A DNA stretch of 64,000 nucleotides, taken from NCBI GenBank assembly GCA_025617745.1, contig CM046858.1:45957697-46021696 (forward strand), written 5' to 3'. The position numbers were made by a program, and so were the translations under genes. Each line of letters begins with the position of its first letter. The first letter of the stretch is position 1. This DNA comes from Heliocidaris erythrogramma (taxonomy: Eukaryota > Echinodermata > Echinoidea > Camarodonta > Echinometridae). Below are positions 1-64,000 of this stretch, in pieces. The notes under the pieces were generated by a model, which was given only the letters and a program-made list of their open reading frames with translations, was not told where the DNA came from and searched no databases.

Positions 1-2029
1 TTATCCTTTTATGGCCCGATCCCCAGAAGCCCCCCCCCCCCCCCCCCCTCCATCCATGGTGAATATTTGCCGTAAGCGTCTGCCAAGCTACATGTATATT
101 TTGTCGGACGACTTACTGGAGAATTTTGTTTGATAGTTGATAAGAAATAGGCCTAAATCAGTTTATTGCCGTCGTTCTCTCATCCTTATTCTCCCATCGT
201 TTCTTGTTTATCTCCATTCCGGTGTCTAAACGAATTGTTTTTCCGCCGGTTGTATTTTATATGTCCGATGCAAAAATATTGGGGGCCCCCGGTTCCGCCG
301 GCCATATATATTATCATCACAATTCTGTTTTTTAACGTATTATTCATTTATTTTCATAAGACATTATTGCGACAATAACTCATAAACGTGTTTGCATATC
401 ATATTTTCTATTTATTGCTTTATATGTATTTAAATAATTCGTCTTATGCTAATTCCAGCTGATTTAACAATGAAAGAATAAAGTCATTTACTTTCATTCG
501 TATTTTCCAGTCTTATCCTTCATATTTCCTTTTCAACAATATTTCATTAGTAGTCATTATTATAACATCATGATGGGTTGCTGTTATAGGAATGTATTAG
601 TTTAGCGAGACTATACGCTTCTCCGAATAATTCTGTATTTTCCCATTTTGTCGCCTTTTCAAGTTATTCAATTTTGTTGATGTATAATTATGTAAAATGA
701 TTATATTATAAGAAATTAATATTGATAACTTTAGCAGCTTCGTAGTAAGAAAAGGACAACCATTTTCACAGTGCTAATGTGTGTTTTCTTTGGCAAAAAA
801 CAAAAAAAAAAAAAAACAAAACGATTTTTCTCTTATTATAATCATCTTTACAGAATCGTTTCGTGTGGATTCTGTGTTATCTATTCTCGCGTTTTGGGTT
901 TTTTTTGCCGCAGATTATAAGCTCTCATGAAGTGGTCGGAAGACTAATGAATTCACAGAGTTTAAACCTTATAAATCGGTTCGACTTTCGCTAACTTCTA
1001 AAGTCTAAATAGGGGAAATGTTCAATAATAATTCCTCTGTTATAAGTGGTACACTGGTACAAGTTTAAATACATATATATATATATTCGATATTATTCTT
1101 TCCTACAGCCACCAACTTTGATCCGCCTTTGGAAAAGAAAGTAATCGATGAGTGTTTTATTATGTTAGATCCTCTCGCTGAGTTATAGACATTGATGACC
1201 TTCACAAAACGGGGAAGTGCCCCCCCCCCCCCCGCCCCCTGGATTGGAGCTCCATTGACAAAATGGGGGATTATCTGGCGTGGCCTTGGCAACCTTCGTT
1301 CGTATTTCCTTTGTTCTCATCTGCGATGAAAAGACAGGAAATCCATTCATGCTTTTGAAACCGTTAGAACCCAAGCTGGACTCGGTTTATTGTTTGTAAA
1401 GTACGGCGACTAACTGAATATACTGTAAAACTATGTAGTTCAATAAAATGTGAATAACGCTACCTTATACAGAAAACAATTCAGCAGAGGAAGCAATAAT
1501 GAAAGTATATATGATGCTGCATGATGATGAGAAATCGTGAACTCCATAATAAACCTATGAATGTAAAACAAAAAGTAGAAGAAACGTCCCCAAAAGATTT
1601 TCATCTATTTATTTCTAACCTTTTGCTTTTATTTCATTATGCATTTGACATTTATTTTAATTTTTTTTTGCCTCATGAGTTTTGATCGTACTCATTGTTT
1701 CCACCTTTCCTCTTGATGTTTTTTTTTCTTTCTGTTCTGTTCTAAACGAATAGACGAGCACAGAAGACGATATTGTTGTTGAAGAGGGTGAGAGAAATAT
1801 AAATTAGAGTGCTCATAATGGAGAACAAGAGACGGTAATAAAGAAGGTCAGAAATGAAGACAGAACAATTGATGAGAAAAGTGTAACAAAAATCCGATCA
1901 ATGATAAAATAAACTTCCGTGGAAAATAGTCAAAAATGAAAAAAAGTTTCTATATGAAAATCCATCCGGAGGCATGCAAAGCTGGAGAAAAAGAACTCGG
2001 CACGCGAGGCGAGGTGGTCGATCGATTTA
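1..2029. other. AT-rich non-coding stretch
   Basis: No supported gene. Homopolymer C tracts lie near 31-48 and 1220-1233, and an A tract lies near 797-815. The short open frames have no recognisable domain, and the glycine and proline runs in them are translations of the C/G tracts. Confidence 0.6.
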
Positions 2030-2125
2030 ATTTGCATAAACTATGCAAATAAGGCAGAGATCGCGGGTAAACGTAATTCATATGGAAATGAATAGAGCGT
2101 GTGCGCACAAGCCTATTTTGATTGG
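2030..2125. promoter_or_regulatory. Paired octamer sites with an inverted CCAAT box
   Basis: ATTTGCAT (2030-2037) and ATGCAAAT (2043-2050) face each other with 5 bases between them, giving a dyad of the POU/octamer consensus. ATTGG, an inverted CCAAT, follows at 2121-2125, and the 2000-2180 segment is richer in GC than its surroundings. On the minus strand the order is CCAAT then octamer, as in octamer-type promoters. No TATA box or dependable coding start lies nearby, so a promoter role is inference. Confidence 0.35.
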
Positions 2126-2365
2126 TCGGTTCTCGGCAGTGAGCCAGAGCGTTGCTATGCGAGTTCGAGTTCAAGAGTTCAAGAGGAAATAATGTTTTGA
2201 AACTGTGTTTTCTACCCCAAATCGTTATCATTTCAAAGTAAAGCAAAGCAAACCACTATGTCAAATGTATAATCATTCGAATCAGTAAGGATTTATGTTT
2301 ATTCATGTAGTAATGAGTGAAATAAATGGTGTAAAAGTGAGCTCGTCTCTTCGATTTTCTCAGAC

Positions 2366-2428
2366 CGCATATATGCGGGCTCAGTCCACGAGCGGGGAAA
2401 ACTGAGCCCGCATATATGCGGGCTCAGT
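2366..2428. repeat. 28-bp perfect palindrome with a partial copy
   Basis: Positions 2401-2428 form a perfect palindrome centred on CATATATG with GCCCG/CGGGC arms. Most of one arm plus the centre is also present at 2366-2384, about 16 bases upstream. It is followed by CAACGGGTTAA, a word whose complement also occurs at the edge of the small TTAA-flanked element near 59572. It is probably part of a short inverted-repeat element. Confidence 0.7.
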
Positions 2429-3640
2429 CTTCAACGGGTTAAAGCCCATTTTCTCTCTTGTTTTGGTCATTACCCTGTCTGACAGTCTGACATTCTCATT
2501 GTAATTTATAAGGGTTTGCTTAGTCTATAGAAGACAAGTTGTATATCATTTTTAAGCTTAGAATCTAAGCTTTCAAACTGTGCTGAGATTAAAAAAAAAA
2601 AATTCGGACTTATTGGTCGTTTTGTGGTGGAGGATCACATATAATAACCTTATGGAGAAATCCCAACTCTGTGTCAAACAACTCTTTAACCTTTGTATTT
2701 AATGCCAATGGTGAAATTTATATTTGAGTCGTGAAGTCAGTAAATGCGATATATACACAAAGAGTGGATATTTTGTGGTTGGCTGACAGCAGTTTTTCCA
2801 AGTGATCATGCCATTTTGTAATAAATTGGTAACATTTTACATGCCATGTTTGTACACAAAGATTTCTTAATAGGGTGATGTGTTATAATCAGCAGTCCAG
2901 AAAGACTACTAAGCGTAGCAGAGATTTAATCTAAACTCTCTCAAATATTGATTGATGCTGATTTCCATTTTAAGTAACATGCATTTCCAAAGGGCTCTCT
3001 CCCTAATATTTTAGGCTCAGATTTCAAATGGTTAATTTTGCTATTTATTACCTAACATCAAAGAAATTTGGTACTTTTATTCAAGGTAGATAATGACATC
3101 AAAAGAATCCAAGCTAAGGTTAAGACCTGATTAACCAGTGACCAATTAATCCCTTGGTGTGGTCTAGAGGTCTACTTGTCAAGTATTGTACAAGCATGTA
3201 GCACCAGAGGCTTCAATCATGATCAAGGTTACAAGTGTAGAGGGGGGGTAGGACAGTGACACAAGAGAGGTTGAAGATGTGGAAGGATATTGTGTCAGGA
3301 GGAAAACAGACTAAAAACAAAAGAAAAGGGTAGAAAATGTTGATATTAGGAATATGAAGATGATTACATCTGAGGAATGAGATCGGTCATTTTAAGAGGG
3401 ATAATAGAGCACATTTAGATAATAACAGATGGCTGAGGGGAAATATAGATTAAAAAATCCCTAAGTGAAATTTTAAAATGCTGTATGTGTATAGGCCTTA
3501 TAAAATGATAAACAACTCGGCGATAATGATAACGATCAAAAGTATAGTTATGATAGAATGATCATGTAGCAAACAGTCAAGAAGCAATCATACTGAAATC
3601 TTACCATCACATGACAAGAACTAACCAATGACACTTTAAC
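2429..3640. other. Non-coding stretch
   Basis: AT-rich sequence with no exon, RNA gene or repeat boundary that I can support. Confidence 0.55.
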
Positions 3641-3689
3641 CAAAATGCTCAGTAGTGAGCATATTATTTACAAACAAGCTATATTTACC

Positions 3690-3860
3690 AATATCATTTC
3701 ATCAAATTGCTATTCGTTACCCACAACTCGAATAGCCACTGGTAAAAACTCCTCGAAAGAGTCTAATTTTAAGACTGCCCTCAGCGCACACAGGAAACCT
3801 GTCTGCCCACGGAACAAATAATGCCCCTACATCCCGCCTATACTTCCTCTTTCGTATCAA
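3690..3860. repeat. DIRS element 1 left inverted terminal repeat
   Basis: The stretch holding GCTATTCGTTACCCACAAC near 3710 matches the reverse complement of the right end near 8490-8530. Imperfect matching continues through the conserved word ATGCCCCTACATCCCGCC (3820-3838), which appears inverted near 8397-8415. Confidence 0.8.
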
Positions 3861-3899
3861 GAGAAGGGCGACAGTCTTCAGGGGAGGAAGCTAGGAGGG

Positions 3900-3990
3900 G
3901 AGCTATATAGGTAAGTATAGCTTGTTAGTAAATAATATGCTCACTACTGAGCATTTTGATTTACTACACTGCACTATACTTACCTATATC
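3900..3990. repeat. DIRS element 1 internal complementary region
   Basis: Positions 3911-3957 are the reverse complement of the extreme left end (3641-3690, including TGCTCAGTAGTGAGCA). The next about 35 bases are the reverse complement of the right terminus. In DIRS elements this region carries both ends joined and is thought to template their circular junction. The present right end lacks about 19 bases that the internal region still has, so the right terminus appears to have lost a short segment. Confidence 0.75.
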
Positions 3991-4103
3991 ATGTAATACA
4001 AAGCTTATCAATAACAAATCTTATCAATAGCCAATCTACTAGAAGGCGAGTACTAATAACTGGCCTAGGAACGATGAGGACATGACAGGACTGCAGAAGC
4101 GAA

Positions 4104-5182
4104 CCTCGTGTCCTGACTAATTACATCAGATGAATAGTATGACACAAATGTGTTGGGCTAGCTCAATTTGCCGCCTGAAGGATCTCTTCCATTGAAGTGC
4201 CCTGAAAGAGAGCCCAAGAAGCTGAAATTCCCCTTGTATCATGAGCTCTATCTAACAGCATCCGTTGAAAGAGCTTCTGTTCCACCTGACCTAATCCCTT
4301 GCATTATCCACCGAGAAATGGTATCTGGGCTCACTGGCCCATGGGGCTCTACAGAACTGACAAACAATTGGTGGGAAGTGCGAATGCCCTTAGTCCTATC
4401 GATATACCACTTGAGAGCTCGTACTGGGCACCATAACCTATCCTCAGATACTATTGAGATGTTACTAATAGATGGTAAGACAATCTCGCAAGGCTTAGAG
4501 GATTATTTCTGATTTTCTGCTAGAAACCCCGGGTGTTGGAATCATCTCCCAACTGATATGACCCGACTTAACAGAAAGGACATGAATCATAGTATGTCTT
4601 TGGCCTGATGCTACTGCTAGATTGAGAGATTGAGAGATTGAGTAGGGTACATTTATGCATGGGTTCAAAGGGCGGCTTGGCTGGAGCTTGTAGAACCCTG
4701 GGGAGATCCCATCTAGGAATAAGTTTCCGCTTTGGAGGATTCTGTAAGAAAAAGGATCTCGTTAATCTGGAGAGGAAAATTGAATTACAAATAGTTTCCT
4801 CATTAGAGAAACCTGAATGGATAGCTGCTATAGCTGACCTGTAACCCCTTATTGAGGAGATAGATAAGCCCTCATCAAAAAGGATCCGTGAGAAATCAGT
4901 AATCTTACCTAAAGAGGCAGAGGCCGGAATGATCTGCAGACTGTTGCACCATCTGAAGAATCGCTGGAGTCTTGAATCATAAGTACTCCTGGTGGAGGAA
5001 CGGAGAAATCTACAGGCCATATCTGCTGCTCTCTCCGAAAGGCCCGGGTCAAAGTGTAAAAGTCTCTCTGGGTTGGGGTAACACGTGTTCGTCCCAGGCT
5101 GTTTCAGAAGGTCCATTAACGGAAGTAGTGGTCTTGGAATCCACACAAGGAGATTTGTCAGAGCTGGGAACCGTGGCCTCCT
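4104..5182 (-). pseudogene. Tyrosine recombinase remnant of DIRS element 1
   Basis: The N-terminal helical (SAM-like) part is open at 5146-4568, with a typical segment around S-T-R-S-T-Y-D-S-R-L. The C-terminal catalytic part continues in other frames. An H-D-T-R catalytic box is encoded at about 4249-4231, and the segment expected to hold the tyrosine nucleophile lies near 4150-4110. Between them are frameshifts and stops, including TGA where the family has a tryptophan. Enzymes of this type join DIRS circles into the genome; this copy cannot make a full protein. I identify it by motif order and by its position downstream of RNase H. The conserved first arginine of the catalytic set is not in a clean frame. 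Confidence 0.8.
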
Positions 5183-5835
5183 CGGCCGTAATATGGCAAA
5201 AGGGTGTATCTGGGTAAAATGTGGGTTTTATAGATTTTTCCATTTGGGGGGTCTTTGAGCTCGAAATTTTCATTTAGCCAACTCTCAGATGTGGTAGAAT
5301 TTTCGTTTTGAGATAATAGGAGCTATCTTGAGTCGTTTTCACATTTTGGTTGTACATTTGATGGCAAAAGGGTGTATCTATAGATACAGCCCTCAGAATA
5401 TTGAGTAATGCTGATGCTTTAATGGCAGAAAGGTGTATCTTAAGATACAGCCCTTCGCCAAATTAACCAACAGATATATTTCGTACACTTAATATGGCAA
5501 AAGGGTGTATCTATAGATAGGATTTGTATGGTGTATCTGCAGATACACCCTTTTGCCATAAAGAGACTAAGGCGCCATTTGTCAGGTTTTGTTGGCGGAA
5601 GGGTGTATCTAGAAAAAAAATGACTCTAGTCCTGGTGATAATTAATTTCAAAAAATAAAACATATACAAAAATAATTTAAGGTATAAAGCAAAAATTAAG
5701 ACAAACTCCATCATCGAACATCCATTCTTGTGACTTCCACATCAAATCCAAATACCCAAACTTTAAAGCCATTTTTCTCGATTTTGTTTATTCCGCTGCG
5801 GAGCTCAGATACACCCTTTTGCCATATTACGGCCG
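5183..5835. mobile_element. 653-bp inverted-repeat element nested in DIRS element 1
   Basis: The terminal inverted repeats are about 29 bp and start CGGCCGTAATATGGC. The flanking duplication is TCCT (5179-5182 and 5836-5839). Removing the element and one TCCT restores a continuous reading frame across the RNase H to recombinase junction of the host DIRS, which is independent proof of the boundaries. Inside are further degenerate copies of the word GGCAAAAGGGTGTATCT near 5362, 5423, 5492, 5548 (inverted) and 5594. No transposase frame is present, so it is non-autonomous. The 4-bp duplication narrows the superfamily but I do not assign it. Confidence 0.88.
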
Positions 5836-5839
5836 TCCT

Positions 5840-6480
5840 GGGCCACCATGGCGCAATGAGGAGAATGGTTGCCCTCTCCTCCCTCACTTTCTGCAGTACA
5901 TGAGATATGATGGGAAATGGTGGGAAGGCGTAACCGAGTATCCGAGTAGCCGAAATCAATAGAGTGTCCGTTGCAAAGGCTGGAGGATCGCGGTGCTTTG
6001 TGCAATAGATCGGGAGTTGTTTGTTCAAAGTTGATGCAAACAAGTCTATTTGCGGCTGCCTGAACCAACTGAAGATCCTCTCCGTGATGGCACGATTTGT
6101 TGATGAGTTGAGTTGCCATTCCGACGGAAGGTAGCTTCCCCGAGAGAGAAAGTCTACGATGTGATTGTCTTTCCCGGGAATGTGACGAGCTTTCAGAACT
6201 ATACAATTGTTTTGGCACCATGACAGAATCTCTATTGTCAGATAACCTGCACTGAGAAATCAGATCTACCAAACTTGCTAGCAGGCCTAGGAAAGTCAGC
6301 CAGGTTCCGGCTGGCGAGTAAGAGGCAGAGCAAAGCCTTGTACCTACTGATATTACCTTTTCTACCCTGTGGGGAGATGGACAAGCAATTAAGTCTGGGA
6401 TGGTTGTTACAGCCCCTAGAAATTCTGGCGAGGTCGTCGGTGTGAGCCTTGATTTTTTCTTGTTGATTATGAAGCCCAGA
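5840..6480 (-). pseudogene. RNase H remnant and downstream linker of DIRS element 1
   Basis: The minus strand shows the end of the RNase H domain (a segment with H-I-P-G-K-D-N and D-F-L-S-R-G near 6190-6130), then a proline/tryptophan-rich linker (A-P-W-W-P-R near 5855-5838) where the nested element begins. Upstream, the sequence jumps near 6240 from the RT-RNase H connector directly to this C-terminal part. The central strands that normally carry the catalytic acidic residues are therefore absent. At least two frame changes occur. Confidence 0.75.
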
Positions 6481-6499
6481 TCCAATGCCAACTGTCTTA

Positions 6500-7065
6500 C
6501 TGTGTTCACGTGGGAAGCAAGGACGGCCTTGGATGGACCAAGGAGCAACCAGTCGTTGAGGTAACAAAAATATAGTAATGCCTCGCCTCCTTAGTTCCGC
6601 CGCAAAAACTCCTATTAGCCAGGAGAAGATTCTTGGAGCGGGCTTTAGGCCAAAGAGGAGAGCTCTGAATTGACAGCATGTGTTTCCTATTTTGAAGTCC
6701 AAGAGATGCTGAACCTCGTGAGTAATGGGAACGTGATAATAGGCATCTCTGAGGTCTATGGCAACTGCCCATTTGTGGGGCCTTATCAAGGGCAGAATAG
6801 TCAATAATGATTCCATCCTGAAAGTTTGATCTGGGAGGAGTTTGTTTGCTTTCTTTAGGTTTAGTACCATGTGAAAATCGCCCAAGCGTTTCTCTACGAG
6901 GAAGATTAGTGAGAGGACAAGGGAATCGTGGTCCAGAACTCGCACTATGGCCCCTTTTTGGAGTAGGGATTGAATTTCTGATAGGACAGCCTGTAACCAA
7001 ATAGGATCCCTGGGTATGGGGGTCTGCTGATGGAACTGGAAATATTGAAAGATCCTTGGCAACAA
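6500..7065 (-). pseudogene. Reverse transcriptase of DIRS element 1
   Basis: An open frame of 275 codons (7065-6238) contains classical RT blocks: S-E-I-Q-S-L-L-Q-K-G-A-I near its start, F-L-V-E-K-R, a D-L-R-D-A-Y-Y-H-V-P-I block and L-L-F-G-L-K-P-A-P-R. The catalytic box, encoded at 6563-6552 in a neighbouring frame, reads Y-L-N-D where the family has Y-L-D-D. The reading frame therefore shifts before it and the first catalytic aspartate is replaced. It would copy the element's RNA if intact; this copy is inactive on sequence evidence. Confidence 0.85.
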
Positions 7066-7285
7066 TGGGGCGTATCCCCGATTCTATTATCTTGAGTACA
7101 AATTGAGTTATCTTTTGCCAGTTTTGTGAACAAAGAGATAATCTTCCCCCTACTGGAGCCTGTCGTGGGGCAGAATTTGATTGTCAAAAGTGCTGGCTAT
7201 GGGCAAGGGCCTTGAAATCAATGCGCTGGAACTGGGACTGGCGGCCGCGCCATCTTGAAAAATGGTCCTTACCTTCACATGGTAG

Positions 7286-8339
7286 TTAGCAGAGAAGTTT
7301 AGCGGCCTCCTTCACAATCTTGAGGGCGTCGAGCACCTTGGATCTCCTCAAGCTTGTGCAAAGGAGAGCTGATCGTGCAGTTTGTTCATATTGTAGGTCA
7401 GCAATTTTAGAAAGTGATTCCAACACTAGTTTCTTGTCGCGGGGGGAAAGACCAAGTCTCTCAGCCTCGGTAAGGGTAGTTAGTAGGCATCCCTGATACA
7501 TTGCTAGTCAGCAGTACGGAAGCTCCGGGCGCGAAGAGCGTTGTGGCTGCTTCCCGCTCTGGATTTCTTCGGCACCGCATCCTTGACACAATAAGCTACG
7601 TCTGGGACCGAAGGAGTTGCTAAAAACTTTTTAAAATCCTGAGTAGCAAAACGATTATCCTTCAATACGTCCTTACCAGCGGGTTTAAGCTGCGAATGCT
7701 GTCTGTCCAAACTCCATCGTCCCGTAATCGTTCTTGTGAGTGTTCCCCGTGACCATATACGGTGGACGTACCTTGTGCCGATTGGAGGGAATGCACAATG
7801 GAGCTCCCCCATTCCTTGGTGTGACATCGGGGGCAGAATAGCTTGCAAGGCCTGAATTATCCAATCCCCTGCCTCTGCGGGGTCTAGGAGCGAAGCGGGG
7901 GCATGAGCTTGGGGCTCCCCCCTACGACTTTTCTTTGAAGGAACAGCGGGGTCTCTGAGAGATCGACATTTGAATCAGACTGTCTTTTGTTGCAAGTCTT
8001 ACTCATTCTAGAGGAGCAAAAACTCCCCACATCCCCTTCACTACCGATGTCCCTGGGACGGTTATCTTCCTTGGATTTATTTTTATTATCTCTGGTTTTT
8101 CTCCCTTTGGGTTTGGTATTGGTTTTGGGTGTCATTGTAGACTGATTGTCTTGATTTTTCGGCTGAGCATTTGCTGAGTCATTTATTGCCTTCGCTTTCG
8201 CATTCACCGAAGCTTTCTCACCTTTATTATCCCTGGACTTGGGGTTGGATAATGTGGGGGGTTGATCATTAGAGGTCGGCTTATTAATTACCGAACCATT
8301 TTTGTCCGTTTTCTTGGCGGAAGTATTATTTTCCAACAT
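7286..8339 (-). pseudogene. Gag-like region of DIRS element 1
   Basis: The first open segment (8339-7884, 151 codons) is rich in Lys, Asn, Ser and Asp and has low complexity, as in the N-terminal part of DIRS ORF1. Two further segments (7848-7504 and 7501-7286) lie in a row in other frames. The last resembles the helical end of DIRS Gag proteins (T-E-A-E-R-L-G-L-S-P-R). The breaks between them are frameshifts or stops. The assignment rests on position upstream of RT and on composition, so it is weaker than for RT. Confidence 0.6.
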
Positions 8340-8384
8340 AGTGGCTTTCTGTGGTTGTTCACAACTTGAGCGCGGTATCGATTG

Positions 8385-8545
8385 AGGAAGTATAGGCGGG
8401 ATGTAGGGGCATTATATGCTCTGCGGGCAGACGGGTTTCCAGTGTGTGCCAAGGGCAGTCTTTAAATTACACTCTTTCGTCGTTTTTACCGGTGGCTATT
8501 CGAGTTGTGGGTAACGAATAGCAATTTGATGAGATGATATAGTAA
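8385..8545. repeat. DIRS element 1 right inverted terminal repeat
   Basis: Inverted match to 3690-3860. It includes GTTGTGGGTAACGAATAGC near 8503-8521 and GGCGGGATGTAGGGGCAT near 8396. Compared with the internal complementary region it lacks about 19 bases near 8540. Confidence 0.78.
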
Positions 8546-8547
8546 AT

Positions 8548-11396
8548 ATCAAAATCACATGACATGAATCCGTTCAGCTACTATCCAGATTGTATACCAT
8601 GATAGATCTGACTTATGACATTTGACTGATATTAGGCTGGGATAGTTGAGATGTTAGAGCCTAATTGATGAAGGACTGGAATGTACAGATATCTCATCCT
8701 CCCTATGTAACTACTACAGCTTGTTCACACTATCTATAAGTATTACACTGGAAGAGTGATAGCATGAATGATATGAATGAGGCAAAGATGTCTATATTAT
8801 TTAGTTTCATCTCTGCAGGTAAGGAAGTAGGAGTCACATAGAAAGCACTTCAGATTTAAAGGATGGATATTAAGTTTTATTTGGATGGGAAATCAATTAT
8901 AACGCTTCTACTTTAAATGGTATGTTGGTCGCACTTAGGTAAACTTTTTTTTCATGAAATAGATAGTGATTAAATTTTTTCAGTTGAAAAACACAACTAT
9001 ACACTTCTACATAGTCTATGACACAGATACATTACATTAGAAAATAATATCAAAACGGATTTTGAAGATTTTGAAACAACGGACTGTAGAAAATCATATA
9101 GAGTAGAATTGGTAATTAAGAGCCTCACATCCTAAGAAGATAGATACATGTAAGATTGGAGACAATGTTGATTGCACTCTCTATAATGCGCCTTGAGCAA
9201 ATTAGTCATGTGCAGTTGGCGCATTACAAATTCTCTATATTATTATTATTATAATTGGTAATATAATCAATAGTTTAGTGTATAATAACTGATTGTACAG
9301 TATAATGAATAAGTTTTCCTTGAGTATGGCAGAGTATGGCGGAGTGCGTGGGTGTGTGGGTGGTAATTATTCTTATCTTACTGATGTGGAACCCCATTGG
9401 GACCCCATGCCAACATCATCATATCCTCATCAACACATGGAAGACTAATTAATATCAAAATATTTGGCCTCCCAATAAACAGGTTAATTGATCTATGGTG
9501 TTCATGACTGTTGATATAGTTCTGTTTACCTAACATATAAAATAGGGAAGATGGTTTCTCCATGAGAAATAGTGCACAAAAATAGCACAGAGATTCAGGG
9601 ATAGCCTCTTCTATCCACAACAATCAAATCATCTCACTCACAATTTTTTTTTAGACAGTTTGCTATACCTCTGTCAGACTTTCTCAAAACTTATGACAAA
9701 GTTGAACACGAAGTTGTGGAGTGTAATCTACTTAATATGCCAAATAATATAAAGACATTAACAAGAAGATGGTAATAACAATAAATTTCATTACAAAAAT
9801 GAAAGTTAGTTGATCATTGTCAAAATACAGAAAATTACAACTTGATCTAACCCTACAAAAGTTATATATAATATTCTGTACCGAGGACAACAAAGGTGGG
9901 GGGGGGGGGGGGGTATAAAAATGGAAGGTACAGACACAAGTGGTATTTAATTTAGAAAGGAATATCAACAAAAAGACAATGATTATAAAGTAAAGATATG
10001 ATAAAAAGAATAAACAAACAAAACTAGATCATTAATTTCCATTTAGAAAAACAAACAAAAAGCTATGTTCAAATCTTAAACAAAATACAGACAAGAAGTT
10101 CTACAGGACAAATTTTCCTCATTTGGTATGTTATCAAAACTTAGGTGCTAGAGATTGAACTCCACTTAATCTGTAATATGATGAAAGTATATAAATGTCA
10201 CAGAGCAGGTGGATAAATCGATTTAGAGGACTGCATCCTCTAGAGACCATGGTAACTCCTCCCGAAACACCCCTGCTTTCATTATCTTCCTTCTATATAC
10301 CACTGAGACCCAACGCTCTAATTAACAGATTCAACAACAATCTTATATCAGGTGACACGGGTAGAATTCCCATGAGAATGTGTGTAGATGTAAACAGCAA
10401 GAAAGATGAGGTACATCTAAGATGATCTCCATATTACTCTAGAAAGGTTAATGGCACTTTCTTTGACATAGTCCAGGAGTCTTATCTCCTTTTCATTCTT
10501 GTGAGCTATGTTCTCCATTATTTTTATCCAAAAAAAAAAACAAAAGAAAATTGTTGTGAGAAATACTTTCAGAAAGTTGGACTTTCTTGTCAGTAGAGGG
10601 CAGCATTACAGGAAGATAAATCTCACTCATGAAGTATGTATTTTAGATGCCCCTGCATCCAGCATGCATGTTGTTAAGCTTCAACCAAAGTATCTTCCAC
10701 TAACTGCTTCTTAAAGATAACAGAGAGCGACATAACGCCTGTTTTTAAACACATCATTGATTTAAATTATTATAGGAATTCTAAGCTGATGCCATTTATT
10801 ACTAGGTTGAATATTTCACTAAAATTACAATATCATGTAACTCTTGTTCAATATTACTATCAAGATACATGTAGGCCTATTCCTATTCATCTATCAAATT
10901 TGTTTTTCATAAATGTCTTCATTTACACTAGTATTCTACTTATCTTTCTTGGTTCTACCGCCTACCTTTTATATCTTTAATACATGTTTTCAAAGTTAAC
11001 ATGAAGTACTCATATGATTCTTCATTCCAACAATTCACCATCATCCAACTCTGAGCAAAGTATTTTCACCTCAATGAAAATGTAAAAGGATACAACACTC
11101 CGCTAAATGTCATTTACATCATGAAAAATGTCATTTACATTATGAAAAACGCCACATTTTCAACCAATCAATCGACATAAAAATATGGTCTCTCTCATCA
11201 ACTTAAGACAACATAATCCTGCTTCTCACGAACTTCATTAATCACATACATCATCATTACATGGAATTACCATTGCCATAGCATTTTCCTGAAGACTGCT
11301 TCCATTGTCATCATCATCATCATTATCATCACATCTTTTTCTCCTTCTCTTCAAGCACTTCATATCATTATTAATGGTAATTATATGTGAACTCAC
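8548..11396. other. Non-coding stretch, probably intron of the PET-LIM gene
   Basis: I looked on the minus strand for the second and third LIM domains (clusters of Cys-x2-Cys) and saw none. A G tract lies at about 9897-9914. The short open frames lack domains. If the PET-LIM gene is intact, its next exon lies beyond the left end of the window and this intron also contains DIRS element 1. Confidence 0.5.
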
Positions 11397-11615
11397 CTCA
11401 TCACACGAGGCACAGCGAGGCATTATGAGTTCTGCATAGTGCCGTTCACAGTGGATCTGGCCATCTCTAAAGAAGTATCCTGTATCCACCAGTAATTCTT
11501 CACATGTATTACATGTAAAACAGAATGGATGCCAGCAGCAAGCTTCATCTTCCATCTTATCCACAAAGATACCAATCTCTCCAGCCTCAATCTCACCTCC
11601 ACATTTAAAACATTC
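11397..11615 (-). CDS. PET-LIM family gene, exon with first LIM zinc finger
   Basis: This 73-codon exon is phase 0 at both ends. The acceptor is a pyrimidine-rich tract ending TGTGTCAG before 11615, and the donor GTGAGT follows 11397. It encodes one LIM finger with the spacing C-x2-C-x23-H-x2-C-x2-C-x2-C-x17-C-x2-H, then the first cysteines of the next finger (C-A-S-C-D). The segment E-L-L-V-D-x-x-Y-F and the following P-R-C-A-S-C-D-E are typical of the first LIM domain in prickle and testin proteins, which work in planar polarity or at actin/adhesion sites. The 23-residue spacer is at the long end for LIM domains. The protein continues past the donor, but the next exon is not visible here. 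Orthology (prickle, testin or LMCD1 type) is not decided. Confidence 0.85.
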
Positions 11616-12215
11616 CTGACACAGAAAAGAAATGTATCAATTATTATAATCTGGAAAAAAATGTAAATCACAGACATATCAATGTTAAAGCATATCAAAA
11701 TAGGTTGCTATACAGGGGTGCCTCTTGAATATTTTGAATGGGGGTGTCGGACTAAACGTTCAATTTAACGACAGAGGTTCAAAACCTTTTATTTTTAATG
11801 ATAAAAAGGGCCATTATTTTGGGTGATTTGCTGACAAGAGTAAATAAAATAAAAATTGGCAGATAGAATAAGGGGGAGTCATACACTTTTTTCCCTTTCC
11901 CCCTTCTAGCGATACCTCTTACAGTACAATACTTCCAAGTTTATATTTTCAATATTGTTAGCTGTGGATTGCCTAATGATGCAAGAGTGAAATTTGCAAT
12001 AATGGTAATAATGTTCAATCAAAGTGACCTACAGACTAGAAGAAAAGAAAGGTTGATTTGTAATAATTGCATCTATTGAATTACATTTACTAATTCACTA
12101 CAAAGTCTGAACTATCATTTTGAAGAAGTTAAAACCAACATTTATAAAGCAGTGTTTGCTGTTATTGTAGGCATGATAATGTGAGAAGTATGTGAAGATC
12201 TGTAAAGTTTCTCAC

Positions 12216-12452
12216 CATATCTTGAGGTAAATAATCTTTGACTTTGCCAATCCCAAATGCTGTCTCATCTCTGAGTTCTAGGAATTGTGTGTAGCTTTCA
12301 TTGGTTGCTGCATCACCTAAGAAGTGACAAAATTCTTCTGACACATCTTGTTTAGGTATCTGAATTATCAGCTGCCTGTCACGATACTTTTCACCAGGTG
12401 TGTGTAGACGTGGAATTTGATTATTGGGTAATGAGTTCATGAAGTCCTCAAT
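12216..12452 (-). CDS. PET-LIM family gene, exon with most of the PET domain
   Basis: This 79-codon exon is phase 0 at both ends. The acceptor TTGTAG precedes 12452 and the donor GTGAGA follows 12216. It encodes the main body of a PET domain: an F-M-N-S-L-P helix, the hallmark T-P-G-E-K-Y-R-D-R-Q-L with downstream I-P-K-Q-D, and a closing segment with F-G-I-G-K-V. Prickle proteins have the same S/T-P-G-E-K-Y/H-R pattern; testin has a diverged version. The exon joins in frame to the LIM exon, with only a few residues between PET and LIM. That short linker is like prickle and unlike testin, whose linker is longer. PET domains mediate membrane or partner binding next to LIM domains. Confidence 0.85.
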
Positions 12453-12639
12453 CTACAAGATTATCAGAAGAAAATGTGTAAAAAATGTTTTAGAATAATG
12501 TCTTTGGGTGAAAAAAGAATCGTCACTAAGAAAAGATGAATGATCAAGAAAAACTAGGTTTTGGCTTTATTAGTTTAGTTTCTATCATTATCATCATCAT
12601 CTTTCATTAGGCGCTATATAAATCCAAAATATTATTTTC

Positions 12640-13470
12640 ATCATAAGAAGTATTTTTTGTGTAAATTTTGAATAAATTTGCATAATCTATCAATTAATAT
12701 TTGAGGCAAAATTTCAATATTATGCGTACAAGTTCTGTGTATCTCACTTAGCTCTAGCAGATGGAACAAAAAAAAAAAAAAATCAAAATTGGTCCATAAA
12801 TGAAGGAGGAGAAGCATTTTTTTGTGATTTTGAATAAGTTTGCATAACTAAAAGATGTTTAGTACTACAGAATCGGAAAATGGCGTTGAAGAGAGATATA
12901 CTGAAGCTTTTCGTCTTGCACTCATCGGAGTATACCGCAAGAATGAACAGAAAGCCGAAATCAAACAATATACCGGAAACTAAAGTGCCGATAGAAAGAG
13001 TTTGTGAGGACGCTCGTATTATTTTAGCTCCCGTTATTACAAAACCGGCTGGCAATAAGACTAATTTCCCGTTATGTTCAGGCAGCCAATCAAAATCTGT
13101 TTAACAGTTTGCACGCTTTGTTCCTTTAGTTTTCGGTATATTGTTCAATTTTGGCTTTCTGTTCATTTTTGCGGTATATTCTGATGAGTGCAAGACGAAA
13201 AGCTTCAGTATGTCTTCAACGCCAAGTTTGCATAAATTAGCATAATTAAAGAATTTCAAACTTCTGTGGAGCTAGATGTTTGAAATCCCCCACCTAGCCC
13301 TATCATATAAAGCAAACATACCAGTAGTCGAAATCAGACGAGAAATGATGAAGAAGCATTTTGAAATTGTGGATGGACGACAGATGCCACTCCATTGCAT
13401 TAGCTCATCGAGCCCATTTGGGCCGGATGAGCTAAAAATGGATTGCAGCCTTTGATTTCAAACTGAATAT
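12640..13470. repeat. Repeat block in the PET-LIM intron, probably pearl/Helentron-like
   Basis: The words GAAGGAGGAGAAGCATTTT (12802) and GAAGAAGCATTTTGAAATTG (13351) bracket the segment. Near the right end a hairpin of GCTCATC and GATGAGC arms around GGGCC words (13405-13432) follows GTGGATGGACGACAG. Short elements with a GGACGGAC-like word, a terminal hairpin and no coding capacity are typical of pearl/CvE-like (Helentron-associated) repeats in marine invertebrates. A separate foldback element (12885-13237) interrupts it. Confidence 0.45.
12885..13237. mobile_element. Foldback element with about 100-bp arms
   Basis: The segment GCGTTGAAGAGAGATATACT through CCGGAAACTAAAG (about 12890-12985) is the imperfect reverse complement of 13128-13233, ending TATGTCTTCAACGCC. 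The spacer is about 140 bp. No coding domain is present. The open frames over it on both strands are translations of the arms. Confidence 0.8.
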
Positions 13471-13907
13471 TTAAAAAGGAAATTTCATCTTAAATCAGAT
13501 TGAATTCAATAGAAATATCAACAAAAAAAATGATAAAATTGTTAGGTGAATGTTTTTGAAAAATCCAGAGAAATAAGCAATTTCAGTATTTAAACAATTT
13601 TCTATGAATTCTAGAATTTTCTTTACAGCTCTCCTATTTATTTTGTTTTGTAAAAAATATGTCACAAATTATAACATTTCTCTAAAGAAAATATTCCCCC
13701 CCCCCCAAAAAAAAAAAAAATCTTCCTTGCAAATTACAAGGCCTATTTTATAACTGGACTATTTTCCATGACTTTGCATTCACTCTTCAGGCAAGTGGAC
13801 AGCAATGGTGAAAATAAAGCAAAGAAATAGATGTGAGTAAGACACAGAGAGAAAGAGAGAGAGAAGAAGAGACAGAGAGAAGGAAAAAGGAGGGGGGGGG
13901 GGCTTAC

Positions 13908-14088
13908 TTTAGTAACAGATAGACCTTGTGGGACCCAGGAGTAGCCCAGTGCCAAAGCTTTTTCTTTAGTTCTTTGTAGCTGAGCATGGTCCTCTATTGG
14001 AAGATTTAATCTCTCAAAGACAGTAACTAGGTTATCATGGATGATATCATGGTCTTCTCTTCCACAATGGCATGATGCACATGTACTC
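13908..14088 (-). CDS. PET-LIM family gene, exon with pre-PET Cys/His motif and PET start
   Basis: The acceptor is TTTTGTTTGCAG before 14088 and the donor GTAAGC follows 13908. The exon starts with the last base of a split codon, carries 60 codons and ends at a codon boundary, matching the next exon at 12452. It encodes C-x2-C-x-C-x4-H (S-T-C-A-S-C-H-C-G-R-E-D-H-D), a motif found just before PET domains in testin, LMCD1 and prickle relatives. A spacer of about 30 residues follows, then the PET opening G-Y-S-W-V-P-Q-G-L. The 1.46-kb intron to the next exon holds repeats. Exons further 5' should encode the N-terminal cysteine part; I could not find one upstream in the window. Confidence 0.83.
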
Positions 14089-15533
14089 CTGCAAACAAAA
14101 AAAGAAGAAAAGAAAAAGGAGAATTTATTGCAACCATTAAAAATATAAAAAAACAATACACTAAGACTTATTATGAAAGCCATATAGAGTCACAGAATTC
14201 ATATTATTCAATGAAAACAATCCAGTCAACTACGATGGCAAACATACTCTGTATACTACCCTATTCATAGGATATGATGGACATTAATACAAACAATTAA
14301 GACAAAGAATGATTAAAGTCAAATGATGGGTACGGACATGGATGAACTTCAAGTCTCTCTCAACTAAAGTACAACAATGCCCTCTATAGTTACAACTGCA
14401 ATACTATTATTAATACAAAAACAAAGTTGCTTTCTCATCTTTCAAATAAAGTTTAATTGAATAAAAAATTATTCAATATCACTCATAAACTAATGGACAG
14501 ACAAAGGTATTAACATTAATAAGCAACAGTTATACTTGTAAATATCATATCCCACCATATGCTCCCCTGTGCAAAGATGCCTTACTTCATCAGAATTCTA
14601 GTGCACCACTGAGCCATTTGATCATTGATTCCTCATATGCTGCTTAAGTCTATTTATCAATTTTGTAAAATTGTTACAATGGCAAAGATATTTCTGCCCA
14701 CAAGTGGAAGTTACTTTTATACAATGAAACCATGTTTATGAAGAATAGAAATAGAACATTGTAGACAATGCTGGTCCCTTTCTCTGTTTGTTTTTCTCAC
14801 TTCTAACACCATAGACATAAAACACAATTACAACGATGTCACGTTTGATGCAACACTACAGACAGCTTCTAAAAAGACTCAGAATGTCATGCACAGGTGA
14901 CACTAAATCCTCTGAAAACACACATTTATGGTACGTGTGACATCATTATGACATCACAGCCAGCTAGAGTAAACAGAACGGGAGAGAAAAGGCACATTCC
15001 TTGAAGCACTTGATGAACTTGTGTCTACAAAATACTATCCATTAAACTCTCACATGAACCACGTTATAGAGGCAATAGTTACGTCTTACAGGGGATTACT
15101 GAACAGAAAAGAAGGAGAGCTTTCAACCAAGACATAATAACAGCATGTACTGACACTTGTCAACTTGCACTCTTCATAGTAATCATAAGAATGAACAAGA
15201 TGTCCAATGCCAAAAAACATTGTTATTAATGATCATGATGATGATGGTTGGAAGGGTAGGTTTGAAGATTGCATCCCATGAAAATCATTTTCATATGAAT
15301 GTTGTTTTTGCTGGTTGGCTTTTGTGGCAACCAGTCAATTTCTAACTATTATCACAAATCACTGTTACAACTCATTTATAACATAATAATTTCTTCTTTT
15401 TTTTTACTAAGAGTATGAAATAAATATCATGCCGACTACCACATCCTGACCTGTTATAATTCAGTGATGTGTTTCATACTGAACATACCAGTAAGGTTGT
15501 TTGTAATATAAAGGTAACAACAAAAACAACAAT

Positions 15534-15571
<38 letters not shown>

Positions 15572-16249
15572 TAACACATACATATAATGTGCCATTTACT
15601 ATTTTCTAGACACCATGAAAAGTCAGTGCCATACTTTATGCTTAACATAAACATATTGATCATAGTACTGAGTTAGTATGGAATATCAGTTGTAAGATCT
15701 TGGGAAGATATGAACCTTGAAAAATACAATTTTGAACTTAGAGGGAATTTGAAAAGGGAATCAACATTATTACAGTTCCTGAACACTCTTCTATGTGCTT
15801 GACACAGGGTATCCTGATTATTCTTCACACAAACCTGAAATGATATCACTGACTCAATGACCAATCAGTGGTACTTATTTGCTTCCTGATAGCATCAATC
15901 TAATATAGTAGGTTACTAATTGCTAATGATCCATCATCCTTTCCTAACCACCAATAGGACCTCTCTTCAATTAGTTTCATGACCCTTTCAATATTCCTCT
16001 CAGGTAAAACCAATATTTGCATTATTTCTCACATACTGAATGTGAGTCCATCCAAATCCAATGTTAATTCTTTAAAAAAAATAGAAATTACAATAAAACT
16101 GCATTCAAATTATCAAATTTTTGCAATGCATTTTTGCATTTTGATTATGGTCTTTACAACCATCCAAAATTGTATATTGAATCTTGTACCAAAAAAGGTT
16201 GTCTTTCTTGTTTAAACTCAAAACAGGTTCTTCAATTGTAAGGTTTTAA
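14089..16249. other. Non-coding stretch 5' of the PET-LIM exons
   Basis: No supported exon. A TAA/AAT microsatellite lies at about 15537-15567. Positions 15255-15420 are a diverged copy of 17583-17740 (shared word TTGTGGCAACCAGTCAATTTC). A minus-strand segment below 15840 has an acceptor-like TATCATTTCAG, but its translation shows no family signature. Confidence 0.5.
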
Positions 16250-17181
16250 AGTAGAACTTTAATGATTTTAAATATTGGCTTAATACTTATTATTGCATAG
16301 ATGGCATGAATTAAACAAGGTTATCCAAATTCAACGCTTGGAAACATTTGAAGTAATGATTATTATCAATTATAAAACAGTAAAATACAGCCCCCGATAT
16401 AGGAGCTGAAGAGCTCCTTGAACGCTGCTGAGATATGTGACGACACACCATGGACCAGTCCTGTCTAAGCAGACGATGTCCCATAACATCTTACACATTT
16501 TTCAGAGCCTATTTTGTCATCTCCTCTTCACTTATTTCTCTTCCTTCACTAGCGTCAGTCTTAATGTTAGTCTGTTGCCTCACTCTTAACTTCGTGTATG
16601 GTATTATTTTGATGAAAAATGCAGCGTTAAAAAAATAAAGGAATCAGTCACTTGTAAACAAAATAAGACACCATTGTATTTTCAGCTGCTTGCACCGGGG
16701 CATGTTCAGCGTTTCAAGAGGGAACGAATACCATCCTGCTATTATTCGGAGGGCTTTTCAATTTGAAAGTGGGGTTTATTTCATTGATCATTGACCCTTC
16801 TCCTGTGTATTTACAATCAAACGGTTTTAGCTATCAGAATCAGTTTCACTTTCCCTTTATAATGGTGTGAAATAAGGTCATGTTTAAATACACCAAACTC
16901 TTTATAATTTGATAAATAATTGCATTGCAATTACGTTCATTCATTATAGGACGTCGTCTGCTTAAGCAGGATCGATCCCGAGTGTGACGACATCAAAACA
17001 TTGCTATATTTCTGGCGAATCCTCGGATATTCCAGATGCTGAGAAGAGCTTTTATTTGTGTTGTTTTTATAATCATCAGATACGCAGTTGACATAAAACT
17101 TATACGATTGCCATCTGTAAGCTTCCCAGTTTCTAGTGATACATTAATTGCCATATTTGTGATTTTCTTTGAATACCTACT
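16250..17181. mobile_element. 932-bp TTAA-flanked element, copy A
   Basis: TTAA lies on both sides (16246-16249 and 17182-17185), with short inverted ends beginning AGTAG and ending CTACT. A longer internal inverted pair is present: GTCTAAGCAGACGATGTCCC near 16463 and GGACGTCGTCTGCTTAAGC near 16950. No transposase frame is present. TTAA duplication is typical of piggyBac and Kolobok types, so it is probably a non-autonomous derivative of one of these. A copy of identical length lies in the same orientation at 61405-62336. Confidence 0.85.
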
Positions 17182-17505
17182 TTAAGTCATGGAACACAGT
17201 TTACACCAAGAGAAACAAAGAAAAAAAAAAAAGATCCAAGATTTTACACTGGTGTCATGAAATCATAATTGTAATAAATGTTCGTAAATTTGGTGGCGTA
17301 ATATGGATTAAATAGACAAAATGCAAACAAAATTTGTACGATTGTTCTTCCAAAGCATATGCCTAAGGAGCAAATTCAGTCAATGTAATCAAATATAGAT
17401 TATTTGTATTATAACTAGCCTTTGTGAACAGAAATGCATACATTTTTAATACATTACTAAAAAACAACAACTTAATGATTGACTAATGTCTTGCAACATA
17501 GTGGA

Positions 17506-17893
17506 GTGTCTCAATAAAAGATCACAAGATATCCATGATGAGGCGGGAGAGAATACAGGCTTCTTGAGAAATCAAAATGGTTTGATGACTGCATCCCATG
17601 TAAATTATTTTCACATAAATATATGTTGTTGTTGGTAGGTTGGTTTTTGTGGCAACCAGTCAATTTCTGATTATTATTGCCAATTACTGTTACAATTCAT
17701 TAATAACATAATATATTTTCTCTTTTTTTCTCAAGAAATTATTCAACCCATATCAATAAAATGGTATATATCTTGAATGCATCTATCCTGCTGTCTTCTG
17801 TGTAATATCCAAAGGTGGAGTGTCTCAATAAAAAATATCACAAGATAACTATGATGAGGTGGGAGAGAATACAGGCTTCTTGAGAAATCAAAA
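17506..17893. repeat. Direct repeat pair flanking a diverged dispersed repeat
   Basis: A segment of about 77 bp containing GGGAGAGAATACAGGCTTCT occurs at 17506-17581 and again at 17817-17893 in the same orientation. Between them (17583-17740) is a diverged copy of 15255-15420. The layout may be an insertion with flanking duplication or a local segmental duplication. Confidence 0.7.
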
Positions 17894-18160
17894 TACTAAG
17901 TAGAAGAATTTAATCCAATATTCTGATCAAAAAATCTAACCAAACCTCAGAGGAATAAGAATTCTAGGAGCTTAGTAAACATTCTCTGTATCAATCATGA
18001 CATATACAGGGTGGGTCATAAAATAAGGTCAGTTATAAAAAGATATTAGTTTTAAACCCTTAATCTTAGCAAATGCATAGCCAGTTTTAAGATGTTACAT
18101 AAGAAGTAAGAACAAAACTTATTAGTACGTGTATGCATATATACATGTACATGTATATAT

Positions 18161-20645
18161 TTTTAATTTGTAAACAAATCTTTCGGCATATTACTCCCAG
18201 TGTCAAAGATCGCATGCTCGATCTGTAATGAAAAACACAAGTCAGAAAAAATTGGAACCAGCGGGATTCGAACCTGTCATCTACTGCTTGCCGGGCAGCG
18301 ACTTAACCACCAGGCTATTCTGGTTCACGGCCAAGTCACGACGAACTAGAATCAAATACCCAAGATCCTCTTCTTTCTGACTCATTAATATTCAAACGGT
18401 CCGCCGTGGAACAATGGTTAGTAAACGAAGAAGCTTGACTGGGGAGGAATTTTTAATTTGTAAACAAATCTTTCGGCATATTACTCCCAGTGTCAAAGAT
18501 CGCATGCTCGATCTGTAATGAAAAACACAAGTCAGAAAAAATTGGAACCAGCGGGATTCGAACCTGTCATCTACTGCTTGCCGGGCAGCGACTTAACCAC
18601 CAGGCTATTCTGGTTCACGGCCAAGTCACGACGAACTAGAATCAAATACCCAAGATCCTCTTCTTTCTGACTCATTAATATTCAAACGGTCCGCCGTGGA
18701 ACAATGGTTAGTAAACGAAGAAGCTTGACTGGGGAGGAATTTTTAATTTGTAAACAAATCTTTCGGCATATTACTCCCAGTGTCAAAGATCGCATGCTCG
18801 ATCTGTAATGAAAAACACAAGTCAGAAAAAATTGGAACCAGCGGGATTCGAACCTGTCATCTACTGCTTGCCGGGCAGCGACTTAACCACCAGGCTATTC
18901 TGGTTCACGGCCAAGTCACGACGAACTAGAATCAAATACCCAAGATCCTCTTCTTTCTGACTCATTAATATTCAAACGGTCCGCCGTGGAACAATGGTTA
19001 GTAAACGAAGAAGCTTGACTGGGGAGGAATTTTTAATTTGTAAACAAATCTTTCGGCATATTACTCCCAGTGTCAAAGATCGCATGCTCGATCTGTAATG
19101 AAAAACACAAGTCAGAAAAAATTGGAACCAGCGGGATTCGAACCTGTCATCTACTGCTTGCCGGGCAGCGACTTAACCACCAGGCTATTCTGGTTCACGG
19201 CCAAGTCACGACGAACTAGAATCAAATACCCAAGATCCTCTTCTTTCTGACTCATTAATATTCAAACGGTCCGCCGTGGAACAATGGTTAGTAAACGAAG
19301 AAGCTTGACTGGGGAGGAATTTTTAATTTGTAAACAAATCTTTCGGCATATTACTCCCAGTGTCAAAGATCGCATGCTCGATCTGTAATGAAAAACACAA
19401 GTCAGAAAAAATTGGAACCAGCGGGATTCGAACCTGTCATCTACTGCTTGCCGGGCAGCGACTTAACCACCAGGCTATTCTGGTTCACGGCCAAGTCACG
19501 ACGAACTAGAATCAAATTAATGAGTCAGAAAGAAGAGGATCTTGGGTATTTGATTCTAGTTCGTCGTGACTTGGCCGTGAACCAGAATAGCCTGGTGGTT
19601 AAGTCGCTGCCCGGCAAGCAGTAGATGACAGGTTCGAATCCCGCTGGTTCCAATTTTTTCTGACTTGTGTTTTTCATTACAGATCGAGCATGCGATCTTT
19701 GACACTGGGAGTAATATGCCGAAAGATTTGTTTACAAATTAAAAATTCCTCCCCAGTCAAGCTTCTTCGTTTACTAACCATTGTTCCACGGCGGACCGTT
19801 TGAATATTAATGAGTCAGAAAGAAGAGGATCTTGGGTATTTGATTCTAGTTCGTCGTGACTTGGCCGTGAACCAGAATAGCCTGGTGGTTAAGTCGCTGC
19901 CCGGCAAGCAGTAGATGACAGGTTCGAATCCCGCTGGTTCCAATTTTTTCTGACTTGTGTTTTTCATTACAGATCGAGCATGCGATCTTTGACACTGGGA
20001 GTAATATGCCGAAAGATTTGTTTACAAATTAAAAATTCCTCCCCAGTCAAGCTTCTTCGTTTACTAACCATTGTTCCACGGCGGACCGTTTGAATATTAA
20101 TGAGTCAGAAAGAAGAGGATCTTGGGTATTTGATTCTAGTTCGTCGTGACTTGGCCGTGAACCAGAATAGCCTGGTGGTTAAGTCGCTGCCCGGCAAGCA
20201 GTAGATGACAGGTTCGAATCCCGCTGGTTCCAATTTTTTCTGACTTGTGTTTTTCATTACAGATCGAGCATGCGATCTTTGACACTGGGAGTAATATGCC
20301 GAAAGATTTGTTTACAAATTAAAAATTCCTCCCCAGTCAAGCTTCTTCGTTTACTAACCATTGTTCCACGGCGGACCGTTTGAATATTAATGAGTCAGAA
20401 AGAAGAGGATCTTGGGTATTTGATTCTAGTTCGTCGTGACTTGGCCGTGAACCAGAATAGCCTGGTGGTTAAGTCGCTGCCCGGCAAGCAGTAGATGACA
20501 GGTTCGAATCCCGCTGGTTCCAATTTTTTCTGACTTGTGTTTTTCATTACAGATCGAGCATGCGATCTTTGACACTGGGAGTAATATGCCGAAAGATTTG
20601 TTTACAAATTAAAAATTCCTCCCCAGTCAAGCTTCTTCGTTTACA
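18161..20645. repeat. Palindromic array of 290-bp units (five forward, four inverted)
   Basis: Nearly identical 290-bp units start at 18161, 18451, 18741, 19031 and 19321. The fifth is cut at 19517. After a spacer (19518-19547) the same units continue in inverted orientation (about 19517, 19807, 20097 and 20387) until 20645. The result is two arms of about 1.1 kb (18421-19517 and 19548-20644) that are reverse complements. Each unit has a tRNA-like cassette. Both outer flanks contain the microhomology ACATGTATATA. Divergence between copies is very low, so the array is young, actively homogenised, or an assembly product. Confidence 0.95.
19578..19652 (+). pseudogene. tRNA-like Pol III cassette (one of nine copies)
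   Basis: Representative copy. The internal A box TAGCCTGGTGG differs from consensus at one base. The B box GGTTCGAATCC is a perfect match. The outer stem is 7 bp (GAACCAG with CTGGTTC). A short anticodon-like stem encloses a 7-base loop CCGGCAA, with C in place of the universal U33. The D and T stems are imperfect. Three bases after the cassette is a T6 run able to stop Pol III. It occurs in all nine units: five on the minus strand in the left arm and four on the plus strand in the right arm. It is best read as a tRNA-derived SINE head or tRNA pseudogene; transcription is possible but not shown. Confidence 0.7.
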
Positions 20646-20782
20646 TGTATATAGTTACATATATATAGATGCGAAGATACCCAACTTTAACATTTCGACA
20701 GCGTCTTGGTAAATTGTATAGTGTGAGGACTGATGAGACAGGAGACAAATGACATAGCTGAACTTCAACTTTATTGGATCAA

Positions 20783-20810
20783 GCTTTCGGCCTTCACGGC
20801 CTTCTTTAGG
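20783..20810 (-). ncRNA. Hammerhead-ribozyme-like motif near a retroelement-like 3' end
   Basis: On the minus strand the motif reads CCTAAAGA, then a GGCC-GTGAA-GGCC hairpin, then GAAAGC. This is the layout of a type-I hammerhead core (CUGANGA, stem II, GAAA) with one core change (CUAAAGA). It is followed by a segment with AATAAAG at 20772-20766. Penelope-like elements and small retrozymes carry such motifs. I could not establish stems I and III, and no open frame accompanies it. Confidence 0.35.
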
Positions 20811-20840
20811 TTCTGAAGATGATAATACAAACATATAGCA

Positions 20841-21455
20841 TATATTTCAATATACACACATGTCATTGAGTTTTATATATACATATATACATACATATAT
20901 TTCAGGTTTAAAGTTTTCTTTTTTTTATAGACTTATTTCCAACAAAAAAAGAACATGACATTAAGATTGAAAATTGAATACATAATATAAACAAATCATT
21001 TTCAAACAGGTCCCACTTATAACAAATATTTCATGATTATTGTGAGCAACAAACATAGGAATAAGCCAGTTCGGGGTTAGCGCATGGTACAAATGACCCC
21101 AAATATCCACAGATATTTTAGACATGGAGGGTCCCTTTATGTGCACTTCAGAAAAATAACTCTGGGAGTGATAGAGGTGCCTCATGAATAGCTTTTGTTT
21201 CCCCCTTTAAAAAGAATACTTCCACCTGGATATCATGGAATGCACCATTAGTGCATAATTGAATAATGATTACATGACATTCATGAGCACATATCGAATA
21301 TTAGTGTCAGTGGGTTTTAGAATTTGGTACAGATGACCTTTATCTGCTCATGCTCAGATTGCATCTCCGAAGTGGCTTATTGTAAGAGAAATATAGAAGG
21401 ATCTTTAAAAGAGACTCACATGTATATACATGTAGAAGAATCCTATTCCTTTTAA
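20841..21455. other. Non-coding stretch
   Basis: AT-rich with TATA/CATA microsatellite words near 20880-20905. No exon or domain is seen. Confidence 0.5.
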
Positions 21456-22058
21456 AGGCCAAGTCCACCCTAACAAAAAGTTAATTTGAATAAATAGAGA
21501 AAAATCCAACAAGCATAACACTGAAAATGTCATCAAAATAGGATTTAAAATAAGAAAGTTATGGTATTTTAAAGTTTCGTTTAATTTCGCAAAACAGTTA
21601 TATGCACATCCTGCTCAGTATGCAAATGAGGGAACCAGTGACGTCACCCACTCACTATTTCTTTTGTATTTTATTACATGAAATACGAAATATTTTAATT
21701 TTTCCTTGTTATAATGTGAAACAAGGTTTGATTCCTCGCTGAACATGTGTAATTGCCATTGTTGCAACCTATACACAATTCAAGGAGAGCTTCCTAATTG
21801 TGAAATCTGCAGAAATTAAAATATTCTATATTTCACATAATAAAATACAAAAGAAATAGTGAGTGGGTGACGTCACTGGTTCCCTCATTTGCATACTGAG
21901 CAGGATGTACATATAATTGTTTTGCGAAATTAAGCGAAACTTTAAAATACCATAACTTTCTTATTTTACATCCTATTTTGATGAAATTTTCAGTGTTATG
22001 CTTGTTGGATTTTTCTCTATTTAATCAAATCAACTTTTTGTTAGGGTGGACTTGGCCT
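21456..22058. mobile_element. 603-bp TTAA-flanked foldback element
   Basis: TTAA lies at 21452-21455 and 22059-22062. The inverted ends begin AGGCCAAGTCCACCCTAACA, and the arms are over 200 bp long. Each arm holds a perfect CRE-like TGACGTCA (21639-21646, 21868-21875) and a perfect octamer word (21620-21627, 21887-21894). No coding frame is present. It is a non-autonomous element of a TTAA-targeting type (piggyBac or Kolobok). Confidence 0.88.
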
Positions 22059-22062
22059 TTAA

Positions 22063-22844
22063 GACCTTGTATATTTCACGTAACATCAAAATTGTTTACT
22101 TTTTTTTTTTCAATTTAGATTTTTTAACTTCATACAATATGTCAGGAACATTTCACCACAGCATCACAAATAACAAAAAATACAATTAAAGTTTCATCAC
22201 AAAGCAATTATTTCTTAACTCAATTTAATACAACACACTGTAAGTATCCATAAGAATTACACAATTTTATGACATTTCTTCTACCCTCTTTTTCAAAAGC
22301 TAACAAATCTGTGAGATTCGGCAAACCTCAAAGGGGTTCAGACACAGCGACCTAATTCTTTTCTAGGTCCCCCTGGAAATTACATTCTGCCAAGCTTGTT
22401 TCTCTGAGTGAAGCCTTACAACAACTGCAGCATGCGTCAAATTTACTTGATTAGTGTACATGTGGGACTAAGGTAGAATCATGGCCATGCTAGGAGGTAT
22501 ATGAAACCACCGGCTGCTAGAGATCAAAGGGAACCAGTCTACTATCATCACAGCACTCAAATAGAAAGAGACAGGCTTTGTAACATTGCAAAATATATGC
22601 AAAGAAAGGAGAATGAGTGTTTATAAGACATGATTTCATTCTATATCATTTGACGTTTAGCTGAGTTACAAACTTTACAATTTTTAGAGCTCCTTTTGAG
22701 TGACCTAGAAGCCTCTATTACAGAGTTCAAATGGCAGGATTAATTTATGAGGTGCTATACCCCAGTCATTGCTATGACACAGGTGTGGTAAAAGAACTAA
22801 GTACTTAGGAAATAATCAATAATTCTTTAAAGCTGGAAGCAAAC
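22063..22844. other. Non-coding stretch
   Basis: AT-rich with no supported exon, RNA gene or repeat. Confidence 0.5.
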
Positions 22845-24640
22845 TCAACTAGAAATGTGCATTCCTCGTGCCGCGCAATGCGAAATGTATCCCCCGGCGC
22901 TGGCAGCGATTTGAAGGAGGGACAAAGACCCTCCCCCATCCCCTCCCTCAAACAAAAGGATGGTGTAGAAATTGCCGCCAGTGGCCCGGAATATTGTCAA
23001 CACCAGGAGCAGCATTACCAAAACGATTTGTGTAGATTAGAGTATAATGCATTTTTATAGAAAATTCGGAAGAAATATGACCTCAGAGCGCACATAAGAC
23101 ATCCACTAAAATATGACCTTTGATCCTATGAAAGACGGAACACTAGAGGCAGCATCACCAAAAACTGTAGAGGTGTAATCTATAATGGACCTACATACAA
23201 AATTTGAATGAAATCCGTCAAGAAATGCAGAAGTAAGAGTGCACAAAAGGGACAAATGAGCTTTGACCCTATAAAGGACGGAACAATGAGGGCAGCATCA
23301 CCAAACAGTAAAGATGTGTAGATTATACCAAGATACATCTACATACAAAATTTGAAAGAAATCCATCAAGAAATGTGGCCTGCAGAGTGAACTCACGCCA
23401 TCCCTTGAAGTATGACCTTTGACCCTATAAAAGACGGGACACTGGTGGCAGCATCACCAAAAACTACAGGTTTTTAGATTACACCAAGGGACACCTTCAT
23501 GCAAAATTTGAACGAAATCCGTCAAGAAATGCAGAAGTAAGAGTGCAAGAAATGGAAAAATGACCTTTGACCCTATAAAGGACGGAACAATGAGGGCAGC
23601 ATCACCAAACAGTAAAGATGTGTAGATTATACCAAGATACATCTCCATACAAAATTTGAACGAAATCCGTCAAGAAATGCAGAAGTAAGAGTGCACAAAA
23701 GGGACAAATGAGCTTTGACCCTATAAAGGACGAACAATGAGGGCAGCATCACCAAACAGTAAAGATGTGTAGATTATACCAAGATACATCTCCATACAAA
23801 ATTTGAAAGAAATCCATCAAGAAATGTGGCCTGCAGAGTGAACTCACGCCATCCCTTGAAGTATGACCTTTGACCCTATAAAAGACGGGACACTGGTGGC
23901 AGCATCACCAAAAACTACAGGTTTTTAGATTACACCAAGGGACACCTTCATGCAAAATTTGAACGAAATCCGTCAAGAAATGCAGAAGTAAGAGTGCAAG
24001 AAATGGAAAAATGACCTTTGACCCTATAAAGGACGGAACAATGAGGGCAGCATCACGAAAAATTAAACATGTGTAGATTATACCAAGATACATCTCCATA
24101 CAAAATTTGAACAAAATCCATTGAGAAATGTGGCCTGCAGAGTGCACTCACGACATGTCCTGAAGTATGACCTTTGACCCTATAAAAGACGGGACACTGG
24201 TGGCAGCATCACCAAACACTATAGGTTTTTAAATTACACCAAGAGACACCTTCATGTAAAATTTGAACAAAATCCGTTGAGAAATGTGACCGCCAGAGCG
24301 CACACAAGAGTACACACAAGACATCTATCAAAATATGACCTTTGACCCTATAAAAGACGGAACACTGGGGGCAGCATCACCAAAATCTATAGGGTTCCAG
24401 ATTTTACCAAGAGACACCTTCATACAAAATTTGAACAAAATCCGTTGAGAAATATGACCGCTAGAGCGCACACAAACTTTCCCCAAAAATATGGCCTTTT
24501 ACCCTATAAAAGACGGAACACTGGGGGCAGCATCACCAGAAACTATAGGGGTCCAGATTTTACCAAGATACACGTCCATAGGAAGTCTGAAAGAAATTCG
24601 TCGAGAAATGTGACCGCTAGAGCGCACACAAGAATGTGAC

Positions 24641-24677
<37 letters not shown>

Positions 24678-24725
24678 AACGCTGCTGAATCCAAAGTATC
24701 CTCCGGCATACTGCCGGGGGATAAC
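22845..24725. mobile_element. Pearl/CvE-like (Helentron-associated) element with tandem core
   Basis: About eleven imperfect core units of 140-170 bp share the words GGCAGCATCACCA and AAATTTGAACGAAATCC. They are flanked on the left by a unique GC-rich segment with TATCCCCCGGC (22889) and on the right by a GGC microsatellite (24640-24674) and an end with GCCGGGGGATA (24713). The two end words are reverse complements. This architecture (left flank, tandem core, microsatellite, short right end with hairpin) is that of pearl/CvE elements known from bivalves and echinoderms. Most units hold TGACCTTTGACCC or a close variant. Open frames over the array are artefacts. Confidence 0.75.
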
Positions 24726-25845
24726 TCAATTAATTATATAACAGTGGTATATATATTGTTTTTACTATAATGACAGCCTTTTCATGAAAAAAAAGACACA
24801 TCCATTTGTGTTTTCATTAAATTTTAAAAGTCACATTGATCAAAAATAGGACTGGGGTCTGGAAATAGCATCTTCATGATTAGAATTGCATTTAATCTAT
24901 ATAAACTAGAATTTGATGGTTCATGAATATTCATGTCAATGATCTTTCATGTCTGCACCCTTCCTAGTTCAGTTTCATTGATTGGATTCATATCACATGA
25001 CTCTTGACAATGACCAGGTGGTTTGTTTCTATGGTGATAGGATGACTAAGATGCATGTCCGTATTACTTTCTTCATTCAATCTCAACAAATTACAGGGAG
25101 CAGGACATCTTCATTCCCTGCTGGGGTCACAATCAGGTCAACTCTTTGATATGGTATGAAGATTAAATAGGTCAAACCAATAATGTCAATCATAAAATGA
25201 ATATAACTGTTTTGAAGATGGTAATAAATATGATTTTGAACAGGATATCTAATATGATCTCACCTCCCACAAGTACCTTTCCACTTGAGATTAATATTTA
25301 CTACCTTTATCTTTTTTCTTTTCTTTTTTTACTATATTACTAACTAACTGGAATTTTCCCTTTTGTAGTAAACCCTGTAAAGAATAATGAAAGATTAACC
25401 AACCAGGTTCAGCTAGAAACAGAAATTTACCAAGTGAAATGCAACTGATAGTATCTCATAATGACAATGACATAATGGCAACAATGATGATGATGATGAT
25501 GATGACAACCAATTCTGAACAGAATCCATCTTGTGTAATATCAGTCCCAGGTTTTTATACAAGGGGCATAGATGGGATACATAATTTCAGTATGTTTGCA
25601 TTTCAGTCTCATATACCCACTTGTAAAAAGCCACCAGAAAAAAACCCAAATGCATTCAATGAGATCTTGAAATGTAATAGTAATCCATCCTTCATGAGGG
25701 AGGCACTGAATGGAAGACACCAAAGTCATACAAAACCTTTTGACAAAGTAAAACTTTGCCAATAATAATAATGATGAAGAAGCATGAAATCTATGGAAAA
25801 CAGAAAAAGTTTTACTTTACAAATTTCATCTACGGACTATACGAA
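24726..25845. other. Non-coding stretch
   Basis: Contains a short GAT/ATG microsatellite at 25486-25503. The plus-strand open frame here starts in that microsatellite and has no domain. Confidence 0.5.
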
Positions 25846-27041
25846 GCATACTGGTATAGCAGATAGCGATACATATTACAGAAACTATAGACTGCTCTAA
25901 GGGGCGTGGTTAAAAGTATTACCCCAAGATGATTCCCGCATACTGGTATAGCAGATAGCGATACATATTACAGAAACTATAGACTGCTCTAAGGGGCGTG
26001 GTTAAAAGTATTACCCCAAGGTGATTCCCGCATACTGGTATAGCAGATAGCGATACATATTACAGAAACTATAGACTGCTCTAAGGGGCGTGGTTAAAAG
26101 TATTACCCCAAGATGATTCCCGCATACTGGTATAGCAGATAGCGATACATATTACAGAAACTATAGACTGCTCTGATGGGCGTGGTTAAAAGTATTACCC
26201 CAAGGTGATTCCCGCATACTGGTATAGCAGATAGCGATACATATTACAGAAACTATAGACTGCTCTGAGGGGCGTGGTTAAAAGTATTACCCCAAGATGA
26301 TTCCCGCATACTGGTATAGCAGATAGCGATACATATTACAGAAACTATAGACTGCTCTAAGGGGCGTGGTTAAAAGTATTACCCCAAGATGATTCCCGCA
26401 TACTGGTATAGCAGATAGCGATACATATTACAGAAACTATAGACTGCTCTGAGGGGCGTGGTTAAAAGTATTACCCCAAGATGATTCCCGCATACTGGTA
26501 TAGCAGATAGCGATACATATTACAGAAACTATAGACTGCTCTAAGGGGCGTGGTTAAAAGTATTACCCCAAGATGATTCCCGCATACTGGTATAGCAGAT
26601 AGCGATACATATTACAGAAACTATAGACTGCTCTGAGGGGCGTGGTTAAAAGTATTACCCCAAGGTGATTCCCGCATACTGGTATAGCAGATAGCGATAC
26701 ATATTACAGAAACTATAGACTGCTGTAAGGGGCGTGGTTAAAAGTATTACCCCAAGGTGATTCCCGCATACTGGTATAGCAGATAGCGATACATATTACA
26801 GAAACTATAGACTGCTCTAAGGGGCGTGGTTAAAAGTATTACCCCAAGGTGATTCCCGCATACTGGTATAGCAGATAGCGATACATATTACAGAAACTAT
26901 AGACTGCTCTAAGGGGCGTGGTTAAAAGTATTACCCCAAGATGATTCCCGCATACTGGTATAGCAGATAGCGATACATATTACAGAAACTATAGACTGCT
27001 CTGAGGGGCGTGATTAAAAGTATTACCCCAAGGTGATTCCC
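25846..27041. repeat. 92-bp tandem array, 13 copies
   Basis: The period is 92 bp from 25846. Copies differ mainly at one spot before GGGCGTGG (CTAA, CTGA, GTAA) and at AGATGATT versus AGGTGATT. Every unit carries GGGCGTGGTT (GATT in the last) and ends with TATTACCCCAAG. The first and last units grade into unique sequence. There are no variable spacers, so it is a satellite-type array and not a CRISPR. Confidence 0.95.
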
Positions 27042-28938
27042 AAACTTTTGCTAAAGTATGTGCAAGTAGAGCTATGTCCAGTCAATAATTTTTGCTATAC
27101 TGCCCAGCAGACAGTTATCAATTTCATGCTTGAAGTTTTGACCAATCAGAAAGCTAGAATTGTGATACGCAGTATATAAAAAAAAAAATATTTCCCTCAA
27201 ATATCAAAAATAGATATAAGTACTGATAGTACATCTACACTCAACCCTGTACATGAGAAAGTACATTAAAATACCAGTTCCCTCTTTCTCAACCAAAGAA
27301 CAACATAAACCTTCACAAAAAAATATCCACACATTCATTACTCCAAATAGAATATATAACAGATTTGAATTGTGACATTCACTTTACCTAACAAGAGATA
27401 TTTCATCTCCACTATCCTTACCAAATTATACGATACTACACTACCATAGCTTAGTCATTACATCAATACTTTCCATTGTACCTCATCTGTTCTCATGTGC
27501 ATATGTTGATCTTCCTCTTTCCATTCATATAAAAATGATTTTCACTTGAAACTATAAATATTGTGAAATATTTTACATTAAAATATTGCATTACTAGGGC
27601 TGTTCACACACACATAACAAATTAGAGAGATTAAAAAACTACCTATTGACCTGCAGTGACAATTTCAATTTGCCATGTGTGAAACCAAAGAAAAATTCTT
27701 GTGATTAAAAAAAAAGTCTTTCTCTCTGTCTCTCTCTCTCTCTTCTGGCTATCTATTTAAATCCATTCATTTCTTTCTTATAGGTTAGAGTTGGTCATAT
27801 TTCACTATCAACTCACATTATATTTCAAAATAGCCATCATATGATATAACTCACTTCAAAGTATGATGGTGGGAAGCACTTTGTACAAACATTTATAGGC
27901 CCCTAAACTTTGTCATTTTTATGTTATTAAAAATTAATATTGACAATGAAATGCTATGAAAAATATTGTAGGTTATCATAACTCATAAATTGATTGATAC
28001 ATGATATACAAGCAATAAAGATATTAGGTCATCAAACTCAGTTAGGTGTTGTTATGGTAACAACCAAGCCTATGTAAATTGTGTTTCACTTCAAATGAGA
28101 TTGGGATGATAAAGAGAGGCACCTATTTATGTAGAGACATGTTCTTTTTACAAGTAATTGGTCAAATCCCCAGTAAATTTGTTCAAATGTCAAAGTCCAA
28201 TAGATCTTCCTACTCTGAGGCCTGTACTATGCTTAAAGATGTTGTGATTGTGAATGTATCTTCTTTCAATGCTAGGCAAAAGTGATGTGGAGGAATCGGT
28301 TATAATTCTAAAACAAGTTCTCTCACTAATCATTTTACACATTAAGTAAAAATGCACCCTCATCATCTTAATGGAAGTAAGAAATATGTAAAATATGTAC
28401 TTTAGTTGTAATTTTTGTAGTTGACATGACTATTCTCTCCTTTCATCTAGTGCTCATTTTCACCTATTTCTAAAGGAAATGATACTTCAGTACTGAAATG
28501 TTCATTCTAGCAGAGATCTTAATCATCTTTGTTAATTGATGTGAATGTCTAAAACCTATTCTAAAATGCTATTTGGTGAGGTATTAATTGACACTCTAAA
28601 GAGTGACCTAAGGCAGAGAGGATGATATGTACATGCATGCCATCTTCATTTCCAAAGCTTTGATTCTTTGTTGTCATATATACCTGGGTAGGAGGTAACA
28701 CTTTCCTATCAAAACTCTTCCATGACAGCATACACCATTAAAAAGTATAAATGGAAAAAAGGAAAGAAGTAGTTTGTTGAAGTACTTTTAAAAAAAATGG
28801 TATTAGGAGCACAATAACAAGAAGGAATGTTTGTAGAATCAAATTGCAGTAGAGCAGCAAGCAGAATTCCTAGGAAACCCTCTGGCCATATATTTTAATT
28901 CATATGTTTATTTGGAACAAAGCTCAATCACCAAGTTT
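27042..28938. other. Non-coding stretch
   Basis: AT-rich. A CT microsatellite lies at about 27719-27742. No exon with a recognisable domain is seen. Confidence 0.5.
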
Positions 28939-29567
28939 TAAATCAAGCAAGAGAGGGCAGTGTATGAAGACTGTTGTCTCATTCTGATAAATCTACAGCT
29001 GATATTAGATCATAATGCCATTTTTATGTTCAAGTTTTCTAACAATTTTCTTCCTGAAGCTCTTAACAATTATTTTACTTTGAATTGTTCCATTCATAAT
29101 TATAATACTCGGAATGCCCAAAACATCCATCTTCCTCTCAATCGCACATCAGTTACACAAAATTCAATCTTTTATAATTGTCCAATTCTGTGGAATAGCC
29201 TACCAACAATATTCAAGAATAGTAAGACAGTAAGTCAATTCAAAAGACTCTATAAAAGACATATCATTTCAGTATTGAATCTAAATGTTTAACGATAAGA
29301 TTATTGCAATGTTTCCTTCTCTTCTCTCCCTGCTTTTCTATCCATATTATTCCGTTATATATATGTTACATGTATATTATTATATTGTATGACTCTGTTA
29401 ATTGTGATTTGTTAAATATGTATTTTTCTTAAGAGATCATTTCTAACAAGCCTTCTTGAGCTTTTCATGATCCCGCCACAATTATTTATCACAATGAATT
29501 GACAATGATTTTTGTAATGTGTTGTTTAAAAGTGAAAATAAATTTGAATTGAATTGAATTGAATAAT
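28939..29567 (+). mobile_element. 3' fragment of a non-LTR retrotransposon (LINE)
   Basis: The open frame ending at 29292 encodes the extreme C-terminal part of a LINE ORF2. It has the conserved run I-H-N-Y-N-T-R-N, then N-R-T-S, then I-L-W-N-S-L-P and a final F-K-R-L-Y-K segment, typical of CR1/L2/RTE-like elements. The usual 3' UTR follows, ending in tandem TTGAA words (29546-29567). RT and endonuclease parts are missing, so it is a 5'-truncated copy. Confidence 0.8.
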
Positions 29568-30720
29568 ACTGAGATATTGATTCTGATGAAAGAGGTAACA
29601 AAATTTCTATATAACATATCTACGCTCATTTCATCTAACATTTCTAGATACCATCCTGTCCCCCCCCCCCTCCCCCCTCCAAAAATGAAATAAGTACTAT
29701 ATATAGATAAATGCAACCATGATAATCTTTGGGACATATGCACCTCCTAAAAGCTATTAACCCGATATCAAATGGGTAAAATTAACCCTGGTGCATACCA
29801 TCTGATTTTAGTATACATGTAGCACACACATTGCCAAGACACAGAGTGCAAGTTATCTTCAGCATAGTATGCTACAGCTTAAGAAAGACCAGGGCTAATT
29901 AATCCACCAAAGTGTTATCAAATATATTTGACATAATTACTTGTCTATCAGGCATACTCTATTTCTGAAGGAAGAAATTATAGCCAATAAAATTGGGGAT
30001 TTGTTATCTATTTTATCAAGTGAAATAAAAGACATATGACAATTAAAATTTTGGAGCTTACCAATACTGAACCTGACAATCAATACAGTCAAATGAAGTG
30101 AGTAAGTAAACCATGGTGAAAAGGAACAAAAGTTGAAGAAGTGTTTTGACATAATCTTTTAATCTCCAGTAATGAATGATAAATACCATCTTTCATTTTC
30201 TTCATTCGTAATTGATAAAACAAAAGAAAAATGTTGACTTCATTACTGGGGACAAATACTATGTAAAAAACCTTACAGATTGAGCCCCTATTCACCTGAT
30301 GTCAAAGGCTTTCTGCAAATGACCACTTCACCCTTTCAGGAACTATTCAAGGGCTAAATTGATTTTGTTCTTCAAATGTGCAACAATAATATTTTTCTTT
30401 TAGTGCTACATGGGTCTCATAAAATGTATTATTACCTATATGAGGCATTTTAGCGGCGCATTAAAAATGCATATTTTTGTCCGCTTGATTTGCGCGTGCA
30501 ATATGAGAGCATATTGCACGGAACGCTGAATTCCCCATAGGCTACAGTACTAAACTTGCCGTGCAATAATACACACATATGCACATGACGTCATAAAGAG
30601 GTTAAGTTAAACTTGTGTGATCACAATGAAGTATGATGAGGGGCTCTATTAACTGAATGTGGTTGGTTAAATGATTTTTATTAAGTTCTAAATCATTTTC
30701 CTGTAGGGTATAGATAATAA
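29568..30720. other. Non-coding stretch
   Basis: A C-rich tract lies at 29661-29678. No exon or RNA gene is supported. Confidence 0.5.
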
Positions 30721-30868
30721 TAATTATATTGGATGGCTTTATTTCATGGAATACCAGAAAATATTCCACTCGTTAAGGCCAATATTGCACTCATCTTCCA
30801 TTCGTGCAATATTGGCCCTAACTCGTGGAATATTCTCTGGTATCCCATTCAGAGCCATCCAGTATAAT
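30721..30868. repeat. Long hairpin palindrome
   Basis: GGATGGCT at 30731 pairs with AGCCATCC at 30853. Matching continues through GGAATACCAGA and ATATTCCACTCGTTA to GGCCAATATTGCAC and its complement around a loop near 30795. The arms are about 60 bp, giving a small foldback element. Confidence 0.85.
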
Positions 30869-32139
30869 ATAAATGTCTTTGAAAACAATACACCTAGTTA
30901 AAAAGTTGAAAAAATTACCAATTTTATTCTACTTTTTAAAATTCTTTGCATCAAATGCAATATGGTCTTGCCACGAAAATGGACACAGAAAATGTGCAGA
31001 AATTTATGCTCTTTCTACTCATGCATGTGGAATATTTTTTGGAGCTCTACGTCAAAAGTCATTGAGCAAAACCACAAAATGTGGTCAATTGTCTCAAATG
31101 GGTTAAAAAGGTTACCTTCAAAAATAAATTTTGAGAAATCATAAAGTTGTCAAACATGTAAAATACTGACTTCACCCATGCTGGTATTCTGCAACAAGTG
31201 AATTTCAAGACTCTATAGAACTCACGACTCTCATCAAATTCTCATTACTTCCCCAAATCTCACATTTTATATTGCAGGGTCTAGAGAGCGTTTTGAGAAT
31301 TCAATAAATTCCATCGTTTATCAGATAATTGGGTAAATATTTGCGGCGGCATGGCCTGCTAAAATGGGCCTGTCACATAACGTTGCTGAAACAGACATCA
31401 TTTTTGATTGGGAAATAGAAACCTAGTGGCTCTATGACTGCATGGAGGAAACTTTGATGAGAAAGGGTTTACTGTAAGATGAAAATATAGATGCATACTA
31501 TTCTTACTCAGTCAAATCAATCAAGTCATAAGATTATACATGTACACGTTAGTGAAGTATCAGCAATACTTTTCATGGTGGAGAAACTGAATTGTAGGTT
31601 TAGTTTCTTAGGGTTACACCATGTGTATCCCTGAAAATCTAAACCTACAATTCATGTACACGTTACTTTTCATCCATTGCTTCAATTTAAAAAAAAAATT
31701 ATGCTCCAAACAATTTGCTGGAAAGCTGACTGAAGAGTAATAAAGACAATGCATTTAAATAAGATCCATCTTTAGTCTCAATCACACATCACATGGTAAA
31801 TCTAATACACAAACACCAAAAAAAAACCCACTGAAGCAAAATAAAACCATTAAAGTGTGTATGAAAGGCAAGTGGGGTGAAAAAGTATTGTAATCATTTT
31901 TATAGGTGTTATGAGGTACAAACCTGTGAAGCGTACTAGTCAAATAAGTGATTTACTGTGTCAATTGTGAATGAGGCTCATTCACACATTTTACTTTAAA
32001 AAGCCTGCTCATCGAATCATGATTTTAGCAAGATTTCACGTGCCTATTTCTGCAGGCTAAATAAGACAATGCAAACGGTGCACTTATTTTTTGTACAAGA
32101 TTTTAAATCCTTGATAGTTTCCAGGATATTTCAATTCAC
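30869..32139. other. Non-coding stretch
   Basis: Contains a short inverted pair, GAATTGTAGGTTTA (31589) and TAAACCTACAATTC (31641). No exon is supported. Confidence 0.5.
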
Positions 32140-32890
32140 TTTACCAAGCGAAACTTTCTGTTTGTGGACGTTGTGGGCTTCCTAGATGTAAACAAACCTA
32201 TCAACGGTTAGTTTAGAAAAAAATGGACATATTTGAAAAGAATCTAGCAAAAGGATACTTTTTGATGATACAATGCCAAGTCACAAACAATTGAACTCCT
32301 ATCAGTCCCAACAAAACTAACACCTCCAAGTACAATCGTACTACTATACTGTATTTAGCGTGCGATGTGTTTGTAACGACGCAATCATTCCAAACGTGCT
32401 AGCAGCGCACAAACCAGTCTCGGGTACGTTAGCGTTTACACTGGATCCTAAGAAGTCTCGGACCACATCGCTAGGACCCCTGTTACACCGAAATACCTAC
32501 CCGAGACCATTCTTGGGGCGCCCCGAGACTGCTTTCTGTGCGTTTACACCGACTTACGCAAAGCTACCCGAGACAGGTTTCGAGTGATACTTTCTGTTTG
32601 CGGACGTTGTGTACTTGGATGGACTATATTTAGCTCGCGCAGTGTTTATGATGACGCAATCATTCCACACGTGCTAGCAGCGCACAAACCAGTCTCGGGT
32701 AGGTTAGCATTTACACCGGATCCTAAGGAGTCTCGGGGGCACCCCCGAACCAGTATCGGACCACACACTGCCAGTTTGCTCAGAAGTGGTCTTGGGTAGG
32801 TTTCGTGCGTTTACACTTGATTTGAAACCTACCCGAGACCAGTGTCAGGGTCCCCCAAGACTCCTTAGGATTCCGGTGTAACAGGGGTGT
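32140..32890. repeat. Duplicated and inverted repeat block (CCGAGAC-rich)
   Basis: About 100 bp around GACGCAATCATTCCA through CACAAACCAGTCTCGGGTA occur at about 32355-32460 and again at 32632-32735. An upstream word, ACTTTCTGTTTG, repeats at 32151 and 32590. Inverted partial copies lie at 32822-32890. The word CCGAGAC recurs in both orientations. It is probably a nested or rearranged DNA-transposon remnant. Open frames here are not credible genes. Confidence 0.65.
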
Positions 32891-35734
32891 AATATCAGCC
32901 AATTTAAAAGGTAAGTGTGTTAAATGGACTGGGTGGGTGGACAAGAAAACAATGAAATGAAGTGAAATTGTGTTCTAAAGAAAATTGACAAAAAACAAAT
33001 AACAGACGAATTGAAGATTCTGGGAGGATTTCAGATAGCAAGTGTGATTACAAAGTGAGATAGTGAGGTGAAAGATGGTCAGAAAGAAATAAAACAAAGA
33101 AAGGGGTGGCTTTAGAGAGAGAGAGAGATCGAGCTGAAACCAATATTATATATGAGGGACTAACTGACTAAATTCTGTTTTCACACACTGACAACTGAAC
33201 GAGAACAAGCCAAGTGATTTTTTTTGTTGTTTTGCTTACAATTAGATTTATATTTTAAAAAGGGATGCATTGATGTGTTGAGAACACAGAAACGTTCTAT
33301 GAAGTCTAATAGACTTCAATAGAAAGAAAAATGTTTACATTATGGTTTTCTCAACCAAAAAACATATATTTTAATAGAGTACATTTACTAGCTAATCCAA
33401 ATTCACTCCTGAATAAGGGTATTTAAAAAATTTTATCGGAACACCTTGTACTTGTGACATCATCAAACAAGTAACCATGACAATATTATCTGATTTGATG
33501 TTGAAGAGATAGAATCACACTTCATACATACCTCAGGATTCTATGTTTGTCACATGACTTTCACCTGGAATGATTCAACATGCCTCTTTACCGCATGACT
33601 AAAAGAGAATTATTCCACCATCTATTGTAATTGTTACAAAACTATCCTTATAAAGCAGAGAGAAATATTTCTTACTTTTTGATTCTTATTTATTTACAGG
33701 TATAAACAAATTAATGTGAAATAAATATTAAATCACTGCTTTCACTCCCTAGAAAAAAATACATAAAATACCCCTCCCCCCCCCCAAAAAAAAAATGAAT
33801 TTGGTGAAGACGAAGACACATTCCACATTCAAATTGATAGGCCTACTTATCATTGCTATACTTGATATAAGTTAAGGTTGAAGTTAGAGTAAATGCACAG
33901 AAAATTAAGACAAAGTCACAGTGGCAGAATTGTGGAAAGCATTTTCTAACAAACACAAAGATATGTCATTTATAAGCAATGGTATGGACTGAATAAGATG
34001 CTTGGATCAAACAACCAGTTAAATTGGACTAAGACTAAACAACGAACAGATATCTAATTAATATCAAACCTAATTCATTACTTCAAACTAAACAAGTACC
34101 AGTATGGACTGTCTGCTACACAATGAATTGACAGAACAAAAATCCACCTCATTTATGATTAGTGTATTGGACAAGATATCATCATGACCATCAATCAATA
34201 TATTATGTACTAACATAAGAAAGATATACTATAACCTTTGACCCTTACCTGGTACCCCTCTGAAAGTACCCCTCTGAAAGTACCCCTCTGTGAGTGGTAT
34301 GCACCCCTAAAGGGACTAGAATTCTTTCTCCTCTATAGTCTATTGATAATCATTCTGCTCAAGAGTAGTTCCTCAAAGATATGTGAGTGATGTATATACA
34401 TGCAAACATATCATTTCATAACAGAACTGATCTGAAGAATAAATGGTCAATCCACTTTTTGGTTTGTTCACTATCACTATTTCTTTTTTGTCTACTACTA
34501 GCTGATTTTTTTTTGGGGTGGTAAAATGCTAAGTTTTTATCTCAAAATGCCACATTTTTAGGAATCAGGATTTTTAAAGAAATATTCAAATATAGTAAAA
34601 CGAGACAATATTCAATAAAATAATGTCATAAAAACTCCTCTAGCACTCAAAACTATATAGCTAATTAGTTTCTTAAATGAACAATGTCAATCTTCTACTG
34701 TTTTAACTCCTGAATATTGCTTTCAATATTCAGCACTGAATAAATCCTTCATACAATGTTCAAACAAAAAGGATTTAACAGTCAAACATATCATCTGCTG
34801 AGAATCATATACATGTACTTTAACACAGAGTTAATGCCCTTCTGACTCCAAACAGAACAAATAATTGATTAAGGTTTCTTACTCTAACCATCTTGAACAA
34901 ACTAAGTTAATAACATATTTAGACATTTTCTTAATTAGTAATCAAATAATTATGAAGTTATTTCTATGCATTGTGGGAGGACAACAAACAGCCACACCAA
35001 ATAGAGAAAATTGAATATAATCTCTAAAGTGTTCTATTTGTGGACTAAGCTCACCTCCATTTATGTGGCACAAATCCGAGGCACTTATCTCCACAGCTCA
35101 AACATGGCTGCCCTTTATCCACCTCCTCAAATGCTGAATTCTGAAAAAAAGAAAACAAACAAATACAGTGATAAATGTCATGTTCACAATTTCAATAAAA
35201 AAAGAATATATTATCAAGAACATAGAAAAATATTTTCCCTCTATATCATCATGAAACTTCTGGTTTAAAAAGAACAAGAAGTTTACAAACCAAGCTGGGT
35301 CTCAAATAATGATCAAATGAATTAGCCAATCAAAATGTTACTTATTCCGTCTTAAATATGAATACATTCAGAGAAATAATACTTGTGAAAAGCTGTTGAT
35401 TTACTTTTTTTTTTTTTAAAGAAGCTTGTTCTTAAGGCTCTCGAGCAGGGACATGAAAAAAAATAATTAGGGAAAGAGTAACTTTATAGTTGACAACACT
35501 ATTTGACTTTCTATATATTTTATTTTGGGAAATTAAGTAATAAATGATAAAATGAGGGATAGAACAGGCTGCGTTGTCAATAAAACCAACATAAATTACG
35601 CAGTGTAGTTCTGAAAAGAGTTACATTCTGATTTGTAAATAAAATCAACATCTATGTGGTGTATCTGAAAAGAGTTATTGGTGCCTCTCTGGGTCCATTT
35701 ATGCTCACCTTTTTCAGGCCAGAATGAGGCTTTT
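32891..35734. other. Non-coding stretch
   Basis: AT-rich. A GA microsatellite at 33115-33127 and three tandem copies of CTCTGAAAGTACCC-like words at about 34257-34290 are the only structure seen. Confidence 0.5.
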
Positions 35735-35770
35735 GTTACAAACGGTTACAAACGGTTACACACGGTTGCA
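35735..35770. promoter_or_regulatory. Three tandem AACGGTT words upstream of the Myb/SANT exon
   Basis: ACAAACGGTT repeats with a 10-bp spacing, giving three copies (the third is CACGGTT). The complement, TAACCGTT, fits the general Myb-site pattern YAACNG. It lies about 280 bp before the Myb/SANT coding start. It could equally be subterminal repeats of a transposon. Confidence 0.3.
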
Positions 35771-36046
35771 TCCTTTCTCATTTTCGTATAATCGCCTATC
35801 GTAAACTCACAAAAATGTGCGTTTATCTAAAAAGACGCACAATAATTTGTAAACGCGTTTAAATGACGTCATAATAAACACATTTCTGGTTCACATGAAA
35901 ATCTGTGTGCCGCTAACGGTGCACAATATTATGCAATGCTTGTTTTTTCTCAAGGCATGCGCATATAGATGTCGTCATCCGAGCAAGATCTAACAATTTT
36001 TTTAACAATACTAGTACTTCTTCCATATCTATATCATTGTGTTGAA

Positions 36047-36247
36047 ATGAGTGTCAAGGGCTCAAACTACAGTGAAGAGGAAGTGAGGGCCCTTCTCCTC
36101 GCTTGGTCCCAACCCGAAATACAAGATGAGTTGAATGGGTTGACGAGGAACAAACCCATATATGACAAATTGGCAGACCAGCTTGTGGCTACAGGGTTTC
36201 CAAGGAGAAACGGGCAAGCATGCAGGGACAAAATCAACAGAATAAAG
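36047..36247 (+). CDS. Myb/SANT-like (trihelix) DNA-binding domain exon
   Basis: The frame is open from 35969. I choose the ATG at 36047 because residues before it are hydrophobic and unrelated to the domain. The 67 residues contain a trihelix pattern: Y-S-E-E-E-V-R-A-L-L-L-A-W, I-Q-D-E-L, R-N-K-P-I-Y-D-K-L, G-F-P-R-R-N and C-R-D-K-I-N-R-I-K. This matches the Myb_DNA-bind_4 family in MSANTD-type genes and in the second protein of PIF/Harbinger transposons. The first conserved aromatic is Tyr instead of Trp. After the last Lys codon at 36247 a GTAGAT donor follows at a codon boundary, so this is a first exon. I could not identify the next one. Whether it is a host gene or transposon-derived is open. 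Confidence 0.65.
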
Positions 36248-37900
36248 GTAGATTTATGTTTACATCAAACCAATATTTTGTGGTAAATCTATTTTAACGT
36301 AATGTTAAGTTGAGAGATAAGCGAGACTGCCAGTTGTAATTGCTTGTACCCGGTCAGTGACAGTGTTGGGCGGCTCTCACTTTTCCCACCATGGTAGAAG
36401 TCCACAGACGTAATAACCAAAATAATAAACGTAAATAGCTGAAAGAGTGCGCGCCCCAACTTGACCTGCCCTCCTGGGGTCAACGTAGCATGCAGTGCAG
36501 GTTTGCGAATCCGGCTGCAGAGCCTGAATTCGCTTGGAGAAGGAAAGCAAAAACAGTACCCTGTGGAACTGCGTTTACGATGAGTGTTTCAAAACGCTCA
36601 TTCTGCCTTCAAAAGTAAGCATAAACACACCCTCTGTCGGGTTAGTTTTGAAGAAGGTTGCACTTTGCTTCCTGTACATATAGAATACAGAATGAACAAT
36701 CTGACAGGTGACATTTGCATTGTATAGGTAAGTTGTGATCATGTTGTATACTTCCCATATATATTTCTTTAGAGCATCACCTTACATTAAATAAAAAGCA
36801 AATGAAGCAGAGAAACCTGCTCTTCCCCCTTCAGCATTCACAGACAGAAAATATGTCATATTTAAATAGCCCATGATAGAAGACCTCCCTCATAGTTACT
36901 GACAACTGGTATTAGAGGACAGACCTATACTATACAGTGTGCATGGAGAAGATGACAGAGATATAAGAATTTAGAAAATGAAAGAAAAATTGGAGGGTTA
37001 AAATAAATGACAAAGAAATAAAAATGGGACAGGGAAAAAAGGGGGAAAGAATATAATAACAAGCATGAAAAAAAAAGATAACAAGATAGAGTTTAGAAAG
37101 CAGGAGAGAGAAAGAAGGGGAGAAAGATACAGAGAGCACGAAAGAAAAAGATAGGGGGAGTTAAGAATAATATACAGCAAATGAATGCCATTATTAATCA
37201 ATGATATTGAAAAGTTCAATCTACTGCTAATGTTAACACACTAATATTAACGACCTGACAACATGTTCACTGGTAACATACATATTGTACTAATTACAGG
37301 TTTCTTGACAATGGCTTTCAAGTTATAAAGGCTCTCTCTCTCAAAAAAATTCATTAGGGAATCAGAGATGATTGTGTGAATCAAGCATGAATCAGTTCTA
37401 TTTGATGTGTATACAGCTTATTAACCTTTAATGAAACAATGAAAAGAAAAAGAGAGATTGTTATTAAAACAATCATTTTACTATGAAGCTTCAGACATTT
37501 CTTTATAAAGAGTGACTAAAAAAAAAAAAACCTTTGTAAAAGGCCGTTTCTTGTACCATTCTGCCCGTCAAAAGGTAATAGCTAGAATGATTGATATGGT
37601 CTGATTGGCTTGGAATAAATGCATTGATTTATGTCTTACAGACACTGGATTAATTTAATTTAGAGGTAAACACACCAAAGCAAGAAAATGAATACCACTT
37701 TAGTTGAGCTCTACAATAATTGGACAAAATCTCACTATGTAGCCAAGATATGTCTGGGGTCAAAGTTAACTTGATTCTCTACACATAAAATGGCCTCACA
37801 ATCTTAATAATTATTCCAATAAGAGACATGTAAGGACCCCCCCCCCCCCTGCCTGGTTTTAGAAATATCCTTATAATGTTCCCCTTATATAAAACATTAT
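36248..37900. other. Non-coding stretch downstream of the Myb/SANT exon
   Basis: Includes a purine-rich tract (36940-37160) and a C tract near 37837. A well-formed acceptor/donor pair exists at about 36680-36727, but the enclosed sequence has a stop in the phase needed after the Myb/SANT exon. Confidence 0.5.
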
Positions 37901-38467
37901 GGAAACCTAGGTCACTGGATGTATATTGTATCAATAGCAGGCTAACCTAGGTCACTGTATTTATATTGTATCAATAGCATGCTAACCTGGGTCACTGGAT
38001 GTATACTGTATCAATAGCATGCTAACCTGGGTTACTGGATGTATATTGTATCTATAGCATGCTAACCTGGGTCACTGGATGTATATTGCATCAATAGCAT
38101 GCTAACCTGGGTCACTGGATGTATATTGTATCTATAGCATGCTAACCTGGGTCACTGGATGTATATTGTATCTATAGCATGCTAACCTAGGTCACTGGAT
38201 GTATACTGTATCAATAGCATGCTAACCTGGGTCACTACATGTATACTGTATCAATAGCATGCTAACCTGGGTCACTACATGTATACTGTATCAATAGCAT
38301 GCTAACCTGGGTTACTGGATGTATATTGCATCAATAGCAGGCTAACCTAGGTCACTGCATGTATACTGTATCAATAGCATGCTAACCTGGGTTACTGGAT
38401 GTATATTGTATCAATAGCATGCTAACCTGGGCCACTGGATGTATATTGTACCAATAGCATGCTAACC
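37901..38467. repeat. 40-bp tandem array, about 14 copies
   Basis: The period is 40 bp, with unit words GCTAACCTGGGTCACTGGAT and GTATATTGTATCAATAGCAT. Sequence drift among copies is moderate (GGTTACT, CACTACAT, TCTATAG). There are no spacers, so it is a minisatellite. Confidence 0.95.
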
Positions 38468-40149
38468 TTTATACTCATAATTTTAACTGTTTTACCCCAA
38501 AGTCTCATAGGACAAAATTATGTGTATCTTATTATCTCAAAAGTTTGTGTATCAGTATATTTTTAAATTTTAAAGATCATTAAAAATCGCATTGTTATTA
38601 ACTCTCTCTTAAAAATCCAGATCAACTCATTTAAATAAGCTTGTATGTAACATGCTTTTCAAAAGAACAAATCTCATTGCAATGATATTAGCAACCTTAC
38701 ATGCACCCCCACAAAATAACCTTGAACAAGATATTTATAACACCCGGTCAGTTTTTAGCTCACTAGAGTTCAGTAACATTATCTTACAAGATATCACACA
38801 GAGATGGAAAGAAGTAGGTCATGGATCAGATGTCCTAGCAAGCCTTAAATAGAAACAATTCAGAATTGTATATCACACTACTGACCATGACCATACCAAT
38901 CATAGTTTCATTATAAGAAACCATACCTTGTAATGGATATACAAATGTGATGACAACTACTATATCTCCTTCATAGATGACAGACACACAAAAAAATAAG
39001 TTCTACTGTTTCTTTTGGTAATAAACTTCAGCAAGAAATATTTTCTGACTAAATTATGACTTTCAATGCTTTTGCTGGTGTCAAAGCTATAAATAGTGAT
39101 TCTTTAAAAATATGATTATCAAAATTATCACAAAACTGATAATTCAATTTTCCACCAATTAAAGGAAAAAAATAGGCCTATATGACTGACAATACACTCT
39201 AAATTTAAGAGTCAATTATTCAAAAGCATAGCAAGATCTTGTTCTGAGTCACAATTAGTTACATTAAATCTTGAAAGAAGATATCCAATATGCCCTTAAT
39301 ACCATTGGAAGACACACAAAAGAACACAAAGTCTTCAACAGCCTTGAGGCTCTTAAGAACATGATATAGGGTAATGCCTTGACAGACAATAATGAGTTTT
39401 ACAGGATGGCACATTTTGAAATCAACTTGCATGTTCATCCACAAGGGTTGGCATCAAGCTTATTGACTAGCATCATTCATCATCCATACATGTGTTGCTA
39501 CGGGATACGCATCATTGGTATACAGAATCATTGATATAAGATAGGAAAGATATTGAGCAACAACGGGGGAGGGGAGGAAGGGGAGGGTGGAGAAGAGAGA
39601 TAAAGAGGGTAAGAGGGAAAAGAGAAAATCAAAGATAAGAATGGACTGGCTGAGATGTGATAATTAGAAAAAAATACTAAGTTGACATACAAAATCCTGT
39701 TTACCAAGTTCATGAACTTATCAGAATTAATAGTTAATTGAAATTAAAAGTGAAATTGCAATTTAGAATAGATATGGATCAGATTACCCAGAATTTTCTA
39801 TACTGCATTTACTGAGATCATGGTACTATTGCACAATTTAAGTTGATTCAAAGTTGTATGCCAGATAATACAGAAAAATTTAATTTATAAAATAAAATAC
39901 ATTCACACTGCAATTTGAATTTAACTTCATCAGCTGGGCGTTATTCAAGAGTATAATGTAATAGATAAATTAATGAGGTAGGACTATCTAAGAAGTACAA
40001 AGCCGGTATTTAGTCCATTGAGCACAATTATATATTACGAATTAAGCATTAGGTTAAAATTCATACAGTAAAAAAATATGATATTATTTCAGTTTTTCAA
40101 TTAAAGCAATACTAAATTAATAACGACAGACCAAGTTTGGAAAGGTTCA
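38468..40149. other. Non-coding stretch
   Basis: AT-rich. A G/A-rich tract lies at 39562-39630. No domain is seen in the short frames. Confidence 0.5.
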
Positions 40150-40712
40150 GTTGGGAATTGAGTTTATTTTAACTCTAAGTTCAATAGTCGTACAATGGAT
40201 GGGATCACGGACCGGCGGTATCCGGTTGTCCTACACAAAGGGACATCAAGCATATTGGAATTCCTCAGTCTGCGATCAGTCAATCGGGATCTGAACTCAG
40301 GGAGAAGATCACGATGTCGAGAAGAGGAAAGAAGTCGAGAAGAGGAAAGAAGACGAGAAAAGGATGAAATAAGACTACCTCTACGTGCTTTTAAATCATA
40401 TCATCATTCATAATATGTATATTTTCCTGTTTGCTACTGTAAATTGCATTACTAATTACTAAGTTTGTATTTTCTTGGGCAATAGTTCCATTTGATATGC
40501 TGTTAGATTTCTCCTTCCTACTTTTTATTCCCTTTTCTTCTACATATATTTTCTTATCTGTTCTTTTATGATTGTTTAATATTATTTCTATTTTGTATTT
40601 TGATTGTATTTCATCAGCTTATTTTTTCGTATGACATTTATTGTAAATTCAATTTGATTCAGCCTTTGGCTGCTATTTTGAATATTTTTTTACTCAATAA
40701 ACCTGAACAATT
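40150..40712 (+). mobile_element. LINE-like 3' end
   Basis: An open frame (40195-40413) with a charged Arg/Glu repeat end is followed by a T-rich 3' segment ending ACTCAATAAACCTGAACAAT, as in invertebrate LINE tails. No RT motif is visible, so identification rests on the tail and is weak. Confidence 0.35.
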
Positions 40713-41104
40713 ACAAAAAATTGATAACCTACTAAAAAGTACAAGTTTATGATATAAAAAAAAAATCAGTCACTTTTTTATTAAACTTCATGTTCATCTA
40801 GTATCTGGTGTCATTAGAGTAGAGATCTTTAACCTTGTGAGGCCACACCATTTTTTTTGGTGTCCTGTTACACAGGACCATGGGTAGAAAGCTGACAAAT
40901 ATAAACACATCATGGATTTGTTTGACATAGAGTAAACATCTTCATTATTCTCAGAGCATCCTGGGAGAGCTACTGACCTCATCACCTTTAACCTGACCTT
41001 CAAAATGACATTCAGATTTGTGTAACATTATGGGTTCAGCTTCAAGCACTCATTGCATGTAAGTTGAAGGACCATAACATTTGTTATGAAGCCATTCATC
41101 TTTC
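40713..41104. other. Non-coding stretch
   Basis: Nothing supported between two LINE-like ends. Confidence 0.5.
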
Positions 41105-41290
41105 ATCAAAACTATGAGTTTGAGTTTTGAGTTTGAGTTTATTAACAACACATCACATGAATGGTAGTACAATCATTAATATAAAGAGTAATAATGTTAC
41201 ATGAATACATATACATAAAAAAGAACTTATCTACATGAAATGAATATAAATGGATTTACAATAATATGTAGTCATGAATATTGGAAGCAT
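41105..41290 (-). mobile_element. LINE-like 3' end, minus strand
   Basis: Read on minus, the segment ends GTTGTTAATAAACTCAAACT followed by AAACTCAAACTC-type short repeats at 41105-41130. A polyadenylation-like AATAAA next to simple 3' repeats is typical of 5'-truncated LINE copies. There is no coding part. Confidence 0.45.
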
Positions 41291-42120
41291 TACAAAATGT
41301 AAATAAAACCATTGTCTATCATAAAACATTCATTAGCAAACGAATGGGAGGGTGAAACTATGTGTTGCAATTGTTGACTTCCAAAAGCAGAATTTCAAAC
41401 AAAATGTACAAAAACAATATTTCATACACTTTGTATGTGAACACATGAATAATGGTAGTTGGAAAGTCCAATCAAGTATATTGAAAGCTTGTATATAAGC
41501 TTCTTTGTCCATTTTACCTTCTTTTTCTTTTCAACTTAAGAAATTGTCTGAAGAGAGCAACACAAAATTAAGAAATCATTATCTCCCATGAAAGGGATAA
41601 TCAACATCCATATACAAAATTAACTTCTATCTACCAGCCTAACCTCTGTGAATTCCTACAATCTTCAAGGAATATTACTGTCAAATTGGGATGCTGGAAG
41701 TCTGACACTGCGAAACTATGGCCTTCTCTCGGACATAGCAGGGAAACATAATTGGCTGATTTCATGTTGCTAAAAAATGTGTGAGACAGGTGCAGGGTGG
41801 ATGTATAGTGAGACATCCTTCTCTCAATTCTAACATGATCCTTACTGACTACAGCTAATCACACAATTACCAGGGCTGAAGACATATGAGGAAAGGACTT
41901 GAATTTCATGGCTGTCATGAAGTCAGGATAAAGTGAGATAACAGATGTTTCCCAACATTGGAAAACATGAAGATAAAATAGAGCATCCTAGTCACATGAT
42001 CAGAAACATCAATGGGTGGATTCTTTTCTTAAATTGAGAGAAGATTCTATAAAATTCTGGCTTGTTCAGAGTGTTGTAACTTACTATTAACCATTGAAGT
42101 TAACTTTCACATCCTATTAT
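41291..42120. other. Non-coding stretch
   Basis: No exon, RNA gene or repeat that I can support. Confidence 0.5.
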
Positions 42121-42321
42121 CATTGATTGATTGATTGATGCAAGGTTTATTTCATCTCATTTCCAAATACAAAAGAATATGATTACAATGTACAAAATCA
42201 TGAAATGAAAAAGGAACCTACTGGAAAGCATAGCTTATATTTATTCTTGGGAACCTACACATTCAACTTTAACATAATTATCTTTTATAACATGGAAAAT
42301 TGGAAGTGAAATACATATTTG

Positions 42322-42361
<40 letters not shown>

Positions 42362-43029
42362 TTGGCATATCTCTCATAATTACATGAATAATCCAGTAGT
42401 CATGAATCCTGTATCAGAGGTGTTGTGGATCAGTGGATAAGTCCCCGGACTGTGAACCACGAGGTTATAATGAAAATTTTCATAGCAAGAGGCTTTACAC
42501 TAAAGAACAAATGATAAGACAGGACTCAGAGGACAGACTGACAAGATAATACAAGACAGAACATGACACAACTAGGACAGGACAACACAAGACAAAGAAA
42601 GAAAGGGGAAAAAGGGGGAAATCAAGCAAAACAAGACAGAACAAAGACAAAACTGCACTAGAAAAAAGAAGAAAAAAAGAAAGAGAGACTTTAACTCATA
42701 GATGAATTGTACTTTTGAAGTAAAAGTTTTTTAAACCCTCTACTGAAACTGAAATGTGTGGCTTTATTTCTGATTGGATCCGGAGAGTTCCACAGTTTTG
42801 ACCCAGTAAATATAAACGTTTTATTTGAAATTAATGTTCTCGTTCTTGGTAGATGAAAAAGCCCAGCAGACCTAGCAGGGTAATGATGAATATTGAGATT
42901 CTTTGAAAATATTGAATAAAATACATTGGGCAGTTCCTTTCTATTTAGATTATCATAACTGTTATAGTTCAAAAATTCTGAACTGAAAGTGAAAGGCATC
43001 ACAGAAAATATAAAACAAAACAATTTCAC
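42121..43029 (-). mobile_element. 3' fragment of a LINE, minus strand
   Basis: The open frame 43029-42691 has the LINE C-terminal pattern (I-H-H-Y-P-A-R, L-P-R-T-R-T, G-S-K-L-W-N-S, final F-K-K-L-L). Below it lies a 3' UTR that ends GAAATAAACCTTGCATCAAT followed by tandem ATCA words at 42121-42137. A tRNA-like SINE head (42405-42470) and a TA microsatellite (42342-42360) interrupt the UTR. It is a 5'-truncated copy of a different family from the one at 28.9 kb. Confidence 0.75.
42405..42470 (+). mobile_element. Possible tRNA-derived SINE head
   Basis: The A-box-like TGGATCAGTGGATAAGTC is followed by an anticodon-arm-like segment with CCCCGGACTGTGAACCACG and a truncated B-box-like GAGGTTATAAT. 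The order and spacing fit the 5' half of a tRNA, but the B box is damaged. Confidence 0.35.
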
Positions 43030-43059
43030 TTCACAGAATGAGGAATAGATCTACCTCGA

Positions 43060-46000
43060 CATAGTAGTCCCTCAGATAGGACTATAGGGCATATCATCTA
43101 CTAGATACTTTACAGAATAGGGTATAGATATCGTCCTAAATTCCCTTGGATAAGACTTTAGGGCATATCATCTACAGAATACTTTACAGAATAAGGCATA
43201 GATATCGTCCTAAAGTCCCTCGGATAGGACTTTAGGGCATATCATCTACAGAATACTTTACAGAATAAGGTATAGATATCGTCCTAAAGTCCCTGAGATA
43301 GGACTTTAGGGCATATCATCTACAGAATACTTTACAGAATAAGGTATAGATATCGTACTAAAGTCCCTCGGATAGGACTTTATGGCATATCATCTACAGA
43401 ATACTTTACAGAATAAGGTATAGATATCGTACTAGAGTCCCTGAGATAGGACTTTAGGGCATATCATCTACAGAATACTTTACAGAATAAGGTATAGATA
43501 TCGTACTAAAGTCCCTGAGATAGGACTTTATGGCATATCATCTACAGAATACTTTACAGAATAAGGCATAGATATCGTACTAAAGTCCCTGAGATAGGAC
43601 TTTAGGGCATATCATCTACAGAATACTTTACAGAATAAGGAATAGATATTGTCCTAAAGTCCCACGGATAGGACTTTAGGGCATATCATCTACAGAATAC
43701 TTTACAGAATAAGGTATAGATATCGTCCTAAAGTCCCTGAAATAGGACTTTAGGGCATATCATCTACAGAATACTTTACAGAATAAGGTATAGATATTGT
43801 CCTAAAGTCCCTCAGATAGGACTTTAGGGCATATCATCTACAGAATACTTTATAGAATAAGGTATAGATATCCTCCTAAAGTCCCTCGGATAGGACTTTA
43901 GGGCATATCATCTACAGAATACTTTACAGAATAAGGTATAGATATCCTCCTACAGTCCCTCGGATAGGACTTTATGGCATATCATCTACAGAATACTTTA
44001 CAGAAATGAAGGCATAGATATCGTCCTAAAGTCCCTGAGATAGGACTTTAGGGCATATCATATACAGAATACTTTATAGAATAAGGTATAGATATCCTCC
44101 TACAGTCCCTCGGATAGGACTTTATGGCATATCATCTACAGAATACTTTACAGAATAAGGTATAGATATCGTACTAAAGTCCCTGAGATAGGACTTTAGG
44201 GCATATCATCTACAGAATACTTTACAGAATAAGGTATAGATATCGTCCTAAATTCCCTTGGATAAGACTTTAGGGCATATCATCTACAGAATACTTTACA
44301 GAATAAGGTATAGATATCGTACTAAAGTCCCTCGGATAGGACTTTAGGGCATATCATCTCCAAAATACTTTACAGAATAAGGCATAGATATCGTACTAAA
44401 GTCCCTGAGATAGGACTTTAGGGCATATCATCTACAGAATACTTTACAGAATAAGGAATAGATATTGTCCTAAAGTCCCACGGATAGGACTTTAGGGCAT
44501 ATCATCTACAGAATACTTTACAGAATAGGGTATAGATATCGTCCTAAAGTCCCTCGGAGAGGACTTTAGGGCATATCATCTACAGAATACTTTACAGAAT
44601 AAGGTATAGATATCGTCCTAAAGTCCCTGAGATAGGACTTTAGGGCATATCATCTACAGAATACTTTACAGAATAAGGTATAGATATCGTACTAAAGTCC
44701 CTCGGATAGGACTTTAGGCATATCATCTACAGAATACTTTACAGAATAAGGTATAGATATCGTCCTAAAGTCCCTCGGATAGGACTTTAGGGCATATCAT
44801 CTACAGAATACTTCACAGAATAAGGTATAGATATCGTACTAAAGTCCCTGAGATAGGACTTTAGGGCATATCATCTACAGAATACTTTACAGAATAAGGT
44901 ATAGATATCGTCCTAAATTCCCTTGGATAAGACTTTAGGGCATATCATCTACAGAATACTTTACAGAATAAGGTATAGATATTGTCCTAAAGTCCCTCGG
45001 ATAGGACTTTAGGGCATATCATCTACAGAATACTTTATAGAATAAGGTATAGATATCCTCCTACAGTCCCTCGGATAGGACTTTATGGCATATCATCTAC
45101 AGAATACTTTACAGAAATGAAGGCATAGATATCGTCCTAAAGTCCCTGAGATAGGACTTTAGGGCATATCATATACAGAATACTTTATAGAATAAGGTAT
45201 AGATATCCTCCTACAGTCCCTCGGATAGGACTTTATGGCATATCATCTACAGAATACTTTACAGAATAAGGTATAGATATCGTCCTAAATTCCCTTGGAT
45301 AAGACTTTAGGGCATATCATCTACAGAATACTTTACAGAAATGAAGGCATAGATATCGTCCTAAAGTCCCTGAGATAGGACTTTAGGGCATATCATATAC
45401 AGAATACTTTATAGAATAAGGTATAGATATCCTCCTACAGTCCCTCGGATAGGACTTTATGGCATATCATCTACAGAATACTTTATAGAATAAGGTATAG
45501 ATATCGTCCTAAATTCCCTTGGATAAGACTTTAGGGCATATCATCTACAGAATACTTCACAGAATAAGGTATAGATATCGTACTAAAGTCCCTGAGATAG
45601 GACTTTAGGGCATATCATCTACAGAATACTTTACAGAATAAGGTATAGATATCGTCCTAAATTCCCTTGGATAAGACTTTAGGGCATATCATCTACAGAA
45701 TACTTTACAGAATAAGGTATAGATATTGTCCTAAAGTCCCTCGGATAGGACTTTAGGGCATATCATCTACAGAATACTTTATAGAATAAGGTATAGATAT
45801 CGTACTAAAGTCCCTGAGATAGGACTTTAGGGCATATCATCTATAGAATACTTTACAGAATAAGGTATAGATATCGTACTAAAGTCCCTGGGATAGGACT
45901 TTAGGGCATATCATCTACAGAATACTTTATAGAATAAGGTATAGATATCGTACTAAAGTCCCTCGGATAGGACTTTAGGGCATATCATCTACAGAATACT

Positions 46001-46215
46001 TTACAGAATAAGGTATAGATATTGTCCTAAAGTCCCTCAGATAGGACTTTAGGGCATATCATCTACAGAATACTTTATAGAATAAGGTATAGATATCCTC
46101 CTACAGTCCCTCGGATAGGACTTTATGGCATATCATCTACAGAATACTTTACAGAAATGAAGGCATAGATATCGTCCTAAAGTCCCTCAGATAGGACTTT
46201 AGGGCATATCATCTA
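43060..46215. repeat. 74-bp tandem array, about 42 copies, with hairpin monomers
   Basis: The period is 74 bp. Each monomer has CCTAAAGTCC and GGACTTTAGG as perfect 10-bp inverted arms around an 8-base loop (variants of CTCGGATA). Variant monomers (CTCCTACAGTCC, AATTCCCTTGGATAAG, and a form with AGAAATGAAGGC) recur in the same order in several blocks (about 43865-44120, 45045-45260, 45335-45470, 46080-46200), indicating higher-order duplication. No variable spacers and no coding. Confidence 0.95.
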
Positions 46216-47414
46216 CCCATTAACAGATATGTACTTTTATATATATATTTTATAAATATAAAGAAAAAAGAACTGTGATTACCGGCCTCTTCTTAGTGTG
46301 ATGAGAAAGAATACTCCGCACACTAAACGCTCGTCTCAACTTTCGAAACATCTTGAGTTTGAGATGGCACAATCCTAATCAAGTTGGCAGAATAACCTTG
46401 ATGATTTCCTATCAGTTTTGCTCATAGTCAGAGAGGAAGGTGTAAGACTTTCCAAACTTCTCAAGTTCTGATACATGCTCACTATCTATTGTCATTCATA
46501 GAGTACAAAGCAATTCATATGCCATCATTGTATCTTGACGTCGCAACACTGGGAACTTTAGAACATCACAATAGAAAATTCTGAGTTCTATATCTGCATT
46601 GCAAGGTATGCAAACAAAGCAACTCATATCTACTACAAAAGAAGGTGATGAAATTCATTTAGTCCAAACAAACAAGCTCCATCATATTCATGCACTGGAG
46701 GCACCAGTGTGTCACTATTTTTAGAAGTATGTTAATATATCCATGTTCAATACCTCCACACTCTACACGATCATGATGCTTAGGGAAATACCACTTCTGT
46801 CATGAAGGTAAACTCATTTTCTGATAAAAAGTCCAGATCAACGATTAACTATAACAAGAACTTGAATACAAGAAACAGACTCCCTAGGAGAAATAGATCC
46901 TCTGTTGGCAGTCAAGTGAGCATATATCTCATATATCCCAATATGACATCCAATTGATTTCAAGTTCCTGGACAAGAGAGCAAATGATGTTCCACTTCTA
47001 AAAAGGAATTTATTAATGCAGCTCAAGTTGAGAAACTTATTTACAGTGCTCCCAATGAGGAGAAACTTGTTTACAACTCTCCCCAATGAAGAGGCAGCGC
47101 TATTGGGAGGAGGCAGCTACTGAAATCAGCTGACATTGAGTATCCCAGGCATCACTTTCATAACATTGCTCTATCACTCAAAGAATACATGAAAGTTTAG
47201 AAGCCAAGTGCACTCTCTCTAACCCACTAAGAAAGAGAGAGAGAGAGACCAGTGTCTAAAGTTTCTTTCCCTTCCCAAAGGCATACCAACAAATCACCAT
47301 AACGACCCCTCTGACTTGGCATGGACTTGGCAGAGACACAGTGCTCCTTCAACCCTGTGGGAGAAAACTTATTTTGAGACCAACCTAAATGAACTCATGC
47401 AGACTGACACAATT
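46216..47414. other. Non-coding stretch
   Basis: No supported exon. A GA microsatellite lies at 47232-47247. Confidence 0.5.
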
Positions 47415-47612
47415 CTTGCTTTCTTTTCCCTTCTGTCTCTCTCTCTCTTTCTCCTTCTTCCTCCCTCCTCCCCTTCTTTTCCTCTCTTTATTTCTCTTTG
47501 TCTTTTCCCTCTCCCTCCCCCCCCCATCTCTCTCTCTCTCTCCCTCCCCCTCTCTCTCTCTCTCCCTCTCTCTCTCTCTCTCTCCCTCCCTCTCTCTCTC
47601 TCTTTTCTTTCT
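47415..47612. repeat. CT-rich microsatellite
   Basis: About 200 bp of TC/CT dinucleotide and TCCC words. Open frames with Arg/Glu or Leu/Ser repeats on both strands are translations of it. Confidence 0.95.
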
Positions 47613-48547
47613 CTCCTTGATATTAAATGTAGGTAAATGTAGGTACAAGGTAACATGAAGGAAGATTGATGTTCAATATCATTAACATCTTAAGCACTAA
47701 CAATGAAATTTAACAGTAGTCTGTGATTCATGCTCATAACAATTAACATGAGATATCTAGGGGTACTAAAAACAAAGTACCATAAAACTAAAGATTAGGA
47801 AAGAAAACAAAATACAAAAGTCAAATAATCAAAATTAATAATTATTACTGGAGAAAGAAGTCAATAATTGTTATAATCTTCCTTAAAAACTAGCATCAGT
47901 TATAAGCAAACCATAAAAGTGATAATATGAACCAAACTTAGTAAAAAATGGTATAGAAAGCAAAAATAATGTGGGGGACACTCTGGGGGAAATAAGTCTC
48001 ACACAAATGAAATTGAAGAGGATAAAATCCCCATTTTGTGGTCTCAAGCAAAGAGGGGTTTGGTAATAACAGATCCATTCTGAATGGTAAAGTCACACTG
48101 ACTGTGATATATGGGTTAAGTACTACATATGCATACCAACAGCATTAGAATTTGTGCCTCATTATGCTTAGACACGTGTTGTACAAGTTATAAGAATGAT
48201 GCTGTTTTATATAGGGCCTAATGTTTGTTTTAAAAAAAAATATAAAATGGCTTCTGATCCAGAGAGTCCACAAAAATATTGCATTCCCCCATGTTATTGG
48301 GGCTGGTTTGAAATTGCTTGAAACTAAATACATAAAGTCACATCCCCAAACCAATCCCACACAGACTCCTAATTCTTGGCCATTGGTGGCCGGCAATGTA
48401 TTTTTTTTCTCGGTCTGACGTTGGTCTTCTTGGTATGACTGTGGTATAATCTGAAACAAATAATTATGTAAAGATGGTTCATGTATCCAAAGCTTGGAAA
48501 TTCAAGACAAGTCAAGTAAAGGTAAGAGTGCTAAAAATATTAATGTA
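47613..48547. other. Non-coding stretch
   Basis: A minus-strand segment below 48453 has an acceptor-like TTGTTTCAG and an open frame of about 100 codons without any recognisable motif. I do not call it an exon. Confidence 0.45.
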
Positions 48548-49349
48548 CAGTTAACAACAAAATTATTCATACCCCTTGGAAAATTCTAGTTTTTTGCATT
48601 TTTCCTAAAAATGAATGGTTAACTGAATTTAATTGCACATCACTTGAATACATTTAGTTATCATCTGCAAATGAATGCTGTTTCTGGTTTCACTCATTTG
48701 CATAACAATAGAAAAGGTGATTTATCCAAACTGGGTGATGTTCAAAATGATTCATACCCTTGGTGATCTATTGACTTTGTCAATCAGTATGAATCCAGTC
48801 CTTGTGATTAATGCTCGTGACACTTTCTTCACACTGTCACAATGCTTCTGGAGGTCTCTACTGAGATATCAGGCCAATACCTGGTCTCCAATGGCCCAAT
48901 CTCCTTGAGGATGTTGTCCACACATGCCATCACCTGGTCTTCAGGGGATTCGATGGATGTAAAGCAGATTTTGTGTTTGCAGGTGGTGTAGTTTTAGACG
49001 TCATGAGGACAGGACTATGATATTGATATTTTTGTTAATATTCCTTACGTTTTAATGACAATACTGTATCTAAGTTGAAACAAAGCACTCTTCCTGGAGA
49101 GACTTCCCTAGAGGCATTCACTGTTGCACTGTCAAGGGAAGGTATTTCCTGATACTTTTGTTCCATTATTATTAAGAATGTTTAGGGAGGCCATGGTAGT
49201 TGTCTAAAGGTTGGATGGTGCCAATTTTATCAGTTTATTCAGTTACACTGATTGACACATTTTTGATATGGACACCTGCAAGTGGGTACTCTAGTGAAGC
49301 TTAAAATTTGTAAAATCAGCACTGATTTTCTTATTTACTATATAAATCT

Positions 49350-49505
49350 ATATACCTACCTATTATGCCTGTAGTCTTGACTACGGGACCCCTTCGAGAA
49401 TTTAACACAAATGAGTCACAATATTGTGCGCACCCCCCGTAATCCTATTGTCCCCTTCGCCACTCACGCGCGTCAACACGCTACGGCCATCTTCCTCTTT
49501 TGCGA
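49350..49505. repeat. DIRS element 2 left inverted terminal repeat
   Basis: From ACCTACCTATTATGCCTGTA to about CCATCTTCCTCTTTTGCGAG the sequence is the near-exact reverse complement of 55238-55400. It includes the palindromic-looking GTAGTCTTGACTACGGGACC. Confidence 0.88.
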
Positions 49506-49558
49506 GCAATCCCAAGTAGAAACATGTTGCTTGCAAGGTGAGGGGAAGGAGGGAGGGT

Positions 49559-49653
49559 CATAGGTAGGTATATAGATTTATATAGTAAATAAGAAAATCA
49601 GTGCTGATTTTACAAATTTACTGCAATAAATCATATATACCTACCTATTATGC
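49559..49653. repeat. DIRS element 2 internal complementary region
   Basis: Positions 49561-49617 are the reverse complement of the element's left end (49305-49365), and 49612-49653 are the reverse complement of its right end (55378-55417). The two are fused at AAATTTGTAAA. This is the circle-junction template known from DIRS1 replication models. Confidence 0.88.
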
Positions 49654-49709
49654 CAGACCAGCGCCAACTCAAAGACCGGGAGGCATGTTTCAAGCAGAAG
49701 GGAATAGGA

Positions 49710-50690
49710 TTACAGCAAAGAATACAAAGACACAGCGGCCTTCAAGGTGGCTGACGCAAACATAGCCTCACCTGCGGGAACATCCCTAAGGTAGCAAGAA
49801 ATGAAGGAATTGGGCGAACGCCAATAAGCAGCCTTCAAAATATCATCAAGCGCCACACCTTGAAACAGAGCCCAAGAAGTGCTGACACTACGAGTGTCAT
49901 GAGCACGAGGCTTACTGTCGGAAAAAAGAGCCCCTGTGCCAGCAGCCCTAAAAGCCTCGACAATCCATCTAGAAATGGAATCAAGAGAAGCAGGAGAAAA
50001 AGGCTCTCTAGTGATCAGGAACAACTGATCATCCTTACGATAAGACTTAGTCTTATTAAAATATCAATTGAGAGCCACTTTGTCCTCGCGCACTGACGAA
50101 AACCCAGAAAGCAGACAAAGAAAAATCTCAACAGGGCCAGAGGCAGCTGTCTGATTCTCGGCAATAAAAGAAGCCTTAGGAATCAATCTAACGCCTTTTC
50201 TCTCCCAGCGAACATGACCAGGAGTAAGGCAGAGAGTATGAAGAGTACTGCGCCTCTGCCCAGAGGCAAAAGCTACCAAAAAGAGTCTTAACCGTAAGAT
50301 GATGAAGCGAGCTTCACCTAACGGTTCGAAAAGAGGTTTCGCCAAGGCCTCCAGGACCTTAGGCAGACTCCAAGACGGCACTAACCTAGAACAAGGAGGT
50401 CGCTTCAAAAAGAACGACCGAATCACACCACTTAACAGCGGGGAATTGGAAATCCCCGAACCATCTGAGAAACCCGAATGAATGGCCCCGATCGTTCCGA
50501 ACGGTAGCCTCGGATAGCAGAGATGGATCTCCCTTTGTCAAATAGCGAGATTAGAAAATCCGCAATTGAACCAATAGGAGCCGATAAGGGGTTTGACTTC
50601 GCTCTTTACGCCAAAGGAAAAAGACCGAAAGACGGGAATTATAATTCTCCCTAGTAGAAACTCTACGACTGGACAATAAAAATTCCGCGG
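49710..50690 (-). pseudogene. Tyrosine recombinase of DIRS element 2
   Basis: The N-terminal helical domain lies at about 50690-50580 (S-T-R-E-N-Y-N-S-R-L). The catalytic domain is in one frame from 50426 to 49710. It holds an arginine box (S-G-Q-R-R-S, near 50255), an H-D-T-R box (near 49901) and the tyrosine segment I-S-C-Y-L-R-D (near 49785). A single TGA near 50065 replaces a sense codon inside this otherwise open frame, and a frameshift near 50430-50560 separates the N-terminal part. The catalytic set (R, H-x-x-R, Y) is therefore recognisable but the gene is broken. Confidence 0.82.
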
Positions 50691-50759
50691 CTCTATCACA
50701 GAGACCCGACTGTCTTGCAGATTCCCCGACAAGGGCCAAGCAGTCAAATGAAGGGACTC

Positions 50760-51249
50760 TGGATTGTGGTGAAGAATCCCCGAGAGGGGCTGCAACACCA
50801 GATCCACTCTTAACGGAAGAAGGAAGTAGGTGGTTTAGAATCGACGCAAAAAGATCCACTTCCAGTGGATCCAGGTAACTGCAAATGCGGCGAAAGACCT
50901 CTGGATGGAGCATCCATTCCGATGGAAGACACCTACCCCGAGACAGAAAATCCGCAATGAGGTTTTCCAGACCGGGGATGAAAGAGGCCACGGGTGTGAT
51001 CGCCATGCGACAACACCACCTCCACAGCTGTGCTGCTAGGGCATTCAGGATAGCAGAACGAGTGCTTCCCTGCAGATTGACATACATGTAAGCCGCCACA
51101 GTGACATTGTCCGTGAGGATCAGAACTGAACGACTGAAAAGTCGACTTCTGAAATGAAGCAGGGTTAAAAGAACTGCCATAAACTCCAGGACATTAAATA
51201 TGGGGAAGAGTCCCAAGATGAGACCAATCCCCCGCGACCGCGCTGCCAT
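50760..51249 (-). pseudogene. RNase H domain of DIRS element 2
   Basis: An open frame of 232 codons (51249-50551) contains a glutamate-bearing helix (N-V-L-E-F-M-A-V), the block L-I-L-T-D-N-V-T-V-A-A-Y, then Q-G-S-T-R-S, F-I-P-G-L-E-N-L-I-A-D-F-L-S-R-G and V-D-L-F-A-S. These are the RNase H signatures of DIRS elements, including the catalytic E and D positions. The frame runs on into the recombinase N-terminus. The first catalytic Asp near the start lies in the preceding, frame-shifted segment. Confidence 0.82.
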
Positions 51250-51299
51250 TGCAATGTCCTCCCCACCCCAACCGAGAGGCGTCCGTCGAAACCGAGATC

Positions 51300-52085
51300 A
51301 ACGGAAGGGGGGGGGTACGAAAGGACTTGCCTCGCGCAAGAACCTTTCTGGCCAGCATGAGTTTGCGAGCTGCCGAGACAATGGTGAGAAACCTGTCTCG
51401 ACTGGGCCGAGCCAACTGATTCCAAATGTCCAACACAGCCCCCAGAAAAACTGGGCTGCAAGTAGGAACTAACTCTGACTATTCCCAAAATATTAGGAAA
51501 CCCAAGTCTTGAGTAAGATTGACGAGCAAACGAGTCTCGTTCAACAAACAATCGCGCGACATCGTCCAGGTAGCAAAAATAGCCGAAGGCCGCGTCGCCT
51601 CAGAGAGGCTGCCAGCACGGCTACGACCTGAGTAAGAACCCGAGGGACTGGGCGCAGCCCGAAGGGAAGAGTGCGAAAGCGATAAGTCTCTGAGAGGAAG
51701 GAAAACCCCAGAAGATCGCGCGAAGCGCGATGAATGGGAAAGTGGAAATACGCATCTTCGAAAACTATCAAGACCGCGTAGTCCTTCCTCTTGATCAACA
51801 GGAGAATGGAGGCGAGAGTCTCCATCCGAAAATGTACTGAAGTTTTCCCGAGCGCTTGGGAATAACAAAAGTCAGAGAAAGGGAAAAAGACAGCCAGTCT
51901 CTTACCCTTTCTATAGCCCACTTCTTCAACAGAGATTCAATCTCTGATGAGGCACAAGAACGAGCTAGGGCCTGTGAGGTGACCGAGTTCCTATAGCCCC
52001 TCCGGGGAGCGGGGCGGACAGATCTATGAAGAATCCGTCTCGTCCGCCAAAGAGAACAAAAGCGTCCCCGGAGATGGCCTCCCAA
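51300..52085 (-). pseudogene. Reverse transcriptase of DIRS element 2
   Basis: The RT blocks are spread over three frames: S-E-I-E-S-L-L-K-K-W-A-I with F-V-I-P-K-R (52085-51850), D-A-Y-F-H-F-P-I-H with L-P-F-G-L-R-P-V-P-R (51921-51580), and the catalytic Y-L-D-D encoded at 51572-51561. The active-site box is intact, unlike in element 1, but at least two frameshifts break the gene. Confidence 0.82.
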
Positions 52086-52338
52086 GCGGGGAGAAAGGAT
52101 CGAAGACAGCCACCAACCAAGACGCGGACAGAGGCTCGCATCGACTTAGGATGAGCATGTAAACAAGACAGAGACCTGTTATCGCGCATCGCCAAAAAGC
52201 AAAGGGCCAGAGACGGAACATCCGAGAAGCAGTGCGATGTCCGACTCCTTAACCCAAAGGGCCGTAAGAAACAAGACTCTGCGACGGTACATGACCGAGG
52301 CAGCTGCAGTGGAAACCACTGCAAACCAAACATGACGC

Positions 52339-54824
52339 TTAAAAGAAGCGCCGCTTCAATGCGTCAATAATCCAGCTTGAAATCCTCCGCAAGAGAAATA
52401 CCCTCGGAGGAATCCCGCTGCCTGAACCCAAGCAAAGTCGAACCCTGCGCGCGGGCTGACTGAAAGTCAGGGAAAGTTTAGAACAAAGTAATCGCTTCTC
52501 CCCCACAAAGGGAGAGCGACTAAGGCTCTGCCTGCCCCAGCGATTCGGAAACCGAAGCTTGAGAGGCCGCTTCCAAACTTGGTTCCGCCTGAAATGATCG
52601 TGACAAAAGATCACGAACAAAGGCCGAAACAGTCGGATTCACGCATGAACCGCCATAAGCCTCCTCACCCGACGGAGCCCCGAGGCTGCGAGAATAGGAG
52701 GCGCATGTGATCCCGTCACAGACAAAGAAGAATAAACCAATTAGTCTCGATGTCCAACTCAAAAAAGGAACAAAAGCAGGGGATGTGATGCCTGGTACAA
52801 GGGACCAACCCTGAGTCTGGGCAAAGCCCATCTCACACCGAACATCTCAGCTTGAGAGACCGGAGGGTTAGCTAAACCCGATGGGCAAGAGGCAGGCAAA
52901 GCCTTGCCTCTTTTAGCCCCTTCCCTAGGCTTCTGATTGGCCGTAAAAAGAGCCTAAGTCGAAACCCGCTTTTCAGAGCGTTTATTCGGTTTCGTTCGGA
53001 TCCCCGAAGCCCTTCGGGAACACGAACCGAACCCTCCGCTGAGGGACGCTCACCTCCCTTCATGGGAGAAGTGCGCTGAGGGTATTGAACCCAAAGACGC
53101 GCACCAATTACCCATATCGGCTGAGCAAGAAGATGCAACAGCCATGGGCCGGGCGCCAAGGCGCCCAGTGCCGGACCGGGATGACCCGGCAAAGGAACGC
53201 CAACAAAGGACTCAGCAGGAATCCTGCTGCTTAAACCAACGCGAAGTCGAACCCTGCGCGCGGGTTGACTGAAATTCAGGGAGATATCTGGACAACAAAG
53301 CAATCGCTTCCACCCCACAGAGGGTGAGCGATTGAGACTCCGCCTGCCCAAGCGATTCAGAAACCGAAGCTTGAGAGGCCACCTCCAAATCTGGTTCCAC
53401 CCGAGTGGAATGAGACAAAGGAGCGCTAACAAAGGCCTCAGCAGGCAGAGCCCCGCATGGTTCAACAAAAGTCTCCTCGCCCGGCGGCACCCCAAGGGCC
53501 ACGGGAATAGGAGGCACATGCGAATCGACTCAGACAAAGACGAATCAATCACAAAAGGCTGATTAGACTCAAAGCGAGACCCCTGAATAGGGACAGAAGT
53601 CAGGGTTGAAGTAGCCGGTACAAAGGACCAACCCTGATTCTGAGCAAAAGCCCGCATCATGCTGAACATGTCAGCTTGAGAGGAGCTAGCTGGGTTAGCC
53701 AGGCCAGACGGGCAAGAGGCCGGCAAAGCCTTGCCACTTTTTGCCTTCTTCTTGGCCTTTTTCTTGGCTGGCTCGACAAGAGTCGTAGCCGAAACCCTTT
53801 TCTTAGAACGCTTAATCGGATTCGTTCGGATCTCCGAAGCCGCTTCGGAAACACGAACCGATCCCTCCGCGGAGGGACGTTCACTTCCCATAAAGGGATT
53901 GGAGCGCTCATGGCGTAAGCCTAGAGAATCGCCCAAATCACCCATATTGGCTAAGCAAGAAGATGCAGTAGCCATGGGTTGGGAGCTAAAAGCTCCCAGT
54001 GCGGGGGCAGACCGAGATGACTCGGTATGTGCCCGATGACTACTAAAGGCGTGTGAACCCGCTATTGGACCGCTAGAAAGCGGCAATAGGGGAGCACTAG
54101 TAGTCACGCACTCAGGTGAAAACACCTGTTGCTCCGAAGAGCGTCCATAATTGTTAGCTCGAGCATTCCCATTAGCTGGCAATGTAGACAGCCCAGGAAG
54201 TACTCGTTCCCCCATATGGCGTTTGCCGGGGGCTAGGGTTTGAGAACCCAGACCAACATGGACTAAGCCCGTGGGTTGCCCTGCAGTAGTGGGGCGCGTC
54301 TCCCCTAACGGATCAGAGCGAGTGAACGCTACCGTACGGGAAACAACCGCCCCCCCCCTCTGGTCTCAGCGACCGGGGGATTGGATTCGTTAGATATCCA
54401 AACCACTAGAATCTGACGCCACTCATCCCGAAACCACGGGCTTCGGAGTTGACAATCCCGACTCAGTTAACGCCACCCGTCCCGAAGCCGCAAGCTCCGA
54501 GACTGGCAAACTCTGCAAGGAAACACCACTAGGCAACTTACCCTTAGCCCTCCTCCCTCCCCCATGTACCGAAGTACTCGGGAGAGTTCTGGAAGGCCGA
54601 GTCGTCTTGCTATTGCAGTGGTATGGATTCGGAAGAAGAAGCAGCTAGGTCAAGGAGACCTGCTTCTTCCGAAGAGTCGTCTAGCAAGACGACTCGGCCT
54701 TCCAGAACTCTCCCGAGTACTTCGGTACATGGGGGAGGGTTCTGGAAGGCCGAGTCGTCTTGCTAGACGACTCTTCGGAAGAAGCAGGTCTCCTTGACCT
54801 AGCTGCTTCTTCTTCCGAATCCAT
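52339..54824 (-). pseudogene. Gag-like region of DIRS element 2 with internal tandem duplication
   Basis: The likely start is ATG at 54824-54822 (M-D-S-E-E-E-A-A-R), Ser/Glu/Arg-rich. The longest open part is 54215-52872, with a lysine-rich basic stretch (K-K-K-A-K-K-K-A-K) and then S-Q-A-D-M-F-S-M-M. A segment of about 520 bp (53250-53775) is repeated at 52437-52960 with an offset near 814 bp. Both copies encode a S-Q-A-S-V-S-E-S-L-G-Q-A-E run, in different relation to the long frame, so frameshifts exist. The start region also suffered an inverted duplication (54564-54836). Confidence 0.65.
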
Positions 54825-54836
54825 ACCACTGCAATA
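54564..54836. repeat. Inverted duplication at the Gag start of DIRS element 2
   Basis: The segment 54564-54612 (with CTCGGGAGAGTTCTGGAAGG) reappears inverted at about 54690-54738, and 54613-54690 reappears inverted at about 54757-54836. The pattern is X, Y, X', X (partial), Y', which one fold-back duplication of the X-Y' segment would produce. It separates the start codon from the rest of Gag by a stop. Confidence 0.82.
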
Positions 54837-55237
54837 AAACAGACAATAAAGTATACTTTTCAAAATAAGAAATACTTCAACTGAATGCAGTAAAATAAGG
54901 GTAAATTTTATTTGGGAGATACGCACAAAAGAATTTTCACAGCCAAAAAACCGTAAGAACAAACACCGAACCCAAAGGCTCGGTGACAAACGGAAACACC
55001 CGCAAACACACAGAAATATCTACGTGGGGCTGACCGTGAAAGGGAAAAATAAATGCCAAGAAAAGGATATCAAAAATCCCTTGCAATCGGCAAAAGTGAC
55101 TACTAAAACACACAGTACTATAATCTAAGCGAATATAGGTACCTAAAAGTGCTTTAAATGTGCGAAAAAGCGCACCTAAAAGATACTATACGACCTGATT
55201 TCAGGAGCGCTGTGACTATACGTCCTATCTCGTCGGG

Positions 55238-55400
55238 GGCGAGCAAGAAAGAGGAAGATGGCCGTAGCGTGTTGACGCGCGTGAGTGGCGAAGGGGACAA
55301 TAGGATTACGGGGGGTGCGCACAGTATTGTGACTCATTTGTGTTAAATTCTCGAAGGGGTCCCGTAGTCAAGACTACAGGCATAATAGGTAGGTATATAT
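55238..55400. repeat. DIRS element 2 right inverted terminal repeat
   Basis: Near-exact reverse complement of 49350-49505, including GTGTTGACGCGCGTGAGTGG and TCCCGTAGTCAAGACTAC. Confidence 0.88.
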
Positions 55401-56327
55401 GATTTATTGCAGTAAATACTGATCTTTATGTTCCAGTGCACTGTCAAAGTGGTAGCATTTTGTGCACTGCAGCTGGTAACATGGAGGGCATATGGTATAA
55501 ATTTGGTTTGTACATTCAGTTTGATATCAAGGCTTGTAGCTTTCATACCAAAGATACAAAGAATATACCATATGAAGATTGATATACAGTAACAGTCAAT
55601 GTGGGATGTGTATGGTACTCAAAGGTTACATACTGTTATTCATGGTGACCTGACGTTAGAGTCATGCAATGACTTTAATATCACCAACATGGCCTTCCTG
55701 AGCACTCTGATTAAGAATGGGGCCAATGAATAAAGGTGAACCCTCCCACAGGCAGTGCAAAAGGGAAGGGCTCTTCATGAATGGTGCTTTGCTTCATAAG
55801 TAGATACAGAATTTTCATTAAAATGCATGGAATAAATGACCGAAAATTTCAATATCATAGTCCTGTCATCATGAAGTCGATAACTGCATCACCTGTAGGA
55901 CACGAAATCTAATGAACTCCCTGAAGGTCAGGTGAAGGCATGTGTGGACACATCCTCAAGGAGATTGAGCCATTGGAGAACAGGTACTGGCCTGATATCC
56001 CGGCAGAGACCCCTCCGCAAGCCTTGTGACGGTGTATTAAAATAATGTGAATTACAAGCATTAATCACAAGGATCGGATTCATACTTATTGACAAAGTCA
56101 ATAAATCACCAAGGGTATGTATAATTTTGAACATCGCCCAGTTTGGATAACTCACCTTTTCTGTTGTTATGCAAATGAGGTGAAACCGGAAACGGCATTC
56201 ATTTGCAGATGATAACTAAATGTATTCAAGTGATGTGCAAGTAACTTCATTTAACCATTCATTTTTAGGAAAAATGAAAAAAACTAGAATTTTCCAAGGG
56301 GTATGAATAATTTTGTTGTTAACTGTA

Positions 56328-58824
56328 TGTTTCATCATTGAAATTCCAATCACATTTTAATTTTTGTAAGATAATGAAGAGTAGTATTTAAGGACACTGG
56401 GCTATTAACAAAATATAAGTGATTCATGCATACAGTGGTCTAAGCTATACGTCCATAGGCTGATTTGTGATGCATACATGATTTATCCTTTCTGATCTCA
56501 ATTAATTATAAAGTCTGATGTCAAGGACCTGTGTTCTAATGGTCATCATCTTCATGTTAATTAATATATGAGACCAACTATCCATCTATTACTTCTACTC
56601 CATTTCACTTCCATCTTCTCATGATCCCATCTCACAACTTCTCATAGAGTGGAAGAAGCATTTTTTGTTGTTTATTTGTGGTTTCGTTCTAAAGTTGCAT
56701 TCCAGTTTTAAATTACAATGACTGAAAGGTAGTCCTAAGGTCTGGTTATGAAAAAAAAATTGTACAAAATTCAGCAAAATTTATACTAAATGAATGTTAA
56801 AGAGTACAAACATAGTACACCTTTTAAAGGATGCAAAAAGAAGATGTAAATAGAAGATGCAAATAGAAGATCCAAATAGAAGATGTATAACAGCCAAGAA
56901 ACAAGCAATAAAGGAAGATTAAGTAGAATGGAAAATCCATCCATCCATGCATACAGCTATAATGGTTACTCTCAATGCATGTGATGGTCAACAGTTCATT
57001 TCAGTTTGAATACATGTACATTAAACAAACAATTTTACTGTACAACAACTCAGAATGACTTTATGACAATATTATGAGAAATTCTGAAATCCTGTAGGCA
57101 TGGATTTGGGGGGAAACAATCTTTAAATCATATTTGATTTAGTATATTTCAATATTTGAATTCATTCTGCTAACATGATAATGTCATTGTAATTATATTT
57201 CCATTGTACAGAAACGGAAAATATTAAGACAAAGATTAGAGAAACCAATTCTAATATCTAGTAAGGATGTAGAAAGGTAAAAACATGGTACTATTTAAGA
57301 TTTGAAGATTAATTTCCAATCACTGTCTTCCAAACCATGGTTGCCTTCGGGCAATATTTCTCATCCCTCCTTCTTTTTAGAGATAATTTTGAAGTCAATT
57401 TCATGCTTGACAATGGTCCATTCGACTATGAAATTGATAGTGCATTAGGGACTATTATTCTGCCTGAGTATGATTCCTTTCAAATCAGAGGAACACGAAA
57501 ATTGATCTCTCTTATTACTCACATCACCTCTCTCACTTTATTGTTGACTATCTTGGTTCAAATTCAAAAAAGTAGACCTTTTTTTTTCTTCTTTATTTTT
57601 TACCTTCTTTTCATTACAAATTAATATAGGGTATTATTTGAAATTTCAGAAATGAAGACTTAAAGGCCTCTGTATTGCCATAATCCAATCAAACAATGCA
57701 TAAAAGATACATGTATATACCATGAAAAACACCTTTTAAGCGCATCAAATTTAAAAGTGATACAATTTTAGCCCGTTCTTGTGGATTCAAATATTATTCA
57801 ATGAATTTGTTTTTTCACAAGTCAAAAGGCTCTTTTTTATTCTAAAATTAATAACGCACGTTTCCTTTATGCAAAAGTATTAGATTTAATTTTCAAATTT
57901 GGCATGTTTACACCATGTATGGCAATGAAAAGTCTTTTAAAAATGCAAACAGTCCTGAAAACAACAAATAAAAAATGTCCTTCCTTGCCCCAATTGTACA
58001 ACACATGCTCAGTCAATAAATGCTCTGTAATCAATTTTTCTTACAGATCAAATTCATAACTTCAAGCCTGGACACAATGCTATACCCTATCGTAACCCTA
58101 ACCCCAATTTCTTATGATCTCTCTCCATCCCTCTCCTAATCCCTACTCCTGATCCTTCCTACTCAGGAGTCTTTCCCTCTTAATTCATCTCCTCTCTCTT
58201 TCTTTATCTGCCCCCCTCTCTCTCCCTCCATCTCTATCTCTCCCCCCTCCCCATACCCCCTCTGGCTGGCAATCGACAGAGTTCCAGTACAAAATTCCTA
58301 AAACTGTATAATGAGATTTTTTAACATGCAGTTCCCACAGCTCCACAGCTCTCTTCATGTCAACCTGTCCATCATACCCTTCCATTCATGCAACACCCTA
58401 AGGCATTGTGGGTAGAGATTTCTTGAAGTGCCTAGAAAAGATCTCTAACCTTTTCTTACTCTTCTTTCTTTTTATATGAATACCTAACTTTTACATTTAG
58501 TGTTACCCTTAACATGGAGTAAACAGTTACAAATGTATGAATGAGGAAAAAAAGTAAATTCTAAGCTTGTTTAATGATCGAGACATTTATCTATTTAAAA
58601 ACCTGAATTGTATTATTCTGAATGTTTCTATATACACAGAGGAGTAGGATTTTAAATAAACCTTCCCAAACCTAAAGTATTCTCCTTTTACATCTACTGA
58701 ATACTTTGGTGTGAAGTAATGGATATAAGCTGTAATAAATTGTATATATTAAAACAGAAATACTTATTGTAAAACTGCATGTATTTCTCATGTACTATTT
58801 TCATCTGAATAAATTTATCATGAC
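56328..58824. other. Non-coding stretch
   Basis: Contains tandem AAATAGAAGAT-like words at 56845-56885 and a C/T-rich tract at 58110-58262. The plus-strand frame at 57337-57624 has no domain. Confidence 0.5.
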
Positions 58825-59053
58825 CAGGGGTGGTATTCTGAGATTTATTTTATCTTGATTATAGTGAAAAGATTTTAATTGTCAAAACAAACTTTAAATT
58901 GCAACATTTCATTGGTGTTTGCATGGATTCCGCGTACGCAGCCACTTTTGCGCAGTCATTAACCAATGATGCGCCATAAGCGTACATTTTGTTATGACAA
59001 TTAAAATTATTTCACTAAAATCAAGATAAAATAAATCTCAGAATACCACCCTG
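58825..59053. mobile_element. 229-bp inverted-repeat element (MITE)
   Basis: The ends are CAGGGGTGGTATTCTGAGAT and its reverse complement (with one fewer G). The arms are about 60 bp and reach TTTTAATTGTCA/TGACAATTAAAA. The centre is GC-richer and holds CCGCGTACGC. No target duplication is obvious. Confidence 0.82.
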
Positions 59054-60995
59054 AAATCATTGAATCTAAAAATACTTCCTCTTGATTGTCAGAAAAGCGC
59101 TTGTGTAATCTCTTTAGCCACTTTTCTGAGAAACACTAAAAAAAGTACATTGACACAAGAAAAAGTCTTCCCCAATTCTCTCTCTCTCTTTCACTCTCAT
59201 TATCAATCCCCAATCACTTCACTGAGCTAAAATTAGCACTCTGGCACAGATTCCAACAAATAGATGTCCTACATTTTCAAGACATTTACTCTTCAGAATT
59301 CCTGCGGACTTTATATCGGCGGCTCGTTGTTGTGTGCGGCATACTGCAGCAAAGTAATGATGAATCAGACGATACAACAGATACCCAGAGGATATATTCT
59401 CCTAGAAAGCATTGAGAGTATCAGGGGAGAATGGTGTTTGTATGCAATGGGACCATAGCATTGGTGTACGTGACTGGTAGAAAAGAAGAAATCCTCTGGT
59501 CTTGACAAGCTAGGCATGGATGAACTCAGTACATTGATCATCACAAGATTGGGAGATCTTTGATCTTTTAACCCGTTGATTACTGGATTATCTCATTCCC
59601 ATAGGAGTTAATACAGGGACCACCCGGTTCCTGTGGCCAGTGGGTTAATAGTCAAAATAACTTTTTAAAAAATTATATATTGAAGAACTACTTGGACAGG
59701 TAGTATACCTTACCCTAAAATTTCAGGACGAAGATACATATAGATAAGTTTTTTTAAGATAGAAGGAGGTGAATAAGATAGAGAGGTGTTGAAGAGAAAA
59801 TAAAAAGGTTGGACTGGAATCCTGTTATAAGACCAATGTGATAATTCACCCTTCTAACAGAAGATATTGGTTTATGTACAATTATCAAAACAACACTTTA
59901 TACAGCAGGCTATTATATCACCACATATGAGTGTCATTAGGAATTGAATCTCGTTTAATACACCAAAGAACAATGCAATATCATTGGGTTTATAGTAATG
60001 CTCCTTTGCCCAATACATTTAGGCATTCTTAATCTTATCAATTTTAAAAAGTTAAAAATAAAATCCTTTCAGCAAAACATTTATTTTTAATTCCATTTAC
60101 ATATATCTATCAATTAATTTTCATTTAATAGAATCCATTAACCATGCCTTTTTTATACTACTACATTATCATATTCCTTAGAATTATTCCTGCTCGTAGT
60201 TCAGAAAAGTTCATGAAAGAAATAACAATTTTCAAATTACTCTAGTTTCTCAAATTATCTAAAAAATTGGTTGTACCTTTTTCTCTACATGTATTTACAT
60301 GACCTTTAGGATCCATCAACTTTTTTTTCTTTTTATATCCCATCTACAATATCTTAATCTAGAGAAATTTACGAATCTTTGCGAGAAATCTAATTTTTTA
60401 CAATGGAACAGATTGTATGTACACATCCATGAAGCGTAGTCATGAATTTTCACATTTCACATGTTGCTTACATGATAAAACCATTTCTGAAAAAAAACCA
60501 GTACCATAGACCTAGAGGGCAGTATGTAACATTAGTCTATGTACATCTATGGGACATGGTGAACAATTTTTTTTAACAGATCAAATTGGCATAACCTGGT
60601 AGCTATTTTGCTGTAGTGAAAATATTTTCCACAGTTAAGTTAATCCATTATCCATTATGCCAACCTATATGTATTGATAAAAGATAGATACATAAGGTTC
60701 AATCATGCTCATAAAAATCTGTCATATTTTGGGAGAATATTGTGTGATGTCTATGAATCACTTCAGAGAATATCAGCATAAAAGCAAAGATATGGCTACC
60801 AAATACATTTATTTTAGAACAAAATATTAACTTGTCACATTTCTAAGGTTTTAGCTATTGTGGTATTGACTCCAAGACTGCTTTTCACAATGCATAAGAT
60901 ATAGCAGATAACAAAATGTGATTGAAATTAGAATTTTTATCACCATTTTAAAATGTTGGCAAAAAGCACAAAAGGTTTAATAGATATGTATATGA
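59054..60995. other. Non-coding stretch with one weak exon candidate and a small TTAA element
   Basis: On minus, 59345-59277 is bounded by an acceptor-like CTTTGCTGCAG and a donor-like GTAAATG and is open in one frame, but too short to assign. A 73-bp segment at 59572-59644 is flanked by TTAA on both sides, starts CCCGTTGATTACTGG and ends CCAGTGGG. Nothing else is supported. Confidence 0.4.
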
Positions 60996-61140
60996 CTAAA
61001 GGGTACATTGGGAGGACACACAACAATGCGGTTTATTCCGTCATAATAGCGCCCCCTACATTAGGTAGACAGTTGGTACATTAGGTCGACAGTTGACCAT
61101 AGAAATAAGACAAAAACTGTCCTCCTAATGTACCCTTTAG
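60996..61140. mobile_element. 145-bp MITE with 23-bp inverted ends
   Basis: The ends CTAAAGGGTACATTGGGAGG and, inverted, the same word with one change lie at 60996-61018 and 61118-61140. Inside is ACAATGCGGTTTATTC with TGTCATAATAG-like sequence, shared with the neighbour at 61190-61318. Confidence 0.8.
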
Positions 61141-61189
61141 GGGTATATATATACACATACATATATATATATATATATGTGCCACTGGA

Positions 61190-61318
61190 TCAGGTATTAG
61201 GGAGACACACGACAATGCGGTTTATTCTGTCATAATAGGGACTGGTGTATTAGGGAGACACAATGGACAAAGAGTGAGACAAACAGGTGTCTCCCAAACG
61301 AAGATCTAGTGATATATA
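61190..61318. mobile_element. Related MITE next to the 145-bp copy
   Basis: Shares ACAATGCGGTTTATTC and TCATAATAG with the preceding element but has different ends (CACTGGATC with ATTAGGGAGACAC, and inverted GTGTCTCCC with GATCTAGTGA). A TA microsatellite separates the two. Confidence 0.65.
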
Positions 61319-61404
61319 CATCTCTACATGCAACGTTAAAGGGATTCCTTTTACCTCAGCCTATTGTTCAAATTTGCCTTAACGCATGTTTGCCTTCGCT
61401 TTAA

Positions 61405-62336
61405 AGTAGAACGTTGATGATTTTAAATATTGGCTTAATACTTATTATTGCATAGATGGCATAAATTAAACAAGGTTATCCAAATTCAACGCTTGGAAAC
61501 ATTTGAAGTAATGATTATTATCAATTATAAAACGGTAAAATACAGCCCCCGATATAGCAGCTGAAGAGCTCCTCGAACGCTGCTGAGATATGTGACGACA
61601 CACCCTGGACCAGTCCTGTCTAAGCAGACGATGTCCCATAACATCTTACACATTTTTCAGAGCCTATTTTGTCATCTCCTCTTCACTTATTTCTCTTCCT
61701 TCACTAGCGTCAGTCTTAATGTTAGTCTGTTGCCTCACTCTTAACTTCGTGTATGGTATTATTTTGATGAAAAATGCAGCGTTAAAAAAATAAAGGAATC
61801 AGTCACTTGTAAACAAAATAAGACGCCATTGTATTTTCAGCTGTTTGCACCGGGGCATGTTCGGCGTTTCAAGAGGGAACGAATACCATCCTGCTATTAT
61901 TCGGAGGGCTTTTCAATTTGAAAGTGGGGTTTATTTCATTGATCATTGACCCTTCTCCTATGTATTTACAATCAAACGGTTTTAGCTATCAGAATCAGTT
62001 TCACTTTCCCTTTATAATGGTGTGAAATAAGGTCATGTTTAAATACACCAAACTCTTTATAATTTGATAAATAATTGCATTGCAATTACGTTCATTCACT
62101 ATAGGACGTCGTCTGCTTAAGCAGGATCGATCCCGAGTGTGACGACATCAAAACATCGCTATATTTCTGGCGAATCCTCGGATATTCCAGATGCTGAGAA
62201 GAGCTTTTATTTGTGTTGTTTTTATAATCACCAGATACTCAGTTGACATAAAACTTATAAGATTGCCATCTGTAAGCTTCCCAGTTTCTAGTGATACATT
62301 AATTGCCATATTTGTGATTTTCTTTGAATATCTACT
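61405..62336. mobile_element. 932-bp TTAA-flanked element, copy B
   Basis: Same orientation and same length as 16250-17181, with only scattered single-base differences by eye. TTAA lies at 61401-61404 and 62337-62340. Both copies are non-coding. The shared length suggests two recent insertions of one subfamily. Confidence 0.88.
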
Positions 62337-62760
62337 TTAACGTCAAATTTCTATTTCTATTGTTAGGATTCGCCTTTCCGTAGGAGATAGACTTATAATA
62401 TATATACATTCTCACTTTTATTTTGAAATTGTCGGTGTCTGCCTTTTGGAAATTTCAATATGGATTATTACTTTTCATCCCAACTGAATGATAAGAATCT
62501 AAGGTAGCTTACCAAAATGAAGTGGCATGAAATGTAGCATGAAAATGGCAAGATTGTTGGTAATAATGGTAAATTAAAAAGTTGTAATTTGAAATGACAG
62601 TTTTGGCTAATATTATGCCTAATCAAAGTAGTAGAGGTATTTTTATTCGCCCCTGCGATGTGTTTCTAAATTAATGCAGTAAAATAATGATTTTCAACAA
62701 TATTCATTTTGCTTCGCTAAGCTCCCTAACAAATATCAATTCTCACAAAACAAATTATGA
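62337..62760. other. Non-coding stretch
   Basis: Nothing supported. Confidence 0.5.
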
Positions 62761-63078
62761 AATGAAGATTCTCTGATCTACAATGTCTAACTCACCCATG
62801 ATCAACATACATAATGAAGATTCTCTGATCTACAATGTCTAACTCACCCATGATCAACATACATAATGAAGATTCTCTGATCTACAATGTCTAACTCACC
62901 CATGATCAACATACATAATGAAGATTCTCTGATCTACAATGTCTAACTCACCCATGATCAACATACATAATGAAGATTCTCTGATCTACAATGTCTATCT
63001 CACCCATGATCAACATACATAATAAAGATTCTCTGATCTACAATGTCTAACTCACCCATGATCAACATACATAATAAA
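62761..63078. repeat. 52-bp tandem array, about 6 copies
   Basis: Units start at 62761, 62813, 62865, 62917, 62969 and 63021, with the words GAAGATTCTCTGATCTACAA and TGTCTAACTCACCCATGATC. They are nearly identical, with only single changes (CTATCT, AATAAAG). There are no spacers. Confidence 0.95.
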
Positions 63079-63080
63079 GT

Positions 63081-63265
63081 GCAAAGAACTACACCGAGCA
63101 TGAATGAGGACCTGAGAAAACCCTTCTCAACCCCTTATTCATCTACCATACCCTCACCCAACCCACTTATCACTAATCAATTCCTCTCTCACCATCAAAG
63201 AAAAATCAATCTCTGATTCTCTCTGGGCTGGTACCATCTTCATACTGCTGTCAACACACCCTGTC

Positions 63266-63300
<35 letters not shown>

Positions 63301-63429
63301 ACTCTTACTCTTGTAGTATAGGAATGTGAGAGTATTGTACTGGTATTTTATTAGAAGACACAGCATTTCACATGTATGCTGCTCTTACTTGCAATTCTCA
63401 TTTTGAAGTAAACAGATCCAAGTATGAAC
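63081..63429. other. Non-coding stretch with CT microsatellite
   Basis: A CT dinucleotide tract lies at 63268-63302. No exon is supported. Confidence 0.6.
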
Positions 63430-63695
63430 CCATCCACATGGGGTAAACTCGCTATTCATAAGGACCACTTATTAATACTGACCGCTTTCCATAACACGTG
63501 ACTAAATGAATAGCAGTTTTGTATGAATAGCGGTCCTCTATATAGCGAGCAAACCATAGACAAATTACCTCGCTATTCATAAGGACCTCCATTCATAATG
63601 ACCATTATTCATAAGGACCGCTATTCATAACGCGTGTTAAATGAATAGCGGTTTTTTATGAATAGCGGTCCTTATGAACAGCGAGTGGACCCCCT
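63430..63695. repeat. Cluster of CGCTATTCATAAGGACC hairpins
   Basis: The word occurs forward near 63448, 63571 and 63612 (a related ATTATTCATAAGGACC near 63602) and inverted near 63530 and 63650-63690. This gives two successive hairpins, each bounded by CTCGC and GCGAG-like ends. No coding. Confidence 0.75.
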
Positions 63696-64000
63696 CCACA
63701 TTACTGCCACCTGATCACACCAAGACATCTTCAGGTAGATGGATATCATGAATGAGATAGGGTTAAAAAATCCAAGTACAGTCAACCTCGCTTAAGGAGT
63801 CGTAGTAGTAGACGACTTAATAGTCGTTCAAGTCGATGAAAATAAAAAGTCTGAATTTATCCTCATAGACTTACATGTGTTAATCCTATGCCGATTTTTG
63901 TAGGTCGAATACTCCCCTGTATCGATAAAATTGTCAGAACAATACCATTAAAAAGCATTAAATTTACACTGCGCACGTCGCACTAGACGGCGATGTGAAA
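63696..64000. other. Non-coding stretch to the window end
   Basis: Contains CAACCTCGCTTAAGGAGTCG near 63783 with GACGACTTAATAGTCG-like words, possibly part of another dispersed repeat that continues past the window. No exon is seen. Confidence 0.5.

What the first reader, a model, noticed from the sequence alone, without database searches (positions are those of the whole stretch)
18161..20645. Palindromic array of nine tRNA-like Pol III cassettes
Nine near-identical 290-bp units, five in one orientation and four in the other, form arms of about 1.1 kb around a 30-bp spacer. Each unit has a perfect B box, a near-consensus A box, a 7-bp outer stem and a T6 terminator, so all nine could be transcribed away from the centre. 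Tandem plus inverted amplification of a SINE-like unit with almost no divergence is unusual. It could be a young amplification, a gene-conversion-maintained palindrome or an assembly artefact.
Basis: partly seen in the sequence, partly recalled or inferred. Interest (0 to 1): 0.78.

Follow-up and report, generated by a model that had tools for sequence, protein, structure and literature searches.

The report
Palindromic retrotransposon array with tRNA-like units
The palindrome is one insertion of a small mobile element that copies itself through RNA; its fixed ends carry the fingerprint of Penelope-like retrotransposons, and it suggests how tiny ribozyme-free RNAs may be pasted into animal genomes as tandem, head-to-head arrays.

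Summary
In detail: window 18160-20644 holds identical 290-bp units, five tRNA-like cassettes facing left and four facing right. It is not an isolated palindrome or satellite. The same genome (1.06 Gb) has many dispersed copies; I analysed 36 in full sequence and 10 further palindromes from coordinates, five of those with fetched edges. They share one anatomy: tandem units (up to 20), usually an inverted arm, a variable central junction, target-site duplications of 10-17 bp (22 of 36 loci; 1 of 1260 control pairs), and two preferred outer sites, A and B, about 30-45 nt apart. Of 34 two-armed copies, 32 have exactly one A end; none is A/A or B/B. This matches the two-start 'tail' of Penelope-like elements (PLEs); PLEs with GIY-YIG endonuclease and hammerheads are common in this genome and show similar double ends. 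Rare changes between copies are biased to A>G in the tRNA-sense strand (36 vs 6 T>C), clustered, and in one copy shared by both arms, as expected from ADAR-type editing of an RNA template. Best reading: a non-autonomous, tRNA-headed, hammerhead-less, retrozyme-like element, dual-primed by PLE machinery on a circular or multimeric RNA. The circle, the partner PLE and transcription are inferred, not shown.

The parts
18148..18159 (+). left target-site duplication TACATGTATATA
   Evidence: the only two copies of this 12-mer in 17900-20900 are at the two array edges
18160..18189 (+). outer end B (second start site; TTTTTAATTTGTAAACAAATC)
   Evidence: an end in u23-46 is present at one side of 32 of 34 two-armed copies
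18160..19517 (+). left arm: u30-290, three full 290-bp units, u1-227; the RNA sense is the minus strand
18254..18326 (-). tRNA-like Pol III cassette 1 (B box at 18264-18274); T6 at 18246-18251
18544..18616 (-). tRNA-like cassette 2
18834..18906 (-). tRNA-like cassette 3
19124..19196 (-). tRNA-like cassette 4
19414..19486 (-). tRNA-like cassette 5
19516..19517 (.). central inversion junction (u227 of the left arm joins u259 of the right arm, 2-bp overlap)
19516..20644 (-). right arm: u259-1 and three full units in the opposite orientation; the RNA sense is the plus strand
19579..19651 (+). tRNA-like cassette 6 (T6 at 19654)
19869..19941 (+). tRNA-like cassette 7
20159..20231 (+). tRNA-like cassette 8
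20449..20521 (+). tRNA-like cassette 9
20632..20644 (+). outer end A (first start site; RNA sense CTTCTTCGTTTAC)
20642..20653 (+). right target-site duplication TACATGTATATA (first three bases overlap end A)

Best explanation
The array is a single insertion of a non-autonomous retroelement with a 290-nt unit. SHOWN: dispersed copies; target-site duplications of 10-17 bp at 22 of 36; preferred outer ends A and B; variable central junction; the four one-armed copies with a duplication all keep A and are cut at the other end; strand-biased A>G changes in the tRNA-sense strand. INFERRED: an RNA of the tRNA-like sense, several units long or circular, is bound by a Penelope-like reverse transcriptase/endonuclease. 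The enzyme cuts AT-rich DNA on both strands with a stagger of about 12 nt. One cut 3' end starts cDNA at A, the other starts a second cDNA, mostly 30-45 nt upstream at B, on the same RNA. Both cDNAs run the same way over the template, in some copies passing it several times, and are joined where they meet. The result is a head-to-head palindrome of tandem units whose length depends on how far each cDNA ran. ADAR-type editing of the RNA before copying left A>G clusters.
For: Target-site duplications of 10-17 bp at 22 of 36 loci against 1 of 1260 mismatched flank pairs. Ends, first set: 24 two-armed loci, of which 22 have one A and one B and two, L034 and L027, have B and an end at u13-14; P of all 22 mixed under free choice of A and B is 2.2e-7 (L034 and L027 not in that sum). 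A second listing gave 32 loci not in the first set, 10 of them recognisable as palindromes: 5 read A/B, 5 looked A/A, and on fetching their edges all five had one A end and one end at u41, u41, u46, u58 or u96, with duplications of 8-13 bp read by eye. Bases between the duplication and u1 match the unit upstream of u1 in 8 loci, 12 of 12 bases (my tally; a ninth, L041, is ambiguous and not counted), so copying starts inside the RNA. PLEs of this genome show double ends: 28 of 41 matches of one family stop at query 133-138 and one stops at 99, in an inverted pair with a 133 end; a second family has two clusters of ends about 40 nt apart and two inverted pairs that mix them. Editing: A>G 36 vs T>C 6 (P 4e-8), by site 24 vs 3 (P 2e-6), C>T 3 vs G>A 9 (not significant), against no such bias among units within arrays (A>G 4 of 28); clustering, 35 events, 3 loci with five or more, 0 of 5000 simulations; ADAR-like neighbours, 5' G 2 of 24 vs 19 of 50 other A (P 0.012), 3' G 11 of 24 vs 8 of 50 (P 0.010); four A>G changes shared by both arms of L019. 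Units within a locus differ by 0.56 of 290 (289 pairs, 190 of them from L010), between loci by 14.3. Published: a PLE starts copying at two adjacent internal sites that explain the genomic 'tail' (PMC11167929, parts 1-2 of 4 read).
Against: No partner PLE was identified: the start region does not align to two PLE start regions better than shuffles (424 and 979 of 1000 as good), and its hairpin is no more stable than shuffles (76 of 200 as good). No hammerhead in the unit, so no known route to a circle. In vitro the published PLE shows no difference in start site between the two DNA strands (PMC11167929), whereas here one site is used at each side; and one PLE group in this genome (C2:18924950-18925475) has A-type ends on both sides. 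Edited adenosines are not enriched in predicted pairs (14 of 24 vs 44 of 74 of all A). 14 of 36 loci have no exact duplication of 10 bp or more, including 4 of 22 A/B loci and L034 and L027. Units could also have multiplied in place after insertion; array L012 has 0-4 differences between units. Shared A>G sites in L028 and L037 may be inherited from an edited source copy.
Confidence: 0.75

Rival explanations
1. Tandem array grown in place (satellite-like expansion or replication slippage) and turned into a palindrome by a DNA break, fold-back or gene conversion.
For: Perfect identity within the window array; one array has 20 full units (L010), longer than most arms; some later growth in place cannot be excluded.
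Against: Same preferred A and B ends and target-site duplications at unrelated places; small copies of one to two units have the same ends and inverted tails; the A>G strand bias points to RNA.
Confidence: 0.1
2. A tRNA-SINE moved by a LINE, with inversions made by ordinary twin priming.
For: Pol III-type box and T6; target-site duplications of 10-17 bp and truncation at one end are also LINE-like; inversions resemble twin priming.
Against: No poly-A or simple-repeat tail seen at the A ends; the inverted arm starts in a narrow place (an end in u23-46 in 32 of 34 two-armed copies) instead of anywhere; several units per insertion; T6 should end the Pol III transcript before the start sites. LINE features are recalled; no LINE of this genome was compared.
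Confidence: 0.1
3. Foldback or TIR DNA transposon with internal tandem repeats.
For: Long inverted arms and duplicated target sites.
Against: Duplication length varies (8-17 bp), the two termini differ (A vs B), B varies by about 20 nt, the central junction differs between copies, and one-armed copies exist.
Confidence: 0.02
4. Assembly artefact.
For: Near-identical palindromes are hard to assemble; one locus (L028) borders on N.
Against: The rule on ends and the target-site duplications recur over dozens of loci and in small copies under 700 bp.
Confidence: 0.03

Closest known systems
Metazoan non-LTR retrozymes (Cervera and de la Pena 2020, PMC7229834)
   Same: Non-coding tandem units of 170-400 bp, low G+C, highly self-paired RNA, dispersed, duplications longer than 4 bp, PLEs in the same genome; proposed circular RNA template.
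   Different: No hammerhead core in the unit; a tRNA-like Pol III cassette instead; inverted arms with a double end. The word 'inverted' does not occur in that paper's main text, and a review says retrozyme repeats show no conserved motif that would reveal the mobilising element (PMC7761336, passages).
Penelope-like elements, Penelope/Poseidon type
   Same: Head-to-head inverted copies, partial tandems, 30-40 bp 'tail' at one of the inverted ends, short target duplications, AT-rich targets (PMC11167929 parts 1-2; PMC3846280 passages).
   Different: No open reading frame, no hammerhead; the insertion consists of repeats of a 290-bp unit.
tRNA-derived SINEs
   Same: Short, non-coding, tRNA-like box A/B and T-run.
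   Different: SINEs are LINE-moved monomers as a rule (recalled); this one is tandem and palindromic with PLE-type ends.
Helenus (tRNA-bearing TRIM LTR elements, PMC10886601 passages)
   Same: tRNA-like sequence in a small non-autonomous retroelement.
   Different: Helenus has two LTRs, PBS and PPT and 4-5 bp duplications.

Membership tests
Penelope-like element (autonomous) | reverse transcriptase with GIY-YIG endonuclease ORF | tested here: not met
   The 10 ORFs of at least 150 aa listed in the window all lie outside 18160-20644.
Penelope-like element (integration signature) | two start sites 30-40 nt apart, one used at each end of inverted copies ('tail') | tested here: met
   22 of 24 two-armed loci are A/B, the other two u13-14/B; 8 of 10 in a second set are A with u23-46, the other two A with u58 and u96.
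Penelope-like element (integration signature) | short target-site duplications at AT-rich sites | tested here: met
   22 of 36 loci with 10-17 bp; AT-richness of flanks seen by eye, not tested against background.
Penelope-like element | minimal hammerhead in the repeat | tested here: not met
   No CTGANGA with up to one mismatch in RNA sense; as a control the exact core pattern finds one downstream of the endonuclease in 24 of 30 GIY-YIG loci. Rfam is no test: it misses the PLE hammerheads of L078 and L052 too.
Metazoan retrozyme | type I hammerhead ribozyme | tested here: not met
Metazoan retrozyme | tandem units of 150-450 bp, G+C below 50% | tested here: met
   290 bp, 124 of 290 G+C
Metazoan retrozyme | highly self-paired RNA | tested here: met
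   circular fold -81.6 vs -67.5 +- 4.9 kcal/mol, 0 of 200 shuffles
Metazoan retrozyme | expressed as circular RNA of unit length | not testable with these tools
   no RNA data
tRNA-derived SINE | Pol III box A/B with tRNA ancestry | tested here: inconclusive
   perfect B box, 7-bp stem, T6; no tRNA called, Rfam 19.4 bits below cut-off
tRNA-derived SINE | LINE-like 3' end, monomeric insertion | tested here: not met
   no poly-A at the A ends, double ends, tandem and inverted; no LINE of this genome was compared
Helenus/TRIM | LTR-type 4-5 bp duplication | tested here: not met
   10-17 bp where found

The most novel reading that the evidence does not exclude
A class of ribozyme-free, tRNA-headed RNA circles that are copied simultaneously by the two halves of a PLE reverse-transcriptase dimer, one loaded at A and one at B of the same circle, so that both cDNAs roll around it in the same direction and each insertion is a tandem palindrome. 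This would make the family a direct demonstration that PLEs move retrozyme-like RNAs, with the tRNA-like piece taking over the part that the hammerhead plays elsewhere.
Probability: 0.4. Interest if true: 0.82.

Novelty: new variant of a known kind. Interest (0 to 1): 0.7.

Why it matters
Which enzyme moves animal retrozymes is an open question: PLEs are the suspect because both carry hammerheads, occur as tandem copies and live together (PMC7229834, PMC7761336, passages). This family carries PLE-type ends in an element with no hammerhead, so the link does not rest on a shared ribozyme, and it gives dozens of insertions on which PLE integration (sites A and B, stagger near 12 bp, centre joined) can be read. 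The A>G footprint offers a way to tell RNA-templated tandem arrays from satellites using sequence alone. It also explains a kind of perfect palindrome that might otherwise be called a misassembly.

Tried and rejected
Rfam hits to plant and animal microRNA families at the centre of the array are what a perfect inverted repeat gives and were dropped. A hammerhead in the unit: none by pattern (one CTGGGGA in the antisense strand has no GAAA in reach); the look-alike around CTGGGAG...CGAAA is not kept in older copies (seen as TAAA in several rows). ARAGORN with introns allowed gave a tRNA-Trp with a 246-nt intron in tandem units; I regard it as a false positive because the array period is 290, not 246. 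Sequence relation of the start region to PLE families L078 and L052: not above shuffles. A tRNA-Arg gene just upstream of the PLE ORF in L074 looked at first like a PLE with a tRNA promoter; it is a separate dispersed element next to (TA)n. About a dozen places with one identical structure (L043 type) appear to be one old insertion carried by a larger repeat; I checked this on three of them, L043, L080 and L081, which share flanks. L039 and L013 were left out of the substitution count because of bad alignment or large gaps, with all 36 loci in and rows built differently, A>G is 37 and T>C 10. L039 and L029 were left out, in which variants carried by at most 9 loci were shared by both arms 20 times (many are subfamily markers) and seen in one arm 32 times; the one-arm ones are mixed in type and fit later mutation. 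One search used partly wrong end coordinates that I had typed; one search replaced it. Literature searches; none of the listings showed a PLE-moved tRNA-SINE or a hammerhead-less retrozyme, but the library lacks most subscription papers and Repbase could not be searched.

Full report
What is there. The finding is accurate in outline. Window 18160-20644 is built of a 290-bp unit repeated without a single difference, first in one orientation and then in the other. If the unit is cut at what turns out to be its natural end (U = window 18421-18710, numbered u1-u290), the left arm runs from u29 through three full units to u227 and the right arm, on the other strand, through three full units to u259. 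Nine identical tRNA-like pieces, five minus and four plus, carry a perfect B box, a 7-bp stem and T6.

It is a family of insertions. A search of the window's own genome (1,064,227,859 bases, 26 contigs) with one unit listed places that I grouped into 36 loci, the window included; the list was cut off, 175 candidates were seen at first look and 40 scored, so this is a lower bound. Variant queries saw 829 and 687 candidates, 40 scored each, some of them one old copy carried by another repeat. I fetched the 35 others of the first set. They are arrays of one to twenty units that end in an inverted arm or are cut off. Units within a locus are nearly identical (0.56 differences of 290, 289 pairs, 190 of them from L010), those of different loci are not (mean 14.3, 231 pairs of 22 loci).

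Ends and duplications. Flanks of 22 of 36 loci share an exact duplication of 10-17 bp; of 1260 mismatched left-right pairs one reaches 10. In the window it is TACATGTATATA at 18148-18159 and 20642-20653. Outer ends fall mostly on two places: A (u1, give or take a few bases) and B (u26-u42). By the BLAST map 22 of 36 loci have A and B, 8 A and a truncated end, 4 B and a truncated end, 2 other; A/A and B/B do not occur. One of the four B/truncated, L027, proved on a closer look to have a short second arm that starts at u14, like L034, which has u13 and B; the other twelve one-armed loci show no such arm. Duplications of 10 bp or more are found in 18 of 22 A/B loci, 4 of 8 A/truncated, 0 of 4 B/truncated and 0 of 2 others (combined). 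So the one-armed insertions with a duplication all begin at A, and palindromes use A once and B once. A second listing, made with another query, gave 32 loci not in the first set, ten of them recognisable as palindromes; the list was cut off, so the other 22 are undecided. Five of the ten read as A/B; five looked like A/A because short pieces were not listed. I fetched their edges as a test: each has one A end, and the other end lies at u41, u41, u46, u58 and u96, with duplications of 8-13 bp by eye. Over both sets 32 of 34 two-armed copies have exactly one A end, and 32 of 34 have an end within u23-46; the exceptions to the first are L034 and L027, to the second the u58 and u96 copies.

Direction. 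A fixed outer end and a variable inner end are expected if copying starts outside and stops at the centre. This makes the RNA the complement of U, that is, the tRNA-like sense. In eight loci bases lie between the duplication and u1, and all 12 such bases equal the unit upstream of u1 (my tally; L041 is ambiguous and left out), so the template continues beyond A and the start is internal.

RNA editing footprint. Differences carried by at most 3 of 36 loci, read in the tRNA sense and with L039 and L013 left out, number 69: A>G 36, T>C 6, C>T 3, G>A 9, all others 15. With all loci in and rows built differently A>G is 37 and T>C 10. By unique site A>G is 24 against 3 T>C (P 2e-6). Mutation in DNA would be symmetric, and among units within arrays, where changes came later, A>G is 4 of 28. 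The events cluster (L028 seven, L035 six, L037 six, L019 four; 0 of 5000 simulations give three loci with five or more). In L028 six of seven are in all four full units, the seventh in three; in L019 both arms carry them, apart from one site at the very end of the first arm that lies in the duplication. Neighbours fit the recalled preference of ADAR enzymes: 5' G is avoided and 3' G favoured, each at P about 0.01. Edited positions are not preferentially paired in the predicted fold (14 of 24 against 44 of 74), which does not help the case. I take the bias as evidence that RNA of this sense was the template; that both arms or all units share the changes suggests one molecule copied repeatedly, though descent from an edited source copy would look the same.

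Penelope-like elements in the genome. A GIY-YIG search lists 150 scored places of 1721 candidates, several as close pairs in opposite orientation. Three tested ORFs (L074, L075, L077) carry RVT_1 and GIY-YIG. A hammerhead core lies downstream of the endonuclease in 24 of 30 loci by exact pattern. A query across the end of one PLE family gives 28 of 41 matches that stop at position 133-138 and one that stops at 99, the latter in an inverted pair with a 133 end (40 of 997 candidates scored); the tail is thus about 34 nt. In a second family the printed copies leave the element in one of two clusters about 40 nt apart, mostly into (TA)n (by eye), and two inverted pairs mix the two ends, while one group at C2:18924950-18925475 has A-type ends on both sides. 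Published work ties this tail to two adjacent start sites of a PLE reverse transcriptase from Anolis, which cuts both strands of AT-rich DNA and starts inside the RNA (PMC11167929, parts 1 and 2 of 4 read); there no difference in start site between the strands was seen in vitro, so the one-of-each rule seen here goes beyond it. Inverted copies with a 31-bp tail at one of the inverted repeats and 8-10 bp duplications are described in rotifers (PMC3846280, passages). The window family has the same anatomy. I could not find a PLE with a similar start sequence; two that I tried do not align better than shuffles.

What it most resembles. Animal retrozymes are tandem units of similar size, thought to move through RNA circles and suspected to be moved by PLEs, on the ground of shared hammerheads, tandem copies and co-existence (PMC7229834 parts 1-3 of 6 and passages; PMC7761336 passages). 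The present unit has no hammerhead core; Rfam is silent but also misses the PLE hammerheads of L078 and L052, so only the pattern scan counts. It folds into a strongly self-paired circle. I therefore describe it as retrozyme-like and PLE-moved, not as a retrozyme or a PLE.

The Pol III question. The cassettes have the signals of a Pol III gene, and T6 is unchanged in 34 of the 36 printed rows, L030 (TTTTGT) and the misaligned L039 being the exceptions (counted by eye). Pol III would be expected to stop there, before reaching B and A, so it cannot make the template unless it reads through. Pol II read-through or a circle is needed; neither was tested. How a circle would form without a ribozyme is unknown.

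Verdict. The palindrome is ordinary for its family, and the family is unusual: a short, tRNA-headed, ribozyme-free element whose insertions carry the double-start signature of Penelope-like elements and an RNA-editing footprint. Retrotransposition is well supported, PLE machinery likely, and the single-circle, two-enzyme model attractive but unproven.

Noticed in passing
window 20645-20887: A piece of a Penelope-like element, 91% identical to the 3' flank of the L077 PLE ORF and containing a hammerhead-like stretch, directly abuts the right end of the array.
   Followed up: partly
L074 283-495, L058 2396-2892, L067 1940-2184: A dispersed element with an intact tRNA-Arg(TCT) gene (Rfam 65.5 bits in L074) and ATTTTTT, 48 matches with 40 of 126 candidates scored, beside (TA)n and PLEs in several loci and as a head-to-head pair in L058; possibly a second tRNA-headed family of this kind.
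   Followed up: partly
L043, L080, L081: One old copy of the 290-bp element sits inside another repeat that has since multiplied; flanks are shared, and its 12-bp duplication has one mismatch by eye.
   Followed up: partly
L034 1447, L027 1469: Two copies have their second end at u13-14 instead of A, with B on the other side and no duplication found; a possible minor third start site.
   Followed up: partly
window 43066-46216: Tandem array of 42.5 copies of a 74-bp unit, 92% matches.
   Followed up: no
window 25846-27041: Tandem array of 13 copies of a 92-bp unit, 98% matches.
   Followed up: no
window 37904-38468 and 62761-63079: Further tandem arrays of 40-bp (14 copies) and 52-bp (6 copies) units.
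   Followed up: no
window 4568-8411 and 50064-54365: Reading frames of retroelement type in G+C-richer islands; of three frames scanned one (6238-7083) matches RVT_1. They look DIRS-like from recall, which was not tested.
   Followed up: no
window 16269-16324, 42416-42465, 48668-48911, 55953-56205, 60980-61260, 61424-61479: Other stretches similar to DNA around PLE loci.
   Followed up: no
L015 1532-1889: One copy has a perfectly symmetric centre (u179 joined to u179 with no spacer), as if a cDNA had folded back on itself.
   Followed up: no
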